Source: Isoperla grammatica
Taxonomy: Eukaryota > Arthropoda > Insecta > Plecoptera > Perlodidae
Assembly (NCBI GenBank): GCA_945910005.1
Contig: OX246743.1
Location: 632,122 to 696,121 of the forward strand
DNA length: 64,000 nucleotides
Direction of reading: 5' to 3'
A program made the translations under genes and the position numbers. The notes under the pieces were generated by a model. That model saw only the letters and a list, made by a program, of their open reading frames with translations. It made no database searches and had not been told where the DNA came from. Positions 1-64,000 of the stretch are shown one piece after another; position 1 is the stretch's first letter; every line of letters begins with the position of its first letter.

Positions 1-1440
1 CAGTTTAGTTTGCTATGGTTTGTCCAAACAGAACCAAAATGTGGATTTTTGTGTATGTAGTTTGAGTGGTACAGAAGTACTGCACGGCGGATGCACAGAG
101 TGGTTTTATGGCCGCACCCAATCCTCGTAACTCATAGAAGTAATGATTGTATTATGTGAAGGAGTACACAACTAGGTCGTATAGCATCGGCCGAAACAGA
201 TTCATCACACACTGCCGAGGTCGTCATAAGGAGAGTCCAGTGGGACTCTCTGGGACTCTCTGGGAGGTGGTTGGCAATCAGGTTGCAAAGAGAGCCGGCA
301 AGTACGTAGAAGAAGAATGCAGAAGTTCTTGGAGGAAAGATGATGAAGTCCATCCCATGTCAGATGAATGAATAAATGACAACAGATATGCTCAAAGCCC
401 TCCTTGTGGGCACCGGTCACTGCAAGGAGGGTCCCCCTCACCGGTGCATTAATCAATGTGACTACGATAACATGTATACAGTAATAGCAAATGCTCATAT
501 TCCAAAACTTTATTACAAGATGTGCGCACTCATTGAGCCGAGCTACGCATCGGTTATTGAAAACATCCCCTCTTTCAATTTGGCAATTAAAGAATTAGAT
601 TTTACACAATCATTGACTAGTATTTGTACAGCTTACTATTTATTGATTTACTGATAAAGCTTGTTTGGGTTTCATACTGATGCAACAGGTGTCAGGTGTT
701 GGGGAATGTGGAATGTCTGTCACAATGTGACCACCCCCAATGGAATAAAGTTACTGTATTATTAAATTGTTAAGTGCATTCTCGAGCTATGACTGGCCCT
801 TGCTTAACATGCAGTGTACTCTCACACGTGCTGCGGAATAGTACTTTGATGAGTCATGTTGACAAATTCAACACATTGCAGGCTACGACAGTACTTTCTT
901 TTAATGCATTTCACAAGCAACTCTGGTTAGAAAGGAATTACACTGCAAAGCTGTTTTGAGCCTATGATTCCATTAAAATACTTAAATCAACCTGGCCATA
1001 AGTTTCAAATCTTGTTCACAACAAATCTGAAAAATAGTTCATAATTTAAAAAACAAAATTTAAGGTAGTAATACAAAACTGACAGCACAGTATACAATAT
1101 ATGTGACCATATGGATAATTTTAAGCAATATAAGGGACATGTTGTATTCATCTCTAATGATTGTTTAAAGAAAATTGCACTTAATTAATTATTTACTAAT
1201 ACATTTCTAGTAAACAGCCATAATAAGCTATGTAGGCCTATGCCTAAATATTATATTGAAGTAATGAGTTAACACATTTCTATGAGATTCCATTCTATTA
1301 ATTATGTTATTTGAAGGTAATACAGAATTTTAAATTGTGTGGGTTGATTAAAAAAAACTATAGCACAGTAAAGGTAGAAAACTATAGTCTCGTTACATGA
1401 AAAGCACTGCAGTCAGTGTCGACTCGCAAGTGCAACTTAC
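1..1440. other. Intron of nuf, no recognised element
   Basis: This is AT-rich sequence downstream of the last visible nuf exon. A near-duplicate tgggactctc motif occurs at about 241-260. I see no further exon, RNA gene or mobile element in either strand. Confidence 0.5.
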
Positions 1441-1581
1441 CGAATGGAGCAGTTCTCGATCTGCAGCTGCTTCTCTCGTTCTACTCGCGTCATCAGCTCG
1501 CGGTGTCGTTTCTGCTCCTCAGCCAGTCGATCTTCCGCCCGAAGCTCCGCCTCTCGTAGCTGCTCCTCCAGCATGTGAACC
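1441..1581 (-). CDS. nuf: nuf (Rab11-FIP3/4-like) internal coding exon, coiled coil
   Basis: This exon encodes part of the long coiled coil of a Rab11 effector of the Rab11-FIP3/4 class, called nuclear fallout in arthropods. Such proteins link Rab11 recycling-endosome vesicles to motors and to the cleavage furrow. The exon reads VHMLEEQLREAEL at its start and then a charged heptad-rich helix containing RHRELMTRVEREKQLQIEN, which is characteristic of the family. It is 141 bp long. The acceptor (gtctgcacag) is just above 1581 and the donor (CG/gtaagt) just below 1441. Its first base completes the Arg codon begun by the exon at 2306-2409, and it ends with two bases of the next codon. The downstream exon and the C-terminal Rab-binding domain are outside the window. 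Family recognition is from memory of the conserved helix. Confidence 0.88.
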
Positions 1582-2305
1582 CTGTGCAGACAGTACGGAC
1601 ATAAATACACATGTGAACTCTGTGCAGACAGTATGGAGATAAATACAAACAAGTAAATACAATCACAATGAGGTGTGGCTCGTAAATAATAAATAATAGT
1701 AAATAATAAATGCATTCGATTCCCGGTTTGAACTGGCGTTTTTAAATAAGGAAATTGTTGTATATTTTGTTTAAATTTTTGTATTAGGCTACCACTTTTT
1801 AATGACAACTTTCAACTCTCAAATTCATAATCATATTTGAAGGTTACCTGTTGGATCCTATCCCTACACTCAACCGTCGTTTTAAAGAAATATTGTGCAA
1901 CTCGTACAAAATTATATTCTGGTCCCTGAGAGTTTGATATAAAGAAGTATCAAAATAATCTAACTGGACATAAAGTCTTTTTAGCAATAATTGTCTCTAA
2001 ATTTAGCATTAATTATTATAAATTTACTATTAATTATTATAAATGTAGCATTAATTTGGTAGCATCTCTTTTTTCATTTCATGAAAACGTTGAATAAGAG
2101 ACGGTTCCTCGCACTTCTAATGGAATCATGTGCAGATATTTAAAATCAATTAAATTGTAGCTACGTTACTTTAGAACGTAAGGGTTAGAATAAATTCATA
2201 ACTAAATTTTAATAGGAATAGGAATACATTATTTGTTGTAAAATAAGCTTTCCACCGATTTATCAGTTAAAACCTAACCGTATCACCAGTATAGTGACGG
2301 CGTAC

Positions 2306-2409
2306 CTTGCTTGGAGCGCAGCGCTATCCTGCTTGGCCCGCGTGTAGCGATCATCCGTACTGGTCTGGTTGTCGGCCAATACTGTCATCTGCTGCTGCAG
2401 CATCTGCAC
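2306..2409 (-). CDS. nuf: nuf (Rab11-FIP3/4-like) internal coding exon, start of coiled coil
   Basis: This 104-bp exon encodes the beginning of the coiled coil. It starts in phase 0 with VQMLQQQMTVLADN and continues with DDRYTRAKQDSAALQA, both typical of the FIP3/4/Nuf helix. The acceptor reads cattgttttag and the donor AG/gtacgc. It ends two bases into a codon that the 1441-1581 exon completes as Arg, giving the continuous ALQA-R-VHMLEEQ. Because it starts in phase 0, it can accept either the 24899-25016 exon (ending LNHK) or the alternative first exon at 13281-13523 (ending ITDQ). The intron to the next exon is only 724 bp, short beside the upstream introns. Confidence 0.88.
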
Positions 2410-2979
2410 CTAAAACAATGCCGGACTATTAGCTCAATTGCCACAGCCTCACACATGACACATCTACACTAGGGTGCAGCAAAGATGTGGACATTTCGAC
2501 AAGACATTTTAAATAGTTCATAATATTATTATGTTTCTGAATATTTTGTGTTGATTTCTTGTTTGGATAACTTGTTTGTTGATCAATGGCCATCATCATG
2601 GAAAAGTGACAGATAAAATGTGAAACACTGGTACGAATTATTCGAGAAGAGGTGTCATGACATGTGGGTCGTGGATGACTTGTGCATGGACGATGACAAA
2701 ATACCCACATCACCCAGAAGTCATAGAATTTAATTATTTGGTATTTGTTTAGTATCACTGATCGCGCTTCTTACTCACTTTTTCTAATGAAAAACGCCAA
2801 AGTCTTGTTTAAAGTGTTATTTTTATTGAACAATGTTTAATTGTCTTTCTTTTGATGCTTATTATAATATTGTAGTTAGTTTTTAAGAGTAATAAATGAT
2901 TGTTTGAAGTTTTTATATGAAAAGTTGACGTCTTCTTCCTTGTTTCCTGCTTGTGTCCGGTGCAGTGCTGCCAATGGCA

Positions 2980-3172
2980 AACTATCCAAAACCACCCCCT
3001 AACCTCGGGCAAAGTCTCTTTCGGGCGCAAATCTGCATAATTGCATAATTTGAAGAAGGGGTATTTAATCGTAGGGGCCTTGTTTGCACGTACATCCAAC
3101 CCCCCCCCCCCCCCCCCTAACCTCTGGCAAACTATCCAAAACCACCCCCTAACCTCGGGCAAAGTCACTTTT
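2980..3172. repeat. Direct repeat pair flanking a poly-C tract
   Basis: A block of about 45 bp containing aactatccaaaaccaccccc followed by taacctcgggcaaagt occurs at about 2982 and again at about 3129. A C run of about 18 nt (about 3101-3118) lies between them. It lies in the 22-kb nuf intron. The rest of 2410-3631 shows nothing else recognisable. Confidence 0.7.
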
Positions 3173-3631
3173 GGGCGCAAGAGGTAGGGTTTTTTCATGT
3201 ACATACGTTGGTAGACCACACTTTATGTGTGCTCCGAACAGCTGCGCCCTCGCACGTCCGCCATATTGCCATATTTAACGTGATTGTGTTGTCAAATCGA
3301 TGCAACTTCAAAACGATAATTTAATATGAAAGAAGAGACTATTTGTATTAAAAATCACTGGAGCTTACAGATAAATCATGAAATAACAATAATGTACTGC
3401 GCATATGATCAATATCGTAAAGGAATACAGAAAAAAAGTGAGTACGAAACGCGATCAGTGATACTAAACAATTAGGCCTACCAATTATTTTTACTAAGTA
3501 ATTTTTAATTCTATGCCCAAAAAATTGGTGGCTAACCACCCTCTGACCCAATATTGGAAACAGGTGTATGAGACTTATAAAAAGTTTTACAAGTAAATGG
3601 TAATTTTTTATGATATTCACAACAAAAAATG

Positions 3632-4515
3632 TAGTCCTCCCAACGAAACTATTCTCATGCTTTCATCACAGGCCATGTCCAGAATGGCAACTTAACTTGT
3701 CATTCCACCGTGAGCTTGATGGAAGATTGCGTCGGATTGTTCTCAGTTCGTGAGTTGGCCAACTTGTCCGATGTTGATAAATGGTAATTCTCTCATTTGT
3801 GTAAGTTGCTATTAATAATATTACACGATGAATATTTTTTTAAATTAAATACAAATATAAGTTTGTAGTAATAAAACCAATAAGTCCTGTTTGAAGAGAA
3901 GTGATAGGCCTATTTGAAAATAGATCTCGGGAACCCAGCCATTCACAGCTTTTGATACCAAGAAATGGCGGAAACGTCGGTGTTAATAAACGAATTTTTT
4001 TCATAAAACTAAAGTATGACAGACTATACCTTAACAGTTTAGACCTACCTCTAGAACACAGTGGAATATTAGAATAAATACTTGCTGCGAGTAGTTACTC
4101 TATGGATCTACTTCAAGTGTGAATTTTGATACATTTTGACAGGCTTTCAATAAAAACAAAAGACTGCCAATGTTGCTCACAGCTTGCTGGATTTTGATAG
4201 TTCCTGTGAACCTCTTCGAATTCTCGAACTCTCATTGGCTACACAACAAGGTCTACTAGATCTCCGCCTAGCGGAGGCTCGTCGAACTCCCGAGTACGAC
4301 GAGCCTCCGCCAGGTGGAGTTCAAGTAGTTACATCATGGACTTATAATAGTAACTGCGTACATGATTGCAGTGAGCTGCTAATTTCGTCGTGCGCCATCT
4401 TAGTATTCGGCAATAGTGCGCGCATGAACACAGGCAGTAAACCGTCCGCGTAAGTTTACTTCGAGGCCTCAGGGGTTATGACGAAAGCATGAGAATAGTT
4501 TCGTTGGGAGGACTA
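3632..4515. mobile_element. Foldback DNA element (MITE), 884 bp, TA-flanked
   Basis: The two ends are inverted copies: tagtcctcccaacgaaacta followed by ttctcatgctttc on the left, and its complement on the right with about two mismatches over 40 bp. The outermost bases are TA, suggesting a TA target duplication as in Tc1/mariner-like elements. No transposase frame is present. An internal inverted motif (ctccgcctagcggaggctcg at about 4262) resembles part of the 146-bp satellite at 29.5-31.1 kb. The 15516-15682 element shares the subterminal catgctttcgtcacaggc. Confidence 0.75.
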
Positions 4516-7085
4516 TCAATAATTATTTCAACAGTCTAGATTTTCTTTATTTTTGTTTTGTTTCAATATTGGGGCCCCAGGGTAGGAAAGGGTATTGATC
4601 TTGAAAATTGCCTCACAGGGGCTCATTAAACTTGTATTTACAATCCTCCGTGTCAGTTTTGACCAGTTTTAAAATATTCTAGACAAGGATCATAAATGAA
4701 TCAAATATACAACATTGTTCCAAGTTTAATTCAACAATGTTCATATTTGTCTTATTAGCTGCGAACGAGATATCCCTTGAATATGTATTTGATAACGCAT
4801 AAAAACACATTAGTATTATCCAGTGTAGTCGTTAAAAAATAAACACTGTTGACTTAACCCACTTTCGACTTGGGACAGAAATATTGACTAAAGGATTGTG
4901 AGTCAAAGTCCCTTGTATAGCAAGCAAGTTGTCATTCTGGGTTCTCTATTTATATTGTTATTACATCAATTCAATTAATTTAATTTAAAAACATTGAAAA
5001 GTGATTTTTCTTTTTAATGAAATCAATTATTGAAGCTTATAGTAAAGTAGAAGTATGTCATTATTACATTATATATTTTTATATTTATGTAGTAAATGTT
5101 TTTTTTATTGTTTTGTGTATTATTGCATTGGCTATACTAAGTACGTAGTAGTTTTGTTATAACTTGAATTAAATTTGACTGTATAAACTTATGAAGAGCA
5201 CAAGAAGCTTTCAAAACAAATATCTAATCTTACTTTCTCTCTCATCACCAAAACCGAGAGAATAAAACTCTAAACCCGAACAACAAAGTTTCACCATTTT
5301 TCAACAAAACTAGGTTTTAGTTAACACTATTGACAATCCCATTCACAAACTGAATGTAAGTATTTCCTATTCAGATATAATCAAATTTCTCATCCACTTG
5401 TGTGAGAGTTTTCCAAGTCGAACTAGACCAAAGTGGACCGTACAAGCAATAACTTAAAACAGCCATTGTTCCAACAAATGCCCTGTAATTATAGTATCAT
5501 CATCAAAAGATGGCTGGACACACACACGACGCACTACGCTCATCTAGCTACCGGTCACTGTGTCTCTACTTGTTGCTCAGCAGTTCCCACAGAGAAGAGA
5601 TTAGAATATAATAACAATTAACCCACGTGATGTCCCTTATTATCCCACAATTACGCGCGAAAGAATCGAAAGTCATGTTCTGTATTTTTGTTGTTGTTGT
5701 TTACTTGTTCTGTCCGCTAAACAAGAGGAGAGGGGGGGGGGGAGGGGAGGGGAGACATCTTCAATAATCACAACGTCTATTGGAACCTTCTACACTGAAA
5801 GTAAAGACCAACCTCGCAAGACCAAATGAGTTACCAGACAAATAATTTATTCATGTTGCCATTAAGTGTCACTTTTAAATAAATATAAATTATTTGAATT
5901 GTGTTTCTTATAAGCCACATCTTGCTTTGGGAGCAATTTGAAGTTGGAACCTAATGTAAACAAACCCGTGACTTGCCTTTTAGACAAATAGTGTTGTCAC
6001 TTTACATGGCCGTATGACAAACATAATAAGGAACAAATAACTACACAGCTGTTGTCTGTTCGTAGCAATGACAAGCTCTTTAGCCATAATAGTAAAAACA
6101 CGATTCAAACCAACACAAAGAAACAAGAGAATATTTGCAACTATACTGCATAAATTATTTATTAAAAAAAATGAAACGTATTTTAGCCTAATTAAAATAT
6201 ATTGTTATTGAAAGTCATCGAAAATAAATTATTTCATATTTTCCAGCTAATCTACATTGATTGTTGATTATCTACGATCGTACGGCTCTTCACCCTTTCT
6301 GACAAGTTATTTATGATGCATGTCAAATGCTTCTTTACTCCCCTTATATTATTATTACTCCCCGAGGTACTACAACTACGCTTATATGACGTCGGGGAGT
6401 GTTAGGTTCGTGCAAAATGCCACATTATAATAATACGCTTAATATGTCATCTTTCAACATCAACAAGTAGTTACTGACTTGCTAGACACGTCATAATATT
6501 GAACAGAACTTATTTAGTGTCTAACTTTGATACCGTTAATATATTTCTGTCTTTGAAAGGTGTTGTTCGTTTACATCCCGTTTCTCTAAACACCCAGACC
6601 ATCTGGGACTCGTCACGATTAGCCTCGTGCTAGCGTAGCATCAATAAATCGATCAATGCAGCTAATAGAATGAAGTCTATTATTAGGCCTCACCGCCCAC
6701 AGCCTTGCAAGGCGGGAGAGAGTCACGTGTGAGACAAGAAAACGGGGAACAACATAATTTCGTAACAGTTTTGTTTTTTGTGGCAAAGCCACCCCTACTG
6801 CTGCCATGTGCATCCGCATGCAAAATCCCAAGGCCTGAAAGCCTAAATATGTAAGGTTTACCAATAAACTCGATTGGAGCCTTCTTTAATTGGCGGTACT
6901 AAGGCTATGTATGTTACCAATTACAGTTTGATCTACCAAACTCAATGATAAATGAGTAACTATATACTTGCCCCAGTTGACATAATTGCAGCAGTTTAAT
7001 AATAAGAATAACCATGGTAACACCAGGCAAGAACTTACCAACGCTACGTCACTCCCTATGCTCAGTGCAACGTCACAGTCCATGT
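4516..7085. other. Nuf intron, unique AT-rich sequence
   Basis: No element was recognised apart from a G-rich tract at about 5725-5752. The short open frames here show no protein-like composition. Confidence 0.4.
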
Positions 7086-7089
7086 TCGC

Positions 7090-7265
7090 GGTAACACGAG
7101 ATACTCTAAGTCACAAGGTCACCGGTTCGATACCGGTCACCGGCAATCCTGACCGAACGTTTTCGTTCACTCACAAGCCGAATGCAGGAACACTAAAGTC
7201 CTCGGACATACCTTCCCAACTATCCAGACACCTAATGCACCTAGTTAGCCACCTGAAGAGAGGCA
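7090..7265 (+). mobile_element. tRNA-derived SINE, degraded copy
   Basis: A B-box-like ggttcgatacc lies at about 7123-7133, followed by ggtcaccggcaatcctgacc and then ctcggacataccttcccaac and gttagccacctgaagagagg. The same order of blocks is present in the better copy at 24436-24722. The A-box half is decayed. Confidence 0.6.
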
Positions 7266-10200
7266 GATCTTATTATTGTTGTTATTATGCCCTGTCTACG
7301 ATGTACGCGTATATCCCCGACCACGGCGGGTAAAGACTGAACCAGACGCAGCGTTGACAGTCGCATTGTTTGAAGCACCTTGACAAACCACCATGGGAAC
7401 CTCTTTCTTGTTGACCTCACAGTTTCCCAGGCCCGCAGTTATTAGGGAAGCAAACAATGCGGCGGGGACTTTTATCGTTAGTAATTGACTGTTAATTTGT
7501 ACCACAGCCGCTTTCAAGGTTGAGCTCTGTTCCCGCCTCCCGTGCCCCAATGAGTGGTCGTCAGGGAGTTATTAATATCACGTGATCTTGGCAGATCAAA
7601 GAAGGCTCACATCCAGAAATTATGTGTTTACTTGTCAACAAGTGTTGAGATAATTTGAAATCGTCAATAATTCTACTAGCCTACATTGAAATACATTCTA
7701 ATTCCACAAAATTAGAAACTCACGAGCTAGTACTAAAAAGAAAACCAATATGTACATGATACAATTTTTATAGTTTCGTGGAATTTTGTGTTGGAGGATC
7801 ATAGCAAACAAATTCTGATAGACATATATCCTGTATGCTGTATCGTTTAGTTCTCTGGATCAAATGGTTCGATTCTTTGCGTCTCAATTGAAGACAGCTA
7901 GCGGTGGTTAAATAGATAGGCAATGGCTTAGCTCGTTCTGTGACTGGTTGCAACTGTCGCCCTAGACCCAGTTTTGACCACATCTTTCAATCGCAACTAT
8001 CATTGGCTTCACTGATTGAATGTATAGGGTACGACGTAACTAACAAGTGATGAAATCAGGACTACCATCTATCTCTGCACCGCGTACTGCTAACTTGTTT
8101 TACATTATACTCTGCACTTATTTATCTCAGATTAAATGTGTCCTTCATTCTTGTATGTATACAATACATTATTCATTACCAATGCAACTATAAATTAATG
8201 TGTAATCCACTCAGCCAACTGACAACTGACTGTCAGTGGGCTACATCATAAGCCTATATACCATTCATCACGTGTTTCGTTATCAAAGTCACCGTTTACA
8301 TTATCATGCACACCCTTCCAATACAGATAGAGAAAAGTCAAGTTTAAAACCCCAGCCCGAATCGAGAATCGAAACCTGGACCTTCTGTATTCCAAGCAGG
8401 AATAAACCCATACACAACCTGTTTGTCAATTGAAAATTCAATTAATTTCAATACGATAACAATAATATTTTACTACGTAATTACACACACGTAGGTAAAT
8501 TTAAAATTGAATTATCCATGAAATAATAACTGAACCATGGGGTAGGTCCCCAAACATGGGTAGGGGGAGTTCCTCTCCTGCACTTAACGAGCTAATTAGT
8601 ACTCTCCACTAATTAGCGTAGACCAATTAAGCCGTGTAACGCTTGGAGTTATACAGCAGCGCACACCGTCGTTCGTAAAACAATTACATAAGATATAATG
8701 TGTGGCGAGTGCCGGGGAAGTGCCATCCACACTGTTATACTACAACACAGCTCGCCGGTACAAATACAATTTCCGTACCGGAGGACAAAATAAATCGTAG
8801 AAAACCAAATATTGAGAAACACTTATTTCAAAACACTAAATCCACATAGCCAATAGTGAGGGTAAGGTGTAAACAAAAAATCGCATACCAAACGCGTATG
8901 TGATTTAAACGTAGTTGTTAGCCGTATTTTTCATAAAACCCGATGTAAATACCATACGGCTCCTCCAAAATGGGCTTGAAAATTAGTTTTGATATTCTCA
9001 AATGAGCGTATTTCATATACTAACCCATATGTTGTCTTTATGCATATTTAAAAAAAATAAAATAAATTGGGGTAGGGACAGTAGACCACAATACGTCACC
9101 CCCTAGAGAATTTAGTGACTTCTTTCTTATGAATGTTTCTTTTTTTTCTAACAGATATTTCCGTGTATCAAATGTTTTCACTTGTGTTGTTGCAACACAC
9201 GGCAATATTTATCGAAACAAAGAACATTCATAAGAAACAGCATCTACATTCGCGAGGGGATGACATAATAGATTAGTTTACTTTGCGACAATTTCAAAAC
9301 AGAAATCTGTACCCGGCGCCGTCTGCCTGTGAGTCGGGTCGCGCCCACGCGTTCAGCGAGCCATGCATGCGCACTTCCTCCCATCAATATCCCGCGCATC
9401 CGACGAAGGGAACGGGCGACACCCGAAATGTCCCTCGTCGTCACCACTAGAGCGACTACAAGGCGAGGCGATCTAGTTCTGGCATAAGACAGTGCACTGA
9501 TTCAGGCGGGTATAGGAACGCAGGATGGGGGCAACTGTATAGTTATTATCTGTTGAGTGTTTTTATAAGGACGTCAGAAAAGTATGGTACCTTTTTTTTT
9601 TTTTTTACGGAAAGCTTCTTCAAACCGCATGAAAATCTCGTCGAATACTTAATACGGGGGGGGGGGGGGGTGCAGGAATGTACCCGCGGAGCCACACTAG
9701 ACCCACTAAACCCCCTTGTATACACATGGAGCAGACATAATGACATGGGTTGCCACTTCTTCCATAAGAATCCTTGACCCTAACAATTCGCCGATACGTA
9801 ATAGTTGGTATCCCACAACATCTACATGAGAGAGTGGATACTAATGCTTTGCTTGCTTGCACACACAAACCAGTTAAACATCAATCTTAGTATACTTTAT
9901 CACGTGAACTAAGCTAATCTCATGTTGTTACCTCTTGTCTATGTAGAAAGAACGTCAAAACACGATGAAAATATCAGAAAATGAACATATCGTTTTTCCG
10001 ACTTCGCCTACTATAAAAATGTTGTTTTTTACCGGTGGACATAGCTCATATATCTCCAACATGAATTTCGAATTGTAATGTTATTTTTCATTCTTTTACA
10101 ACAAAAATTACGCGTACACATACACAGCTTTTGACGTTTTGATATCATGGGTACCTATGCAAGTGCACGATATAACTTTTAAGTGTATGTGTTTCACGAC

Positions 10201-10800
10201 GATGCAAATAAAACGCGCAAGAGTGTGCGTGTAAAGGCCGCTTTGTTACGAATATTAAGGAGTCGATATGCGTATATTACGCATTGTGTTGTGGATATGG
10301 ATGAATTAATTAGGAACTACAAAACCCAAGCCCTGTGCAACCTAATACTGGTCTAAGTTACACCGTCCTTTCGGATGGAACGTATAAAGCCGATGGTCCG
10401 CTTGGTACTTTTCGACAGGAGCAGACTACGTGCTGGTACCAGGCTTCCCCTCCTTTCTTCCTCATTATCATTCAGCAATCATCACAGAGTACTCACCGGG
10501 CTAAAGAGGCCACAGTGGCCCCTTTATTACAATAAAATAAATCCAATAAGTCCTGTGCTGTGAGGGATACGTACACGTGTGGGTATACCTAAGGGGGTAT
10601 AACCCACACTATGAGGTCACCGCGGACCGGCAGAACTGCGGTGTGTGGTGGGGTAAGTGGAAGTCTACAAATAACTACATTTTCCTGGAAGAGTCGGCTC
10701 TTCCCATGGTTTAACGATATCCTTCCGTCTACACAGGAATATTATTGTATCACGGGCTCTCCCCGTTCCCGCTATATTCTGCTTATTGACCGACCCATTA
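7266..10800. other. Nuf intron with minor repeats
   Basis: A SINE-like fragment at about 8345-8415 contains gaccttctgtattccaagca and a degenerate B box on the minus strand; it matches the fragment at 22798-22855. A short inverted repeat (ttcttatgaatgtttctttt and its complement) spans about 9123-9239. A poly-G run lies at about 9656-9670. No exon was recognised. Confidence 0.45.
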
Positions 10801-10801
10801 C

Positions 10802-10936
10802 GTATAGTACAGCACAGTACATAGTACAGCGCAGTACTTATACAAAGTACACAGTACAGCACAGTACTTATACATAGCACACAGTACATCACAGTACTTA
10901 TACACAGTGCACAGTACAGCACAGTACTTATACATA
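10802..10936. repeat. 30-bp tandem repeat, about 4.5 copies
   Basis: Units contain acagtacttatacanag and recur at 10831, 10861, 10891 and 10921. A G-rich tract follows at about 10962-10979. Confidence 0.85.
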
Positions 10937-11663
10937 GCGCTTTGCGTCACGGACAGATGGAGGGGGGAGGGGGGGGGGGCGCTAAAACGACGGCCGTTCC
11001 GACGGGAGGGAAGAGTATTTACTATGCCAGGGGTGAACAAGACGCCAGGACTTAATGAAGAGTCACGTGCATCAAGGGTGGTCGAAAGTGCCATTTAATT
11101 TCAGTCAATTTACTAGTTTAGGCCTAGTTTATTGTTTTATTTATCCGAATGATTTCATCCAACAGATTTTCGTATCGTCTTTACTGAAATTAATCTAAAT
11201 ATTTGATTCGTTTCATATATACCTCCATAGGTGTTATAACAAACCAATTACAAATAACAGTGCCCCAAATCAGTGCAGCCAATGAAAACCCCGTCATGAA
11301 ATGGGCGGGACATTTGAAAAATAAATTTAACACATTTTAGTTGGCCAAATTTACAAGCAAAACTACTGCAACTTATTGCGCCATGAAAACTCTACATTCT
11401 GCTTACACGAGTGACAAAATTCTCCAAAAGTGACATTTACGCGCTATGTATAAACACAACACGCAATAGTCTTCCCAGCGTTGCAGCTTTCAGTTTAAAA
11501 TACTAGATTTCCATGAACTAGTAAAAAAGGCAGTTAATCTTGTCATTAGTATTATAATCACAGCATACATTACGCATTAGGCCTAATGAATACACAGGGA
11601 TATTCCAGAACGGTTATCAAGTTGTTTCCAGTAATGTACATAATACGGGGTTCTCATGCTCTG

Positions 11664-11787
11664 ACGCCGGCGCATAGCGTTACGCGTTGGCCAATCAGGC
11701 AACGGAACGCCGTACTAGACCACTACGTCATATGACGCCGGCGCATAGCGTTACGCGTTGGCCAATCAGCCAACGGAACGCCGTACG
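11664..11787. repeat. Duplicated block of about 54 bp with CCAAT motif
   Basis: The block beginning gacgccggcgcatagcgtta and ending acggaacgccgtac occurs twice, at about 11664 and 11734, with only one mismatch. Each copy has ttggccaatcag, a CCAAT-box-like motif. From here to 13020 the intron holds G/C tracts at about 11997-12027 and 12953-12970 and no exon I can support. Confidence 0.75.
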
Positions 11788-13009
11788 CGACTCCTCCCCT
11801 TTTCAAATAGGATTCATTTCTATTTGCCCAATGCCGGCGTATACCGTAGTCGTTGGCCCATGAGAACCCAGCATAAGTGTGCGCACACATGGAACGTAAC
11901 GCGTATCTCTACGGCACGGGAGCGAGGCCCCTCGTTATAACGAAGGCCTCGCACGGGAGTCGAGCCGCAACCAGTGATGATTTCAGGCATATCCCGGGGG
12001 GGGGGGGTGCGGAGCGCCCCCCCCCCGGCCCCCCTAACAGATTGAAAAAATCACATGAAGTAATGTAAATTTGCAAAAAAAAAAAATGCAAAATACAAGA
12101 AAATGAGTTATATTTTTCCACCTCATATATGACTAGGAAATAACTCCATTTCCACAAAAAACTCATCTACATAAATGTTGCAACATTTTATTTTATTTTT
12201 AAACGATGTTAGGTAAAGATAAGAATCCCCTCATATTCGAAAACTGAAAGGATGGCATCAACAGAGACCGTAACCCCCTCCACCCCTGCCTTTTGTCACG
12301 GCGTCAGAAAAAAAAGCCATAACATGAGTTACGGTACTAATTTAGCAACACCCCAGATTTTTATCAGCCCCCCCTAGGAAAAATGTCTGAAATCATCACT
12401 GGCCGCAACACACAGAATACGAAATCAATGTCGCCACAATACCAATGTGTCACTCTGTTAGTAAAACCTTGAGTCATATTTACACAATGGACGCCAGTCA
12501 TCTTCTGGCTGGAGATAAAACAAACCCAGCCTATCCAGTATCCACACTAGGGCCCGTTTTACGAGGAATGCTTCGCGTTTCGTTGTCTTCTCAGTAACGA
12601 AGTAAATCTGTATTTAAATGACGGATTTGTCAATCATAAAACAACCGATGCACGTTCATTGACGTTATTACGTTTCACTATGTATGTTAATAAAATCGGC
12701 TTGTTTGCGCTATGTCGTTGACACTTGACACGACATGACATGTCGACGTTTTTGGACCGACCGCTACATGACCTGTCATCGTCATCAGAAACGTCGACAT
12801 TCAAGCAAGTGTAAACGTCGTAACGAAGTCACCCGGCCACGAAGCCCAAGTGGTTTAATATATATATCACCTATCTACCCTCCGACCCCTCATCTTTGCA
12901 TCTGTCATACAAAACTCTCTTGACTGGATATCCACCCCATAACCTGGGTAATCCCCCCCCCCCCCCCCCAAATAAACGCTATATCTTCTAAAGACATACA
13001 ATCAAAATA

Positions 13010-13240
13010 AATAAATGGCTGGTAGAATGGATAAATAAATGAATCGCTAAATGAATAAATTGATGAGTCGACGCAATAATAGATGGATGACTGGATGCAT
13101 GAATGAATAAATGGACGAAAGATGGATGGATGGATGAATAAATGAATAAATGGATAAATCAACGAATCGATACAAGAGTGAATGAATGTATAGATGATTG
13201 AACGATTGAAGGATGATTGAATGGATGAATGAATGAATGA
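13010..13240. repeat. Degenerate (GAAT/GGAT/AAAT)n tetranucleotide tract
   Basis: The tract is an imperfect microsatellite of gaat, ggat and aaat units. It lies just downstream of the donor of the candidate alternative first exon of nuf. Confidence 0.85.
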
Positions 13241-13280
13241 ACTACAACAAGGGATGTTAGCTCACGTGGTTCGGACGTAC

Positions 13281-13523
13281 TTGGTCGGTGATGTCATCGC
13301 ACCAGACATGCGCAGTGTTCTTGCGCACCCCGTTCAGCTGGGGGCTGGGGGCGGGGGGGTGGAACAGGTCGTCGGGGTCGGGGGCGCGGGGGTTGCGCGG
13401 GTAGTCGCTGCCCACGAACTCGAACTGTCCCTCCCAGAGATCCAGGGACAGTTCTTGTTCCGGTTCCTCTTCCCCCTCATCGCTCAGGGTCGGCTGGCGC
13501 GGCCTTGAGAACGCCTTCTGCAT
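13281..13523 (-). CDS. nuf: Probable alternative first coding exon of nuf
   Basis: The minus strand has an open frame of 81 codons starting MQKAFSRPRQ, with an A at position -3 of the ATG. It ends at a good donor (CAA/gtacgt) in phase 0. The peptide is acidic and proline-rich (DEGEEEPEQELSLDLWEGQF in the first half, RNPRAPDPDDLF later) and GC-rich compared with its AT-rich surroundings, as expected for coding sequence. It lies in the 22-kb intron between the 24899 and 2409 exons, and its phase would splice directly to VQMLQQQ of the 2306-2409 exon. That would give a shorter isoform lacking the upstream cassette exons. The frame stays open upstream to about 13597, so a non-ATG or internal-exon reading cannot be excluded. 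I do not recognise the peptide itself. The assignment to nuf rests on strand, phase and position. Confidence 0.55.
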
Positions 13524-14860
13524 CGTCGCGATCACCCTCCACGCTCGAGCATGTTCCTCCAGTATACGACACTCGCACTCTTTGGTATACTAATCTAGCT
13601 TATAACAATTATTATGGCACTAATCTTTGGCAAAATATTTTTGTATTTGTGAATAATGGCACTTTTAATTCAAGCTCAGCTGTTCTTCCACAGCCAATCA
13701 CTATTATTTATTATATTTTCATTTCATACGTCATTTCCGCACAATCACAAGAATCTACTTGTTTTTAGGTAATCACTTTTCCTTTAAAAAAAAAATACAC
13801 CACTTTCAACTATGCACCACTTCTTCGACTTCTCCCTTACAATATTATGTTATGCCTTCTTTTAATCACTTTCGTTCGTTCACTGTCAAGGTTAAACAGC
13901 GAAGAATGTCAAGATCACAGTTATCAGACAATCTAATCGTGGCTTTTATATCATAAGCTACAACACTTGAGATATCCGCCTCATAAAACACATTTTAAAA
14001 CGCGGTAATTAGCAGTGGACTGATCCCCTTGCACAACACCGCACCCCACCCCACACAGTCACATGGTCCTCACAGTCACTAGGGGGGGACGTCGCACAGT
14101 CTACTCCGTTGCCCTTCCAAAGCCCTCGACACAGACACTCCCAACGTACGAGCCATCTTCATTACGTTGACACACCAAGAAATACTAATAATATTATGGT
14201 GAGTACCACACGACGTTCCGATATGAAGCAAGTAACTCGAGAAAACTTGCGAAACGCACTCGGTTAAATTTAGAACGACCGTAGCGTCCAGAACGACGAC
14301 TCGCGAAGATTGAATCTATTTCGGAACGGTTGCCGATAAGTTAGTCACTCACAACTCCTGGCGCAGGTTGAGGCAGTAACCAAAGGGTTGCTGGCGCACA
14401 GATGCAACAAGTATGTACAACACTGTCGGCTGCCATGCTGCCTGCTCGCTACTGTACGCGCGCTAGACTGATGTATAGTGACGTCTGCGATCTAAACAGA
14501 GGAGTGCCAGTCATAATTTCCTTCCTCCCCCCCTCTCCTCTCTTCCCCACCCCACCCGCGAGTGTAACATCGCCCATCCGACTGACTGGCTGACTGACAC
14601 ACGCGTTACGCGCTATGTATGTCTGTCTGCACAGAAGTGTTGTTGTTTACATTACGTGACAGGTTGAGGTAGGTCCCTCCTATCGTAATGATTGGTTCCT
14701 GCAAAGAGCGTTGTCTTCTACTCTGCTATTCCTGCAAGATCATCCCCTTGACCCCTTATTGATGATAGTCTTGATAAACTTCCCTTCTTGTCTACCCGTG
14801 ACCGGTGCCCCAAAGAGAGGTCTCGTGCAATTCTTTAATCATCCCTATTCTGATTCATTC
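13524..14860. other. Region 5' of the candidate alternative first exon
   Basis: If the 13281-13523 exon is a first exon, its promoter and 5'UTR should lie here, read leftward. The sequence is mixed in composition, with CG-containing stretches at 14210-14320 and 14440-14620. I cannot identify a TATA box or other promoter element with confidence. Confidence 0.35.
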
Positions 14861-14864
14861 ATTC

Positions 14865-15080
14865 CCCGTCTGGCCTGGGGTAGAATAGACCCAGGGTAAC
14901 TCAGCTAGTCGTAAGATGCGACAAAAGGAAACCCGTCTGGGCCCGGTGTAGAATAGGCCCAGAGTGACTCAGCTAGTCGTAAGAGGCGACGAAAGGAGAC
15001 CCTGTCGCCCTAGTGCCCTCACTTGCTGGACTCCCCTTGTGACGACTGACGACCACCGCGATGTATAATGGATCTGATTC
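14865..15080 (+). repeat. Dispersed repeat with internal duplication of about 66 bp
   Basis: Two copies of a block with ccgtctgg, ggtgtagaataggcccag and ctcagctagtcgtaagaggc occur in tandem. They are followed by ttgctggactccccttgtga and gcgatgtataatggatctga. A single copy of the first block is at about 52770-52832. The second block recurs next to the 60-bp triplication at 51.3 kb. It resembles a SINE tail, but the class is uncertain. Confidence 0.6.
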
Positions 15081-15515
15081 GGACTGTTGAGTACGTCGTC
15101 GCTAAACACCAAATAACCAAATTTGCTTTGATCATTCATCATACATTGCCTTGATCACTTTTGCAACGTTTTCGTTTGTTTCTCCTCTTCTCAACCTCAT
15201 CCATGCCGGCCCTCTTCGAGCTGAACGCCCCCCCCCCCCAGTGACGTGTGATGGATCTTATTCTGTCGCCTCGCGTCACAGTGACCCAGCTACGTCGTAG
15301 CCACTGCTTGTGAAACACCTCTAACTCTATCTCAGCGAGGCGAGATAAATCTAGTGGGCTGTGGCCGGGACACGAGCTTCCGCTCTTCAAACACAAACAA
15401 ACCACGACGATATAAGTCGATAGTCGAAGACGTGCGATGCGACAACACCGGAAGCGGATGTTCGACTCGATTATCTCAAGGCCGAGTCTGAACGTGTAGG
15501 CAGGGAAGTCTCAAC

Positions 15516-15682
15516 TATAGTTGTCCCAAGACTACCTTACACATGCTTTCGTCACAGGCGACTGTTTCGTAGCCAATCAGCGATCGGTATTGGTCCGGAT
15601 GTGTCTCGGGCGGTTCGCTGGTTGGCTACGACTGCCCCGGATGTGACGAATGCAGGTGTAAAGTAATCTTGGGTCCACTATA
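15516..15682. mobile_element. Short foldback MITE, 167 bp
   Basis: The arms are inverted copies of tatagttgtcccaagactac and nearby sequence, meeting around a centre that carries tagccaatcagcgatcggta. The end sequences are TATAG/CTATA. It abuts the next element at 15678. Confidence 0.7.
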
Positions 15683-16268
15683 CACTGGCCACGCCGAAAG
15701 AAGCAAGGTGTTGTCGTCACGGATTATGTAATAGTGAAGTGACGCCCCCCACTGAGGTGTCTATTGTGACCGACTCGAACCTGTCCCAACCTTTTTCTTT
15801 AGTCTTGCGATTTATAGAATACATTTTATTTCTGAACACGTCGTTCGTAAATAATATTAATTTTCTGGCTGATGTTGTTCGTGGTTAAACGTTGATCATG
15901 AGACTTTTTGATTTTTTGTCCTACGATGAAAACACCTGATTCCATACACCAAATTGAACCAGTTGTTTTCATTGTAGGACACAAACTCAAAAAGTCTCGT
16001 GATCACTATTTAGTCACGAACAATATAGAGAAGAAAATCAATATGATTTACGAAAAACGTGTTTAGAAATGTAATGTATTTGGTAACCGCAAGACAAAAG
16101 AAAAGGGTTGAATGGTTGATTCAAGGGCTGAGCTGTCGACTGCCAGTGAGTCCAGAGCCAGAGCAGGCTCGAGTCGGTCACAATAAACACCTCAGTGGGG
16201 GGCGTCACTTCATTATTACATCATCCGTGACGACAACACCTTACTTCTTTCGGCGTGGCTACTATACT
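15678..16268. mobile_element. Foldback MITE with about 80-bp inverted termini
   Basis: The left arm (ccacgccgaaagaagcaagg, then gtgacgccccccactgaggt) is repeated inverted at the right end with few mismatches. Inner arms around 15890-16005 (gtcctacgatgaaaacacct and its near complement) also pair, so almost the whole 590 bp can fold back. No transposase is encoded. Confidence 0.8.
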
Positions 16269-16399
16269 AGATTGCACACACTTTTAGTTTGACATAGTTT
16301 GAAGCTCCATCCCCTATAGTTGTGGCCACCGCCCAGCATAAGGGTTGTCACTTGTCACTAGGGTAAGGGGTGGCTACATAGCGATGGAGGGGAGAACCA

Positions 16400-16648
16400 G
16401 GGCCCAGATTCACAAAGGTGCCTAGTGCTAAGACGTCCTAGTTTAGGCAAATCTTAGTGATATAAATCACACTTATGTCGTGCTGCAATGTCATACAGAT
16501 GCAATATGGAAAATATCAACAATTCAACTAATAATATTTTATTTGTGAATGTGTATAATACCAAGATTGATATATCTTGATTTATCTAGTTAGGATTTGC
16601 CTAACTTAGGACAACTTAAGAGTTAGGCATCTTTGTGAATCCAGGCCC
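16400..16648. mobile_element. Foldback MITE, about 250 bp
   Basis: The termini gggcccagattcacaaaggt and their near complement (ctttgtgaatccaggccc) are inverted, with further pairing inward (tttaggcaaatcttag versus ctaggatttgccta-like sequence). No coding capacity. The flanking duplication could not be resolved. Confidence 0.7.
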
Positions 16649-16649
16649 A

Positions 16650-17860
16650 GGGAAGCGTCCAAATAGTTCTAAATCGTTGAGAGCGTCTCTCGAGTATTCC
16701 AGTGTCTTTGCATGGTCTCAAAGAACTTCGTAATACACGCAGATCTCAAAGAACTTATAACACACGTCTCAAAGCACTTCGTATTACGTTCAACGGCCGT
16801 TTAATTTAATGTAGGGAAACCTTGATTACTGATTAGTGATTACCATAGCGCGATTATGGAAACTAATTAAATGATGATTATGATGAATGCAGTTAATTAT
16901 ACATATAGGATGTATTGGTTGGGTTTATGCATTATTTATACGCCATTATTATTATTATTATATTATAATATGCTGTAGCTCGACCAACATGCGAAATCCT
17001 CATTTATGACATTTGTAATTGCTTTAAAATGTTCAAATTGTAAACCCCATTATGTCAACCCGTAGATAATTAAATGTTCTTTTTATAAATAATGTTTCAA
17101 TGTGCCAATACAAATTTCCTTCATCCAAATTAGCTAATTTAACTTTTATAATGTGTTGTTGCAACTCACCCCTCACAATTGAATTAGGTCATTTGTATCA
17201 CGGAAATATTAACATGAACAGAGAGACATTGATTATAAGAGCATTACATTCTCTAGTCTAGGGGACGATGACATTGTGGTTTACTTTTAGACAATTTTAA
17301 GGCATTTTAAAGTAATTGAATAAATAAAAATGGGGGTTCCGCAGGATACGTCGATAACTCAGTAGTTTCTTTTATTCACTAAAGCTCACTAAAACAAGAA
17401 AAGTGATAGATATCCTGGGTCCGCCTTATCTAGGTCCGAAAACTGCTAAGTCGTCGTAACGAGTTTGGAAACTTTGAAGATCGAACTAAACTTCACAACT
17501 ATTATTCACTTGAAATGCAAACGAAACTAAATTGTACTCCCGCAGCCAGATAAGGAACTGTAGCACGAGCAACAAGTGTTATCAATATCATTTTAATTAG
17601 TTTGAGATTCCATTCCGATACAGCTTGGAAAGTTGATCCCTAATGCCGGCTCATTAGCCTTATCGCAAGCACGAGCACTCAGCACTGACTTCATTGCAAT
17701 AGATAGATTACTCAATATTAGATGAATGATACTTCAGATTTGAGTTCAATTGCTGAGAGCGCAATCACATGTTTTAACGATTTGCAACCAACGCAAATGG
17801 CGGGATTTACGTTCAAAGCGGTTGTTCTATGGTGGATTCCTGCAAAGAGCGCAGAAAGTC
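16650..17860. other. Nuf intron, unique AT-rich sequence
   Basis: No exon, RNA gene or mobile element was recognised in this stretch. Confidence 0.4.
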
Positions 17861-17867
17861 AAACACA

Positions 17868-17940
17868 CCAACGAACCAATCAGAATGAAGCTGCGTTCTA
17901 CAAGACATCGTCCAACACCTGATTGGTTCGTTGGTGTTGC
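17868..17940. repeat. Short inverted repeat with CCAAT motifs
   Basis: The sequence acaccaacgaaccaatcag at about 17869 is mirrored by ctgattggttcgttggtgtt ending at about 17939, with a loop of about 32 bp. It is probably a small MITE or its remnant. Confidence 0.75.
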
Positions 17941-18313
17941 GTCCCATGTTCTGCACTCTTCGACGTCCAGGCTGGGAATCCCCCAATAGCATTAGTTACA
18001 AACAATTGAGGATGCTGTCACATCACACAGTTATTTCTGCAGACAAACAATATCTGTTGCTAGGCAACTCCATTGTTGTATCTCTCTTTGATTGGTGCGT
18101 GTTCAATGTTAGTCCGAGAAAAAACACGGCCCTATCTAAGGGTCCTTGATAGTTAGGTTAAGGTGCATTTTGTTGTGCATTGTTGTCATTGAAGATCTAA
18201 AGGGCCGTGATTAGCGGCTGTTGTGCTGTGCTCAAGTAGTTTGTTTGCCGTCTAGTTGGCGATGTTATTTTTCATAATAATAATTACTGTTAAACAATAG
18301 TGTAAACCTCCTG

Positions 18314-18624
18314 CTATAGGGCACTAGCAACACCAAAAGACAACAATGAAACAAATGAATTGAATCGATGGACAAACAACAAGCTGTCAAAAAATAATTT
18401 CTTCTGATTTTGGAAAACAAAACAAAAAACAAACAAATACACATACAAAACTTTCACTTAGTCGTTGTCTATCATTAAAAGTTTTAAATGGCGAGCAGTT
18501 TCTATTGCTGCACTTGTTTTTATTTCTATGGTTGCAATTTTATTATTTTGACAGCTGATTGCTTGTCCATCAGTTCAATTCATTTGTTCCATTGTTGTCT
18601 TTGGTGTTGCTAGTGCCCTATAGT
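18314..18624. mobile_element. Foldback MITE, 311 bp, family member 1
   Basis: The ends ctatagggcactagcaacac and gtgttgctagtgccctatag are perfect inverted copies, and pairing continues inward through gacaacaatgaaacaaatga. The central parts (ggacaaacaacaagctgtca) recur in the element at 59266-59502, so this is a family. Confidence 0.85.
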
Positions 18625-19029
18625 GTGACATTAGTTGGGTGCAGCACTGCAGGGCTGTTTCACTACACTTTCAATCACGAGATTTGCCGTTTAGTTATAT
18701 TCCTAGTCTGTTCTCCAACTAAACAAACATGGCGACTGGTATGAGACACCATCTTTGTTGTAACCATGATTACTAATCCGGGATTTTGGTGAATTCGGAC
18801 CTAATGCATGTTATTTACGAAAATAATCGTCAAGGAAAGAGATTATTTGCTGCTCGCCCCGCTAGCGTTGATTTAGTAGACAATCGCGTCGTCGTATTTT
18901 GGTTTATTAGAAAACTTTCCTCCAACGACGTAGTAGTGTGATAAAAACATGTGTCGTTGCCGACAACATTTTGTCCCCGGCCTGATCGGGTATCAACTAT
19001 CCTCAAGCAGACAAGTTTTACCACGTGCA

Positions 19030-19105
19030 ACACATGCGCCATGACACATGCGCCATGACACTGACACATGCGCCATGACACATGCGCACACACACACACA
19101 CATGT
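19030..19105. repeat. Short catgcgccatgaca tandem repeat and (CA)n
   Basis: The motif catgcgccatgacac recurs about four times and runs into a (CA)n tract. It is too short and simple to suggest a function. Confidence 0.8.
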
Positions 19106-19341
19106 CGTGCTGCTACGAGCGAGCTTGATGCTAGTTTCATAGGCGGGCACAACTTGCAGATGACGCATTAATATTATCAAACTTTTAAACTAAACCAGTT
19201 GGAGCTCGATGTGCCCCTTCCGTCGTCGCCTACGGAGCCTCGACGTAAATAAAGTTGCCAGCGTAAGTATTCCCACAAGCTTACGAAACAGCCGCGTCTA
19301 ATAGTGCCAATAATATTTTCTGCTTCTCTAGTTCCTACCAT

Positions 19342-19523
19342 GTGTATTGCAATGAATCTGTGGTCCTAGGGTCCCGCCCACCTTCCCCTACTTCACTCCA
19401 TACCTCGAATCGCCGGCTCGGCGGGGTACCCCTCGCGGCTGGCTCGAGCCGGCGATTCGAGGTATGGAGTGAAGTAGGGGAAGGTGGGCGGGATCCTAGG
19501 ACCACAGATTCATTGCAATACAC
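19342..19523. repeat. Near-perfect 182-bp palindrome
   Basis: Two arms of 79 bp (gtgtattgcaatgaatctgt ... cgaatcgccggctcg and its complement) differ at a single base and flank a 24-bp GC-rich spacer. The arms can form a long hairpin. Both strands therefore give near-identical open frames, which are an effect of symmetry and not genes. Confidence 0.95.
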
Positions 19524-20870
19524 TGTAGTTAAAACATTTACACCGCAAGTTAGATATCTGGACATTCCTAATATAGCAGGCGTAACTAATGAGACTTGTC
19601 CACTCTACCAAGTGAATGTGTGAAAGAACGCCAGGAATCTATTGACTTTCGCTGAGACAGCGTGTTGTTGTTTACAATGAAAGTGGCCTTCAAAGTAATG
19701 CCATGAAACGTTTCATAGAATCTCCCCCCACCCCCCCGGTTCCTATACTTCGACTCTCGTCACTAAGATAATCGATCTGTTTTCTACGGTTCGACTTTCG
19801 ACAACTTACAAAATAACTTCCCCGTACTATTTAATACCACTATTATACACACAAACCTTCACCTTTCTGTCCTGGTTTCGACAGGTCACAAATTCTCCCC
19901 CGTGCTACTTTATAAGAATTGAGGACACAACACTTACTCACAGGAACCCCCCCCCCCCCCCCCCCCCACCCCCGTGTAGTTTTAGAAGAATTAAGGACAT
20001 GATGCGAAACCATACAAAAACTACCCCGTGCTACTTTACTATATAAGAATTGAGGACTCAACCAACGTCACTCACACTAAAAGAATTATGTACACCACGC
20101 CTACTCACACAAAAACAAGCCATTACTAGTTTATTAGTATAGTAATTGTGTTACTGAGCTCGGTACTAAGTGTGTAAGTACTAAGTCGTACTAGACATGG
20201 TCGTAACTTGAAATATGTGTTCTCTTTAATAAGGAAGGGTTTTCGTGGCCAATATGCTCTATTACACTGTGAGCTGGGATGTTCTAAAGTAGGTTGTGCA
20301 ACAGGCACCGGGATCAACTCTATTTGCACATCGCCGGGGTCCAAGGGAATCCAAAACAAGGGGGTGTTGGGGCTTCTGCATAAAGGGTTTAGGAGGCGCG
20401 GGAGGTTGGGAGGCGTGGATAGCGAAGAGGACCGGGAACTATGAAGAAGTGGAGAGGGGTAGGCCTAAGAGGAAAAATGATGGAGACAGTCGGAAAGATG
20501 TAAATCTTTGTTTGCAGCATGTGAAATAACGCATAATATTTGAGTGTACCCTACTGAATGTCGCAATTTTATCGCTAAGGTTACGCGATAAGGCCGGGGA
20601 TCCAAGTCCTGGGGTCAGGGGGTCACATCTTAGCTCCCCCCCCCCCCCCTCGCGGACAAGACCGACCTCTACTGAGAGCACAGAGGTCAGTATTACTCCG
20701 CAAGGCCTGGGTTCACATCTCGTCTGATGCACGTTCTATATTATTATATTTTCCAATAGTATAGTTTTTATTATTTATTATGTCATGTTTTATATATTCA
20801 TTTTATATTTTTGATATATTTAATAATCTTATAGGGCCCGTTGGTCGTGTAGATTTATTTCTGTTTCCAA
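19524..20870. other. Nuf intron with poly-C tracts
   Basis: Poly-C runs lie at about 19949-19970 and 20636-20649. A motif gtgctactttataagaattg recurs about three times at 19900-20060. No exon was recognised. Confidence 0.45.
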
Positions 20871-20877
20871 TAAAGGT

Positions 20878-20976
20878 TCGGGGTTCGACTCCCAGTTCGA
20901 GCTAGGATACGCCAGTACGATAGATTTTAAGTTAATTTCCAAAGTTAAAAACTCCAAGCTCGAACCGGGAAGGAAT
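20878..20976. mobile_element. SINE-like fragment interrupted by the hAT nest
   Basis: A B-box-like ggttcgactcc lies at about 20888, and gctcgaaccgggaaggaat runs up to the insertion. The sequence resumes after 22797 as gaaggaatcgaaccatggac, which reads across as a minus-strand B box (ggttcgattcc). The continuation matches the fragment at 8345-8415. Confidence 0.55.
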
Positions 20977-21119
20977 TAAAGATGACATCGGGTACCCGGA
21001 AACCGGTTCCGACTTTTCACACCGGTTCTGTGTAACTACATATCAGCACCTTCTTCTTTTCTCACTCACAGTCAGCTATACTAGGCCCATCCCATTAGCA
21101 GATCGCACAATAGGCCACG

Positions 21120-22576
21120 CAGTGCTTAATTTGTAATGGAGCGCGGGTATACGCAGTATACCCACCTATTTTCGTGGGTATACGCAGTATACCCACCTAT
21201 TTTCGTGGGTATACGCAGTATACCCACCTTTTTTCATGAATTATTAGGTACGCAACACTCAAATTTTGGCTAACATATAAAAAACAAAAATAATTTGTAT
21301 TGGGTATTTTACCCTCACATGCTCATATTTCAAATTTACCTTAATATATCTATAACTCTAAATAAAACTCTTATCTCTTGGTTTTACGTTTTTCCCAAAC
21401 CAACCTCCGTACTTTATAAATAGAATCATCTCCTATTGTTATTGGCTGCAGGTTCCTCGTCAACCAGCCAGTAGGGGTTAGCAACGCGAAGGCGGTACAG
21501 TCGCTCTCGCTGTTGTGAGGGAAATGGCACGATCCGTAAAATATGATTTACGTGTTTGATACTGATACAGCATTTCTCTGTTTGTGAATATACGTTCGAT
21601 TCCTCTTTAATACTAAAGGGGTCTCCTGTTAAAACTAAAAATTTGGCTCTGCATTATGTTTGATGGTCCCGGGCAGGGGCGGACAGGCCCGCCGGGCAAC
21701 CGAGCAAATGCCCGGTGGCCTGCCTGTTTTGGCCCAAATTTGGACTGGTCCGACTGGAACAGGCATAAACTGCCTGGCGCCAGCGGTAAGTTGCCGCGCA
21801 TTGAAATTGAAATTTCTTTAAACCCGAGTCCCTCCCACCCCTTCCTTCACGATATTGCAAGGTTTAAATAACATTGTATAGATTCGTTGGATTTCGGTGT
21901 AACTTCATCTCATTCTCATCAATCTTCTTGCTGGTGTTTTTCTACTTTTAACCGACGAAAACTACCGTATTTCGGTAGTGCATTCAGCCTGCTATGTTTT
22001 TTCTAAAACGCACCAAATGCCTTCTAAAAACCTGATTAAATAAATTTCGCCTGCGGCGCTGTTTGTTGGGGGGCAACAGCCTCCCAAAACCCCCCGTGCC
22101 TGGCCTGGATCAAAAGTTTGCCCGGCCTGGATTTTTTCCCCAGTCCGCCCAGCTGGTCTGAAACGCGTTAAGAGGTGATATCTTGTCATAAAAATAAATA
22201 CAACGGATAAACATTTCTGCTACTGTTAGGTTGTTCCTCTTGGAAATGAATTGTTGCCAGTTGACACATAAAATAACTGTATAACTACTTCAATAACTGA
22301 TATTTTATAATATATGTGTCTGCTTTTAATCATTTAATGGTAAACTTTCAGGACAATTAAAATAACGATTGGCTTTTGAAGACGAGTAAAATTGTATCAA
22401 ATCCAACCCAAAACTCCAAATCCAATTCCAGATTATGAGCCCAGAAGCTGAATTTGTAAGCGGGATGGGGGGGGGGGGGGGCAATTTCCCACTGAGACAT
22501 CAATTTTTATACGAGCACATTGTAACATGAAACTATGATGCGTATACCCACCTTTTTTCTTACAAATTAACCACTG
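21120..22576. mobile_element. Non-autonomous hAT element B nested in element A
   Basis: The termini cagtgcttaatttgtaa and ttacaaattaaccactg are inverted. Both sides carry the perfect 8-bp duplication aggccacg (21112-21119 and 22577-22584). Inside are three 31-bp units with the palindrome gggtatacgcagtataccc (21145-21230) and a further hAT-like segment beginning caggggcggacaggcc at 21674. No transposase frame was seen. Confidence 0.88.
21674..22155. mobile_element. Possible third nested hAT-like MITE
   Basis: The left end caggggcggacagg and right end ccagtccgcccagctg are approximate inverted repeats of a widespread hAT type (CAGGGGCGG...). The flanking 8-mers (gtcccggg and gtctgaaa) do not match, so the right border or the whole call may be wrong. 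Confidence 0.4.
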
Positions 22577-22805
22577 AGGCCACGTGTGTAATGGACGCGC
22601 GCATTGTTCCAGCTTTGAAGAATTATTATAAAGGGCACTTTTGACCTGCTGATTGTAAATTATAACTTAAAAAATAAAAAAAATAAAACGGAAAAACTAC
22701 GATTACTGGTACCAACTTTTTCCCGCTCCGGAACCGGTTCCGAACCGGTTGGAGCGGAGGAACCGGTACGAAATTTTTGGACTCGATGTCATCACTAGAA
22801 GGAAT

Positions 22806-24430
22806 CGAACCATGGACCTTCTGTATTGGAAGCAGGAATAAGTTAAACCCATAGCCCCAACTCGTACACGTGGTAAATTGTATTATATTATATACGCTGT
22901 GTTAGTTTCATCATTAAAACTCTTACCAACATTTTTTTAAACAAAGAATTTCCCCCTTACACTTTCAATGCTTGTAAACAGATGCTACAGTTCCCGTACA
23001 TAACAATCGAACAGATGGACATACAATTATATTTATATTATTAATATTGTTATTTACACATGTAAGCAATTTGTAAAATTGTAAAGTTGTGAGAAAAAAG
23101 AAATATAACGAAAATGAAAGTTGACAATGTCTGGTATCTATGAGAACAAGTTGATAAGCCACTAGGAAACAATAAGGATGGTTCAGTTCCTTCGCAGCTG
23201 CCATGATAAGAGAATTTCAAACACATTCCTCGCCTTGATTAAGATCTACGGAACAAATTAAGTTTTCTATTCGTCATGATTTTTAAGTAAAATTGTATAA
23301 AATGTAATAAAAATCCCACGTTTCTTTTCCTGCGATGGTATTCGGACATCATCGCACATACATTAGACGAATATCTCTCAAGTGATTGTGAAGTGCACAA
23401 CACATGACTAGAGGTTGACCTTTGTCCACGATCTCGAGCTTCGTATGTTGTGACGCCAGGTTGTGTTGTTATAGCCTAAACTCAAGTTACATTCAACGAA
23501 AAATGATATGCTTGTTGGAATATTACTTTAGTAGTAAAAAAAAGTTAGTAAAATGTTGGCGTTTATAATGGCCAGAGAAATCCAAAAATATAAAAATTAA
23601 AACGCGAATTTGGCATTATAAAACCGCAAATAGCGAAATCTGCTGTTTTACGCGAAATAACCACCAAGTCTTGCAAACCTGTACGTCTGAATCCCCATTT
23701 GACAGTGAGCAGTGATTATTCAGTAATTGGCACAAAAACTCCCCCCCCCTCACAAGCGTATGAATCTAGCCAGCTTAATGGGTTATTAACTAATAAATAA
23801 TATAAATAATAACAGCCTAACAATTGTTTTGTGAGCCAGTTGCTACCGCTAAATTGATTTCATCATGTCCGATCGACTTTTCGAAAGACAAAGCTGGGCT
23901 TCCGAAAACAACGTAGCGGAGAAATCACCCCCAACCCCTCCAATCAGCTTAGTTTCCCGCTATTCTTTCATGTCCCCCCCCCCCCCGGCTCACCCCCTCG
24001 ACGTCGCTGCTGAACGACGTCGTTAAATTGTTTGACTCCAAACAAGGACAACTCCCTTCACAGCTTTATGACACAGTAGGGCTCTTGGAGGTCGCTGGTT
24101 CTAGTCTCGTCACAGCTTTCAGTTCAGAGCAATAACGCCAATGTTCCATCCCTGTCTTGGGTTATGTAATCGTAAACAGACGTACGTGACAACTACCAAG
24201 CTTACTATCAGTACGTCTGTTGGCAGGCGTTGTCAAGGGAGCATTCCAAGCAAGAGACGCAACAAGCAGATACCAAGACGATCCTAAACAGGCCGCGTCA
24301 TCTGACAATTGTACATCTATGACGACACCATATTGCTTAGTACGTTGAGGCGCGCGTTTATTTTTATTTTTGTCACTCGCATCTAAATACGTCGGTAGTT
24401 CCTCCATAAGACACGTTCAAAACAATACAA
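22806..24430. other. Nuf intron, no recognised gene
   Basis: The stretch has the tail of the interrupted SINE at 22798-22855 and a poly-C run at about 23975-23986. It shows no exon, RNA gene or complete mobile element. Confidence 0.4.
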
Positions 24431-24435
24431 TTATA

Positions 24436-24722
24436 CCGATAGAGGTGGCTCAGCGGTAAGACGCGAGACTCTAATTCGGGAGGTCGCCGGTTCGATTCCG
24501 GCCACCGGCAGTCCTGACTGAAGGTTTTTTCCGGGGTTTTCCTCGGTCGTAAAGGCGAATCCTGGGATTGAGTCCTACTAACAGCTCTCGGACATTTCTT
24601 CCCAGCTATCCAAACACCCTAATAACCTAGTTAGTCACCTGAAGAGGGGCACATCAGGTACAGCTGGTGTGCACCCTATAACGGGTATTCCTACGAAAAA
24701 TTAATACAATTTTTTTTTTTAT
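24436..24722 (+). mobile_element. tRNA-derived SINE, best-preserved copy
   Basis: The 5' part is tRNA-like, with an A box tggctcagcgg (24446-24456) and B box ggttcgattcc (24489-24499). The body runs through ctcggacatttcttcccagc and gttagtcacctgaagagggg and ends in a T-rich tail. The sequence aatacaattatacc before the element and aatacaatt(T)n-atacc after it look like a target duplication. It would be transcribed by Pol III. It is not a tRNA gene: there is no acceptor-stem pairing and a long unrelated body follows. Confidence 0.8.
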
Positions 24723-24898
24723 ACCACCCCTACGATGCGAGGCTCGATGTGGGCCCCACCCTGGGACACATAACACTATTCTGATCAGGTCAGTAAGGAA
24801 ACGCTTGGAAGGAAACGCTTGTCAGGATTTTCGATGTCGGGAATCGAGCCCCAACTCTCAGTTGTCTGTTGTGGTTGTTGTGTATGACCTTGACTTAC

Positions 24899-25016
24899 CT
24901 TGTGGTTGAGGTCCAAAACATCCTCTTCCAGTGACACATCCGAGTACATATCATCGGCGGGGTCACAGGTTGAGCTCCTGCCCGAAGAGTTGAAGCTGGA
25001 GCTGCGGTAGAGTTGG
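24899..25016 (-). CDS. nuf: nuf (Rab11-FIP3/4-like) internal coding exon
   Basis: This 118-bp exon encodes 39 full codons, beginning QLYRSSSFNSSGRSS and ending in an acidic stretch with MYSDVSLEEDVLDL before NHK. The Ser-rich patch followed by a D/E-rich segment running into the coiled coil is the diagnostic arrangement of arthropod Nuf proteins. The acceptor is gatgtttcag and the donor AAG/gtaagt. The first base completes an AGC serine codon begun by the 31607-31645 exon, giving ALA-S-QLYRSSSF. The exon ends in phase 0, matching the phase-0 start of the 2306-2409 exon. The Ser-rich segment may be a phosphorylation target, which is inference only. Confidence 0.9.
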
Positions 25017-25186
25017 CTGAAACATCCCCAGCCACACACGTGTTACACGGGGTCAACGGGGTCAACACCTGTTGCCAGTCAACACTGTGCACGGTGTTGT
25101 GTATTATACACCACATGTGAACGTGTGTTACTGTCTATGTACCGAGTATCTCAATATTGTTCATACTCATACTGACTTAGGCCGGA

Positions 25187-25348
25187 ATGCATAGTTTGCA
25201 CTCAACCCCTCCTCAACTCACCCTCTCCTCAACCTCACCTAGCCACCAATCACAGAGCCGTCCACATGGCAATGCCGTTCCGTGATTGATGGTTGGATGA
25301 GGCTGAGGAGAGGATGAGTTGAGTAAGGCATGAGTCTGGACTATGCAT
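25187..25348. mobile_element. Foldback MITE, about 160 bp
   Basis: The arms atgcatagt...gcactcaacccctcctcaac and their near complement (gagttgagtaaggcatgag...ctatgcat) are inverted. Inner parts also pair (ctcctcaacctcacctagcc versus ggttggatgaggctgaggag). Confidence 0.7.
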
Positions 25349-25901
25349 ACGGATCTTACACTATTTAGTTCGTTGTGTAACTATGGAAGTCACCATTGCC
25401 TTGATGAGTTGATATAATGAAGGTGAAACATATAAACAATGGACAATTGATTTCAGTTTAATTTAATGGAAGTGACCACAAGAAAACTAACATAATATTT
25501 TTCCATTGTATTTGTCTGCAATTATAGCATTTCAATTTACTTTTCCAAGCCTTTTTTCCAAGTAAGCTTCCTTGGGACTGAGAATGTTTTCATTCAAGAT
25601 TGCTTCCCCTCCTTTTCTCTACAGGCTACACACACAAAAGAGTTAATCTTCTCGTCTCGCTTTGCAACAACTTCAAACGTTCTTGTTCGCCCCGTGTTCG
25701 GGAGCTAAATCAAACACAGAGTTGTGTGCTGGCTTCAATAAGCCCGTTACTCCTGCGGTTTATCTCCCTAGGGATGAGGATGAGGGTGACCTTTGACCTA
25801 TGCGCTCGGCGGGACTCGCGGGTGAGGCTGTGTCACTTTAGTCGCCCCAGTCTCATTCTTACGGAGTAGCCGAGGAGGTCTGCACGAGTCACTCCTAACC
25901 T

Positions 25902-26220
25902 AGTTCGTCTCAAACCAACATCCACGCCGGCAAAATGCAAACTAAAGCGAATTGGTTCGTATTGTTGGAGACAAAGGATGTCAATCATCCCCTTTATTTT
26001 GCAAATCACCTTCTAACATAGTAAAGACAGCTCCAAACCACATTGACCTTCAACACTTCCAAGGACAACTAAGTTCGATATTGTCAAGCGGGTGGCTTGG
26101 ACCTTTGGATATCCTTTCCGGTGACAAACTTGACGTTTACAACCTTGCGCAGTGAACGGGAACTAAGCCGCCCTTTCAGCGGTCCACTTTACCGGCGTGG
26201 ATCTTGGTAGGAGACGAACT
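25902..26220. mobile_element. MITE with about 35-bp inverted termini
   Basis: The left end agttcgtctcaaaccaacat, then ccacgccgg, is mirrored by the right end ccggcgtggatcttggtagg, then agacgaact. No coding capacity was seen. Confidence 0.7.
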
Positions 26221-26479
26221 TTAACCTAAAAATGTAAGGTTTTCTGTTCGTATCATTCTAACAAAAATCAAAATTGTGCTAGACATCAGTTACCCCTACG
26301 TGTATTTTATATTTCCTACTATTTTATTGTATGAAACATCTATTGTATCACTATACAAGAAAATCATACCTATGTAAATATTAGATCCATACCCAATAGA
26401 TATATTCACCACTCACAAAATTTTGATAAGTTATGTCCGTTTATACGGACTATTATTATATGAATTTTGATTTGAATTT

Positions 26480-26614
26480 GGTCTACAGTTAACGGAAAAA
26501 ATATGCAAAATTCATTGTTTTGATAAAATCCGATAATACAATAATATCTCGATTATCGGATTTAATCGAGACGTAATTAATGTTGCGTGTATTTTATGCC
26601 GTTATCTGTATAGA
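26480..26614. mobile_element. Small palindromic MITE, copy 1
   Basis: Inverted arms contain ggtctacagttaacgg and ccgttatctgta, and inner tccgataata/gattatcgga. The same layout recurs at 31287-31435. Confidence 0.6.
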
Positions 26615-27298
26615 AGACTCTGATAACATCTATAGCTGGGGAACACTTCTATAATGTCTACTTTAAAAGATGTTTAAAGATATGAACAGAAATCCTTAAA
26701 GTCTCATGTGCCTACTTGAAATAGCACAGTGGGGATTTACGAACTAGGGTTGGATATCTGTAAGTTACTAACACGGCTGCCGCGACTAATGACTAATGAC
26801 TAATGACTAATGAGGCTTGTGCACTCTACTAAGCAGACGACTGTGAAACAACGACATGACTCTGTTGATTTTCGTTGAATGAGCTTGCATGAATGGGGCA
26901 GTAGATATGTAAGAATATATGAGGCGGTATGAGACTATAGTAACGCTGGAACAGTACCAACGTGGGGACTTTACACTAATACTAATACAACAATAACTTA
27001 TTAGTAAGATTTCTTATAAAGACGAAAACCACAATTTTTACAGGAAAAACAAGTTTTTAATGCAAAAAAATATATGAATGCAAATATTGTCTGTACTACC
27101 TAGTCTACACTACGACTTCAGTCAAGAAGTTATGTGAAGTCGATAATGTGAGGTACCTATAGTAATTCTATGTGACCAGCTTCGCTCGGATTTTCTTATA
27201 GTTACTATGTTGTTAGCAAGATCAAATTACTTTCTAGCACAGCGACGCGTCCCGCTGATGATAACTTCACACACGACAAAGTTATCTGATTCTAAGGG

Positions 27299-27540
27299 GG
27301 CAGGGGGGGGGGGGGGGGGGGGCGACGCCAAAGGTCCCCGAACTAATGTTACTCTTGACGCCTACGAGTCTGTGACTGTAGCTGACGCGAAATTGAAAAC
27401 GAAACGCGAACTTTGTCTGATGTCTAGTTTTGTTTTTGTAAGAAGACGGCGGAAACTTTGCGCCAGTGACGTCAGAGCGAACGATGTGACTGGTCGTCAC
27501 ACCGCCCTGTAAGGGGGGAGGGGGGGGGGGGGGGGGGGCG
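27299..27540. repeat. Pair of long poly-G tracts about 200 bp apart
   Basis: G runs of about 20 nt near 27302-27322 and 27515-27538 flank otherwise ordinary sequence. They are candidate G-quadruplex formers on the plus strand. Confidence 0.85.
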
Positions 27541-28029
27541 TAGATATGTCATCCTTGGAAATGCTCCGTCTTACGCGGAAAGACATTTTACAATATCTTC
27601 AACACATTTCTGGAAATTCTGGTACGAATATTTAGGTGCATCGGTGTAAAACCACTATTGTATCGGTACGCGACAGAATTCTTGTACCGAAAACTGTTGA
27701 AGATATTGTTTTTTACAAACTTCATCGCATAAACGTGTGTTGCAGCGATGTACGAAATATGAACCTTCACATTTTTATCTTGCTCGCTAGCTAATGTTTC
27801 TCGAACCGTGGATATAAAACGTAATATAATGAATTAAAAGTAAAGAATCAAGCAAGGAATTTATATTTGATTCGTTTTGTTCTAAAATCTAAAGTATAGG
27901 TGTATGAGAAAGTTGTTGTTTTTAACAAGGCAATATAAACCATTTTTTTTAAATTCCGTCAGAATTCTCCAAAACGGAAAACGCGGCAGGAATGGGAGTT
28001 TACACAAATGACTAGTGATTAGTGACTAA

Positions 28030-29162
28030 CCCCCTTGATTAAGCCACAGGCTTCTATCATTGGCTGAGAGTGAGAATACTGCGCCCTGATTGGCCGCGAC
28101 TAACCAAGGAATTGACATATTTTCAATTCCTTGGTCAAGCAAGACCAAACCTTAGTAACAGCCAATCAGAGCGCAGTATTCTCACTCACAGCCAATCAGA
28201 GCGCAGTATTCTCACTCACAGCCAATCAGAGCGCAGTATTCTCACTCACAGCCAATCAGAGAGCAGTATTCACACTCACAGCCAATCAGAGAGTAGTATT
28301 CACACTCACAGCCAATCAGAGCTCAGTATTCTCACTCACAGCCAATCAGAGAGCAGTATTCACACTCACAGCCAATCAGAGCGCAGTATTCTCACTCTCA
28401 GCTAATCAGAGCGCAGTATTCTCGCTCACAGCCAATCAGAGAGCAGTATTCACACTCACAGCCAATCAGAGCGCAGTATTCTCACTCTCAGCCAATCAGA
28501 GCGCAGTATTCTCACTCTCAGCCAATCAGAGCAGTATTCTCACTCACAGCCAATCAGAGCGCAGTATTCTCACTCACAGCCAATCAGAGCAGTATTCTCA
28601 CTCACAGCCAATCAGAGCGCAGTATTCTCACTCACAGCCAATCAGAGCGCAGTATTCTCACTATCAGCCAATCAGAGCGCAGTATTCTCACTCTCAGCCA
28701 ATCAGAGCAGTATTCTCACTCACAGCCAATCAGAGCGCAGTATTCTCACTCACAGCCAATCAGAGCAGTATTCTCACTCTCAGCCAATCAGAGCAGTATT
28801 CTCACTCACAGCCAATCAGCGCAGTATTCTCACTCTCAGCCAATCAGAGCAGTATTCTCACTCACAGCCAATCAGAGCGCAGTATTCTAACTCTCAGCCA
28901 ATCAGAGCAGTATTCTCACTCACAGCCAATCAGAGCAGTATTCTCACTCTCAGCCAATCAGAGCAGTATTCTCATTCACAGCCAATCAGAGCGCAGTATT
29001 CTAACTCTCAGCCAATCAGAGCAGTATTCTCACTCACAGCCAATCAGAGCGCAGTATTCTCACTCTCAGCCAATCAGAGCAGTATTCTCACTCACAGCCA
29101 ATCAGAGCGCAGTATTCTCACTCTCAGCCAATGAAATACGCCTGTGGCTTTATCACGGGGGT
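28030..29162. mobile_element. Foldback element containing an expanded minisatellite
   Basis: The left end (cccccttgattaagccacag, then cattggctgagagtgagaat) is inverted at the right end (attctcactctcagccaatg, then cctgtggctttatcacgggg). A small palindrome ccaaggaattgacatatttt... sits at 28102-28132. The tandem array described next starts from the right-arm sequence, so the array appears to have grown inside the element. Confidence 0.75.
28159..29133 (+). repeat. 30/28-bp minisatellite with CCAAT motif, 33 full units
   Basis: Unit is agccaatcagagcgcagtat followed by tctcactcac. The first 12-13 units are all 30 bp. From about 28521 onward 28-bp units lacking gc are mixed in. Every unit carries ccaatcag. 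No stop occurs in the unit in the forward frames, so a 349-codon open frame runs through, but it shifts register between unit lengths and is not a credible protein. Confidence 0.95.
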
Positions 29163-29536
29163 TTATGTAGCCGCGCGTAATCAACGTGTTTTGGTAAGAT
29201 AGCCCATTGAGAACGCTAATTCAAAAAGTGATTTAAAAGGCTATAATGTCGATGGCTAATGTCGATTCGTAAGAATTTAACAGAAACTTTATGAAATAAA
29301 AATGCCAATATCACACGAATTCTAAATTTAAAAAACGGGCCGAATCTTGTATCGAACTTCTGGGTTATAACCAAGACCAGCGAGCCACACCACACGAAGG
29401 AACGTCAGCAAACTCGTCCCAGAGAGCCGAGGAAATCAGATTAAATAACTTTATCTAGTTTTCTCGACATTCAACTTCGAGTATACTAAAAGTTGGAGAC
29501 GCAACTGGCTTATGTTTATTCATTAGTCGGCCTCTA

Positions 29537-31142
29537 AGTTATATAACCCGCGCTCGGCTCTCGGGGGAAAAGAGAGCAGGCTACACATTTTTGAAAGAAA
29601 TCACGGCTTCCTAGCACAGATGTCGCTTGATTTCCGCCTAGTGAGGTTCGTCCAACTCCCGAGTCCCAAGTCAAGTGGTCGCAGTTATATAACCCGCGCT
29701 CGGCTCTCGGGGGAAAAGAGAGCAGGCTACACATTTTGGAAAGAAACCACGGCTTCCTAGCACAGATGTCACTTGGTCTCCGCCTAGTGAGGTTCGTCTA
29801 ACTCCCGAGTCCCAAGTCAAGTTGTCGCAGTTATATAACCCGCGCTTGGCTCTCGGGGGAAATAGAGCAGGCTACACATTTTGAAAAGAAACCACGGCTT
29901 CCTAGCACAGATGTCACTTTATCTCCGCCTAGTGAGGTTCGTCTAACTCCCGAGTCCTAAGTCAAGTGGTCGCAGTTATATAACCCGCGCTCGGCTCTCG
30001 GGGGAAATAGAGCAGGCTATACACATTTTGGAAAGAAACCACGGCTTCCTAGCACAGATGTCACTTGATCTCCGCCTAGTGAGGTTCGTCTAACTCCCGA
30101 GTCCTAAGTCAAGTGGTCGCAGTTATATAACCCGCGCTCGGCTCTCGGGGGAAAAGAGAGCAGGCTACACATTTTGGAAAGACATCACGGCTTCCTAGCA
30201 CAGATGTCACTTGATCTCCGCCTAGTGAGGTTCGTCAAACTCCCGAGCCCTAAGTCAAGTGGTCGCAGTTATATAACCCGCGCTCGGCTCTCGGGGGAAA
30301 AGAGAGCAGGCTACACATTTTGGAAAGAAACCACGGCTTCCTAGCACAGATGTCACTTTATCTCCGCCTAGTGAGGTTCGTCAAACTCCCGAGCCCTAAG
30401 TCAAGTGGTCGCAGTTATATAACCCGCGCTCGGCTCTCGGGGGAAAAGAGAGCAGGCTACACATTTTGGAAAGACATCACGGCTTCCTAGCACAGATGTC
30501 ACTTGATCTCCGCCTAGTGAGGTTCGTCCAACTCCCGGGACCCAAGTCAAGTTGTCGCAGTTATATAACCCGCGCTCGGCTCTCGGGGGAAAAGAGAGCA
30601 GGCTACACATTTTGGAAAGACATCACGGCTTCCTAGCACAGATGTCACTTGATCTCGGCCTAGTGAGGTTCGTCTAACTCCCGAGTCCCAAGTCAAGTGG
30701 TCGCAGTTGTATAACCCGCGCTCGGCTCTCGGGGGAAAAGAGAGCAGGCTACACATTTTGGAAAGACATCACGGCTTCCTAGCACAGATGTCACTTTATC
30801 TCCGCCTAGTGAGGTTCGTCAAACTCCCGAGCCCTAAGTCAAGTAGTCGCAGTTATATAACCCGCGCTCGGCTCTCGGGGGAAAAGAGAGCAGGCTACAC
30901 ATTTTGGAAAGACATCACGGCTTCCTAGCACAGATGTCACTTTATCTCCGCCTAGTGAGGTTCGTCAAACTCCCGAGCCCTAAGTCAAGTGGTCGCAGTT
31001 ATATAACCCGCGCTCGGCTCTCGGGGGAAAAGAGAGCAGGCTACACATTTTGGAAAGACATCACGGCTTCCTAGCACAGATGTCACTTGATCTCCGCCTA
31101 GTGAGGTTCGTCCAACTCCCGAGTCCCAAGTCAAGTGGTCGC
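29537..31142 (+). repeat. 146-bp satellite, 11 units
   Basis: Unit starts recur at 29537, 29683, 29829, 29974, 30121, 30267, 30413, 30559, 30705, 30851 and 30997. Each contains agttatataacccgcgctcg, ggaaaagagagcaggctaca and cctagtgaggttcgtc. The last block resembles the internal part of the 3632-4515 element. Small reading frames on either strand are side effects of the repeat. Confidence 0.95.
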
Positions 31143-31286
31143 AGTCCGCTCCACAATGTTCTAAATCAGGTTATTGAAATGCGAGTCTGCAGCAGCGGAT
31201 CGTGAGACTGTTAAGATTTGATGTTCGTATATTTAGAACAAAATTTAAACCGAAATTGTGGGACGATATAAAATACTTATATTATA

Positions 31287-31435
31287 AGGGTCTACACATA
31301 ACGAAAACAAATATATGCAAAATTAATTACGATTTGGACTAAATACGATAATACAATATTATCGGTCTGTCGCATTTAATCCAAAAAACGTAATGAGTTT
31401 ATAATATACATTTTTTTTCGTTATCTGTGGACCCA
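31287..31435. mobile_element. Small palindromic MITE, copy 2
   Basis: The ends gggtctacacataacgaaaa and its near complement at about 31418-31436 (ttcgttatctgtggaccc) are inverted. The layout and core resemble the copy at 26480. Confidence 0.7.
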
Positions 31436-31606
31436 GATATCTTGCGTAACATGAACATTGACGATTGCATTTCGAATAACACTTCCACTACAATTACAAT
31501 GACTGCAACACGGTAAACGGATGTGCCCCAGCCCACGACGTGAGCTGGTAATCAAATATAGTTTGTGTGAGGTAAAGAAAACACAATCCACATGTTATCA
31601 ACTCAC

Positions 31607-31645
31607 CTAGCTAGGGCATTGGATCCAATCCTTTTTCCGGAACTG
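31607..31645 (-). CDS. nuf: nuf small cassette exon with NAGNAG acceptor
   Basis: This 39-bp exon reads SSGKRIGSNALA in the frame set by its neighbours. It has a donor AG/gtgagt and an acceptor gttcacagCAG. The acceptor is a tandem NAGNAG, so the exon can start at 31645 or at 31642, which adds or removes one serine (HSSGK versus HSGK) without changing frame. The length is a multiple of three and both flanking phases are equal, so skipping it keeps the frame. The GSNALA sequence leading into SQLYRSSSF fits the conserved Nuf block. The exon lies between the 146-bp array and the 20-kb intron holding the Jockey element. Confidence 0.82.
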   Translation of the reverse strand, partial: QFRKKDWIQCPS

Positions 31646-32504
31646 CTGTGAACAAAGAGAGAAAAGTACATTAGTTCAAGTTATACTAAGGTTTTGGAGC
31701 AATATGCCACATTGTTGACAATACTGGCCAATAATTGAGATATTTATTTTTATGTGCAAAGTACATTCTGTACAATACAGAATACTTATAAAAATGTATT
31801 GTTGATATAAAATACAAGATATTTTAAGTTCGGGTATTTCCGACACAAAATATAAATGTATTTCGAATAATCTATTTTAGATACTGCCGACAATCCTAGG
31901 CTAATATACTAATATAGGCACAATATAGGTGTCCGTGTCTTGAAGAGCTAATATAATAATATGTACCCAACAACATCGCATAATACGACTAAGCTGCTAC
32001 GCTTGGTATTATATTTTGAGAGCGATGTCACCCGGCTTTTTTTAAGAACTCGATACCAACATTCACCTGATTAATAATTGAACAAAACCTCGAAGAACTT
32101 TCGTTTAGGACTGACAGTGTCGAATCTTTAACCTCTCGAACGTGAGTTCGGTGCGTCACCACTCGGCCACATCACGGGTGAATTATTTAGCTCTGTCACT
32201 CTGACGACGTTTCGACTTTCGATGTATCGATTCACTACTGAATATGAATAAATTGTCTGGCTAAGTGCTTCGCTCTTCAATCAATCAAGCGACACGTAAA
32301 CATGTCGGCTTTTAGACCAATCACAAGCGTCCTCCATCCTGCATCACACCAGACATTGCAATCAACGGTAGTCTCGACACATAGAAGTTGAAAAAATTAC
32401 CAATATAAAAAATGTTGGATTAATGAGGCCCTAGATATTATCATAATCTACAAAATATTCTCTAAAAAGGATAAAATTTGATTGTACATTTTTATTTTAT
32501 TTAT

Positions 32505-33021
32505 CAAGCGAGCGAAGCGAGCGTCTCCACGAGACGCTTGTGGCACTTTGTTCTATTTTATTTTTTTTTTTTTTTTTTTTTGTGTACTAGACTCTTATGG
32601 CACTTCATTCTGTTTGTTTTTTGTTTTGTTTTTATGTCTGTCGATAGCGGTCGAACGGAAAGTCCGATCAACTTGAAATTTGGACCATACACAAGCCTCG
32701 ATGTGGATTGAAGGTGTATAGGTTTGAGGCAAAATCGTTCGAAAAGTTACAAGTTACACTATAATAACTGTTAGTAACGGTGGCGGACCGCCGCGAAAAC
32801 ACTAGACAGAATGACAACGAAAATTCTTAGCAACGCACATTGCACTGCATTCAACAATATCGGGAAGTATAATAGCTATGGAAATAAGAAAAAATTTTGA
32901 AATGCACATTGTTGAATGGTAGTTAATTGTTGTTTTTATTAGCTTTGAGATCTTTTCGCCAGAACGTTCGTAGATATGGACGCGCTCGCTTATCAACGCG
33001 TCAAACAGAGCGTTTTCCTAG
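32505..33021 (+). mobile_element. Dispersed non-coding element, copy 1 (possibly Helitron-like)
   Basis: The element starts aagcgagcgaagcgagcgtc and ends agagcgttttcctag followed by T. It shares most of its length with the copy at 58401-59139, including gatagcggtcgaacggaaag and agcctcgatgtggattgaag. The 3' end has a possible GC-rich hairpin (cgctc...gagcg) a few bases before CTAG, as in Helitrons. A canonical TC 5' end is not conserved between copies, so the class is uncertain. Confidence 0.6.
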
Positions 33022-33423
33022 TTTAATAAATTTGAAATTGTCTAATTTGCCCCAAACGTAATAAATTTGTAACCCTTTTATACAGTATAGATATACATAG
33101 ATCTTGATAATATCTAGCCTCGCATCGTTCCAAACTTTTACGAACAAGAACACCTTAAAACCTCTTCATGCTTCTCAACCTGTTTGTGTGGAACACGACA
33201 AACCGTGTATTGTGCATAAATCACAAATTGCCCCATATTTCAATTAGAACACTGCTCCGTCAAAACAACGCATATTAATATCTACCAATGAACTGTACAA
33301 ACGTGTCTACTATGTCGCATTCACGATTACAATAATGATATTTGTGGTTTAACGTCTCATATTATTGCAACGATGCTAATCGAGACGATGTGTGGGTGAT
33401 TATGAAGAAAAAAACGCCACATG

Positions 33424-33505
33424 ACATCCCATCCCAAGCCAGGATTCGAACCTGGAAAGCAACAACCGCGCCTAAGCAACCGCGGCCAACTGCCCCGGCT
33501 ATGTC
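33424..33505 (-). mobile_element. tRNA-like SINE fragment, second family
   Basis: On the minus strand the sequence has a B box ggttcgaatcc preceded by ggggcagttggccgcggttg, which is A-box-like. The cloverleaf is not convincing, so it is more likely a SINE than a tRNA gene. The surrounding 33022-34600 has a poly-G run at 33845-33866 and no exon. Confidence 0.5.
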
Positions 33506-34654
33506 TCAATCACGTGATATCCCCAGTGTGACGTCATTATGCTAGACTATCCCGCACAAACACGGTCGTCATTTCAACAACATTGCTTCATCTAAATGTT
33601 CACACCGCTTAGCGATTACAGCTGCCAACCCCACAACAAGAATTATCAATAGTTGACTTCCATTCCCTTTACGTCATAGCTACACCACTTTAGTCTCTTA
33701 TCATTACAGGCATCGATTGATCAACAGAACATAAATAATTAATAGATACATAAGAGTCCACACATTGTAGCAATAACGACTGGAAAAATACAAAATAAAA
33801 AAGTGCTCTCTCTTTATAGTGCACATGTACTCTGTAAGTGGTGGGGGCGGGGGGGGGGGGGGGGGCGCCCACCTATCACGTCGCCACAGCTGTTGTTTCT
33901 CACACGAAGCTAATCGATAATAGTGAATATAGTTGTCAACACAAACGATGATTTCTGCCGACTACAAAGGCCTTGACATACATTTGCATGTGAAGCTGCA
34001 CACCATAGCCTCTTATACCTCTTCTACACTAGATAGTTAAATATGTATTTAAATACAGCCTGTCTTTAAATACGTGTGTACTCTATACTTAAATAGAACC
34101 GAGTGAAGAAGGGGTATTAGTCGATGTGAGGTACTTAGTTCTACGTCTACACAGTATCTCGTACTTAAGCATGTATTTATATAAGTACAGGCGATGGTTT
34201 AGGAGTAAGGTGCTAAGTAACAAAGTGCAGACTAGGTATTATACCTCACTAACCCCTCCCTCATCCATGAGCTCAAACAAAGCTATTGCTCGCATCATAA
34301 CTTTAGCCAACCAGTGAACGGTATATGAAACTAGAGCTCGCTGATTGGCGTAGAACCACTTTCTATGACAACTCTAGAAGTATCCGTTGCGAACGCGAGA
34401 TAGCGCGCAGGTGCATTGTATCCTACGCGAGCGTCTTGCGCGCTATCTTACGGTTGGCGGGGGTACTTTCGGTATCCTGAAAGATGTAACAAGTAAAGTG
34501 TTGGCCATGAGCTCACCCAACAGTAAACACACTCTTTAACGCATCTCACACTTACACTATCAAATGTCCAACCCATGTAGTTCCTACGTCACAACTACTT
34601 CACAACACAGAATTATAGTTGCTTGAAACAACCTTACTGATGCTGACGTCACAC

Positions 34655-34745
34655 GACGAGCGATTCGCGGCCAATCAGCGAGCCCCAATTACAAATACCG
34701 ATCGCTGATTGGACAATACCTCAACGATCCATTACGTCATCACGG
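34655..34745. repeat. Inverted repeat with CCAAT motifs
   Basis: The sequence cggccaatcagcgagcc is mirrored by atcgctgattggac across a short spacer (ccaattacaaataccg), with outer ctgacgtcac/attacgtcat partly pairing. The core resembles the centre of the 15516-15682 element. Confidence 0.55.
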
Positions 34746-35042
34746 TACGACTGCATTTCACCTACATTATATCTAACACACAATAGAAATACTTGCTTCA
34801 CTCGCTCACACTAACACAAAACACTTCCCCGTTCGTCTTGTGTCGTTCGGAAACTGAACACGATGCGTCGCAGTCAGGTCTACACACCTACACATGGCTT
34901 GATGACGTCATATCACCCACACCTGTGCGCAACAACGAGGGCGTCAAACTTGCAGAGTACCACGCGGTACATAACATTGGCAACACCCTCGGAGTGACAG
35001 GAACAAGTGACTGGCTGTACAGTGTTGCAATGTATGACCTAC

Positions 35043-35224
35043 ACAAGTCCTCGGTACAAGATCCTCCAGGGCCGTCATAAGAGATGACGTGGTACAATGA
35101 GCGCTTGGGTCTCGGGCGAGGCTCGAACCCAGGTCCTCGGTACAAGATCCTCCAGGGCCGCCATAAGAGATGAGGTGGTACAATGAGCGCTTGGGTCTCG
35201 GGCGGGGCTCGAACCCAGGTCCCC
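35043..35224 (-). repeat. 86-bp satellite, outlying block of 2 units
   Basis: Two units match the main array and are separated from it by about 310 bp. That interruption (35225-35540) contains many gtaac/gttac motifs, including gtaacgcgttac twice. The interruption replaced a few bases of a unit, so it is not a clean insertion. Confidence 0.9.
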
Positions 35225-35540
35225 TACAAGATCCTTGTAGCAAAGCAGTGTTGCTCACACAAAGAAATAACATCCACTTATGTTTATTGGTTGTCACTCA
35301 GGGGTAGAAGATTTTTGACCTGAAACAGCCGCAATACGAGTGTTTTGCTGTTGGTACATTTAAAAAACCATAGGCTGTTTCAAAAGTAACTTTTCATTTT
35401 TTTTTTAAGTTCCTTATCAATAGTAACTTTCAACGTTAAAAGTTACTGTCGAGGAAAAAGTAACTAGTTAGCCTAAAAGTTACCGAATAAGTAACGCGTT
35501 ACAAGTAACGCGTTACTTTCAAAAAGTTACTACTCAACTC

Positions 35541-38500
35541 TGGCCGTCATAAGCATTGACGTGGTACAATGAGCGCTTGGGTCTCGGGCGGGGCTCGAAC
35601 CCAGGTCCCCGGTACAAGATCCTCCAGGGCCGTCATAAGAGATGACGTGGTACAATGAGCGCTTGGGTCTCGGGCGGGGCTCGAACCCAGGTCCCCGGTA
35701 CAAGATCCTCCAGGGCCGTCATAAGAGATGACGTGGTACAATGAGCGCTTGGGTCTCGGGCGGGGCTCGAACCCAGGTCCTCGGTACAAGATCCTGCAGG
35801 GCCGTCATAAGAGATGACGTGGTACAATGAGCGCTTGGGTCTCGGGCGAGGCTCGAACCCAGGTCCTCGGTACAAGATCCTCCAGGGCCGTCATAAGAGA
35901 TGACGTGGTACAATGAGCGCTTGGGTCTCGGGCGGGGCTCGAACCCAGGTCCCCGGTACAAGATCCTCCAGGGCCGTCATAAGAGATGACGTGGTACAAT
36001 GAGCGCTTGGGTCCCGGGCGAGGCTCTAACCCAGGTCCCCGGTACAAGATCCTCCAGGGCCGTCATAAGAGATGACGTGGTACAATGGGCGCTTGGGTCT
36101 CGGGCGAGGCTCGAACCCAGGTCCTCGGTACAAGATCCTCCAGGGCCGTCATAAGAGATGACGTGGTACAATGAGCGCTTGGGTCTCGGGCGAGGCTCGA
36201 ACCCAGGTCCTCGGTACAAGATCCTCCAGGGCCGTCATAAGAGGTGACGTGGTACAATGAGCGCTTGGGTCTAGGGCGAGGCTCGAACCCAGGTCCTCGG
36301 TACAAGATCCTTCAGGGCCGTCATAAGAGATGACGTGGTACAATGGGCGCTTGGGTCTCGGGCGAGGCTCGAACCCAGGTCCTCGGTACAAGATCCTCCA
36401 GGGCCGTCATAAGAGATGACGTGGTACAATGAGCGCTTGGGTCTCGGGCGAGGCTCGAACCCAGGTCCTCGGTACAAGATCCTCCAGGGCCGTCATAAGA
36501 GATGACGTGGTACAATGAGCGCTTGGGTCTCGGGCGAGGCTCGAACCCAGGTCCCCGGTACAAGATCCTCCAGGGCCGTCATAAGAGATGACGTGGTACA
36601 ATGAGCGCTTGGGTCTCGGGCGAGGCTCGAACCCAGGTCCTCGGTACAAGATCCTCCAGGGCCGTCATAAGAGATGACGTGGTACAATGAGCGCTTGGGT
36701 CTCGGGCGGGGCTCGAACCCAGGTCCTCGGTACAAGATCCTCCAGGGCCGTCATAAGAGATGACGTGGTACAATGAGCGCTTGGGTCTCGGGCGAGGCTC
36801 GAACCCAGGTCCTCGGTACAAGATCCTCCAGGGCCGTCATAAGAGATGACGTGGTACAATGAGCGCTTGGGTCTCGGGCGAGGCTCGAACCCAGGTCCTC
36901 GGTACAAGATCCTCCAGGGCCGTCATAAGAGATGACGTGGTACAATGAGCGCTTGGGTCTCGGGCGAGGCTCGAACCCAGGTCCTCGGTACAAGATCCTC
37001 CAGGGCCGTCATAAGAGATGACGTGGTACAATGAGCGCTTGGGTCTCGGGCGAGGCTCGAGCCCAGGTCCTCGGTACAAGATCCTCCTGGGCCGTCATAA
37101 GAGATGACGTGGTACAATGAGCGCTTGGGTCTCGGGCGAGGCTCGAACCCAGGGCCCCGGTACAAGATCCTCCTGGGCCGTCATAAGAGATGACGTGGTA
37201 CAATGAGCGCTTGGGTCTCGGGCGAGGCTCGAACCCAGGTCCTCGGTACAAGATCCTCCAGGGCCGTCATAAGAGATGACGTGGTACAATGAGCGCTTGG
37301 GTCTCGGGCGAGGCTCGAACCCAGGTCCTCGGTACAAGATCCTCCAGGGCCGTCATAAGAGATGACGTGGTACAATGAGCGCTTGGGTCTCGAGCGAGGC
37401 TCGAACCCAGGTCCTCGGTACAAGATCCTCCAGGGCCGTCATAAGAGATGACGTGGTACAATGAGCGCGTGGGTCTCGGGCGAGGCTCGAACCCAGGTCC
37501 TCGGTACAAGATCCTCCAGGGCCGTCATAAGAGATGACGTGGTACAATGAGCGCTTGGGTCTCGGGCGAGGCTCGAACCCAGGTCCTCGGTACAAGATCC
37601 TCCTGGGCCGTCATAAGAGATGACGTGGTACAATGAGCGCTTGGGTCTCGGGCGAGGCTCGAACCCAGGTCCTCGGTACAAGATCCTCCAGGGCCGTCAT
37701 AAGAGATGACGTGGTACAATGAGCGCTTGGGTCTCGGGCGAGGCTCGAACCCAGGTCCTCGGTACAAGATCCTCCAGGGCCGTCATAAGAGATGACGTGG
37801 TACAATGGGCGCTTGGGTCTCGGGCGGGGCTCGAACCCAGGTCCTCGGTACAAGGTCCTCCAGGGCCGTCATAAGAGATGACGTGGTACAATGAGCGCTT
37901 GGGTCTCGGGCGAGGCTCGAACCCAGGTCCTCGGTACAAGATCCTCCAGGGCCGTCATAAGAGATGACGTGGTACAATGAGCGCTTGGGTCCCGGGCGAG
38001 GCTCTAACCCAGGTCCTCGGTACAAGATCCTCCAGGGCCGTCATAAGAGATGACGTGGTACAATGAGCGCTTGGGTCTCGGGCGAGGCTCTAACCCAGGT
38101 CCCCGGTACAAGATCCTCCAGGGCCGTCATAAGAGATGACGTGGTACAATGAGCGCTTGGGTCTCGGGCGAGGCTCTAACCCAGGTCCCCGGTACAAGAT
38201 CCTCCAGGGCCGTCATAAGAGATGACGTGGTACAATGAGCGCTTGGGTCTCGGGCGAGGCTCGAACCCAGGTCCTCGGTACAAGATCCTCCAGGGCCGTC
38301 ATAAGAGATGACGTGGTACAATGAGCGCTTGGGTCTCGGGCGAGGCTCGAACCCAGGTCCTCGGTACAAGATCCTCCAGGGCCGTCATAAGAGATGACGT
38401 GGTACAATGAGCGCTTGGGTCTCGGGCGGGGCTCGAACCCAGGTCCTCGGTACAAGATCCTCCAGGGCCGTCATAAGAGATGACGTGGTACAATGAGCGC

Positions 38501-39912
38501 TTGGGTCTCGGGCGAGGCTCGAACCCAGGTCCTCGGTACAAGATCCTCCAGGGCCGTCATAAGAGATGACGTGGTACAATGGGCGCTTGGGTCTCGGGCG
38601 GGGCTCGAACCCAGGTCCTCGGTACAAGGTCCTCCAGGGCCGTCATAAGAGATGACGTGGTACAATGGGCGCTTGGGTCTCGGGCGGGGCTCGAACCCAG
38701 GTCCTCGGTACAAGATCCTCCAGGGCCGTCATAAGAGATGACGTGGTACAATGAGCGCTTGGGTCCCGGGCGAGGCTCTAACCCAGGTCCCCGGTACAAG
38801 ATCCTCCAGGGCCGTCATAAGAGATGACGTGGTACAATGAGCGCTTGGGTCTCGGGCGAGGCTCGAACCCAGGTCCTCGGTACAAGATCCTCCAGGGCCG
38901 TCATAAGAGATGACGTGGTACAATGAGCGCTTGGGTCTCGGGCGAGGCTCGAACCCAGGTCCTCGGTACAAGATCCTCCAGGGCCGTCATAAGAGATGAC
39001 GTGGTACAATGAGCGCTTGGGTCTCGGGCGAGGCTCGAACCCAGGTCCTCGGTACAAGATCCTCCAGGGCCGTCATAAGAGATGACGTGGTACAATGAGC
39101 GCTTGGGTCTCGGGCGAGGCTCGAACCCAGGTCCTCGGTACAAGATCCTCCAGGGCCGTCATAAGAGATGACGTGGTACAATGGGCGCTTGGGTCTCGGG
39201 CGGGGCTCGAACCCAGGTCCTCGGTACAAGGTCCTCCAGGGCCGTCATAAGAGATGACGTGGTACAATGAGCGCTTGGGTCCCGGGCGAGGCTCTAACCC
39301 AGGTCCCCGGTACAAGATCCTCCAGGGCCGTCATAAGAGATGACGTGGTACAATGAGCGCTTGGGTCTCGGGCGAGGCTCGAACCCAGGTCCTCGGTACA
39401 AGATCCTCCAGGGCCGTCATAAGAGATGACGTGGTACAATGAGCGCTTGGGTCTCGGGCGAGGCTCGAACCCAGGTCCTCGGTACAAGATCCTCCAGGGC
39501 CGTCATAAGAGATGACGTGGTACAATGAGCGCTTGGGTCTCGGGCGGGGCTCGAACCCAGGTCCTCGGTACAAGATCCTCCAGGGCCGTCATAAGAGATG
39601 ACGTGGTACAATGAGCGCTTGGGTCTCGGGCGAGGCTCGAACCCAGGTCCTCGGTACAAGATCCTCCAGGGCCGTCATAAGAGATGACGTGGTACAATGG
39701 GCGCTTGGGTCTCGGGCGGGGCTCGAACCCAGGTCCTCGGTACAAGGTCCTCCAGGGCCGTCATAAGAGATGACGTGGTACAATGAGCGCTTGGGTCTCG
39801 GGCGGGGCTCGAACCCAGGTCCTCGGTACAAGATCCTCCAGGGCCGTCATAAGAGATGACGTGGTACAATGAGCGCTTGGGTCTCGGGCGAGGCTCGAAC
39901 CCAGGTCCTCGG
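35541..39912 (-). repeat. 86-bp satellite array, about 51 units
   Basis: The unit includes gggccgtcataagagatgac, ggtacaatgagcgcttgggt and gaggctcgaacccaggtcct. On the minus strand it contains gggttcgagcc, which matches the Pol III B-box consensus. Variant units (aaggtcc instead of aagatcc at 37851, 38625, 39227 and 39743) recur at multiples of 86, showing higher-order duplication. Overlapping 80-codon frames are by-products of the repeat. The array is interrupted by the Jockey element at its right end. Confidence 0.97.
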
Positions 39913-40181
39913 CTTTGGAGCTTTGGATGGAGGCAATAAGGTACAGTTTCCTTTTGCTTGACAATCTCGACCGGACAGTGTCCTTAAGAGAAGTATGATT
40001 AGAATACAGATGTGATGGTTTTGTTGCTGAAGGCAGAACGTTTGGAAAAAGAATGAAATGGCCCGAAGGCAGAAAGAATTTAGAGTGATATTAGTATGAA
40101 ATTAAGAAGAGGTTGGGTTTACAACTACTAGGAATAAATAGGTAAGTTCAGGAAGGGTCCTGATGGGAATGAATAGAGGTA

Positions 40182-42974
40182 CTACCTCACCCGTCTTTTC
40201 TTGGCAAAGAGGGGAAGGCGAATGTTGCGGTGGCGTCCACATGCCTGTGGGTTGGGAGGCCTGAATTCAAGGGTGTTTATGCTCGCGACTGGACGGAGAT
40301 ATCTATCATGAGGGTTGGGCATAAAGTCCAACTGTGACCTCACGAGAGGGTTTGGGTGCCGTGATAAAGAGTTAAAGAATTTAAGGGATCGATCCTGAAC
40401 CAACTTGTCTACCAAAGGTAGATCCAGAGAAGTGTGGAGCGGAACGATTGGGGTGTATTTAGGGAGGTGCATCACCACTCGGAGGACAGTATTTTGGAGG
40501 CGCTGTAATTTTAGAAAATTAGTATATGATGTGGTGCCCCATATGGGAGCGGCATATAGAAATGTGGGACGGATAACGGTCGTGTAGATCCGAAGACGGT
40601 CTTTCTCTGCAATAACTGGAGACCTCAGTATTGACTGAAGAGCAAACATTTTGTTACGACTCTTTTGCATCACTTTGGTAACATGATGGTTCCAGCTAAG
40701 ATGGCGGTCTAGAAGTGCACCAAGGTACAGATTGGTCTTGGACCATTCGATCGGGACACCGTCCAGAAAGAGGGGAAATTGTTTGAGGGCACGACCAGTG
40801 GTAAACATGGTAGCTGAAGTTTTGCCAACGTTGAGTTTAAAACGCCATTTGGCATACCATGGAGATATTAAGTCGAGACCAGCTTGGAGGTGTTTTACAG
40901 CAAGCTCCGCGGAGCGGGAGGTGGCAGCAATGGCGTCATCATCTGCAAAGAGATGCACATCAACACCCTTGGGCATTTCTGGCATGTCCGCCGTGTAAAT
41001 ATTAAATAGAGTTGGACTGAGTACTGATCCCTGAGGTACTCCTGCGCGTATTTTTCGTGGTGAAGACAGTGACCCCAGCCAGGATGCCCGAAAACTTCTT
41101 TTGTGGAGGAATGATTGGAGAAAGTGAATGATATGCAGGGGGAATTTGTACCGGGCTAGTTTCAATAACAAGCCAGCATGCCAGACTGAGTCGAAAGCTT
41201 TGGCAATGTCGAGGAAAGCAACGGCTGTGACTTTCTTGTTATTGAAACCATGGGTGATGCGATTTGTGAGACGTAAAAGTTGATGTTCCGTAGAGGTGTT
41301 TGCTACGAAACCAAATTGATACTGGGGGATAATGGTGTTTTCGGATAAATGGCGCTTGATGCGAGTTAGGACCAGAGACTCAAGCATTTTGGCCATGACA
41401 TTGAGAAGACTGATTGGTCTGTAGCTGGACGGGTCTGACGGCGGTTTCCCGGGTTTTAAGATTGAGATAATTTTGGCCATTTTCCAATTTTTTGGGAAAT
41501 ATGACGTAGTGAGGCACCGTTCATAAATATGGAAGAGGACTGCCACAGCTGACCCGGGAAGTTGTCGAATGAGCACCGCTCCTATACCGTCGGGACCAGG
41601 GGCTTTACGGGGGTTTAATTTGGAAAAGATGGTACGTAGTTCAAAGGGCTGTAAATTGTACTCTGGTGGGGGTTCCGGGCACACAGTTTTCGAAAAGTAG
41701 ATTTTCATTAACCTATCCAAATCAGGTTCGCCAGGAACTGGTGGATTTGGGATGAAGGCCATTTCCAGACTGCGCGAGATTGCCTCGGCTTTGTCCGGGC
41801 TACTAAGTGCCCAGCCTGCAGGTGTGAGGATCGGAGGATTGGGTGCTTTCGACTTCTGTAGCGTCTTGGCCATCCGCCAGATGGAGTTGTCGTGGTAAGA
41901 GAGAGTTGACAGTTTTGCTTCCCACTGCGATGACATATGGTCGGCAATATCGCGGTCAAGTGCACGTTGCAGTCTGTCGTATTCGGCCTTGCAGTCTGGC
42001 GTTCGGAACGCTTGCCAGCGCCGACGGGCTCGATTTTTCTGTCGCACACATGCACGAAGGGCAGGTGGTAAAGACAGATGTGTTGAGGGCGACGGTGTGT
42101 ATTTGGGGATTGCAACATTAGCTGCCTGACGGATAAGAGCCGATAGGAAGGAGATCGACGTATCGATAGCTGAAGATGAGTCGAGAAGTGGAAGTGGGAG
42201 GGCAGTGAGGCGGTTATGAATATGATTACGGAAGCGCTGCCAGTCGGCTTTTCCGTATGAGAACCGGGGGGTAGGTGGTTGGTAATTGATTTTGTTACCA
42301 ATATTTATGAGGATCGGATTATGGTCGGATGTGAGTGCCTGGACTGTCGAAATATCGTAAGATGTGTGGATGTTCCGAATAATGGCAATGTCTAGCACAT
42401 CAGGAGGGGTAGTGTCCCGATAGTGGTAGTATGTTGGTTCGACAGGCCCAGTGACATTGAGTCTAAGGTTGGTAGACGTGATGAAACGAAGAAGAGCAAG
42501 TCCCCGCGTGTTGTTGACAGCCGAATTCCAAAGATGGTGTTTGGCATTTAAGTCACCTGCCAGAACAGTCGGCATTTGTGAAGTGAAGAGGGAATTAAAG
42601 TCGGTGCCAGTGAAATGTTTATTTGGGGGCGAGTATGCTGCGATGCATCGCATCGGGCCAGCAGCCGTTTTCACAATCGCGATAGTGGCTTCGACCGCAG
42701 AAAGAAGGGGGGTGGGCTCTTGAACGACGGCGGCTGTAGAGCGAGAGAGAATGGCGGTACCACCCCCTCTCGTACGTTTAGACGCTGTCAGTCGATCGTT
42801 ACGGAGAATTTGGAAGCCGGGAATAGACCAGTTGTCGGAAGGGAGTAGGTGTGTTTCATTGATGAGAATGATGTCTATGGAAAGTTGATGGACAAGGTGG
42901 ATGAGTTCTGCCGTTTTGCGACGAACTCCTCCATTGGCGTTCCACGCCAGTAATTTCAATTCCAGCTTAGCCAT
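40182..42974 (-). CDS. Jockey ORF2: endonuclease and reverse transcriptase
   Basis: This 930-residue protein would nick target DNA and reverse-transcribe the element RNA at the nick. The N-terminal APE-type endonuclease shows the LLAWNANGG motif (Asn12), INETH (Glu40, His42), AGDLNAKH (Asp141, Asn143) and LTSDHNP (Asp217, His218). The reverse transcriptase follows, with NPRKAPGPDGI, YRPISLLN, AKAFDSVWH, AGVPQGSVLSPTLFN and the catalytic FADD at about 676-679. The length is normal for Jockey and no stop or frameshift is seen. The ATG lies inside the end of ORF1 (ATGGCTAA overlap), so translation probably depends on ORF1 termination and re-initiation. I place it in the Jockey clade by motif style and the ORF1 type; a related I- or CR1-group clade is the alternative. 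Confidence 0.95.
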   Translation of the reverse strand: MAKLELKLLAWNANGGVRRKTAELIHLVHQLSIDIILINETHLLPSDNWSIPGFQILRNDRLTASKRTRGGGTAILSRSTAAVVQEPTPLLSAVEATIAIVKTAAGPMRCIAAYSPPNKHFTGTDFNSLFTSQMPTVLAGDLNAKHHLWNSAVNNTRGLALLRFITSTNLRLNVTGPVEPTYYHYRDTTPPDVLDIAIIRNIHTSYDISTVQALTSDHNPILINIGNKINYQPPTPRFSYGKADWQRFRNHIHNRLTALPLPLLDSSSAIDTSISFLSALIRQAANVAIPKYTPSPSTHLSLPPALRACVRQKNRARRRWQAFRTPDCKAEYDRLQRALDRDIADHMSSQWEAKLSTLSYHDNSIWRMAKTLQKSKAPNPPILTPAGWALSSPDKAEAISRSLEMAFIPNPPVPGEPDLDRLMKIYFSKTVCPEPPPEYNLQPFELRTIFSKLNPRKAPGPDGIGAVLIRQLPGSAVAVLFHIYERCLTTSYFPKNWKMAKIISILKPGKPPSDPSSYRPISLLNVMAKMLESLVLTRIKRHLSENTIIPQYQFGFVANTSTEHQLLRLTNRITHGFNNKKVTAVAFLDIAKAFDSVWHAGLLLKLARYKFPLHIIHFLQSFLHKRSFRASWLGSLSSPRKIRAGVPQGSVLSPTLFNIYTADMPEMPKGVDVHLFADDDAIAATSRSAELAVKHLQAGLDLISPWYAKWRFKLNVGKTSATMFTTGRALKQFPLFLDGVPIEWSKTNLYLGALLDRHLSWNHHVTKVMQKSRNKMFALQSILRSPVIAEKDRLRIYTTVIRPTFLYAAPIWGTTSYTNFLKLQRLQNTVLRVVMHLPKYTPIVPLHTSLDLPLVDKLVQDRSLKFFNSLSRHPNPLVRSQLDFMPNPHDRYLRPVASINTLEFRPPNPQACGRHRNIRLPLFAKKRRVR

Positions 42975-44754
42975 TGTTAGGTGCAGAGATGAGTGTTTTA
43001 AGAAGGGTAGCTAGGGTGGAAATGATGGGGTCGCTGGAATAGGCGATGAGGGCATCGGCTATTTGGCCGATGATAGTCCAGGCCGGGTTACGACCTTGGG
43101 GAGCAAGTGGAGGCGGCAGCAGTGGAGGCGGCGGTTGTGAAGGTGGTACATGGCCACGTGGACGCCGTGGGGCGGGAACTGGGCCATGGGGTTGAGAAGA
43201 CTGTGACGGACTGGTGTGTGGTACATCAGTTAGGTCAGGTGGAGACTGTTGTGGTGTCGAGGCCTGAACAGCTTGTGCGTACGAGACTAGTGGGGGAAAT
43301 GCGGCACTGAAGGTGGCTGTGGGGAAGCTAGCACGCTGTTGTGAAGCTACAGTCGGCGGAGGTGGTTGCTTTTGGCGGCGGTTTGTTACCGGACGGCCTG
43401 GCTGGTTTTGGTTGCTCTGTGCTCGGGCATCACATGCATCAAGATATGCCTTGCATTTACGGTACGAGGCTGGGTGGGCTTGTTTGCAGTTGACGCAAGT
43501 GGCGGGTGAGTCGGGGGATTTGGGGCAATGCGCTGACTTGTGGGCCTGGGCGCATTTAAAGCACGCCGGCGGAAGATGGCAGAAGGCCGATGAATGGCCA
43601 AATTGTTGGCAATTGAAGCATTGCCGTGGACCTGATTGGCCACGGTAACGTTCAAATGTCACTTTGTGGTGGCAGATGATGGTGACTGTATGAAGGGGGA
43701 CGCCGGTGTCAAAGAGAGAGACGGTGGCAACAAACAAGGGCATGGGTCGACGAGTGGACGGAGAGTCGCCATTATGCAGGATTTGACGGAGGTCAACGAT
43801 ATTGACGCCCTGCTCCGTTAGATCAAGTTTTATGTCCTCGACTGGCACAGAGGAGGAAAGACCGCGAATTACGAGACGTTTCTGTCTCTGTTCGACGGTC
43901 GGGAAAGTGTGAAAGAGGAGTTTATTGCCCCGTAAATATTGGAAAATCTCGTCATAGGTTTGACGGAGATTGGGTTTAATGCGGAAGGCTTCCGCTGTGG
44001 CCGAGATGGTATATGCCCCTTTGGTGGCCTTGGCCAATAGGGTGACCAAAGAGGAATAGTTTTCGATGTTGTATAAGAGGATGGGCGGGGGTTTCGAGTC
44101 GGAGGGGTGCTGATTGGCAGTCCCAGGGTTAGCTTGGTCCGAGGAAGTTGCTGGGGGATGCGTAGCTACCGGCTTATGTATTACGGAGCTGGGACTTGCA
44201 CGTTGTGCATGGAGTTTCGGTGGCCTGGATGCGGTAGAGCGGACAGAAGACGCGTCCGAGTCGGGGGAGAGCGAGTGGGTCCGGCGACGTTTCGGACGCA
44301 CCGTTTTGCTGGTCGAGGGTTGAGACTGGCATAGCTCCATCTCGCTTTCAGCGCCGGAGTCTATGACCAGGGAGTTGTCGTCGTCCGACATGATGTCGCA
44401 GTCGACATCTAGGGCCAGAAACCTATTTGCGGTGGGCGTTACTGGCCTGTCTGGGACTGGTTGATCGGGTAGTGGAGCTGATGGAGGGACTCCTGCGTCA
44501 GTTGAAATAATGGGGAAGGAGTAACGGCCCTTTCGCGGCTCCTTCACCTTCAGTGGGATCTTAGTCCACACTGGAGGTGGTTCAGGAGTGCGTGGTTTAG
44601 ATGTTGTAGCTGCCATAAGGGGCGGGATTATCGGGGGTAGCATCCCGGTGGAGGTACCAGGTTGAGAATGTTTAGTTGTGGCCCTCTTATGGGGCAAGAA
44701 TTGGGGAAGACCAGCGGCGGGCGTGGCCTTCGGGTGAAATGGCGGGAAAACCAT
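42967..44754 (-). CDS. Jockey ORF1: Gag-like RNA-binding protein
   Basis: This 595-residue protein would coat the element RNA. It has a long Pro/Ser-rich, low-complexity N-terminal half, a folded middle part, and three zinc knuckles at about residues 379-434 (CFNCQQFGHSSAFC, CFKCAQAHKSAHC, CVNCKQAHPASYRKC) typical of Jockey/I-group Gag. A Pro-rich tail follows. I chose the ATG at 44754 because it has a strong Kozak context (gccATGG). The open frame extends further upstream, but without an earlier ATG in good context. The last codons overlap the ORF2 start by 8 bases. Confidence 0.92.
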   Translation of the reverse strand: MVFPPFHPKATPAAGLPQFLPHKRATTKHSQPGTSTGMLPPIIPPLMAATTSKPRTPEPPPVWTKIPLKVKEPRKGRYSFPIISTDAGVPPSAPLPDQPVPDRPVTPTANRFLALDVDCDIMSDDDNSLVIDSGAESEMELCQSQPSTSKTVRPKRRRTHSLSPDSDASSVRSTASRPPKLHAQRASPSSVIHKPVATHPPATSSDQANPGTANQHPSDSKPPPILLYNIENYSSLVTLLAKATKGAYTISATAEAFRIKPNLRQTYDEIFQYLRGNKLLFHTFPTVEQRQKRLVIRGLSSSVPVEDIKLDLTEQGVNIVDLRQILHNGDSPSTRRPMPLFVATVSLFDTGVPLHTVTIICHHKVTFERYRGQSGPRQCFNCQQFGHSSAFCHLPPACFKCAQAHKSAHCPKSPDSPATCVNCKQAHPASYRKCKAYLDACDARAQSNQNQPGRPVTNRRQKQPPPPTVASQQRASFPTATFSAAFPPLVSYAQAVQASTPQQSPPDLTDVPHTSPSQSSQPHGPVPAPRRPRGHVPPSQPPPPLLPPPLAPQGRNPAWTIIGQIADALIAYSSDPIISTLATLLKTLISAPNNG

Positions 44755-44823
44755 GGCAAGAATGTGATAGTTTACTATCTGGGAGGGGGAGGGGGTGAGG
44801 AAGGGGAAGAGAGAGGGTTTAAA

Positions 44824-45075
44824 CACCCGACACCGCCACTAGCGCGGGGGACAGAACCCTGCCGCGGTCGCGTTGGTGAGCGGGATAAGGGAAGGGAGGG
44901 AGGGTGTAAGACCCGACACCGCCACTAGCGCGGGGGACAGAACCCTTCCGCGGTCGCGTTGGTGAGCGGGATAAGGGAAGGGAGGGTGTAAGACCCAACA
45001 CCGTCACGATCGCGGGGGAATTTCCGCAATCGCGTTGGTGGTAAGGGGAGAAAGGGGAAGGGAGGAAGGGAGGAG
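44824..45075 (-). repeat. Jockey 5'UTR tandem monomers, about 3 copies
   Basis: Blocks starting acccgacaccgccactagcg and containing ccgcggtcgcgttggtgagc recur at 44825, 44911 and 44993. The third is more diverged. They lie between the element's 5' end and ORF1, a position where other non-LTR elements carry promoter monomers. Confidence 0.75.
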
Positions 45076-45362
45076 AAGGATAAGGGAGGAAGGGGAAGAA
45101 GTTAAAACTTGAAGGAATAGGACTCAGGGTGAGGCCCCTTATTCTTCTGTTCTTCTGCTTATTGGATTCCTGTCTGAGAGTAATCTTGCGTTCGAACCAC
45201 TCAGAACAGGCGGATCCCAAAGCTGTTTGGTTAATTGCTCCTCGATATATTGCAATCGAGAGGGCAGTTTAATTGGCCAGAGTCACCGCCTTGTTGATCA
45301 CGGTAACCCCTACGCCAGGTAAGTATATATATATCTTGAGTGATGCCGTAGCAGTAAGTGAT

Positions 45363-45434
45363 CCCAGGTCCTCGGTACAAGATCCTCCAGGGCCGTCATA
45401 AAAGAAGGACGTGGTACAATGGGCGCTTGATCCC
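45363..45434 (-). repeat. Relic 86-bp satellite unit to the right of the Jockey element
   Basis: It continues the satellite sequence after the target duplication (tacaagatcctccagggccg, then ggtacaatgggcgcttg) with a changed segment (ataaaagaagga). It shows that the array once extended past the insertion point. Confidence 0.88.
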
Positions 45435-46124
45435 TTCAGCAACTCCCAACACAATCTCACCCTCGCAGGTGAAACTAAAAGCGTCTCTCTCGCTGGCTGG
45501 CATGGAATTGAATTACTCCTCGGAGACGCATGCGGGTCGTGCGAGGTAGCGAGCTACTCAACCGGTAACATTGCCTGTACCTGTGTCTGTACCCTACAAG
45601 CCCCTACAGGTGGAACATAAAACGTTAACTCACGTTAATTTCGAGACCGAAATGTGTAGAATAATTTGATTTCGCAAAATGAGCATGAATTGATCAACGA
45701 AAGAGTCCAAACTGAATCACCGCCAAATAAAATCGATATAAATTGGCGGATAACATCGAAATTCATATTATTTACGTTTTAAATGACAAAAGCACAGACA
45801 ATTTTACATTTTCATTATTACACGATTTTTTTGTAACTTGGCCGGTGTAGCTGTGGACCAATAATAATATTGGCTTCAAATAATTTAACCAAAGTTCTGG
45901 AAAAACTTGAAGCAGCCCCAGTGTCTCAAGCTCTCCAGAATACTAAAGTTCACAAATTAGGTCTCCATTTATAAGAAGTACGCGCGTAAAAATACAGGAA
46001 ATATCGATAAACCCGCTGGAAGACAGCTTTTAACTCAATAAAACCGAAATTTGTAAATTCAAAAACGATTTTTTTTTTTTAAATCACATACTTTTCCTTA
46101 TAGGACTCATTGTTCATTGTGACT
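45435..46124. other. Nuf intron, unique AT-rich sequence
   Basis: No exon, RNA gene or repeat element was recognised. Confidence 0.4.
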
Positions 46125-46205
46125 GAGGAAACCATAAAAAACCTTCAGTCAGGATTGCCGGTGACCGGAATCGAACTGGCGACCTCCCCAGTAATGTTAT
46201 GAGTT
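46125..46205 (-). mobile_element. tRNA-derived SINE, fragment
   Basis: On the minus strand gggaggtcgccagttcgatt, then ccggtcaccggcaatcctga, matches the 5' half of the copy at 24436. Confidence 0.7.
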
Positions 46206-46611
46206 GTAGCATGGGTATGTAAAATGTGCGATCGGGAATAAACACAACTAAAAGCGGCCACATATTTCACTGGACATGACAACATTCCTGCAATAAATCC
46301 TAGCTTATCGCGGGCTCGTGCAGATATAGATAAACGTGATCAAATTAAACAAACACTGGTGATGTTGATGATTTATTTTATTTATTTATTATGTATTTCC
46401 ATTCATACATAATGCATAGAGGTTGGCAGAAAAGAGCTCAGCTCCAACCACAAGGAGTGACTGCCAACCCATAATGGACATATAAAATAATATGCATAAT
46501 AGACCAGGAAAACGTAATAAAAATAATTAAAACCTAAGAACAATGCAATATACAAATTATACAAAGTATTCAACTATTATAAAAGATAGTAATAAAATAT
46601 GTGAGAACTAA

Positions 46612-46870
46612 TCACCGATTGAAGTGGCTCAGAAGAATAGCCTACGCGAGACAAACTCGGGAGGTCGTCGGTTCGATTCCGGCCTTTGACAAACTAAATT
46701 AAGAGTTCCTCAGTCATCAGGCTGCTGGGATTGTCTACTGTAAGGCAGCCCTCGGACATTCCTTCTCAACTATCTATGTACCCTACGATAGGGCGGGCAT
46801 GTGAGGTTAAGTAAGCTGGTGTTCGCCCTACAGCAGGGATTCGTGCAATAGCTGCTTTACAGGGACACAT
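46612..46870 (+). mobile_element. tRNA-derived SINE, related copy
   Basis: An A box tggctcagaag and B box ggttcgattcc are followed by ctcggacattccttctcaac and a tail ending near gctgctttacagg. It belongs to the same general family as the 24436 copy but with a different body. Confidence 0.7.
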
Positions 46871-47079
46871 AGAGGGACAAGGACTTCACACCTTCACCTG
46901 TGCGGGACATTGAATAACCTCTGGATTACCGATGGTGTGAAACGAACCCTCGACCTCTAGATTAGAGGAACCACAGACTTCTTGTTTATTAATTATTGTT
47001 ATTTTCCTATCCCATGGCAGGACAGGATGGCCAGTGTAAGGCGCGAACCTTAGAGCATATATAGCTGGGCTACGAACTC

Positions 47080-47225
47080 GCCAGTCCCCTGCCTAGCTAC
47101 GAGCATACCACCCGCTCTACACCCGTGCTAGGTTAGTTGCCTGCCTAGCCAGTCCCCTGCCCGTTACGTCCATACCACCCGCTGTACACCCGTGCTAGGC
47201 CAGTTGCCTGCCTAGCCGGGCGTCA
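47080..47225. repeat. Tandem duplication of about 70 bp
   Basis: A block with cataccacccgctctacacc, then cgtgctaggttagttgcctg, occurs twice in succession with few differences. Confidence 0.75.
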
Positions 47226-47454
47226 ATGCTAGCGTGATAGAACGGCCGACCCACTGTACAGGTACCAATTTCTATGTATCGGTAACCATGGGCGCCCGGA
47301 GGGGAGGGGGGCACTTGTACCTCCCGGCGGCGACAGAGTCCCCAATATGTGCTTGTTATTAAGGTTGACTTCATCTCCCCCCCCCCCCCGGGTAAAAATT
47401 ATGTGGGTGCCCTGGAATATAACTGTTTTTATATCGGTATCGAAATTGTGTTCC

Positions 47455-47562
47455 TCTACTTGTCCTCCGGTCGTTTTGTCCTCCGGTCCACTTGTCCTCC
47501 AGTCTACTTGTCCTCCAGTTTACTTGTCCTCCAGTTTACTTGTCCTCCGGTCTTTTTGTCCC
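47455..47562. repeat. About 18-bp tandem repeat (cttgtcctccagttta)
   Basis: Six to seven imperfect units of acttgtcctccagttt. The rest of 47226-48185 contains a poly-C run at about 47378-47389 and no recognised gene. Confidence 0.8.
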
Positions 47563-48193
47563 TTTCCTCCAACTACCCCCGACGTCATGAACGACTGTCG
47601 AGAACGTTGTTCAACGCCAAATAGGCAAATCAAAATCAGTTTAAGCTGTTTGGTTTATCAATACTTCTTTCACAGACAACTCTTTTATTATCCAAAGCTC
47701 AGTCTAGGCTATGTATCATGTGTATGTGGTGTATACACTTCAATACCTTATGTTTTTAAATGGACTTCGTCTCGATTAGCCAAGTTGCAAAAATAGGCCT
47801 ATGGAACGTAAAACCCAAATATCAATCAATCTCGGTCTATAAGCTCTTTGGTCTAACATTACAATGCTTTGCTGTCAAATACTCTTGCTCAGTCTAAGCT
47901 ATTTGGTCTACAACTCCATTGCTCCATATTTGTTGCGCCATACATGACAGAACACTTCTATTTTTAAAGGGACTTGCATAACAGGTGTAGCTAATTGATC
48001 TGGTTTTAAAACCATGGCGAGTTAGTTTAGAAGGTCAAGTACTCGTTTGGCAGATTTGTTTTATTTATCGCAATTATTCGCGGGTTGAATGGAACCCGAA
48101 ATACTCCAGACAAACACGGAGCAATTACCTGGCATTACCACTGACAACCTATACTTAGAACGAGACTGTCTAATCGTGCTACTTAGTTCCAGC

Positions 48194-48454
48194 CAGGGGC
48201 GTCGGAACCGGGGGGGCAGGGTGGTCAGTCGACCCCCCTGTGCTTGCACAGGGGGGGCGAGAGTATCATCTCGCCCCCCCTAAAAAAATGGCCAATATGA
48301 ATTAAATGCATTTTAGAGTACAGATTCCGCTTATTCCTTCAAGCGATTTCAGAGGCTGGCTGCATGGTAACTGACAGAATTTTTTTTTACAAAATGTTGC
48401 AAAGTCAGCTGGAAAATTCGCCCCCCCTGGAAAAATAGACTTCCGACGCCCCTG
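48194..48454. mobile_element. Non-autonomous hAT MITE, 261 bp
   Basis: The termini caggggcgtcggaa and ttccgacgcccctg are perfect inverted repeats, flanked by the perfect 8-bp duplication gttccagc (48186-48193 and 48455-48462). The duplicated site belongs to the 85-bp satellite unit, so the element split the first unit of that array. Confidence 0.92.
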
Positions 48455-48455
48455 G

Positions 48456-50990
48456 TTCCAGCACTAATTGGCTACTTGTCTGATGCTACCGTAGCGACAT
48501 CTCTGAGAGAAGCGTACTAACTTTACTTAGTGCTACTTAGTTCCAGCACTAATTGGCTACTTGTCTGATGCTACCGTAGCGACATCTCTGAGAGAAGCGT
48601 ACTAACTATACTTAGTGGTACTTAGTTCCAGCACTAATTGGCTACTTGTCTGATGCTACCGTAGCGACATCTCTGAGAGAAGCGTACTAACTATACTTAG
48701 TGGTACTTAGTTCCAGCACTAATTGGCTACTTGTCTGATGCTACCGTAGCGACATCTCTGAGAGAAGCGTACTAACTATACTTAGTGGTACTTAGTTCCA
48801 GCACTAATTGGCTACTTGTCTGATGCTACCGTAGCGACATCTCTGAGAGAAGCGTACTAACTATACTTAGTGCTACTTAGTTCCAGCACTAATTGGCTAC
48901 TTGTCTGATGCTACCGTAGCGACATCTCTGAGAGAAGCGTACTAACTATACTTAGTGCTACTTAGTTCCAGCACTAATTGGCTACTTGTCTGATGCTACC
49001 GTAGCGACATCTCTGAGAGAAGCGCACTAACTATACTTAGTGGTACTTAGTTCCAGCACTAATTGGCTACTTGTCTGATGCTACCGTAGCGACATCTCTG
49101 AGAGAAGCGTACTAACTATACTTAGTGCTACTTAGTTCCAGCACTAATTGGCTACTTGTCTGATGCTACCGTAGCGACATCTCTGAGAGAAGCGTACTAA
49201 CTATACTTAGTGGTACTTAGTTCCAGCACTAATTGGCTACTTGTCTGATGCTACCGTAGCGACATCTCTGAGAGAAGCGTACTAACTATACTTAGTGCTA
49301 CTTAGTTCTAGCACTAATTGGCTACTTGTCTGATGCTACCGTAGCGACATCTCTGAGAGAAGCGTACTAACTATACTTAGTGGTACTTAGTTCCAGCACT
49401 AATTGGCTACTTGTCTGATGCTACCGTAGCGACATCTCTGAGAGAAGCGCACTAACTATACTTAGTGGTACTTAGTTCCAGCACTAATTGGCTACTTGTC
49501 TGATGCTACCGTAGCGACATCTCTGAGAGAAGCGTACTAACTATACTTAGTGGTACTTAGTTCCAGCACTAATTGGCTACTTGTCTGATGCTACCGTAGC
49601 GACATCTCTGAGAGAAGCGTACTAACTATACTTAGTGCTACTTAGTTCCAGCACTAATTGGCTACTTGTCTGATGCTACCGTAGCGACATCTCTGAGAGA
49701 AGCGTACTAACTATACTTAGTGGTACTTAGTTCCAGCACTAATTGGCTACTTGTCTGATGCTACCGTAGCGACATCTCTGAGAGAAGCGTACTAACTATA
49801 CTTAGTGCTACTTAGTTCCAGCACTAATTGGCTACTTGTCTGATGCTACCGTAGCGACATCTCTGAGAGAAGCGTACTAACTATACTTAGTGGTACTTAG
49901 TTCCAGCACTAATTGGCTACTTGTCTGATGCTACCGTAGCGACATCTCTGAGAGAAGCGCACTAACTATACTTAGTGGTACTTAGTTCCAGCACTAATTG
50001 GCTACTTGTCTGATGCTACCGTAGCGACATCTCTGAGAGAAGCGTACTAACTATACTTAGTGGTACTTAGTTCCAGCACTAATTGGCTACTTGTCTGATG
50101 CTACCGTAGCGACATCTCTGAGAGAAGCGTACTAACTATACTTAGTGGTACTTAGTTCCAGCACTAATTGGCTACTTGTCTGATGCTACCGTAGCGACAT
50201 CTCTGAGAGAAGCGTACTAACTATACTTAGTGGTACTTAGTTCCAGCACTAATTGGCTACTTGTCTGATGCTACCGTAGCGACATCTCTGAGAGAAGCGT
50301 ACTAACTATACTTAGTGGTACTTAGTTCCAGCACTAATTGGCTACTTGTCTGATGCTACCGTAGCGACATCTCTGAGAGAAGCGCACTAACTATACTTAG
50401 TGGTACTTAGTTCCAGCACTAATTGGCTACTTGTCTGATGCTACCGTAGCGACATCTCTGAGAGAAGCGCACTAACTATACTTAGTGGTACTTAGTTCTA
50501 GCACTAATTGGCTACTTGTCTGATGCTACCGTAGCGACATCTCTGAGAGAAGCGCACTAACTATACTTAGTGGTACTTAGTTCCAGCACTAATTGGCTAC
50601 TTGTCTGATGCTACCGTAGCGACATCTCTGAGAGAAGCGTACTAACTATACTTAGTGGTACTTAGTTCCAGCACTAATTGGCTACTTGTCTGATGCTACC
50701 GTAGCGACATCTCTGAGAGAAGCGCACTAACTATACTTAGTGGTACTTAGTTCCAGCACTAATTGGCTACTTGTCTGATGCTACCGTAGCGACATCTCTG
50801 AGAGAAGCGTACTAACTATACTTAGTGGTACTTAGTTCCAGCACTAATTGGCTACTTGTCTGATGCTACCGTAGCGACATCTCTGAGAGAAGCGTACTAA
50901 CTATACTTAGTGGTACTTAGTTCCAGCACTAATTGGCTACTTGTCTGATGCTACCGTAGCGACATCTCTGAGAGAAGCGTACTAACTATA
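48456..50990 (+). repeat. 85-bp satellite, 30 units, no indels
   Basis: The unit begins ttccagcactaattggctac and ends gtactaactatacttagtgg, then tacttag. Unit starts fall at exact multiples of 85 from 48456 to 50921. Only a few positions vary (gcgt/gcgc, gtgg/gtgc, ttcca/ttcta). Confidence 0.97.
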
Positions 50991-51290
50991 GAGTAGTGTG
51001 AAGTTACGTCACACACCGACCTTCCACCCCATTCATGCGCGCTGTTTCAACGAAAATAAACCGATTCTTTGCGTTTTTTCATATTCGTAAAGGCTGTCTC
51101 CTCCTTAGTGGAGTGCACAAGTCTCATAAGTCACGCCCACTTTGTAAGGAATTCACAGACATCCAACCGAAGTTCGTAAAATATCCCTATAATTGACCTG
51201 TTTCAAGTAATAGTAAATGAAAGGAACTTCAGAAGTAGAAAATTTAGTTGGTACTTTTGGACTCGGCTCGGGAGGGGGGGGGGTGTCATC

Positions 51291-51470
51291 CTCCTCCCAC
51301 TTGGCCATTCCCTCCCTTGCTGGACCCCCCTTATGACGACCCCAGCGATGTTCCTCCCACTTGGCCATTCCCTCCCTTGCTGGACCCCCCTTATGACGAC
51401 CCCAGCGATGTTCCTCCCACTTGGCCATGCCCTCCCTTGCTGGACCCCCCTTATGACGACCCCAGCGATG
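51291..51470. repeat. 60-bp unit, three almost identical copies
   Basis: Three copies of cctcccacttggccattccc, then tcccttgctggacccccctt, then atgacgaccccagcgatgtt. A related single block is present at about 15020-15075. Confidence 0.95.
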
Positions 51471-51643
51471 TATAATGGATCTGATTCGCAAGACATCATA
51501 TTACCTAAGCTATCGAGTATCTATAAGTCGTTAAACAGAAAATAATCCAAAGCTATATTATTTCCTATCATGGGACGTTACGTTGGGCCTTTGCATGTAC
51601 GCATGTAGAAGGAGACCTATTGTAAGGGGTAAAGTGTACTCAC

Positions 51644-51688
51644 TGCCTGAAGGAACCCCATCTCTTGTTGGGCGAGGTCTCTTGATTG
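51644..51688 (-). CDS. nuf: nuf small cassette exon
   Basis: This 45-bp exon is read as NQETSPNKRWGSFR in the frame imposed by the upstream exon. The acceptor is gtgtttcag and the donor CA/gtgagt. The first base completes AGC (Ser) after the 54664-54834 exon. The last two bases plus the first base of the 31607-31645 exon give His, so the join reads RWGSFR-H-SSGKRIG. The exon is a multiple of three with matching phases, so it could be included or skipped as a cassette. Another frame through the exon is also open, but only this one keeps phase on both sides. Confidence 0.75.
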
Positions 51689-52004
51689 CTGAAACACACA
51701 AACACAACACGTCAGTAAACACAACCGCAAAACATACAGAAACACAAACAGACGTGTAATTATCCATAAAACACTGACCATACAGGCACAGCAATAGTTA
51801 GACGGTTAGACATTTCACAACTGGTTGTTCACAACTTGAATCTCCTCACATCTCTCATATCAACCGCAACAGCTATACTGATTTATGTTTGGTATTTGAA
51901 ATATCGATCTTTGATTGGTTATCGCTCACTCGTCCATGGTGGTCGAAGCCTATAGGGTTGGTTTAGGCGCTTTAAATTAAAGTCACCCACTGAAAATCAG
52001 TTTA

Positions 52005-52624
52005 CAGTGGAGACACCTCGGACAACGAACCAGAATTTCTGGCGAAAACCGGTTCTGAGCGACGACCATATTTTGTACAACCCTTGGAATGCATCGCATT
52101 CATGTCAATATTCAAAGCTAGAAGATCGTTAAATCAGATTGCGGACTGTTGTATCCCCGTGCTAGTTTTATTATTTTTGCTTCTGGTTTTACGTCATTTT
52201 CAATTATTACAATCGTTTTCTAAATACATTTATGCATATTGTCATCTTTTGATCGTCTTTGTAGTAGGATTATGAAGAAACATATTATGTAATTCATGTG
52301 TCCAGTATGCAAATCGTTTGATTCGCATTCATCTAATAATAACGCTACAAGAAAAAATAAAAAAGTTTCAAGCTCGTGGTGTTCTGATCTATATTAAGGA
52401 ATAAGTTTCCGAAACGTTAATTCAAATAAAACATTAATTTATATTTGGAATTTAGCTTTTACAGTTGTTTGTGTAGCCAATTATGAAATTCTAGGAAATC
52501 AGTGAATGGAATGTAGCGCGAACGAGTCGGCCCAACTACCCCCCTAACGAGGGGTTTACAAACCAGGTAAATATAAGCTCGACGCGGTGGAACGACTGGT
52601 TCGTTGTCCGAGGTGTCTCCACTG
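52005..52624. mobile_element. Tigger/pogo-like non-autonomous element, 620 bp
   Basis: The termini cagtggagacacctcggaca, then acgaaccag, and their exact complement form 29-bp perfect inverted repeats, flanked by TA on both sides. CAGTGG...CTCGG...AACGAAC ends with TA duplication are typical of the Tc1/mariner superfamily, pogo/Tigger branch. No transposase frame was seen. Confidence 0.8.
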
Positions 52625-52655
52625 TAGTTACTGAGTGAGTAGACTCTAAATGTGT

Positions 52656-52659
52656 ATTT

Positions 52660-52690
<31 letters not shown>
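52656..52690. repeat. (TTTA)n microsatellite
   Basis: About eight tttattta-type repeats follow the Tigger-like element closely. Confidence 0.9.
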
Positions 52691-53445
52691 GCGGCTGCTC
52701 GTTTTTTAATTTTTTTGGGTGATTAAAATGATACACGTAACTAATCGAACAGAAAATAGTTTACTTCTCTGGACCCCGGGTAGAACTGGGCCCAGGGTGA
52801 CTCTGCCAATCGTAAGAGGGGACGAAATGAGGTCCTCCCCTTACCTTCCCTCCCCTAAACACCTTATCACAACTAAATAATAAATAGTCAAATTCAAATT
52901 TATTACTTGTTTCAATTTATGAATTGGGGTGATATTGTTTCGCAATTTTGATGTTTGGCGGTGATTCAATTTGTCTCGTTTTTTACGGTTTAAAATTGGC
53001 CAATTCGCCCGAGTGTTCTGAAAGGAACCCAATACATGTGTTGTAAGAGATTAGGCTACTTCAGGACCGGCTAAGTTTAAATATTCATGTTGTGCAGTTT
53101 GCCACCATTCCGGTAACGCGGCTGACGATGCGAGCAAAAGTGGCTCTTGAAATGAAATAAATGTAGCCATGTCCAAGTTGGTTGATGAGTTTTATTAAAA
53201 CATCATGGTTTGAGGTAATTAATTAGTTTGAGTAAATAAAGTGGCGGCCAGCTTTAACTAAACGAATTTCCTAATGATAAACTTACTCGAGCAAATGGAA
53301 ACAAGTTAAAAAGCTCAATCGCAGGTTGAACCAAGAAGAGCATAATAAGGTTATCCGCCTCCAGGTTAAATGTGTTGCCCCGTAATTACTGGCTAGGACG
53401 CGAGCTAGCGACGACACACTTACAAGCACACGCACGTGCATGTGT

Positions 53446-53597
53446 ACACACTACACTACACTACACTACACTACACTACACTACACTACACTACACTACA
53501 CACACACGCATGCCAACATCACAAACACGCACGTGCATATGTACACTACACTACACTACACTACACTACACTACACTACACTACACTACACTACACT
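53446..53597. repeat. Two (CTACA)n microsatellite tracts
   Basis: Pure ctaca pentamer runs at about 53448-53500 and 53543-53597 are separated by a unique spacer of about 43 bp. Flanking gcacgtgcatgtgtacac and gcacgtgcatatgtacac are alike, so the whole block was probably duplicated. The remaining sequence to 54663 is unremarkable intron. Confidence 0.92.
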
Positions 53598-54663
53598 CAA
53601 CACGAATATAAATTAGACTGCAACAAAACATTGGACATTCACGACAAATCTTTCACTATGAGAACATGGAGCACGCTTATTGATTACAAGATAATTCATT
53701 GATAGTCTCAACATCGCTGTCACGAGGGGAAGTAACACGTGGTCACAAATATTAAACAGTCAAAATAAATGAAATAAGCACGTGGTGCCAAACAGGTACA
53801 AATAACTAACACACACAAAAGGAGGAGTTCAATATTCTTTGTAAACGGGTCAAAGAAACAAACTTAACAATCTACTACTTGTTCCAACCACTCTAATAAG
53901 AAAGGTCTTGAAATCAATTACTTGTTGATTGAATCAAATGTTGAATCGTGAAAACCGATAAAATCAATTACCCGCATTGAACAATGAACAATTAAACAGT
54001 TCATGCTTGAAATTTATGAAACTGTCAAACTCAACCGCAATTCTAATAAAAAACACAAAAATATAAATTTTCAAATGTTGAAACCGTGTGTTTTGTTCAG
54101 AAATTGACAAACTATTGTAGGTATAAATATATATACATGTTTATTCAATATACGATTTTCGAGTTTATAGTATGTATTCGATTGCAGTTTGAAAATTCAC
54201 ACAAGAATAATTACTGGCCATGGCGCAAAGCGCTGTGACAATACTCAATACGCTGTATCTTGAATTGATATCAATTACATGTTTCAAAAGTGTTCGATTA
54301 CTTTACCTAGAACATAGATTTATGTGACGCAACCTACCTCAAGAGTGCTGCTCTTCACGATTACCCACTGTACTCTTGTCATAACAAGACGACAGATCAC
54401 ATCAAACGAGGAACTCACAGTTATTTACAATAATCATATAAAGAAAACACTTTGATCACCACTATTCGCGAGACCTTATTTAATCCGATAGAATATAGTT
54501 ACTAACGCAATGCAATATTGTGTATAATAAAAGCAAACACTAGTAGTTGTCTATGTCAGTGCAGTGTCAAGCACGTGCGTGTGTGACGCGTTGCCTTGCA
54601 CGGCTTGCACGGCTTGCACAGCACGGACGTCTTACTAAACCAGTGACTGATTGTACAACTGAC

Positions 54664-54834
54664 CTGGACGGAGTTCGCCTCAAACTCGTTCTCAGCCAGG
54701 TATTGCGGCCGAGCGGGAGACTGGAGGGCCCATTGGAGGACAAGATGGGGGTCGGGGGGTCAGCGTCCAGCTCTAGGTCCACGCCTTGACCATAGCACTC
54801 GTAGTTCTCTCCATCAGACATGCTGGAGCACTGG
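54664..54834 (-). CDS. nuf: nuf coding exon, the functional copy at the edge of the 112-bp array
   Basis: This 171-bp exon encodes SQCSSMSDGENYECYGQG, then VDLELDADPPTPIL, then NTWLRTSLRRTPS. These are recognisable Nuf segments: an acidic SDGENYE motif followed by a basic WLR-SLRRTP motif. The acceptor is gtctgtctattgcag and the donor TCCAG/gtcagt. It starts one base before a codon and ends two bases into one, matching the 51644-51688 exon. Its first ~67 bp and the 45 bp of intron before it are repeated 29 more times upstream (toward 58.1 kb), but only this copy continues into the rest of the exon and a donor. The upstream exon that splices into it was not found and is probably beyond 64 kb. 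Confidence 0.85.
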
Positions 54835-57800
54835 CTGCAATAGACAGACAAGACATATTAGACACACATTGGAGGGGGTCAGCTCTAGGTCCACGCCTTG
54901 ACCATAGCACTCGTAGTTCTCTCCATCAGACATGCTGGAGCACTGGCTGCAATAGACAGACAAGACATATTAGACACACATTGGAGGGGGTCAGCTCTAG
55001 GTCCACGCCTTGACCATAGCACTCGTAGTTCTCTCCGTCAGACATGCTGCAGCACTGGCTGCAATAGACAGACAAGACATATTAGACACACATTGGAGGG
55101 GGTCAGCTCTAGGTCCACGCCTTGACCATAGCACTCGTAGTTCTCTCCGTCAGACATGCTGGAGCACTGGCTGCAATAGACAGACAAGACACATTATAGA
55201 CACACATTGGAGGGGGTCAGCTCTAGGTCCACGCCTTGACCATAACACTCGTAGTTCTCTCCGTCAGACATGCTGGAGCACTGGCTGCAATAGACAGACA
55301 AGACATATTAGACACACATTGGAGGGGGTCAGCTCTAGGTCCACGCCTTGACCATAGCACTCGTAGTTCTCTCCGTCAGACATGCTGGAGCACTGGCTGC
55401 AATAGACAGACAAGACATATTAGACACACATTGGAGGGGGTCAGCTCTAGGTCCACGCCTTGACCATAGCACTCGTAGTTCTCTCCGTCAGACATGCTGG
55501 AGCACTGGCTGCAATAGACAGACAAGACATATTAGACACACATTGGAGGGGGTCAACTCTAGGTCCACGCCTTGACCATAGCACTCGTAGTTCTCTCCGT
55601 CAGACATGCTGGAGCACTGGCTGCAATAGACAGACAAGACATATTAGACACACATTGGAGGGGGCCAGCTCTAGGTCCACGCCTTGACCATAGCACTCGT
55701 AGTTCTCTCCGTCAGACATGCTGGAGCACTGGCTGCAATAGACAGACAAGACATATTATACACACATTGGAGGGGGTCAGCTCTAGGTCCACGCCTTGAC
55801 TATAGCACTCGTAGTTCTCTCCGTCAGACATGCTGGAGCACTGGCTGCAATAGACAGACAAGACATATTAGACACACATTGGAGGGGGTCAGCTCTAGGT
55901 CCACGCCTTGACCATAGCACTCGTAGTTCTCTCCGTCAGACATGCTGGAGCACTGGCTGCAATAGACAGACAAGACATATTAGACACACATTGAAGGGGG
56001 CCAGCTCTAGGTCCACGCCTTGACCATAGCACTCGTAGTTCTCTCCGTCAGACATGCTGGAGCACTGGCTGCAATAGACAGACAAGACATATTAGACACA
56101 CATTGGAGGGGGTCAGCTCTAGGTCCACGCCTTGACCATAGCACTCGTAGTTCTCTCCGTCAGACATGCTGGAGCACTGGCTGCAATAGACAGACAAGAC
56201 ATATTAGACACACATTGGAGGGGGCCAGCTCTAGGTCCACGCCTTGACCATAGCACTCGTAGTTCTCTCCGTCAGACATGCTGGAGCACTGGCTGCAATA
56301 GACAGACAAGACATATTAGACACACATTGGAGGGGGTCAACTCTAGGTCCACGCCTTGACCATAGCACTCGTAGTTCTCTCCGTCAGACATGCTGGAGCA
56401 CTGGCTGCAATAGACAGACAAGACATATTAGACACACATTGGAGGGGGTCAGCTCTAGGTCCACGCCTTGACCATAGCACTCGTAGTTCTCTCCGTCAGA
56501 CATGCTGGAGCACTGGCTGCAATAGACAGACAAGACACATTAGACACACATTGGACGGGGTCAGCTCTAGGTCCACGCCTTGACCATAGCACTCGTAGTT
56601 CTCTCCGTCAGACATGCTGGAGCACTGGCTGCAATAGACAGACAAGACACATTAGACACACATTGGAGGGGGTCAGCTCTAGGTCCACGCCTTGACCATA
56701 GCACTCGTAGTTCTCTCCGTCAGACATGCTGGAGCACTGGCTGCAATAGACAGACAAGACATATTAGACACACATTGGAGGGGGTCAGCTCTAGGTCCAC
56801 GCCTTGACCATAGCACTCGTAGTTCTCTCCGTCAGACATGCTGGAGCACTGGCTGCAATAGACAGACAAGACATATTAGACACACATTGGAGGGGGCCAG
56901 CTCTAGGTCCACGCCTTGACCATAGCCCTCGTAGTTCTCTCCGTCAGACATGCTGGAGCACTGGCTGCAATAGACAGACAAGACATATTAGACACACATT
57001 GGAGGGGGCCAGCTCTAGGTCCACGCCTTGACCATAGCCCTCGTAGTTCTCTCCGTCAGACATGCTGGAGCACTGGCTGCAATAGACAGACAAGACATAT
57101 TAGACACACATTGGAGGGGGTCAGCTCTAGGTCCACGCCTTGACCATAGCACTCGTAGTTCTCTCCGTCAGACATGCTGGAGCACTGGCTGCAATAGATA
57201 GACAAGACATATTAGACACACATTGGAGGGGGTCAGCTCTAGGTCCACGCCTTGACCATAGCACTCGTAGTTCTCTCCGTCAGACATGCTGGAGCACTGG
57301 CTGCAATAGACAGACAAGACATATTAGACACACATTGGACGGGGTCAGCTCTAGGTCCACGCCTTGACCATAGCCCTCGTAGTTCTCTCCGTCAGACATG
57401 CTGGAGCACTGGCTGCAATAGACAGACAAGACATATTAGACACACATTGGAGGGGGTCAGCTCTAGGTCCACGCCTTGACCATAGCACTCGTAGTTCTCT
57501 CCGTCAGACATGCTGGAGCACTGGCTGCAATAGACAGACAAGACATATTAGACACACATTGGAGGGGGTCAGCTCTAGGTCCACGCCTTGACCATAGCAC
57601 TCGTAGTTCTCTCCGTCAGACATGCTGGAGCACTGGCTGCAATAGACAGACAAGACATATTAGACACACATTGGAGGGGGCCAGCTCTAGGTCCACGCCT
57701 TGACCATAGCACTCGTAGTTCTCTCCGTCAGACATGCTGGAGCACTGGCTGCAATAGACAGACAAGACATATTAGACACACATTGGAGGGGGTCAGCTCT

Positions 57801-58116
57801 AGGTCCACGCCTTGACCATAGCACTCGTAGTTCTCTCCGTCAGACATGCTGGAGCACTGGCTGCAATAGACAGACAAGACATATTAGACACACATTGGAG
57901 GGGGTCAGCTCTAGGTCCACGCCTTGACCATAGCACTCGTAGTTCTCTCCGTCAGACATGCTGCAGCACTGGCTGCAATAGACAGACAAGACATATTAGA
58001 CACACATTGGAGGGGGTCAGCTCTAGGTCCACGCCTTGACCATAGCACTCGTAGTTCTCTCCGTCAGACATGCTGGAGCACTGGCTGCAATAGACAGACA
58101 AGACATATTAGACACA
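54768..58116 (-). repeat. 112-bp minisatellite made of a nuf splice acceptor plus truncated exon, 30 copies
   Basis: Thirty copies occur at a 112-bp period; one copy near 55122 is 114 bp. On the minus strand each unit is about 45-50 bp of intron end, with a possible branch site (gtctaatatg), a pyrimidine-rich tract and ttgcag. This is followed by about 62 bp of the 54664-54834 exon through GTGGACCTAGAGCTG. The lowest-coordinate copy is the real exon. Unit boundaries fit a tandem duplication across the short repeat CAG. Copies are nearly identical. The two nearest the real exon share a synonymous GAT where the others have GAC. Since 112 is not a multiple of three, reading out of a decoy copy into the next one reaches TGA. 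The 75-codon plus-strand frames through the array have no sign of being genes. Confidence 0.95.
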
Positions 58117-58400
58117 TTTAAGTTAGTTAGATAATCTTTATTTGTCAGAATGAGATGACAAAAAAATAGCTAAGTGCACTTTTAGTTACTTTTTCCCGTC
58201 AACAAAACTTTTGAATGGAGGTAAGTGAGAAAATATAAGCCGTTGTTACACAAATCGAGCAAAGACTGTACTTGGAACTAAAAAGAGTATTTTAACTCAA
58301 TTTCACCGAAAATGGCCATACTGCCGAATGTCGCTAAATAGTATTAAGACATGATCGGCTAGAAATACACGCCAAGCATTGTATTACGCACTGTGATTTT

Positions 58401-59139
58401 TAAGCGAGCGAAGCGAGCGTCTCCACGAGACTCTTATGGCACTTCGATCTGTTTTTGTTTTTTTTTTTTTGTTTTTTTTATGTCCGTCGATAGCGGTCGA
58501 ACAGAAAGTCCGATCAACTTGAAATTTAGACCATCTACAAGCCTCGATGTGGATTGAAGGTGTATAGTTTTGAGGCAAAATCGTTTGAAAAGTTACAAAG
58601 TTACACCATAGTTACTGCAAAATATTTTTGTAAAACAAAATGGCGGCAAAATGTGAGATAGCCATATTTTTTTAAAGCTTTTTCCGGTCACGAATATGTT
58701 CATTTAATGGCTATCTGATCAATATTGGCAAAGTTACACAAAAGTTACTCGAAAATATTTTTCTGAAACACGGTAACAGCAAAATGTGAGGTGGCTATCT
58801 TGTAGTAAATTGTCGTCCGGTCACGAATATACTAATTTAAACGCAATCGGATACGTATTAGAGGCAGAAATTACATTTCTTTTGCTGTCAATAGCTGTTA
58901 GTAACGGTGGCGGACCGCGGCGAAAACATGACAACGAAAATTCTTAGCAACGCACATTGCACTGCATTCAACAATATCGAAAATTATAATAGCTATGGAA
59001 ATTAGACAAAAAATTTGCAATGTGCATTCTTTAATTGTTGTTAATTGTTGTTTTTATTAGCTTTGAGATCTTTTCGCCAGAACGTTCGTAGATATGGACG
59101 CGCTCGCTTATCAACGCGTCAAACAGAGCGTTTTCCTAG
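58401..59139 (+). mobile_element. Dispersed non-coding element, copy 2 (possibly Helitron-like)
   Basis: It has the same ends as the 32505-33021 copy (aagcgagcgaagcgagcgtc ... agagcgttttcctag, then T) but is longer, with an extra middle segment at about 58610-58890. No protein is encoded. Confidence 0.65.
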
Positions 59140-59265
59140 TAATTAAAACAGGGCTTTATAAAAACAAAATACATTTTTGTAAGTTAACAACTACTTCAAA
59201 GTTCAAATCCAAAAATTACAAAATCAGTTTTTTAAGGTACGCACAACTGACGTAACAGCCGAACT

Positions 59266-59502
59266 GCAACAATGGAATAAATTAATTGAACTGGTGGACA
59301 AACAACAAGCTGTCATGGTAATATTTTTGCAAATAATGAGGATAAACAATTAGTTGAAACGATAGTAACTGCTCGCCAGTTAAAATCATGTTCAGTAATG
59401 GAAAGCAACTGCCTGAACATTTGTTTTTTCCAACTTCATATAACTTCATATTTTTTTCACAGCTTGTTCGTCCATCGGTTCAATTCATTTGTTTCATTGT
59501 AA
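59266..59502. mobile_element. Foldback MITE, family member 2 of the 18314 type
   Basis: The arms caacaatggaataaattaat, then gaactggtggacaaacaa, pair with gtccatcggttcaattcatt, then gtttcattg. The outer ends seen in the 18314 copy are missing. Confidence 0.65.
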
Positions 59503-60167
59503 CTTTGACTTTTCCCTAACTTTGAATTTTTCATTATAGGTTAAAAGTTAAAACTGAACGTGGTTGGTTGGTTTAACCGCAAAATGGAGCATAATTCCAC
59601 ACATTATAATGAGAACTATAGAAACAATATTATCTTTCGTGATAGTGCAAATGAAATCGGTCTTTGGGTGAGGGGGGAGGGGAAGGGGGGGGGGGGAGAA
59701 AGCTCTATAGCCGCTGCACGCGAGTAACAACAACATCTCTTCTCTTACTTGTGAACAGAGACGGGGGCAGATGAGGGTGGGGGTAATAATGTGCTTCGTA
59801 CACGTAGAGCGCACAATTAACTATAGCTATCTACTTGGAATACTAACAAGGAGTGTTATGTGATGTCTAAGAATGGTGAGCAGAGAATAATTGTAGCGCT
59901 CGCGCTTTCAATCAACTGTCATCTGAAGTTGTATCATTGTATGTGTACATATCATAATTATTATATTTTTAGAATTACAGGAAAATAAATGTTTATGTGC
60001 TGCATTTCAATTGAGCAAAATCGGAATATTTGGGTTGTGTTATTGAAATGGAATGAAAAACAAAATTTAAGATGTTACTGAAATTGTTTGAAAACGTTTA
60101 TAATGAATTTATGATATTGACATTCTTTTAAAATCAAAAAGGAAAAGGTGCGATACTTTTCCAGAAA

Positions 60168-60681
60168 GTGACATCTGCTAACAGGTGGATCCACAATAAG
60201 GCGGGACTCTCTTGCTCTGAATGGAGAGATGCCATCAAGATGACGTGTAACGTGGTTCCCGTAAGAACCGTCCCTGACAGGAGCCAAGGTACTAACCGCT
60301 GTAGACATTGCAGCGAGTTTGAAACCCTTGCCCATGTACTTTGGTTACTGTCAGCACGGCGAAAAGATGAGGGAATCCCGTCATCATGAAGTGCGCCATA
60401 AAATAGCCCAGGCTCTTCGTAAAAAGAAATATGAAGTCTATGAAGAAGTGCATGGTCTTTCTACGTCAGGGGGCACGAGGCGAATTGACATCATCGCAAT
60501 TGATCGGGGGACGTCGGAGGGATGCATTCTTGATCCCTCTATCCGCTTTGAGGATCACCTGGGACAAGCGGAGGAGGTTGATCTTGAAAAGCAGGGGATC
60601 TATAACCCGACTGGTGCCTATTATAAGACCTATTACAATCTGAAGAATATCAGAGTTACAGGTCTTATGATAGGTGCTTAG
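60168..60681 (+). pseudogene. 5'-truncated, frameshifted fragment of an R2-like non-LTR retrotransposon
   Basis: This is the C-terminal part of a reverse transcriptase/endonuclease polyprotein. A CCHC finger (CRHCSEFETLAHVL, continuing to YC in another frame) is followed by a restriction-like endonuclease segment with RRIDIIAID and CILDPSIRFE, then NPTGAYYKTYYNL at the end. The reading frame changes by one base near 60340-60350, within the finger. Everything upstream is missing. A 3'UTR with aataaagtttgtt near 60945 follows, and 60682-60960 is probably part of the element. It cannot make a working protein. Confidence 0.75.
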
Positions 60682-60960
60682 GGGTACAATCCCTGGCTTT
60701 TTCGAGGAATTCCGGAAGACGTTCAAATTACCATCAAGTCTCACCGAAGAAATTGTTCTGGCCGTATTGCGATGGTCTATTTTCATCTTTAGGCACCATT
60801 TGTATTCTTAATTTTGTTTAGTGTATATATGAATTGTATTTTGTAATTAGTGTTGTGTATAAGTGTAATTTGTTTCTATTTTCGTTTTGATATAAATTGT
60901 TTGTTATTCTGTGTCTTACGGCAACAGCTATGGCTGCAGAAACCAATAAAGTTTGTTACA

Positions 60961-61676
60961 ATATTGAAACTGTTTGGAATGTGTTATTAACATTGTTTTA
61001 AAATTTATAAAAAAATAAGATGTTAGAAAAATTGTCGGAAAATCAGAACAATTTACATGATATGGAAATTTCAGTATTTCATAACCAGTGAAGAACGTAT
61101 CGTGTATTTTGTGCCTTGTTGCCATGACAGCTCTGAAGTTATCGTTCACAAATACGCGAGTATCACATAGGCGACATAGATTTAAGTAAATAGATAAAGT
61201 TAAGAACCCCAGCCCAAACGGGGTATACAGCCCAGGACCTTGATAACCCCACAAGTCCAACGAGCCACACAGTGAATGTTTGATACGAGTGCTTCCAGAT
61301 GTCAAATGAAAGTCTTCGAAAGTAAGATGGACGCGGTTTCCTTCGAGGAATAACTGTAAGACATGTTGATTGATCAATTGAAGACAGACGACAACTCAGT
61401 ACAACTAGTTTTACCGGCTGTGATGGGCGTCCATGTATGGTTGCTACTTTAATGTGAACATTGCACGGCTGCCAGTTTGCCCACTACACGCATTGTACCC
61501 ATTTATTATCTGGATTGACTGTTTTGTGCGGGCGTCATAAATAAACATAAATAAATAAATATGTTTACACATATGATAATTCGTGTTTTGTGGTTTTAGC
61601 CCACGTATTGTGAAGTATTTTTTACTTACTTCGTTTCACGACGTCTCGCAAAAATAACCAATTATATATTATGAAT
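60961..61676. other. No recognised feature
   Basis: AT-rich sequence with short taaataaata runs at about 61545. No exon of nuf was found here, although the upstream exon must lie at or beyond these coordinates. Confidence 0.4.
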
Positions 61677-61720
61677 TACTAGGAAAACGCTCCGCGTTGA
61701 CAGATGAGCGATTTTTTCAA
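61677..61720 (-). mobile_element. 3'-end fragment of the dispersed (possibly Helitron-like) element
   Basis: On the minus strand the sequence reads cgctcatctgtcaacgcgga, then gcgttttcctag, then TA, the same terminal block as at 33021 and 59139. No 5' part was found. Confidence 0.55.
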
Positions 61721-61837
61721 TGTATCAAATCAAATAAATCATTTGCATATCATATTACTCTTTAAAAATAAAAATACCTTTATAATAAACATATGATTTT
61801 TTTACATGATGGCGGATCAAGTTACAACCTTATTACT

Positions 61838-63236
61838 TAAAGGCAGTGTCCCGGTTTGAAGCGATGGATGATTATGTGATAAAGACCCAATAGAAAATAG
61901 TAATTAAGAAAAAATCTCGTAAATCGGTTCAGCGGTTCATTGATAATGAGGGAAAACTTATTTTCGAGCGAGGTCGATTGTGGCGCGAAAACTACGTCAC
62001 AGCGGGGCAGGTTTGAATTGTCTACGCGGCCTTCAATGCAACCCTCGCAGCTGCCAGCCCCGCCTTTAGAGGGCAACGTACGGTTTATTCGTTTATTACG
62101 TTATTTTTAGAAAGTGTCAGTCAGTCCAGAATGTGTTCATCCCTAATGTTTCGAACCAAAATACACAGTCGAAGAAATTGACCAAAACGACGGAATAACG
62201 TGATCAAGAGTGCGAAGTGCAAAACATTTGAAGGCAGAGTTTGGAACACGGAACCGGACGGAACGGTGCACACGTCGGCAATGCGGTGACTGTTATGGAC
62301 ATGGATTTAGTATCAAGAATCTGAATCAATTAAAGTAGTAGGCTAAGCATTGACTTGAGAGTGTACAACAATTCATTCATTTTCGAAAAAATAATTTTAG
62401 ACTTGGACAGTTTGAAGTTTGAACACAGTTCGGCAGACGATTCCGTGTTACGCATGCGTGCAGACGGTGAAATACCTCAAACTTGTTTCGAACAAAATGT
62501 GGAGACACTTTGCGTAACGATTATTTGTGTATTGGATGAAGTCTTGAGAGTCATTTGGTAAAGACAAGAGGGTAGTTATTCCTCGTGTGTCGCGAGCGCC
62601 GTCAAGAAAGAGTACCTGGAAGCAAACAGCGTGTATACGGAGTACGGACCAAAACCGCCCAAGGGGAAGAAGCATTATAAAATTCGGTTTTGAATAGGGA
62701 TTTGCGTAGTTAACAGATATATTTTCTTTCTCTTGCATAGACCAACTACACATACAGTTTTAGTAGGCTGGAAATGTTTTCTTTTTAGTTTTTACTACTC
62801 GTAACCACCTTTTGTATATTATGCGGTATGCCTAAATATTTTTCAATGCTTGGAAATAAATAAAATACAAGCCCGATCTTTGCACTTTGCTGTTGTACAC
62901 TGAAAAACAACACACGAACCAACCATGTTTGTAATTTACTGTACACGTATTAAAATACATTTCCGTACATTATTCTCAGTGAAGATGCGATGAGTGAGAG
63001 TAAGGGTTTGCTTTGACATGACACGAACTGTCGGACGGCGCTGGCTGCGGGGTTGTCGGGGCGAGCCGGCCTTGCCCCGCTGTGACGTCACGGCTAGTGA
63101 CGTCACAAAAACTTAAAACAGCCTTCCTGCCCAAACGGTTCCACCATTCTCAATAAAATTTGCGCTCGATTTTTTTTAATTTTTTGTCTGATTTATTGAA
63201 GGGCACATTTACCAAACCAAAAGTAGGGCTTTAAGT
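61838..63236. mobile_element. Possible DNA element with degenerate inverted ends
   Basis: The left end cttaaaggcagtgtcccggt and right end (complement of agtagggctttaag) are weakly inverted. Inside them tacgtcacagcggggcagg at about 61993 and ccttgccccgctgtgacgtc at about 63070 are well-matched inverted blocks. No transposase was seen. The sequence between is otherwise unrecognised. Confidence 0.35.
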
Positions 63237-63425
63237 ATATTATTTCTTGATATGTTGCTAATAAATGCACGAAATATTATTTAAATCCGTTCAGAAGTAT
63301 TCTTTAAAGAAATTAAAACCTTCAAGTTGATGGATTTCCGCATAATTTCATTCGACCGTGGTTTACTCAATAGGCTCTAATTCATAAACTATTGAACCTA
63401 TCAGTAAATGGAAAGTTCCATAATT

Positions 63426-63600
63426 AGATGAGCGTAGCGAAGCGGAGTGAATCTCTCCATACAACTCGATCGGCGCTTTGTCTGTGTGTCTGTATGTATG
63501 TATGTATGTCTGTATGTGCGCTAAATTTTGTTCGTCGCGCACAGGTCAAACGGCTTGACGTATTCGGTTGAAATTTTCGGGCAACGTTTGTGACCATTAA
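63426..63600 (+). repeat. Dispersed repeat resembling the 5' part of the aagcgagcg family
   Basis: The motif gagcgtagcgaagcggagtg is followed by a (tgtatg)n stretch and then gtcaaacggcttgacgtatt, then cggttgaaattttcgggc. The pattern (gcgaagcg head, then a tgaaatttt segment) parallels the copies at 32505 and 58401, but the sequence is different. The remainder to 64000 shows nothing recognisable. Confidence 0.4.
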
Positions 63601-64000
63601 ACTCGATGCTGTTAACATAACCAGCAAAATTCGTCAAAATGCCAACCTACAAAAAATAAATTACTGAAAAATAAAATTTGTTTATTTATTTAATTAAATG
63701 AAAACTTACAAACGGATTTTAATGATGTTTCACTAATAGATTATCATCAACAGTACCAACACTTGACAATAGTTTCAATATTGTAAATTCATCCGCCATG
63801 TTATAAAAAAATATTGTTTTTTTACGGTAATAATTTTTTCATTTTTACAGTGTTCCACCGATATCATTCGCATTTGCGGATCTTTGCAGTTAAATGCACA
63901 TAATAAACACAAAAATAGCGATTGCAATCATACCTTTCTCATTATTATTTGGAATCTCGATAGCTGTCATAAAAAGGCTACAATGACGTAAGATGCCAAC

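Follow-up and report, generated by a model that had tools for sequence, protein, structure and literature searches.

The intron upstream of exon A of the nuf gene in Isoperla grammatica contains a large junction-spanning minisatellite of the kind described in amphioxus. In the window (the whole stretch of 64,000 nucleotides analysed) 29 tandem units, 28 of 112 bp and one of 114 bp, are found at 54835..58116 on the minus strand. TRF delimits the array at 54768-58116 (period 112, 29.9 copies, 98% matches) and agrees with a unit-by-unit parse on the 29 decoy copies upstream of the real nuf exon that a sequence-only reading of this DNA had proposed. Provided that the assembly is reliable here, the array is thereby confirmed as real. 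It probably represents a minisatellite of the mirage type in an insect genome rich in tandem arrays, and its decoys are probably passed over by splicing for the most part.

A composite of the candidate exons compared with insect proteins identifies the gene as nuf (Rab11-FIP3/4; best E 2.3e-65), and no protein near-identical to this query was present among the 120 listed of 591 matches. Six exons were placed on the minus strand using tblastn with eleven insect nuf orthologues. Exon A (54664..54834), a frame-neutral cassette of 171 nt, exon D (24899..25016, QLYRSSSFNSSGRSS...LNHK), exon E (2306..2409) and exon F (1441..1581) were recognised by tblastn, splice sites and frame. Exon B (51644..51688, NQETSPNKRWGSFR) and exon C (31607..31645, SSGKRIGSNALA) are weak alone (best E 0.014 and 0.40, respectively) and were placed by order, splice sites and frame. 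The six exons have GT-AG ends throughout and join in frame into 206 residues with no stop, and 176 of 205 aligned residues are identical to Timema. Orthologue matches, splice sites and frame thus bear out the earlier assignment of the gene to nuf on the minus strand, with the real exon where it had been located.

The nuf sequence appears polyneopteran-like, being placed near Timema/stick insects, cockroaches, a termite and a locust in a tree with weak support. A frame shift within exon A, suggested by a second open frame (QYLAENEF...), was rejected since the orthologues follow the first frame through NTWLRTSLRR. Neither the N-terminal part of nuf nor an exon upstream of A was found by tblastn in the window, up to position 64000, and the array-bearing intron is therefore probably longer than 9 kb.

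The consensus unit is built up by 79 nt of exon-like sequence and 33 nt resembling the end of the intron (GTGTGTCTAATATGTCTTGTCTGTCTATTGCAG). The intron end displays a branch-site-like motif, a pyrimidine tract and TTGCAG, and the portion of exon A common to the units, scattered changes apart, is its 5' 67 nt. The anatomy outlined earlier, a 112-bp unit with about 62 bp of exon, therefore stands, but the shared exon length had been set too low and one unit is 114 bp long. On the minus strand the first exon base of the 29 decoys is at 58084 in the copy farthest from exon A, followed by 57972 and so on down to 54946, and the real exon starts at 54834. This gives a series of 30 acceptors spaced at 112 bp, except for one step of 114, and the unit at 55284 is the sole 114-bp decoy unit. 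The expected row of 30 near-identical 3' splice sites is present in that TTGCAG is intact at every one of the 30 acceptors; CTAAT at -27 is found at 28 of them.

The units vary little. Twelve of 29 are identical to the consensus and 16 have one or two substitutions, the 114-bp unit being scored merely as a length variant in this comparison. Eight of 79 positions vary in the exon part and three of 33 in the intron part when the 114-bp unit is left unresolved; that unit adds at least one exon change and a 2-nt length change in the intron part. In the frame of exon A, five of the eight variable exon positions are protein-changing and three are silent. Variants are common to several units, and the last decoy and the real exon A have one silent change in common. 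The variation between units gives no sign of selection on the exon or intron part, on the splice signals or on the frame. A higher-order period of seven units was considered and dropped (p 0.015 for lag 7 by itself, 0.23 when any lag is allowed). The idea that RNA structure conceals the decoys was likewise rejected, as the one unit folded against shuffled sequences gave a z of 0.07, with 107 of 200 shuffles as good.

Splice sites were scored with approximate matrices, by which 28 of the 29 decoy acceptors reach 7.39, the same value as the real acceptor, and one reaches 7.60. The donor of the real exon A, CAG|GTCAGT, was found where it had been expected (GT at 54662..54663, minus strand) and scores 8.50. 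A donor had also been attributed to the last acceptor alone, which is incorrect because a weak AAT|GTGTGT, formed at the unit junction 79 nt past the acceptor, is present in 29 of 29 decoy units (one per unit; GT of the first at 58004..58005, minus strand). This donor scores 5.67 and the donor of the real exon B 5.84. With a weak donor of their own, the units are 79-nt pseudo-exons and more than mere acceptors, and some use of the decoys is plausible because their acceptors match the real one and their donors score close to that of exon B.

In GTGTGTCTAAT the unit donor runs directly into the branch-site-like motif that belongs to the following acceptor, and joint binding at the two would therefore hardly be possible; 33 nt is also very short for an intron. 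With the sites of the real exons counted in, 87 acceptors and 108 donors at least as strong are found outside the array on the minus strand of the window, and a donor follows within 50-250 nt downstream of 27 of these 87 acceptors. Such pairs are thus common across the window, which argues against giving the pairs in the units much weight. Recursive (ratcheting) splice sites were rejected since all 30 acceptors read AG|CC and not AG|GT.

Reading through from a decoy meets a stop in all 29 units, as had been foreseen, at 130 nt in 28 cases and at 88 nt in the remaining one. When one to three pseudo-exons were joined to exon A or B, a stop was obtained in five of five tested joins. Like a poison exon, an included unit would therefore lead to a premature stop by either route.

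Skipping of exon A leaves the nuf frame open because of its length of 171 nt. At least three database-predicted isoforms lack this exon, in Periplaneta (P0013), Cryptotermes (P0014) and Schistocerca piceifrons (P0016); they go from GKS straight into later sequence, and P0016 is also without exon B. Being frame-neutral and absent from the predicted isoforms of relatives, exon A can thus be bypassed. A count of isoforms by the pattern TW.RTS was dropped, as 77 of the 120 listed proteins were flagged, many of them through a differently written motif. Certain nuf isoforms of mosquitoes (P0031, P0037, P0038) retain SQCSSLSDGESFECYG and are without the segment containing TRHSWSRTSLRG that is found in P0095 among others, and this region of nuf therefore appears to be alternatively spliced beyond the polyneopterans too.

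The statement in the sequence-only reading that no system like this has been described has to be revised, because the mirages of amphioxus are a precedent in the accessible parts of two papers (PMC3087553, PMC3902484). Mirages are there described as intron-exon boundaries of amphioxus genes that have been duplicated in the manner of minisatellites (PMC3087553). The accessible text of that paper also states that many mirage units bear AG/GT signals, that the arrays are length-unstable and that those of BflGb6 have 3 and 6 units with 81-100% identity, and it proposes boundary-spanning arrays as raw material for new introns; Adh3 data and RT-PCR suggest that mirages leave regular splicing undisturbed (PMC3087553). 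No splicing interference is likewise reported for TnC, and similar imperfect repeats are found in PGBD5, according to the available portion of the second paper (PMC3902484).

The nuf units likewise cross an exon-intron boundary and contain splice signals. The array is bordered by an authentic exon (exon A, 54834-54664) whose frame is intact and continues into exons B-F, and the near-identical units with 98% matches and shared variants are those of a minisatellite undergoing turnover. The nuf array differs from the mirages in that it is found in an insect gene and has 29 extra units, compared with 3 and 6 in BflGb6, and in that the identity of its units is 98%, compared with 81-100%, as far as the amphioxus paper is accessible. 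The resemblance is anatomical, with length instability and normal splicing being reported, in the accessible text, for amphioxus. Searches by title and abstract in the open-licence literature rendered no insect case of a boundary-spanning array. To our knowledge mirages are known only from amphioxus, and Adh is said to have been the subject of the original mirage report.

Dscam-type arrays have many exon-like copies in a row, as do the nuf units. A Dscam-type array of alternative exons was nevertheless rejected because the nuf copies are partial, near identical and 79 nt long, a length not divisible by three; copies that are near identical, partial and frame-breaking make protein diversity from this source impossible. 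Decoy exons such as that of OGT are reportedly single conserved elements, and the units of the VNTR in ABCA7 are said to hold no exon edge, unlike those of nuf. In the accessible part of the literature, decoy exons promote intron retention and are likewise splice sites without a productive partner that may occupy splicing factors, whereas the nuf array consists of 29 copies that are nearly identical and give no indication of conservation. The human ABCA7 VNTR is likewise an intronic tandem repeat linked to splicing, according to the accessible part of its description (PMC5954066).

The array probably arose from a segment reaching from the last ~33 nt of the intron into the 5' part of exon A, which was at one time tandemly duplicated. 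The intron at the far edge of the array reads TTAAATGTGTC, the exon CCTCCAATGGGCCC and the unit junction CCTCCAATGTGTGTC. AATG is common to exon and intron at the join, the junction has one additional TG, and the length from GAGCTG to CCAATG is 24 nt less in the unit than in the exon. Judging from these sequences, a junction-spanning duplication through short homology followed by expansion would account for the junction. Growth to 29 extra copies probably took place through unequal exchange or conversion, a mode of expansion presumably shared by the other long arrays of the window.

All extra copies lie on the 5' side of the real exon A, within the preceding intron. Splicing most likely keeps to the last acceptor, since no other is followed by a complete exon and a good donor, or else skips the frame-neutral exon A, and a portion of the transcripts may go to decay. 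Exon definition, put forward earlier as the reason why the gene survives, is plausible. The most likely situation would be that the decoys are mostly ignored by splicing and that the array is tolerated and not used. A regulatory role of the array is possible, if unsupported.

Five arrays with units of at least 30 bp and at least 11 copies make up 12,840 of the 64,000 bp in the window according to TRF. Further long arrays are located in nuf introns at 48455-50990 (85 bp, 30 copies), 29537-31145 (146 bp, 11 copies) and 28158-29132 (30 bp, 33 copies). An 86-bp unit is repeated 51 times with 97% matches at 35542-39912. This unit contains a stretch that we take to be similar to a tRNA T-arm (GGTTCGAGCC), and the array may therefore derive from a SINE.

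A second, small junction-spanning repeat in nuf is a two-copy tandem duplication of 38 bp across the acceptor of exon F (1572..1647, minus strand, 92% identical), found by TRF and by a scan for local duplications. Two of the 12 nuf exon edges lie in local duplications, namely the acceptors of A and F, and none of the six donors. Random sites were found in local duplications in 125 of 600 cases (120 of 136 inside eight listed arrays and 5 of 464 outside), by match criteria slightly unlike those of the exon-edge scan. Outside the arrays the comparison is 1 of 11 edges with 5 of 464 sites, for which simple arithmetic gives a chance of about 0.11. An excess of duplications at splice junctions is not claimed since the edge rate is not above random, and an array over an exon edge may therefore simply be expected in such a genome.

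It is rather unlikely that the array weakens exon A, with competing sites drawing splicing factors off so that the short in-frame nuf isoform dominates. The exon is frame-neutral and missing from predicted isoforms of three relatives, and it is preceded by 29 acceptors equal in strength to its own, but its open frame, the conserved NTWLRTSLRR and both splice sites are kept as in an exon still used, and amphioxus mirages are reported as not disturbing splicing. That the array is a regulatory device, in which 29 non-productive pseudo-exons set the nuf mRNA level by decay and copy number serves as a dial, is consistent with an acceptor and a weak donor in each unit and with the stops found on read-through (29/29) and in tested pseudo-exon joins (5/5). 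This appears improbable because neither the splice signals nor the frame show traces of selection, pairs of acceptor and donor scored in this way occur frequently elsewhere (27/87 outside the array) and exon-free arrays fill the same introns. Equally doubtful is a dial in which exon A inclusion or the nuf mRNA level follows from how many units are present, a number that would differ from one individual to another and perhaps also between tissues. In that case the 29 acceptors beside weak junction donors would draw spliceosomes from exon A, and U1 and branch-site factors would exclude each other where donor and branch-site-like motif meet.

An assembly artefact, by which a shorter real repeat was drawn out or the reverse, is very unlikely. 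Long arrays are difficult to assemble, the copy number rests on one assembly, and a mis-assembled mirage is reported in the accessible part of the amphioxus paper (PMC3087553). However, deviations from the consensus are present in 17 of 29 units and are scattered and non-periodic (any-lag p 0.23), which argues against a looping assembly because this would not yield such differences. We consider it extremely improbable that the region is a pseudogene copy of nuf with the real exon elsewhere. The window yielded neither the N-terminal part nor an exon preceding A, but these can lie beyond it, and six exons that match orthologues, with introns kept, GT-AG sites and 206 residues joined in frame without a stop, 176 of 205 identical to Timema, speak against a pseudogene.

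A mirage-type minisatellite in nuf extends the amphioxus phenomenon to an insect gene, with a copy number above the counts (3 and 6) given in the accessible amphioxus text. It also provides a natural test of how splicing picks one among 30 near-identical acceptors, since with the acceptors being the same any choice must stem from donor strength, exon body or order. The two-copy case at exon F may show an early stage of such arrays.

The window also contains dispersed elements. A non-LTR retrotransposon that looks young occupies 40182-44838 (minus strand) and has two long open frames, of 942 aa and 623 aa. Relatives of the 942-aa frame bear endonuclease and reverse transcriptase domains (120 of 143 matches listed), and the 623-aa frame has what we take to be zinc-knuckle-like motifs. 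The minus-strand translations of 58390-59150 and 32560-33020 are alike by eye (e.g. SVRPLSTDIK and DIVECSAMCVAKNFRC), and a dispersed repeat is therefore present just beyond the nuf array.
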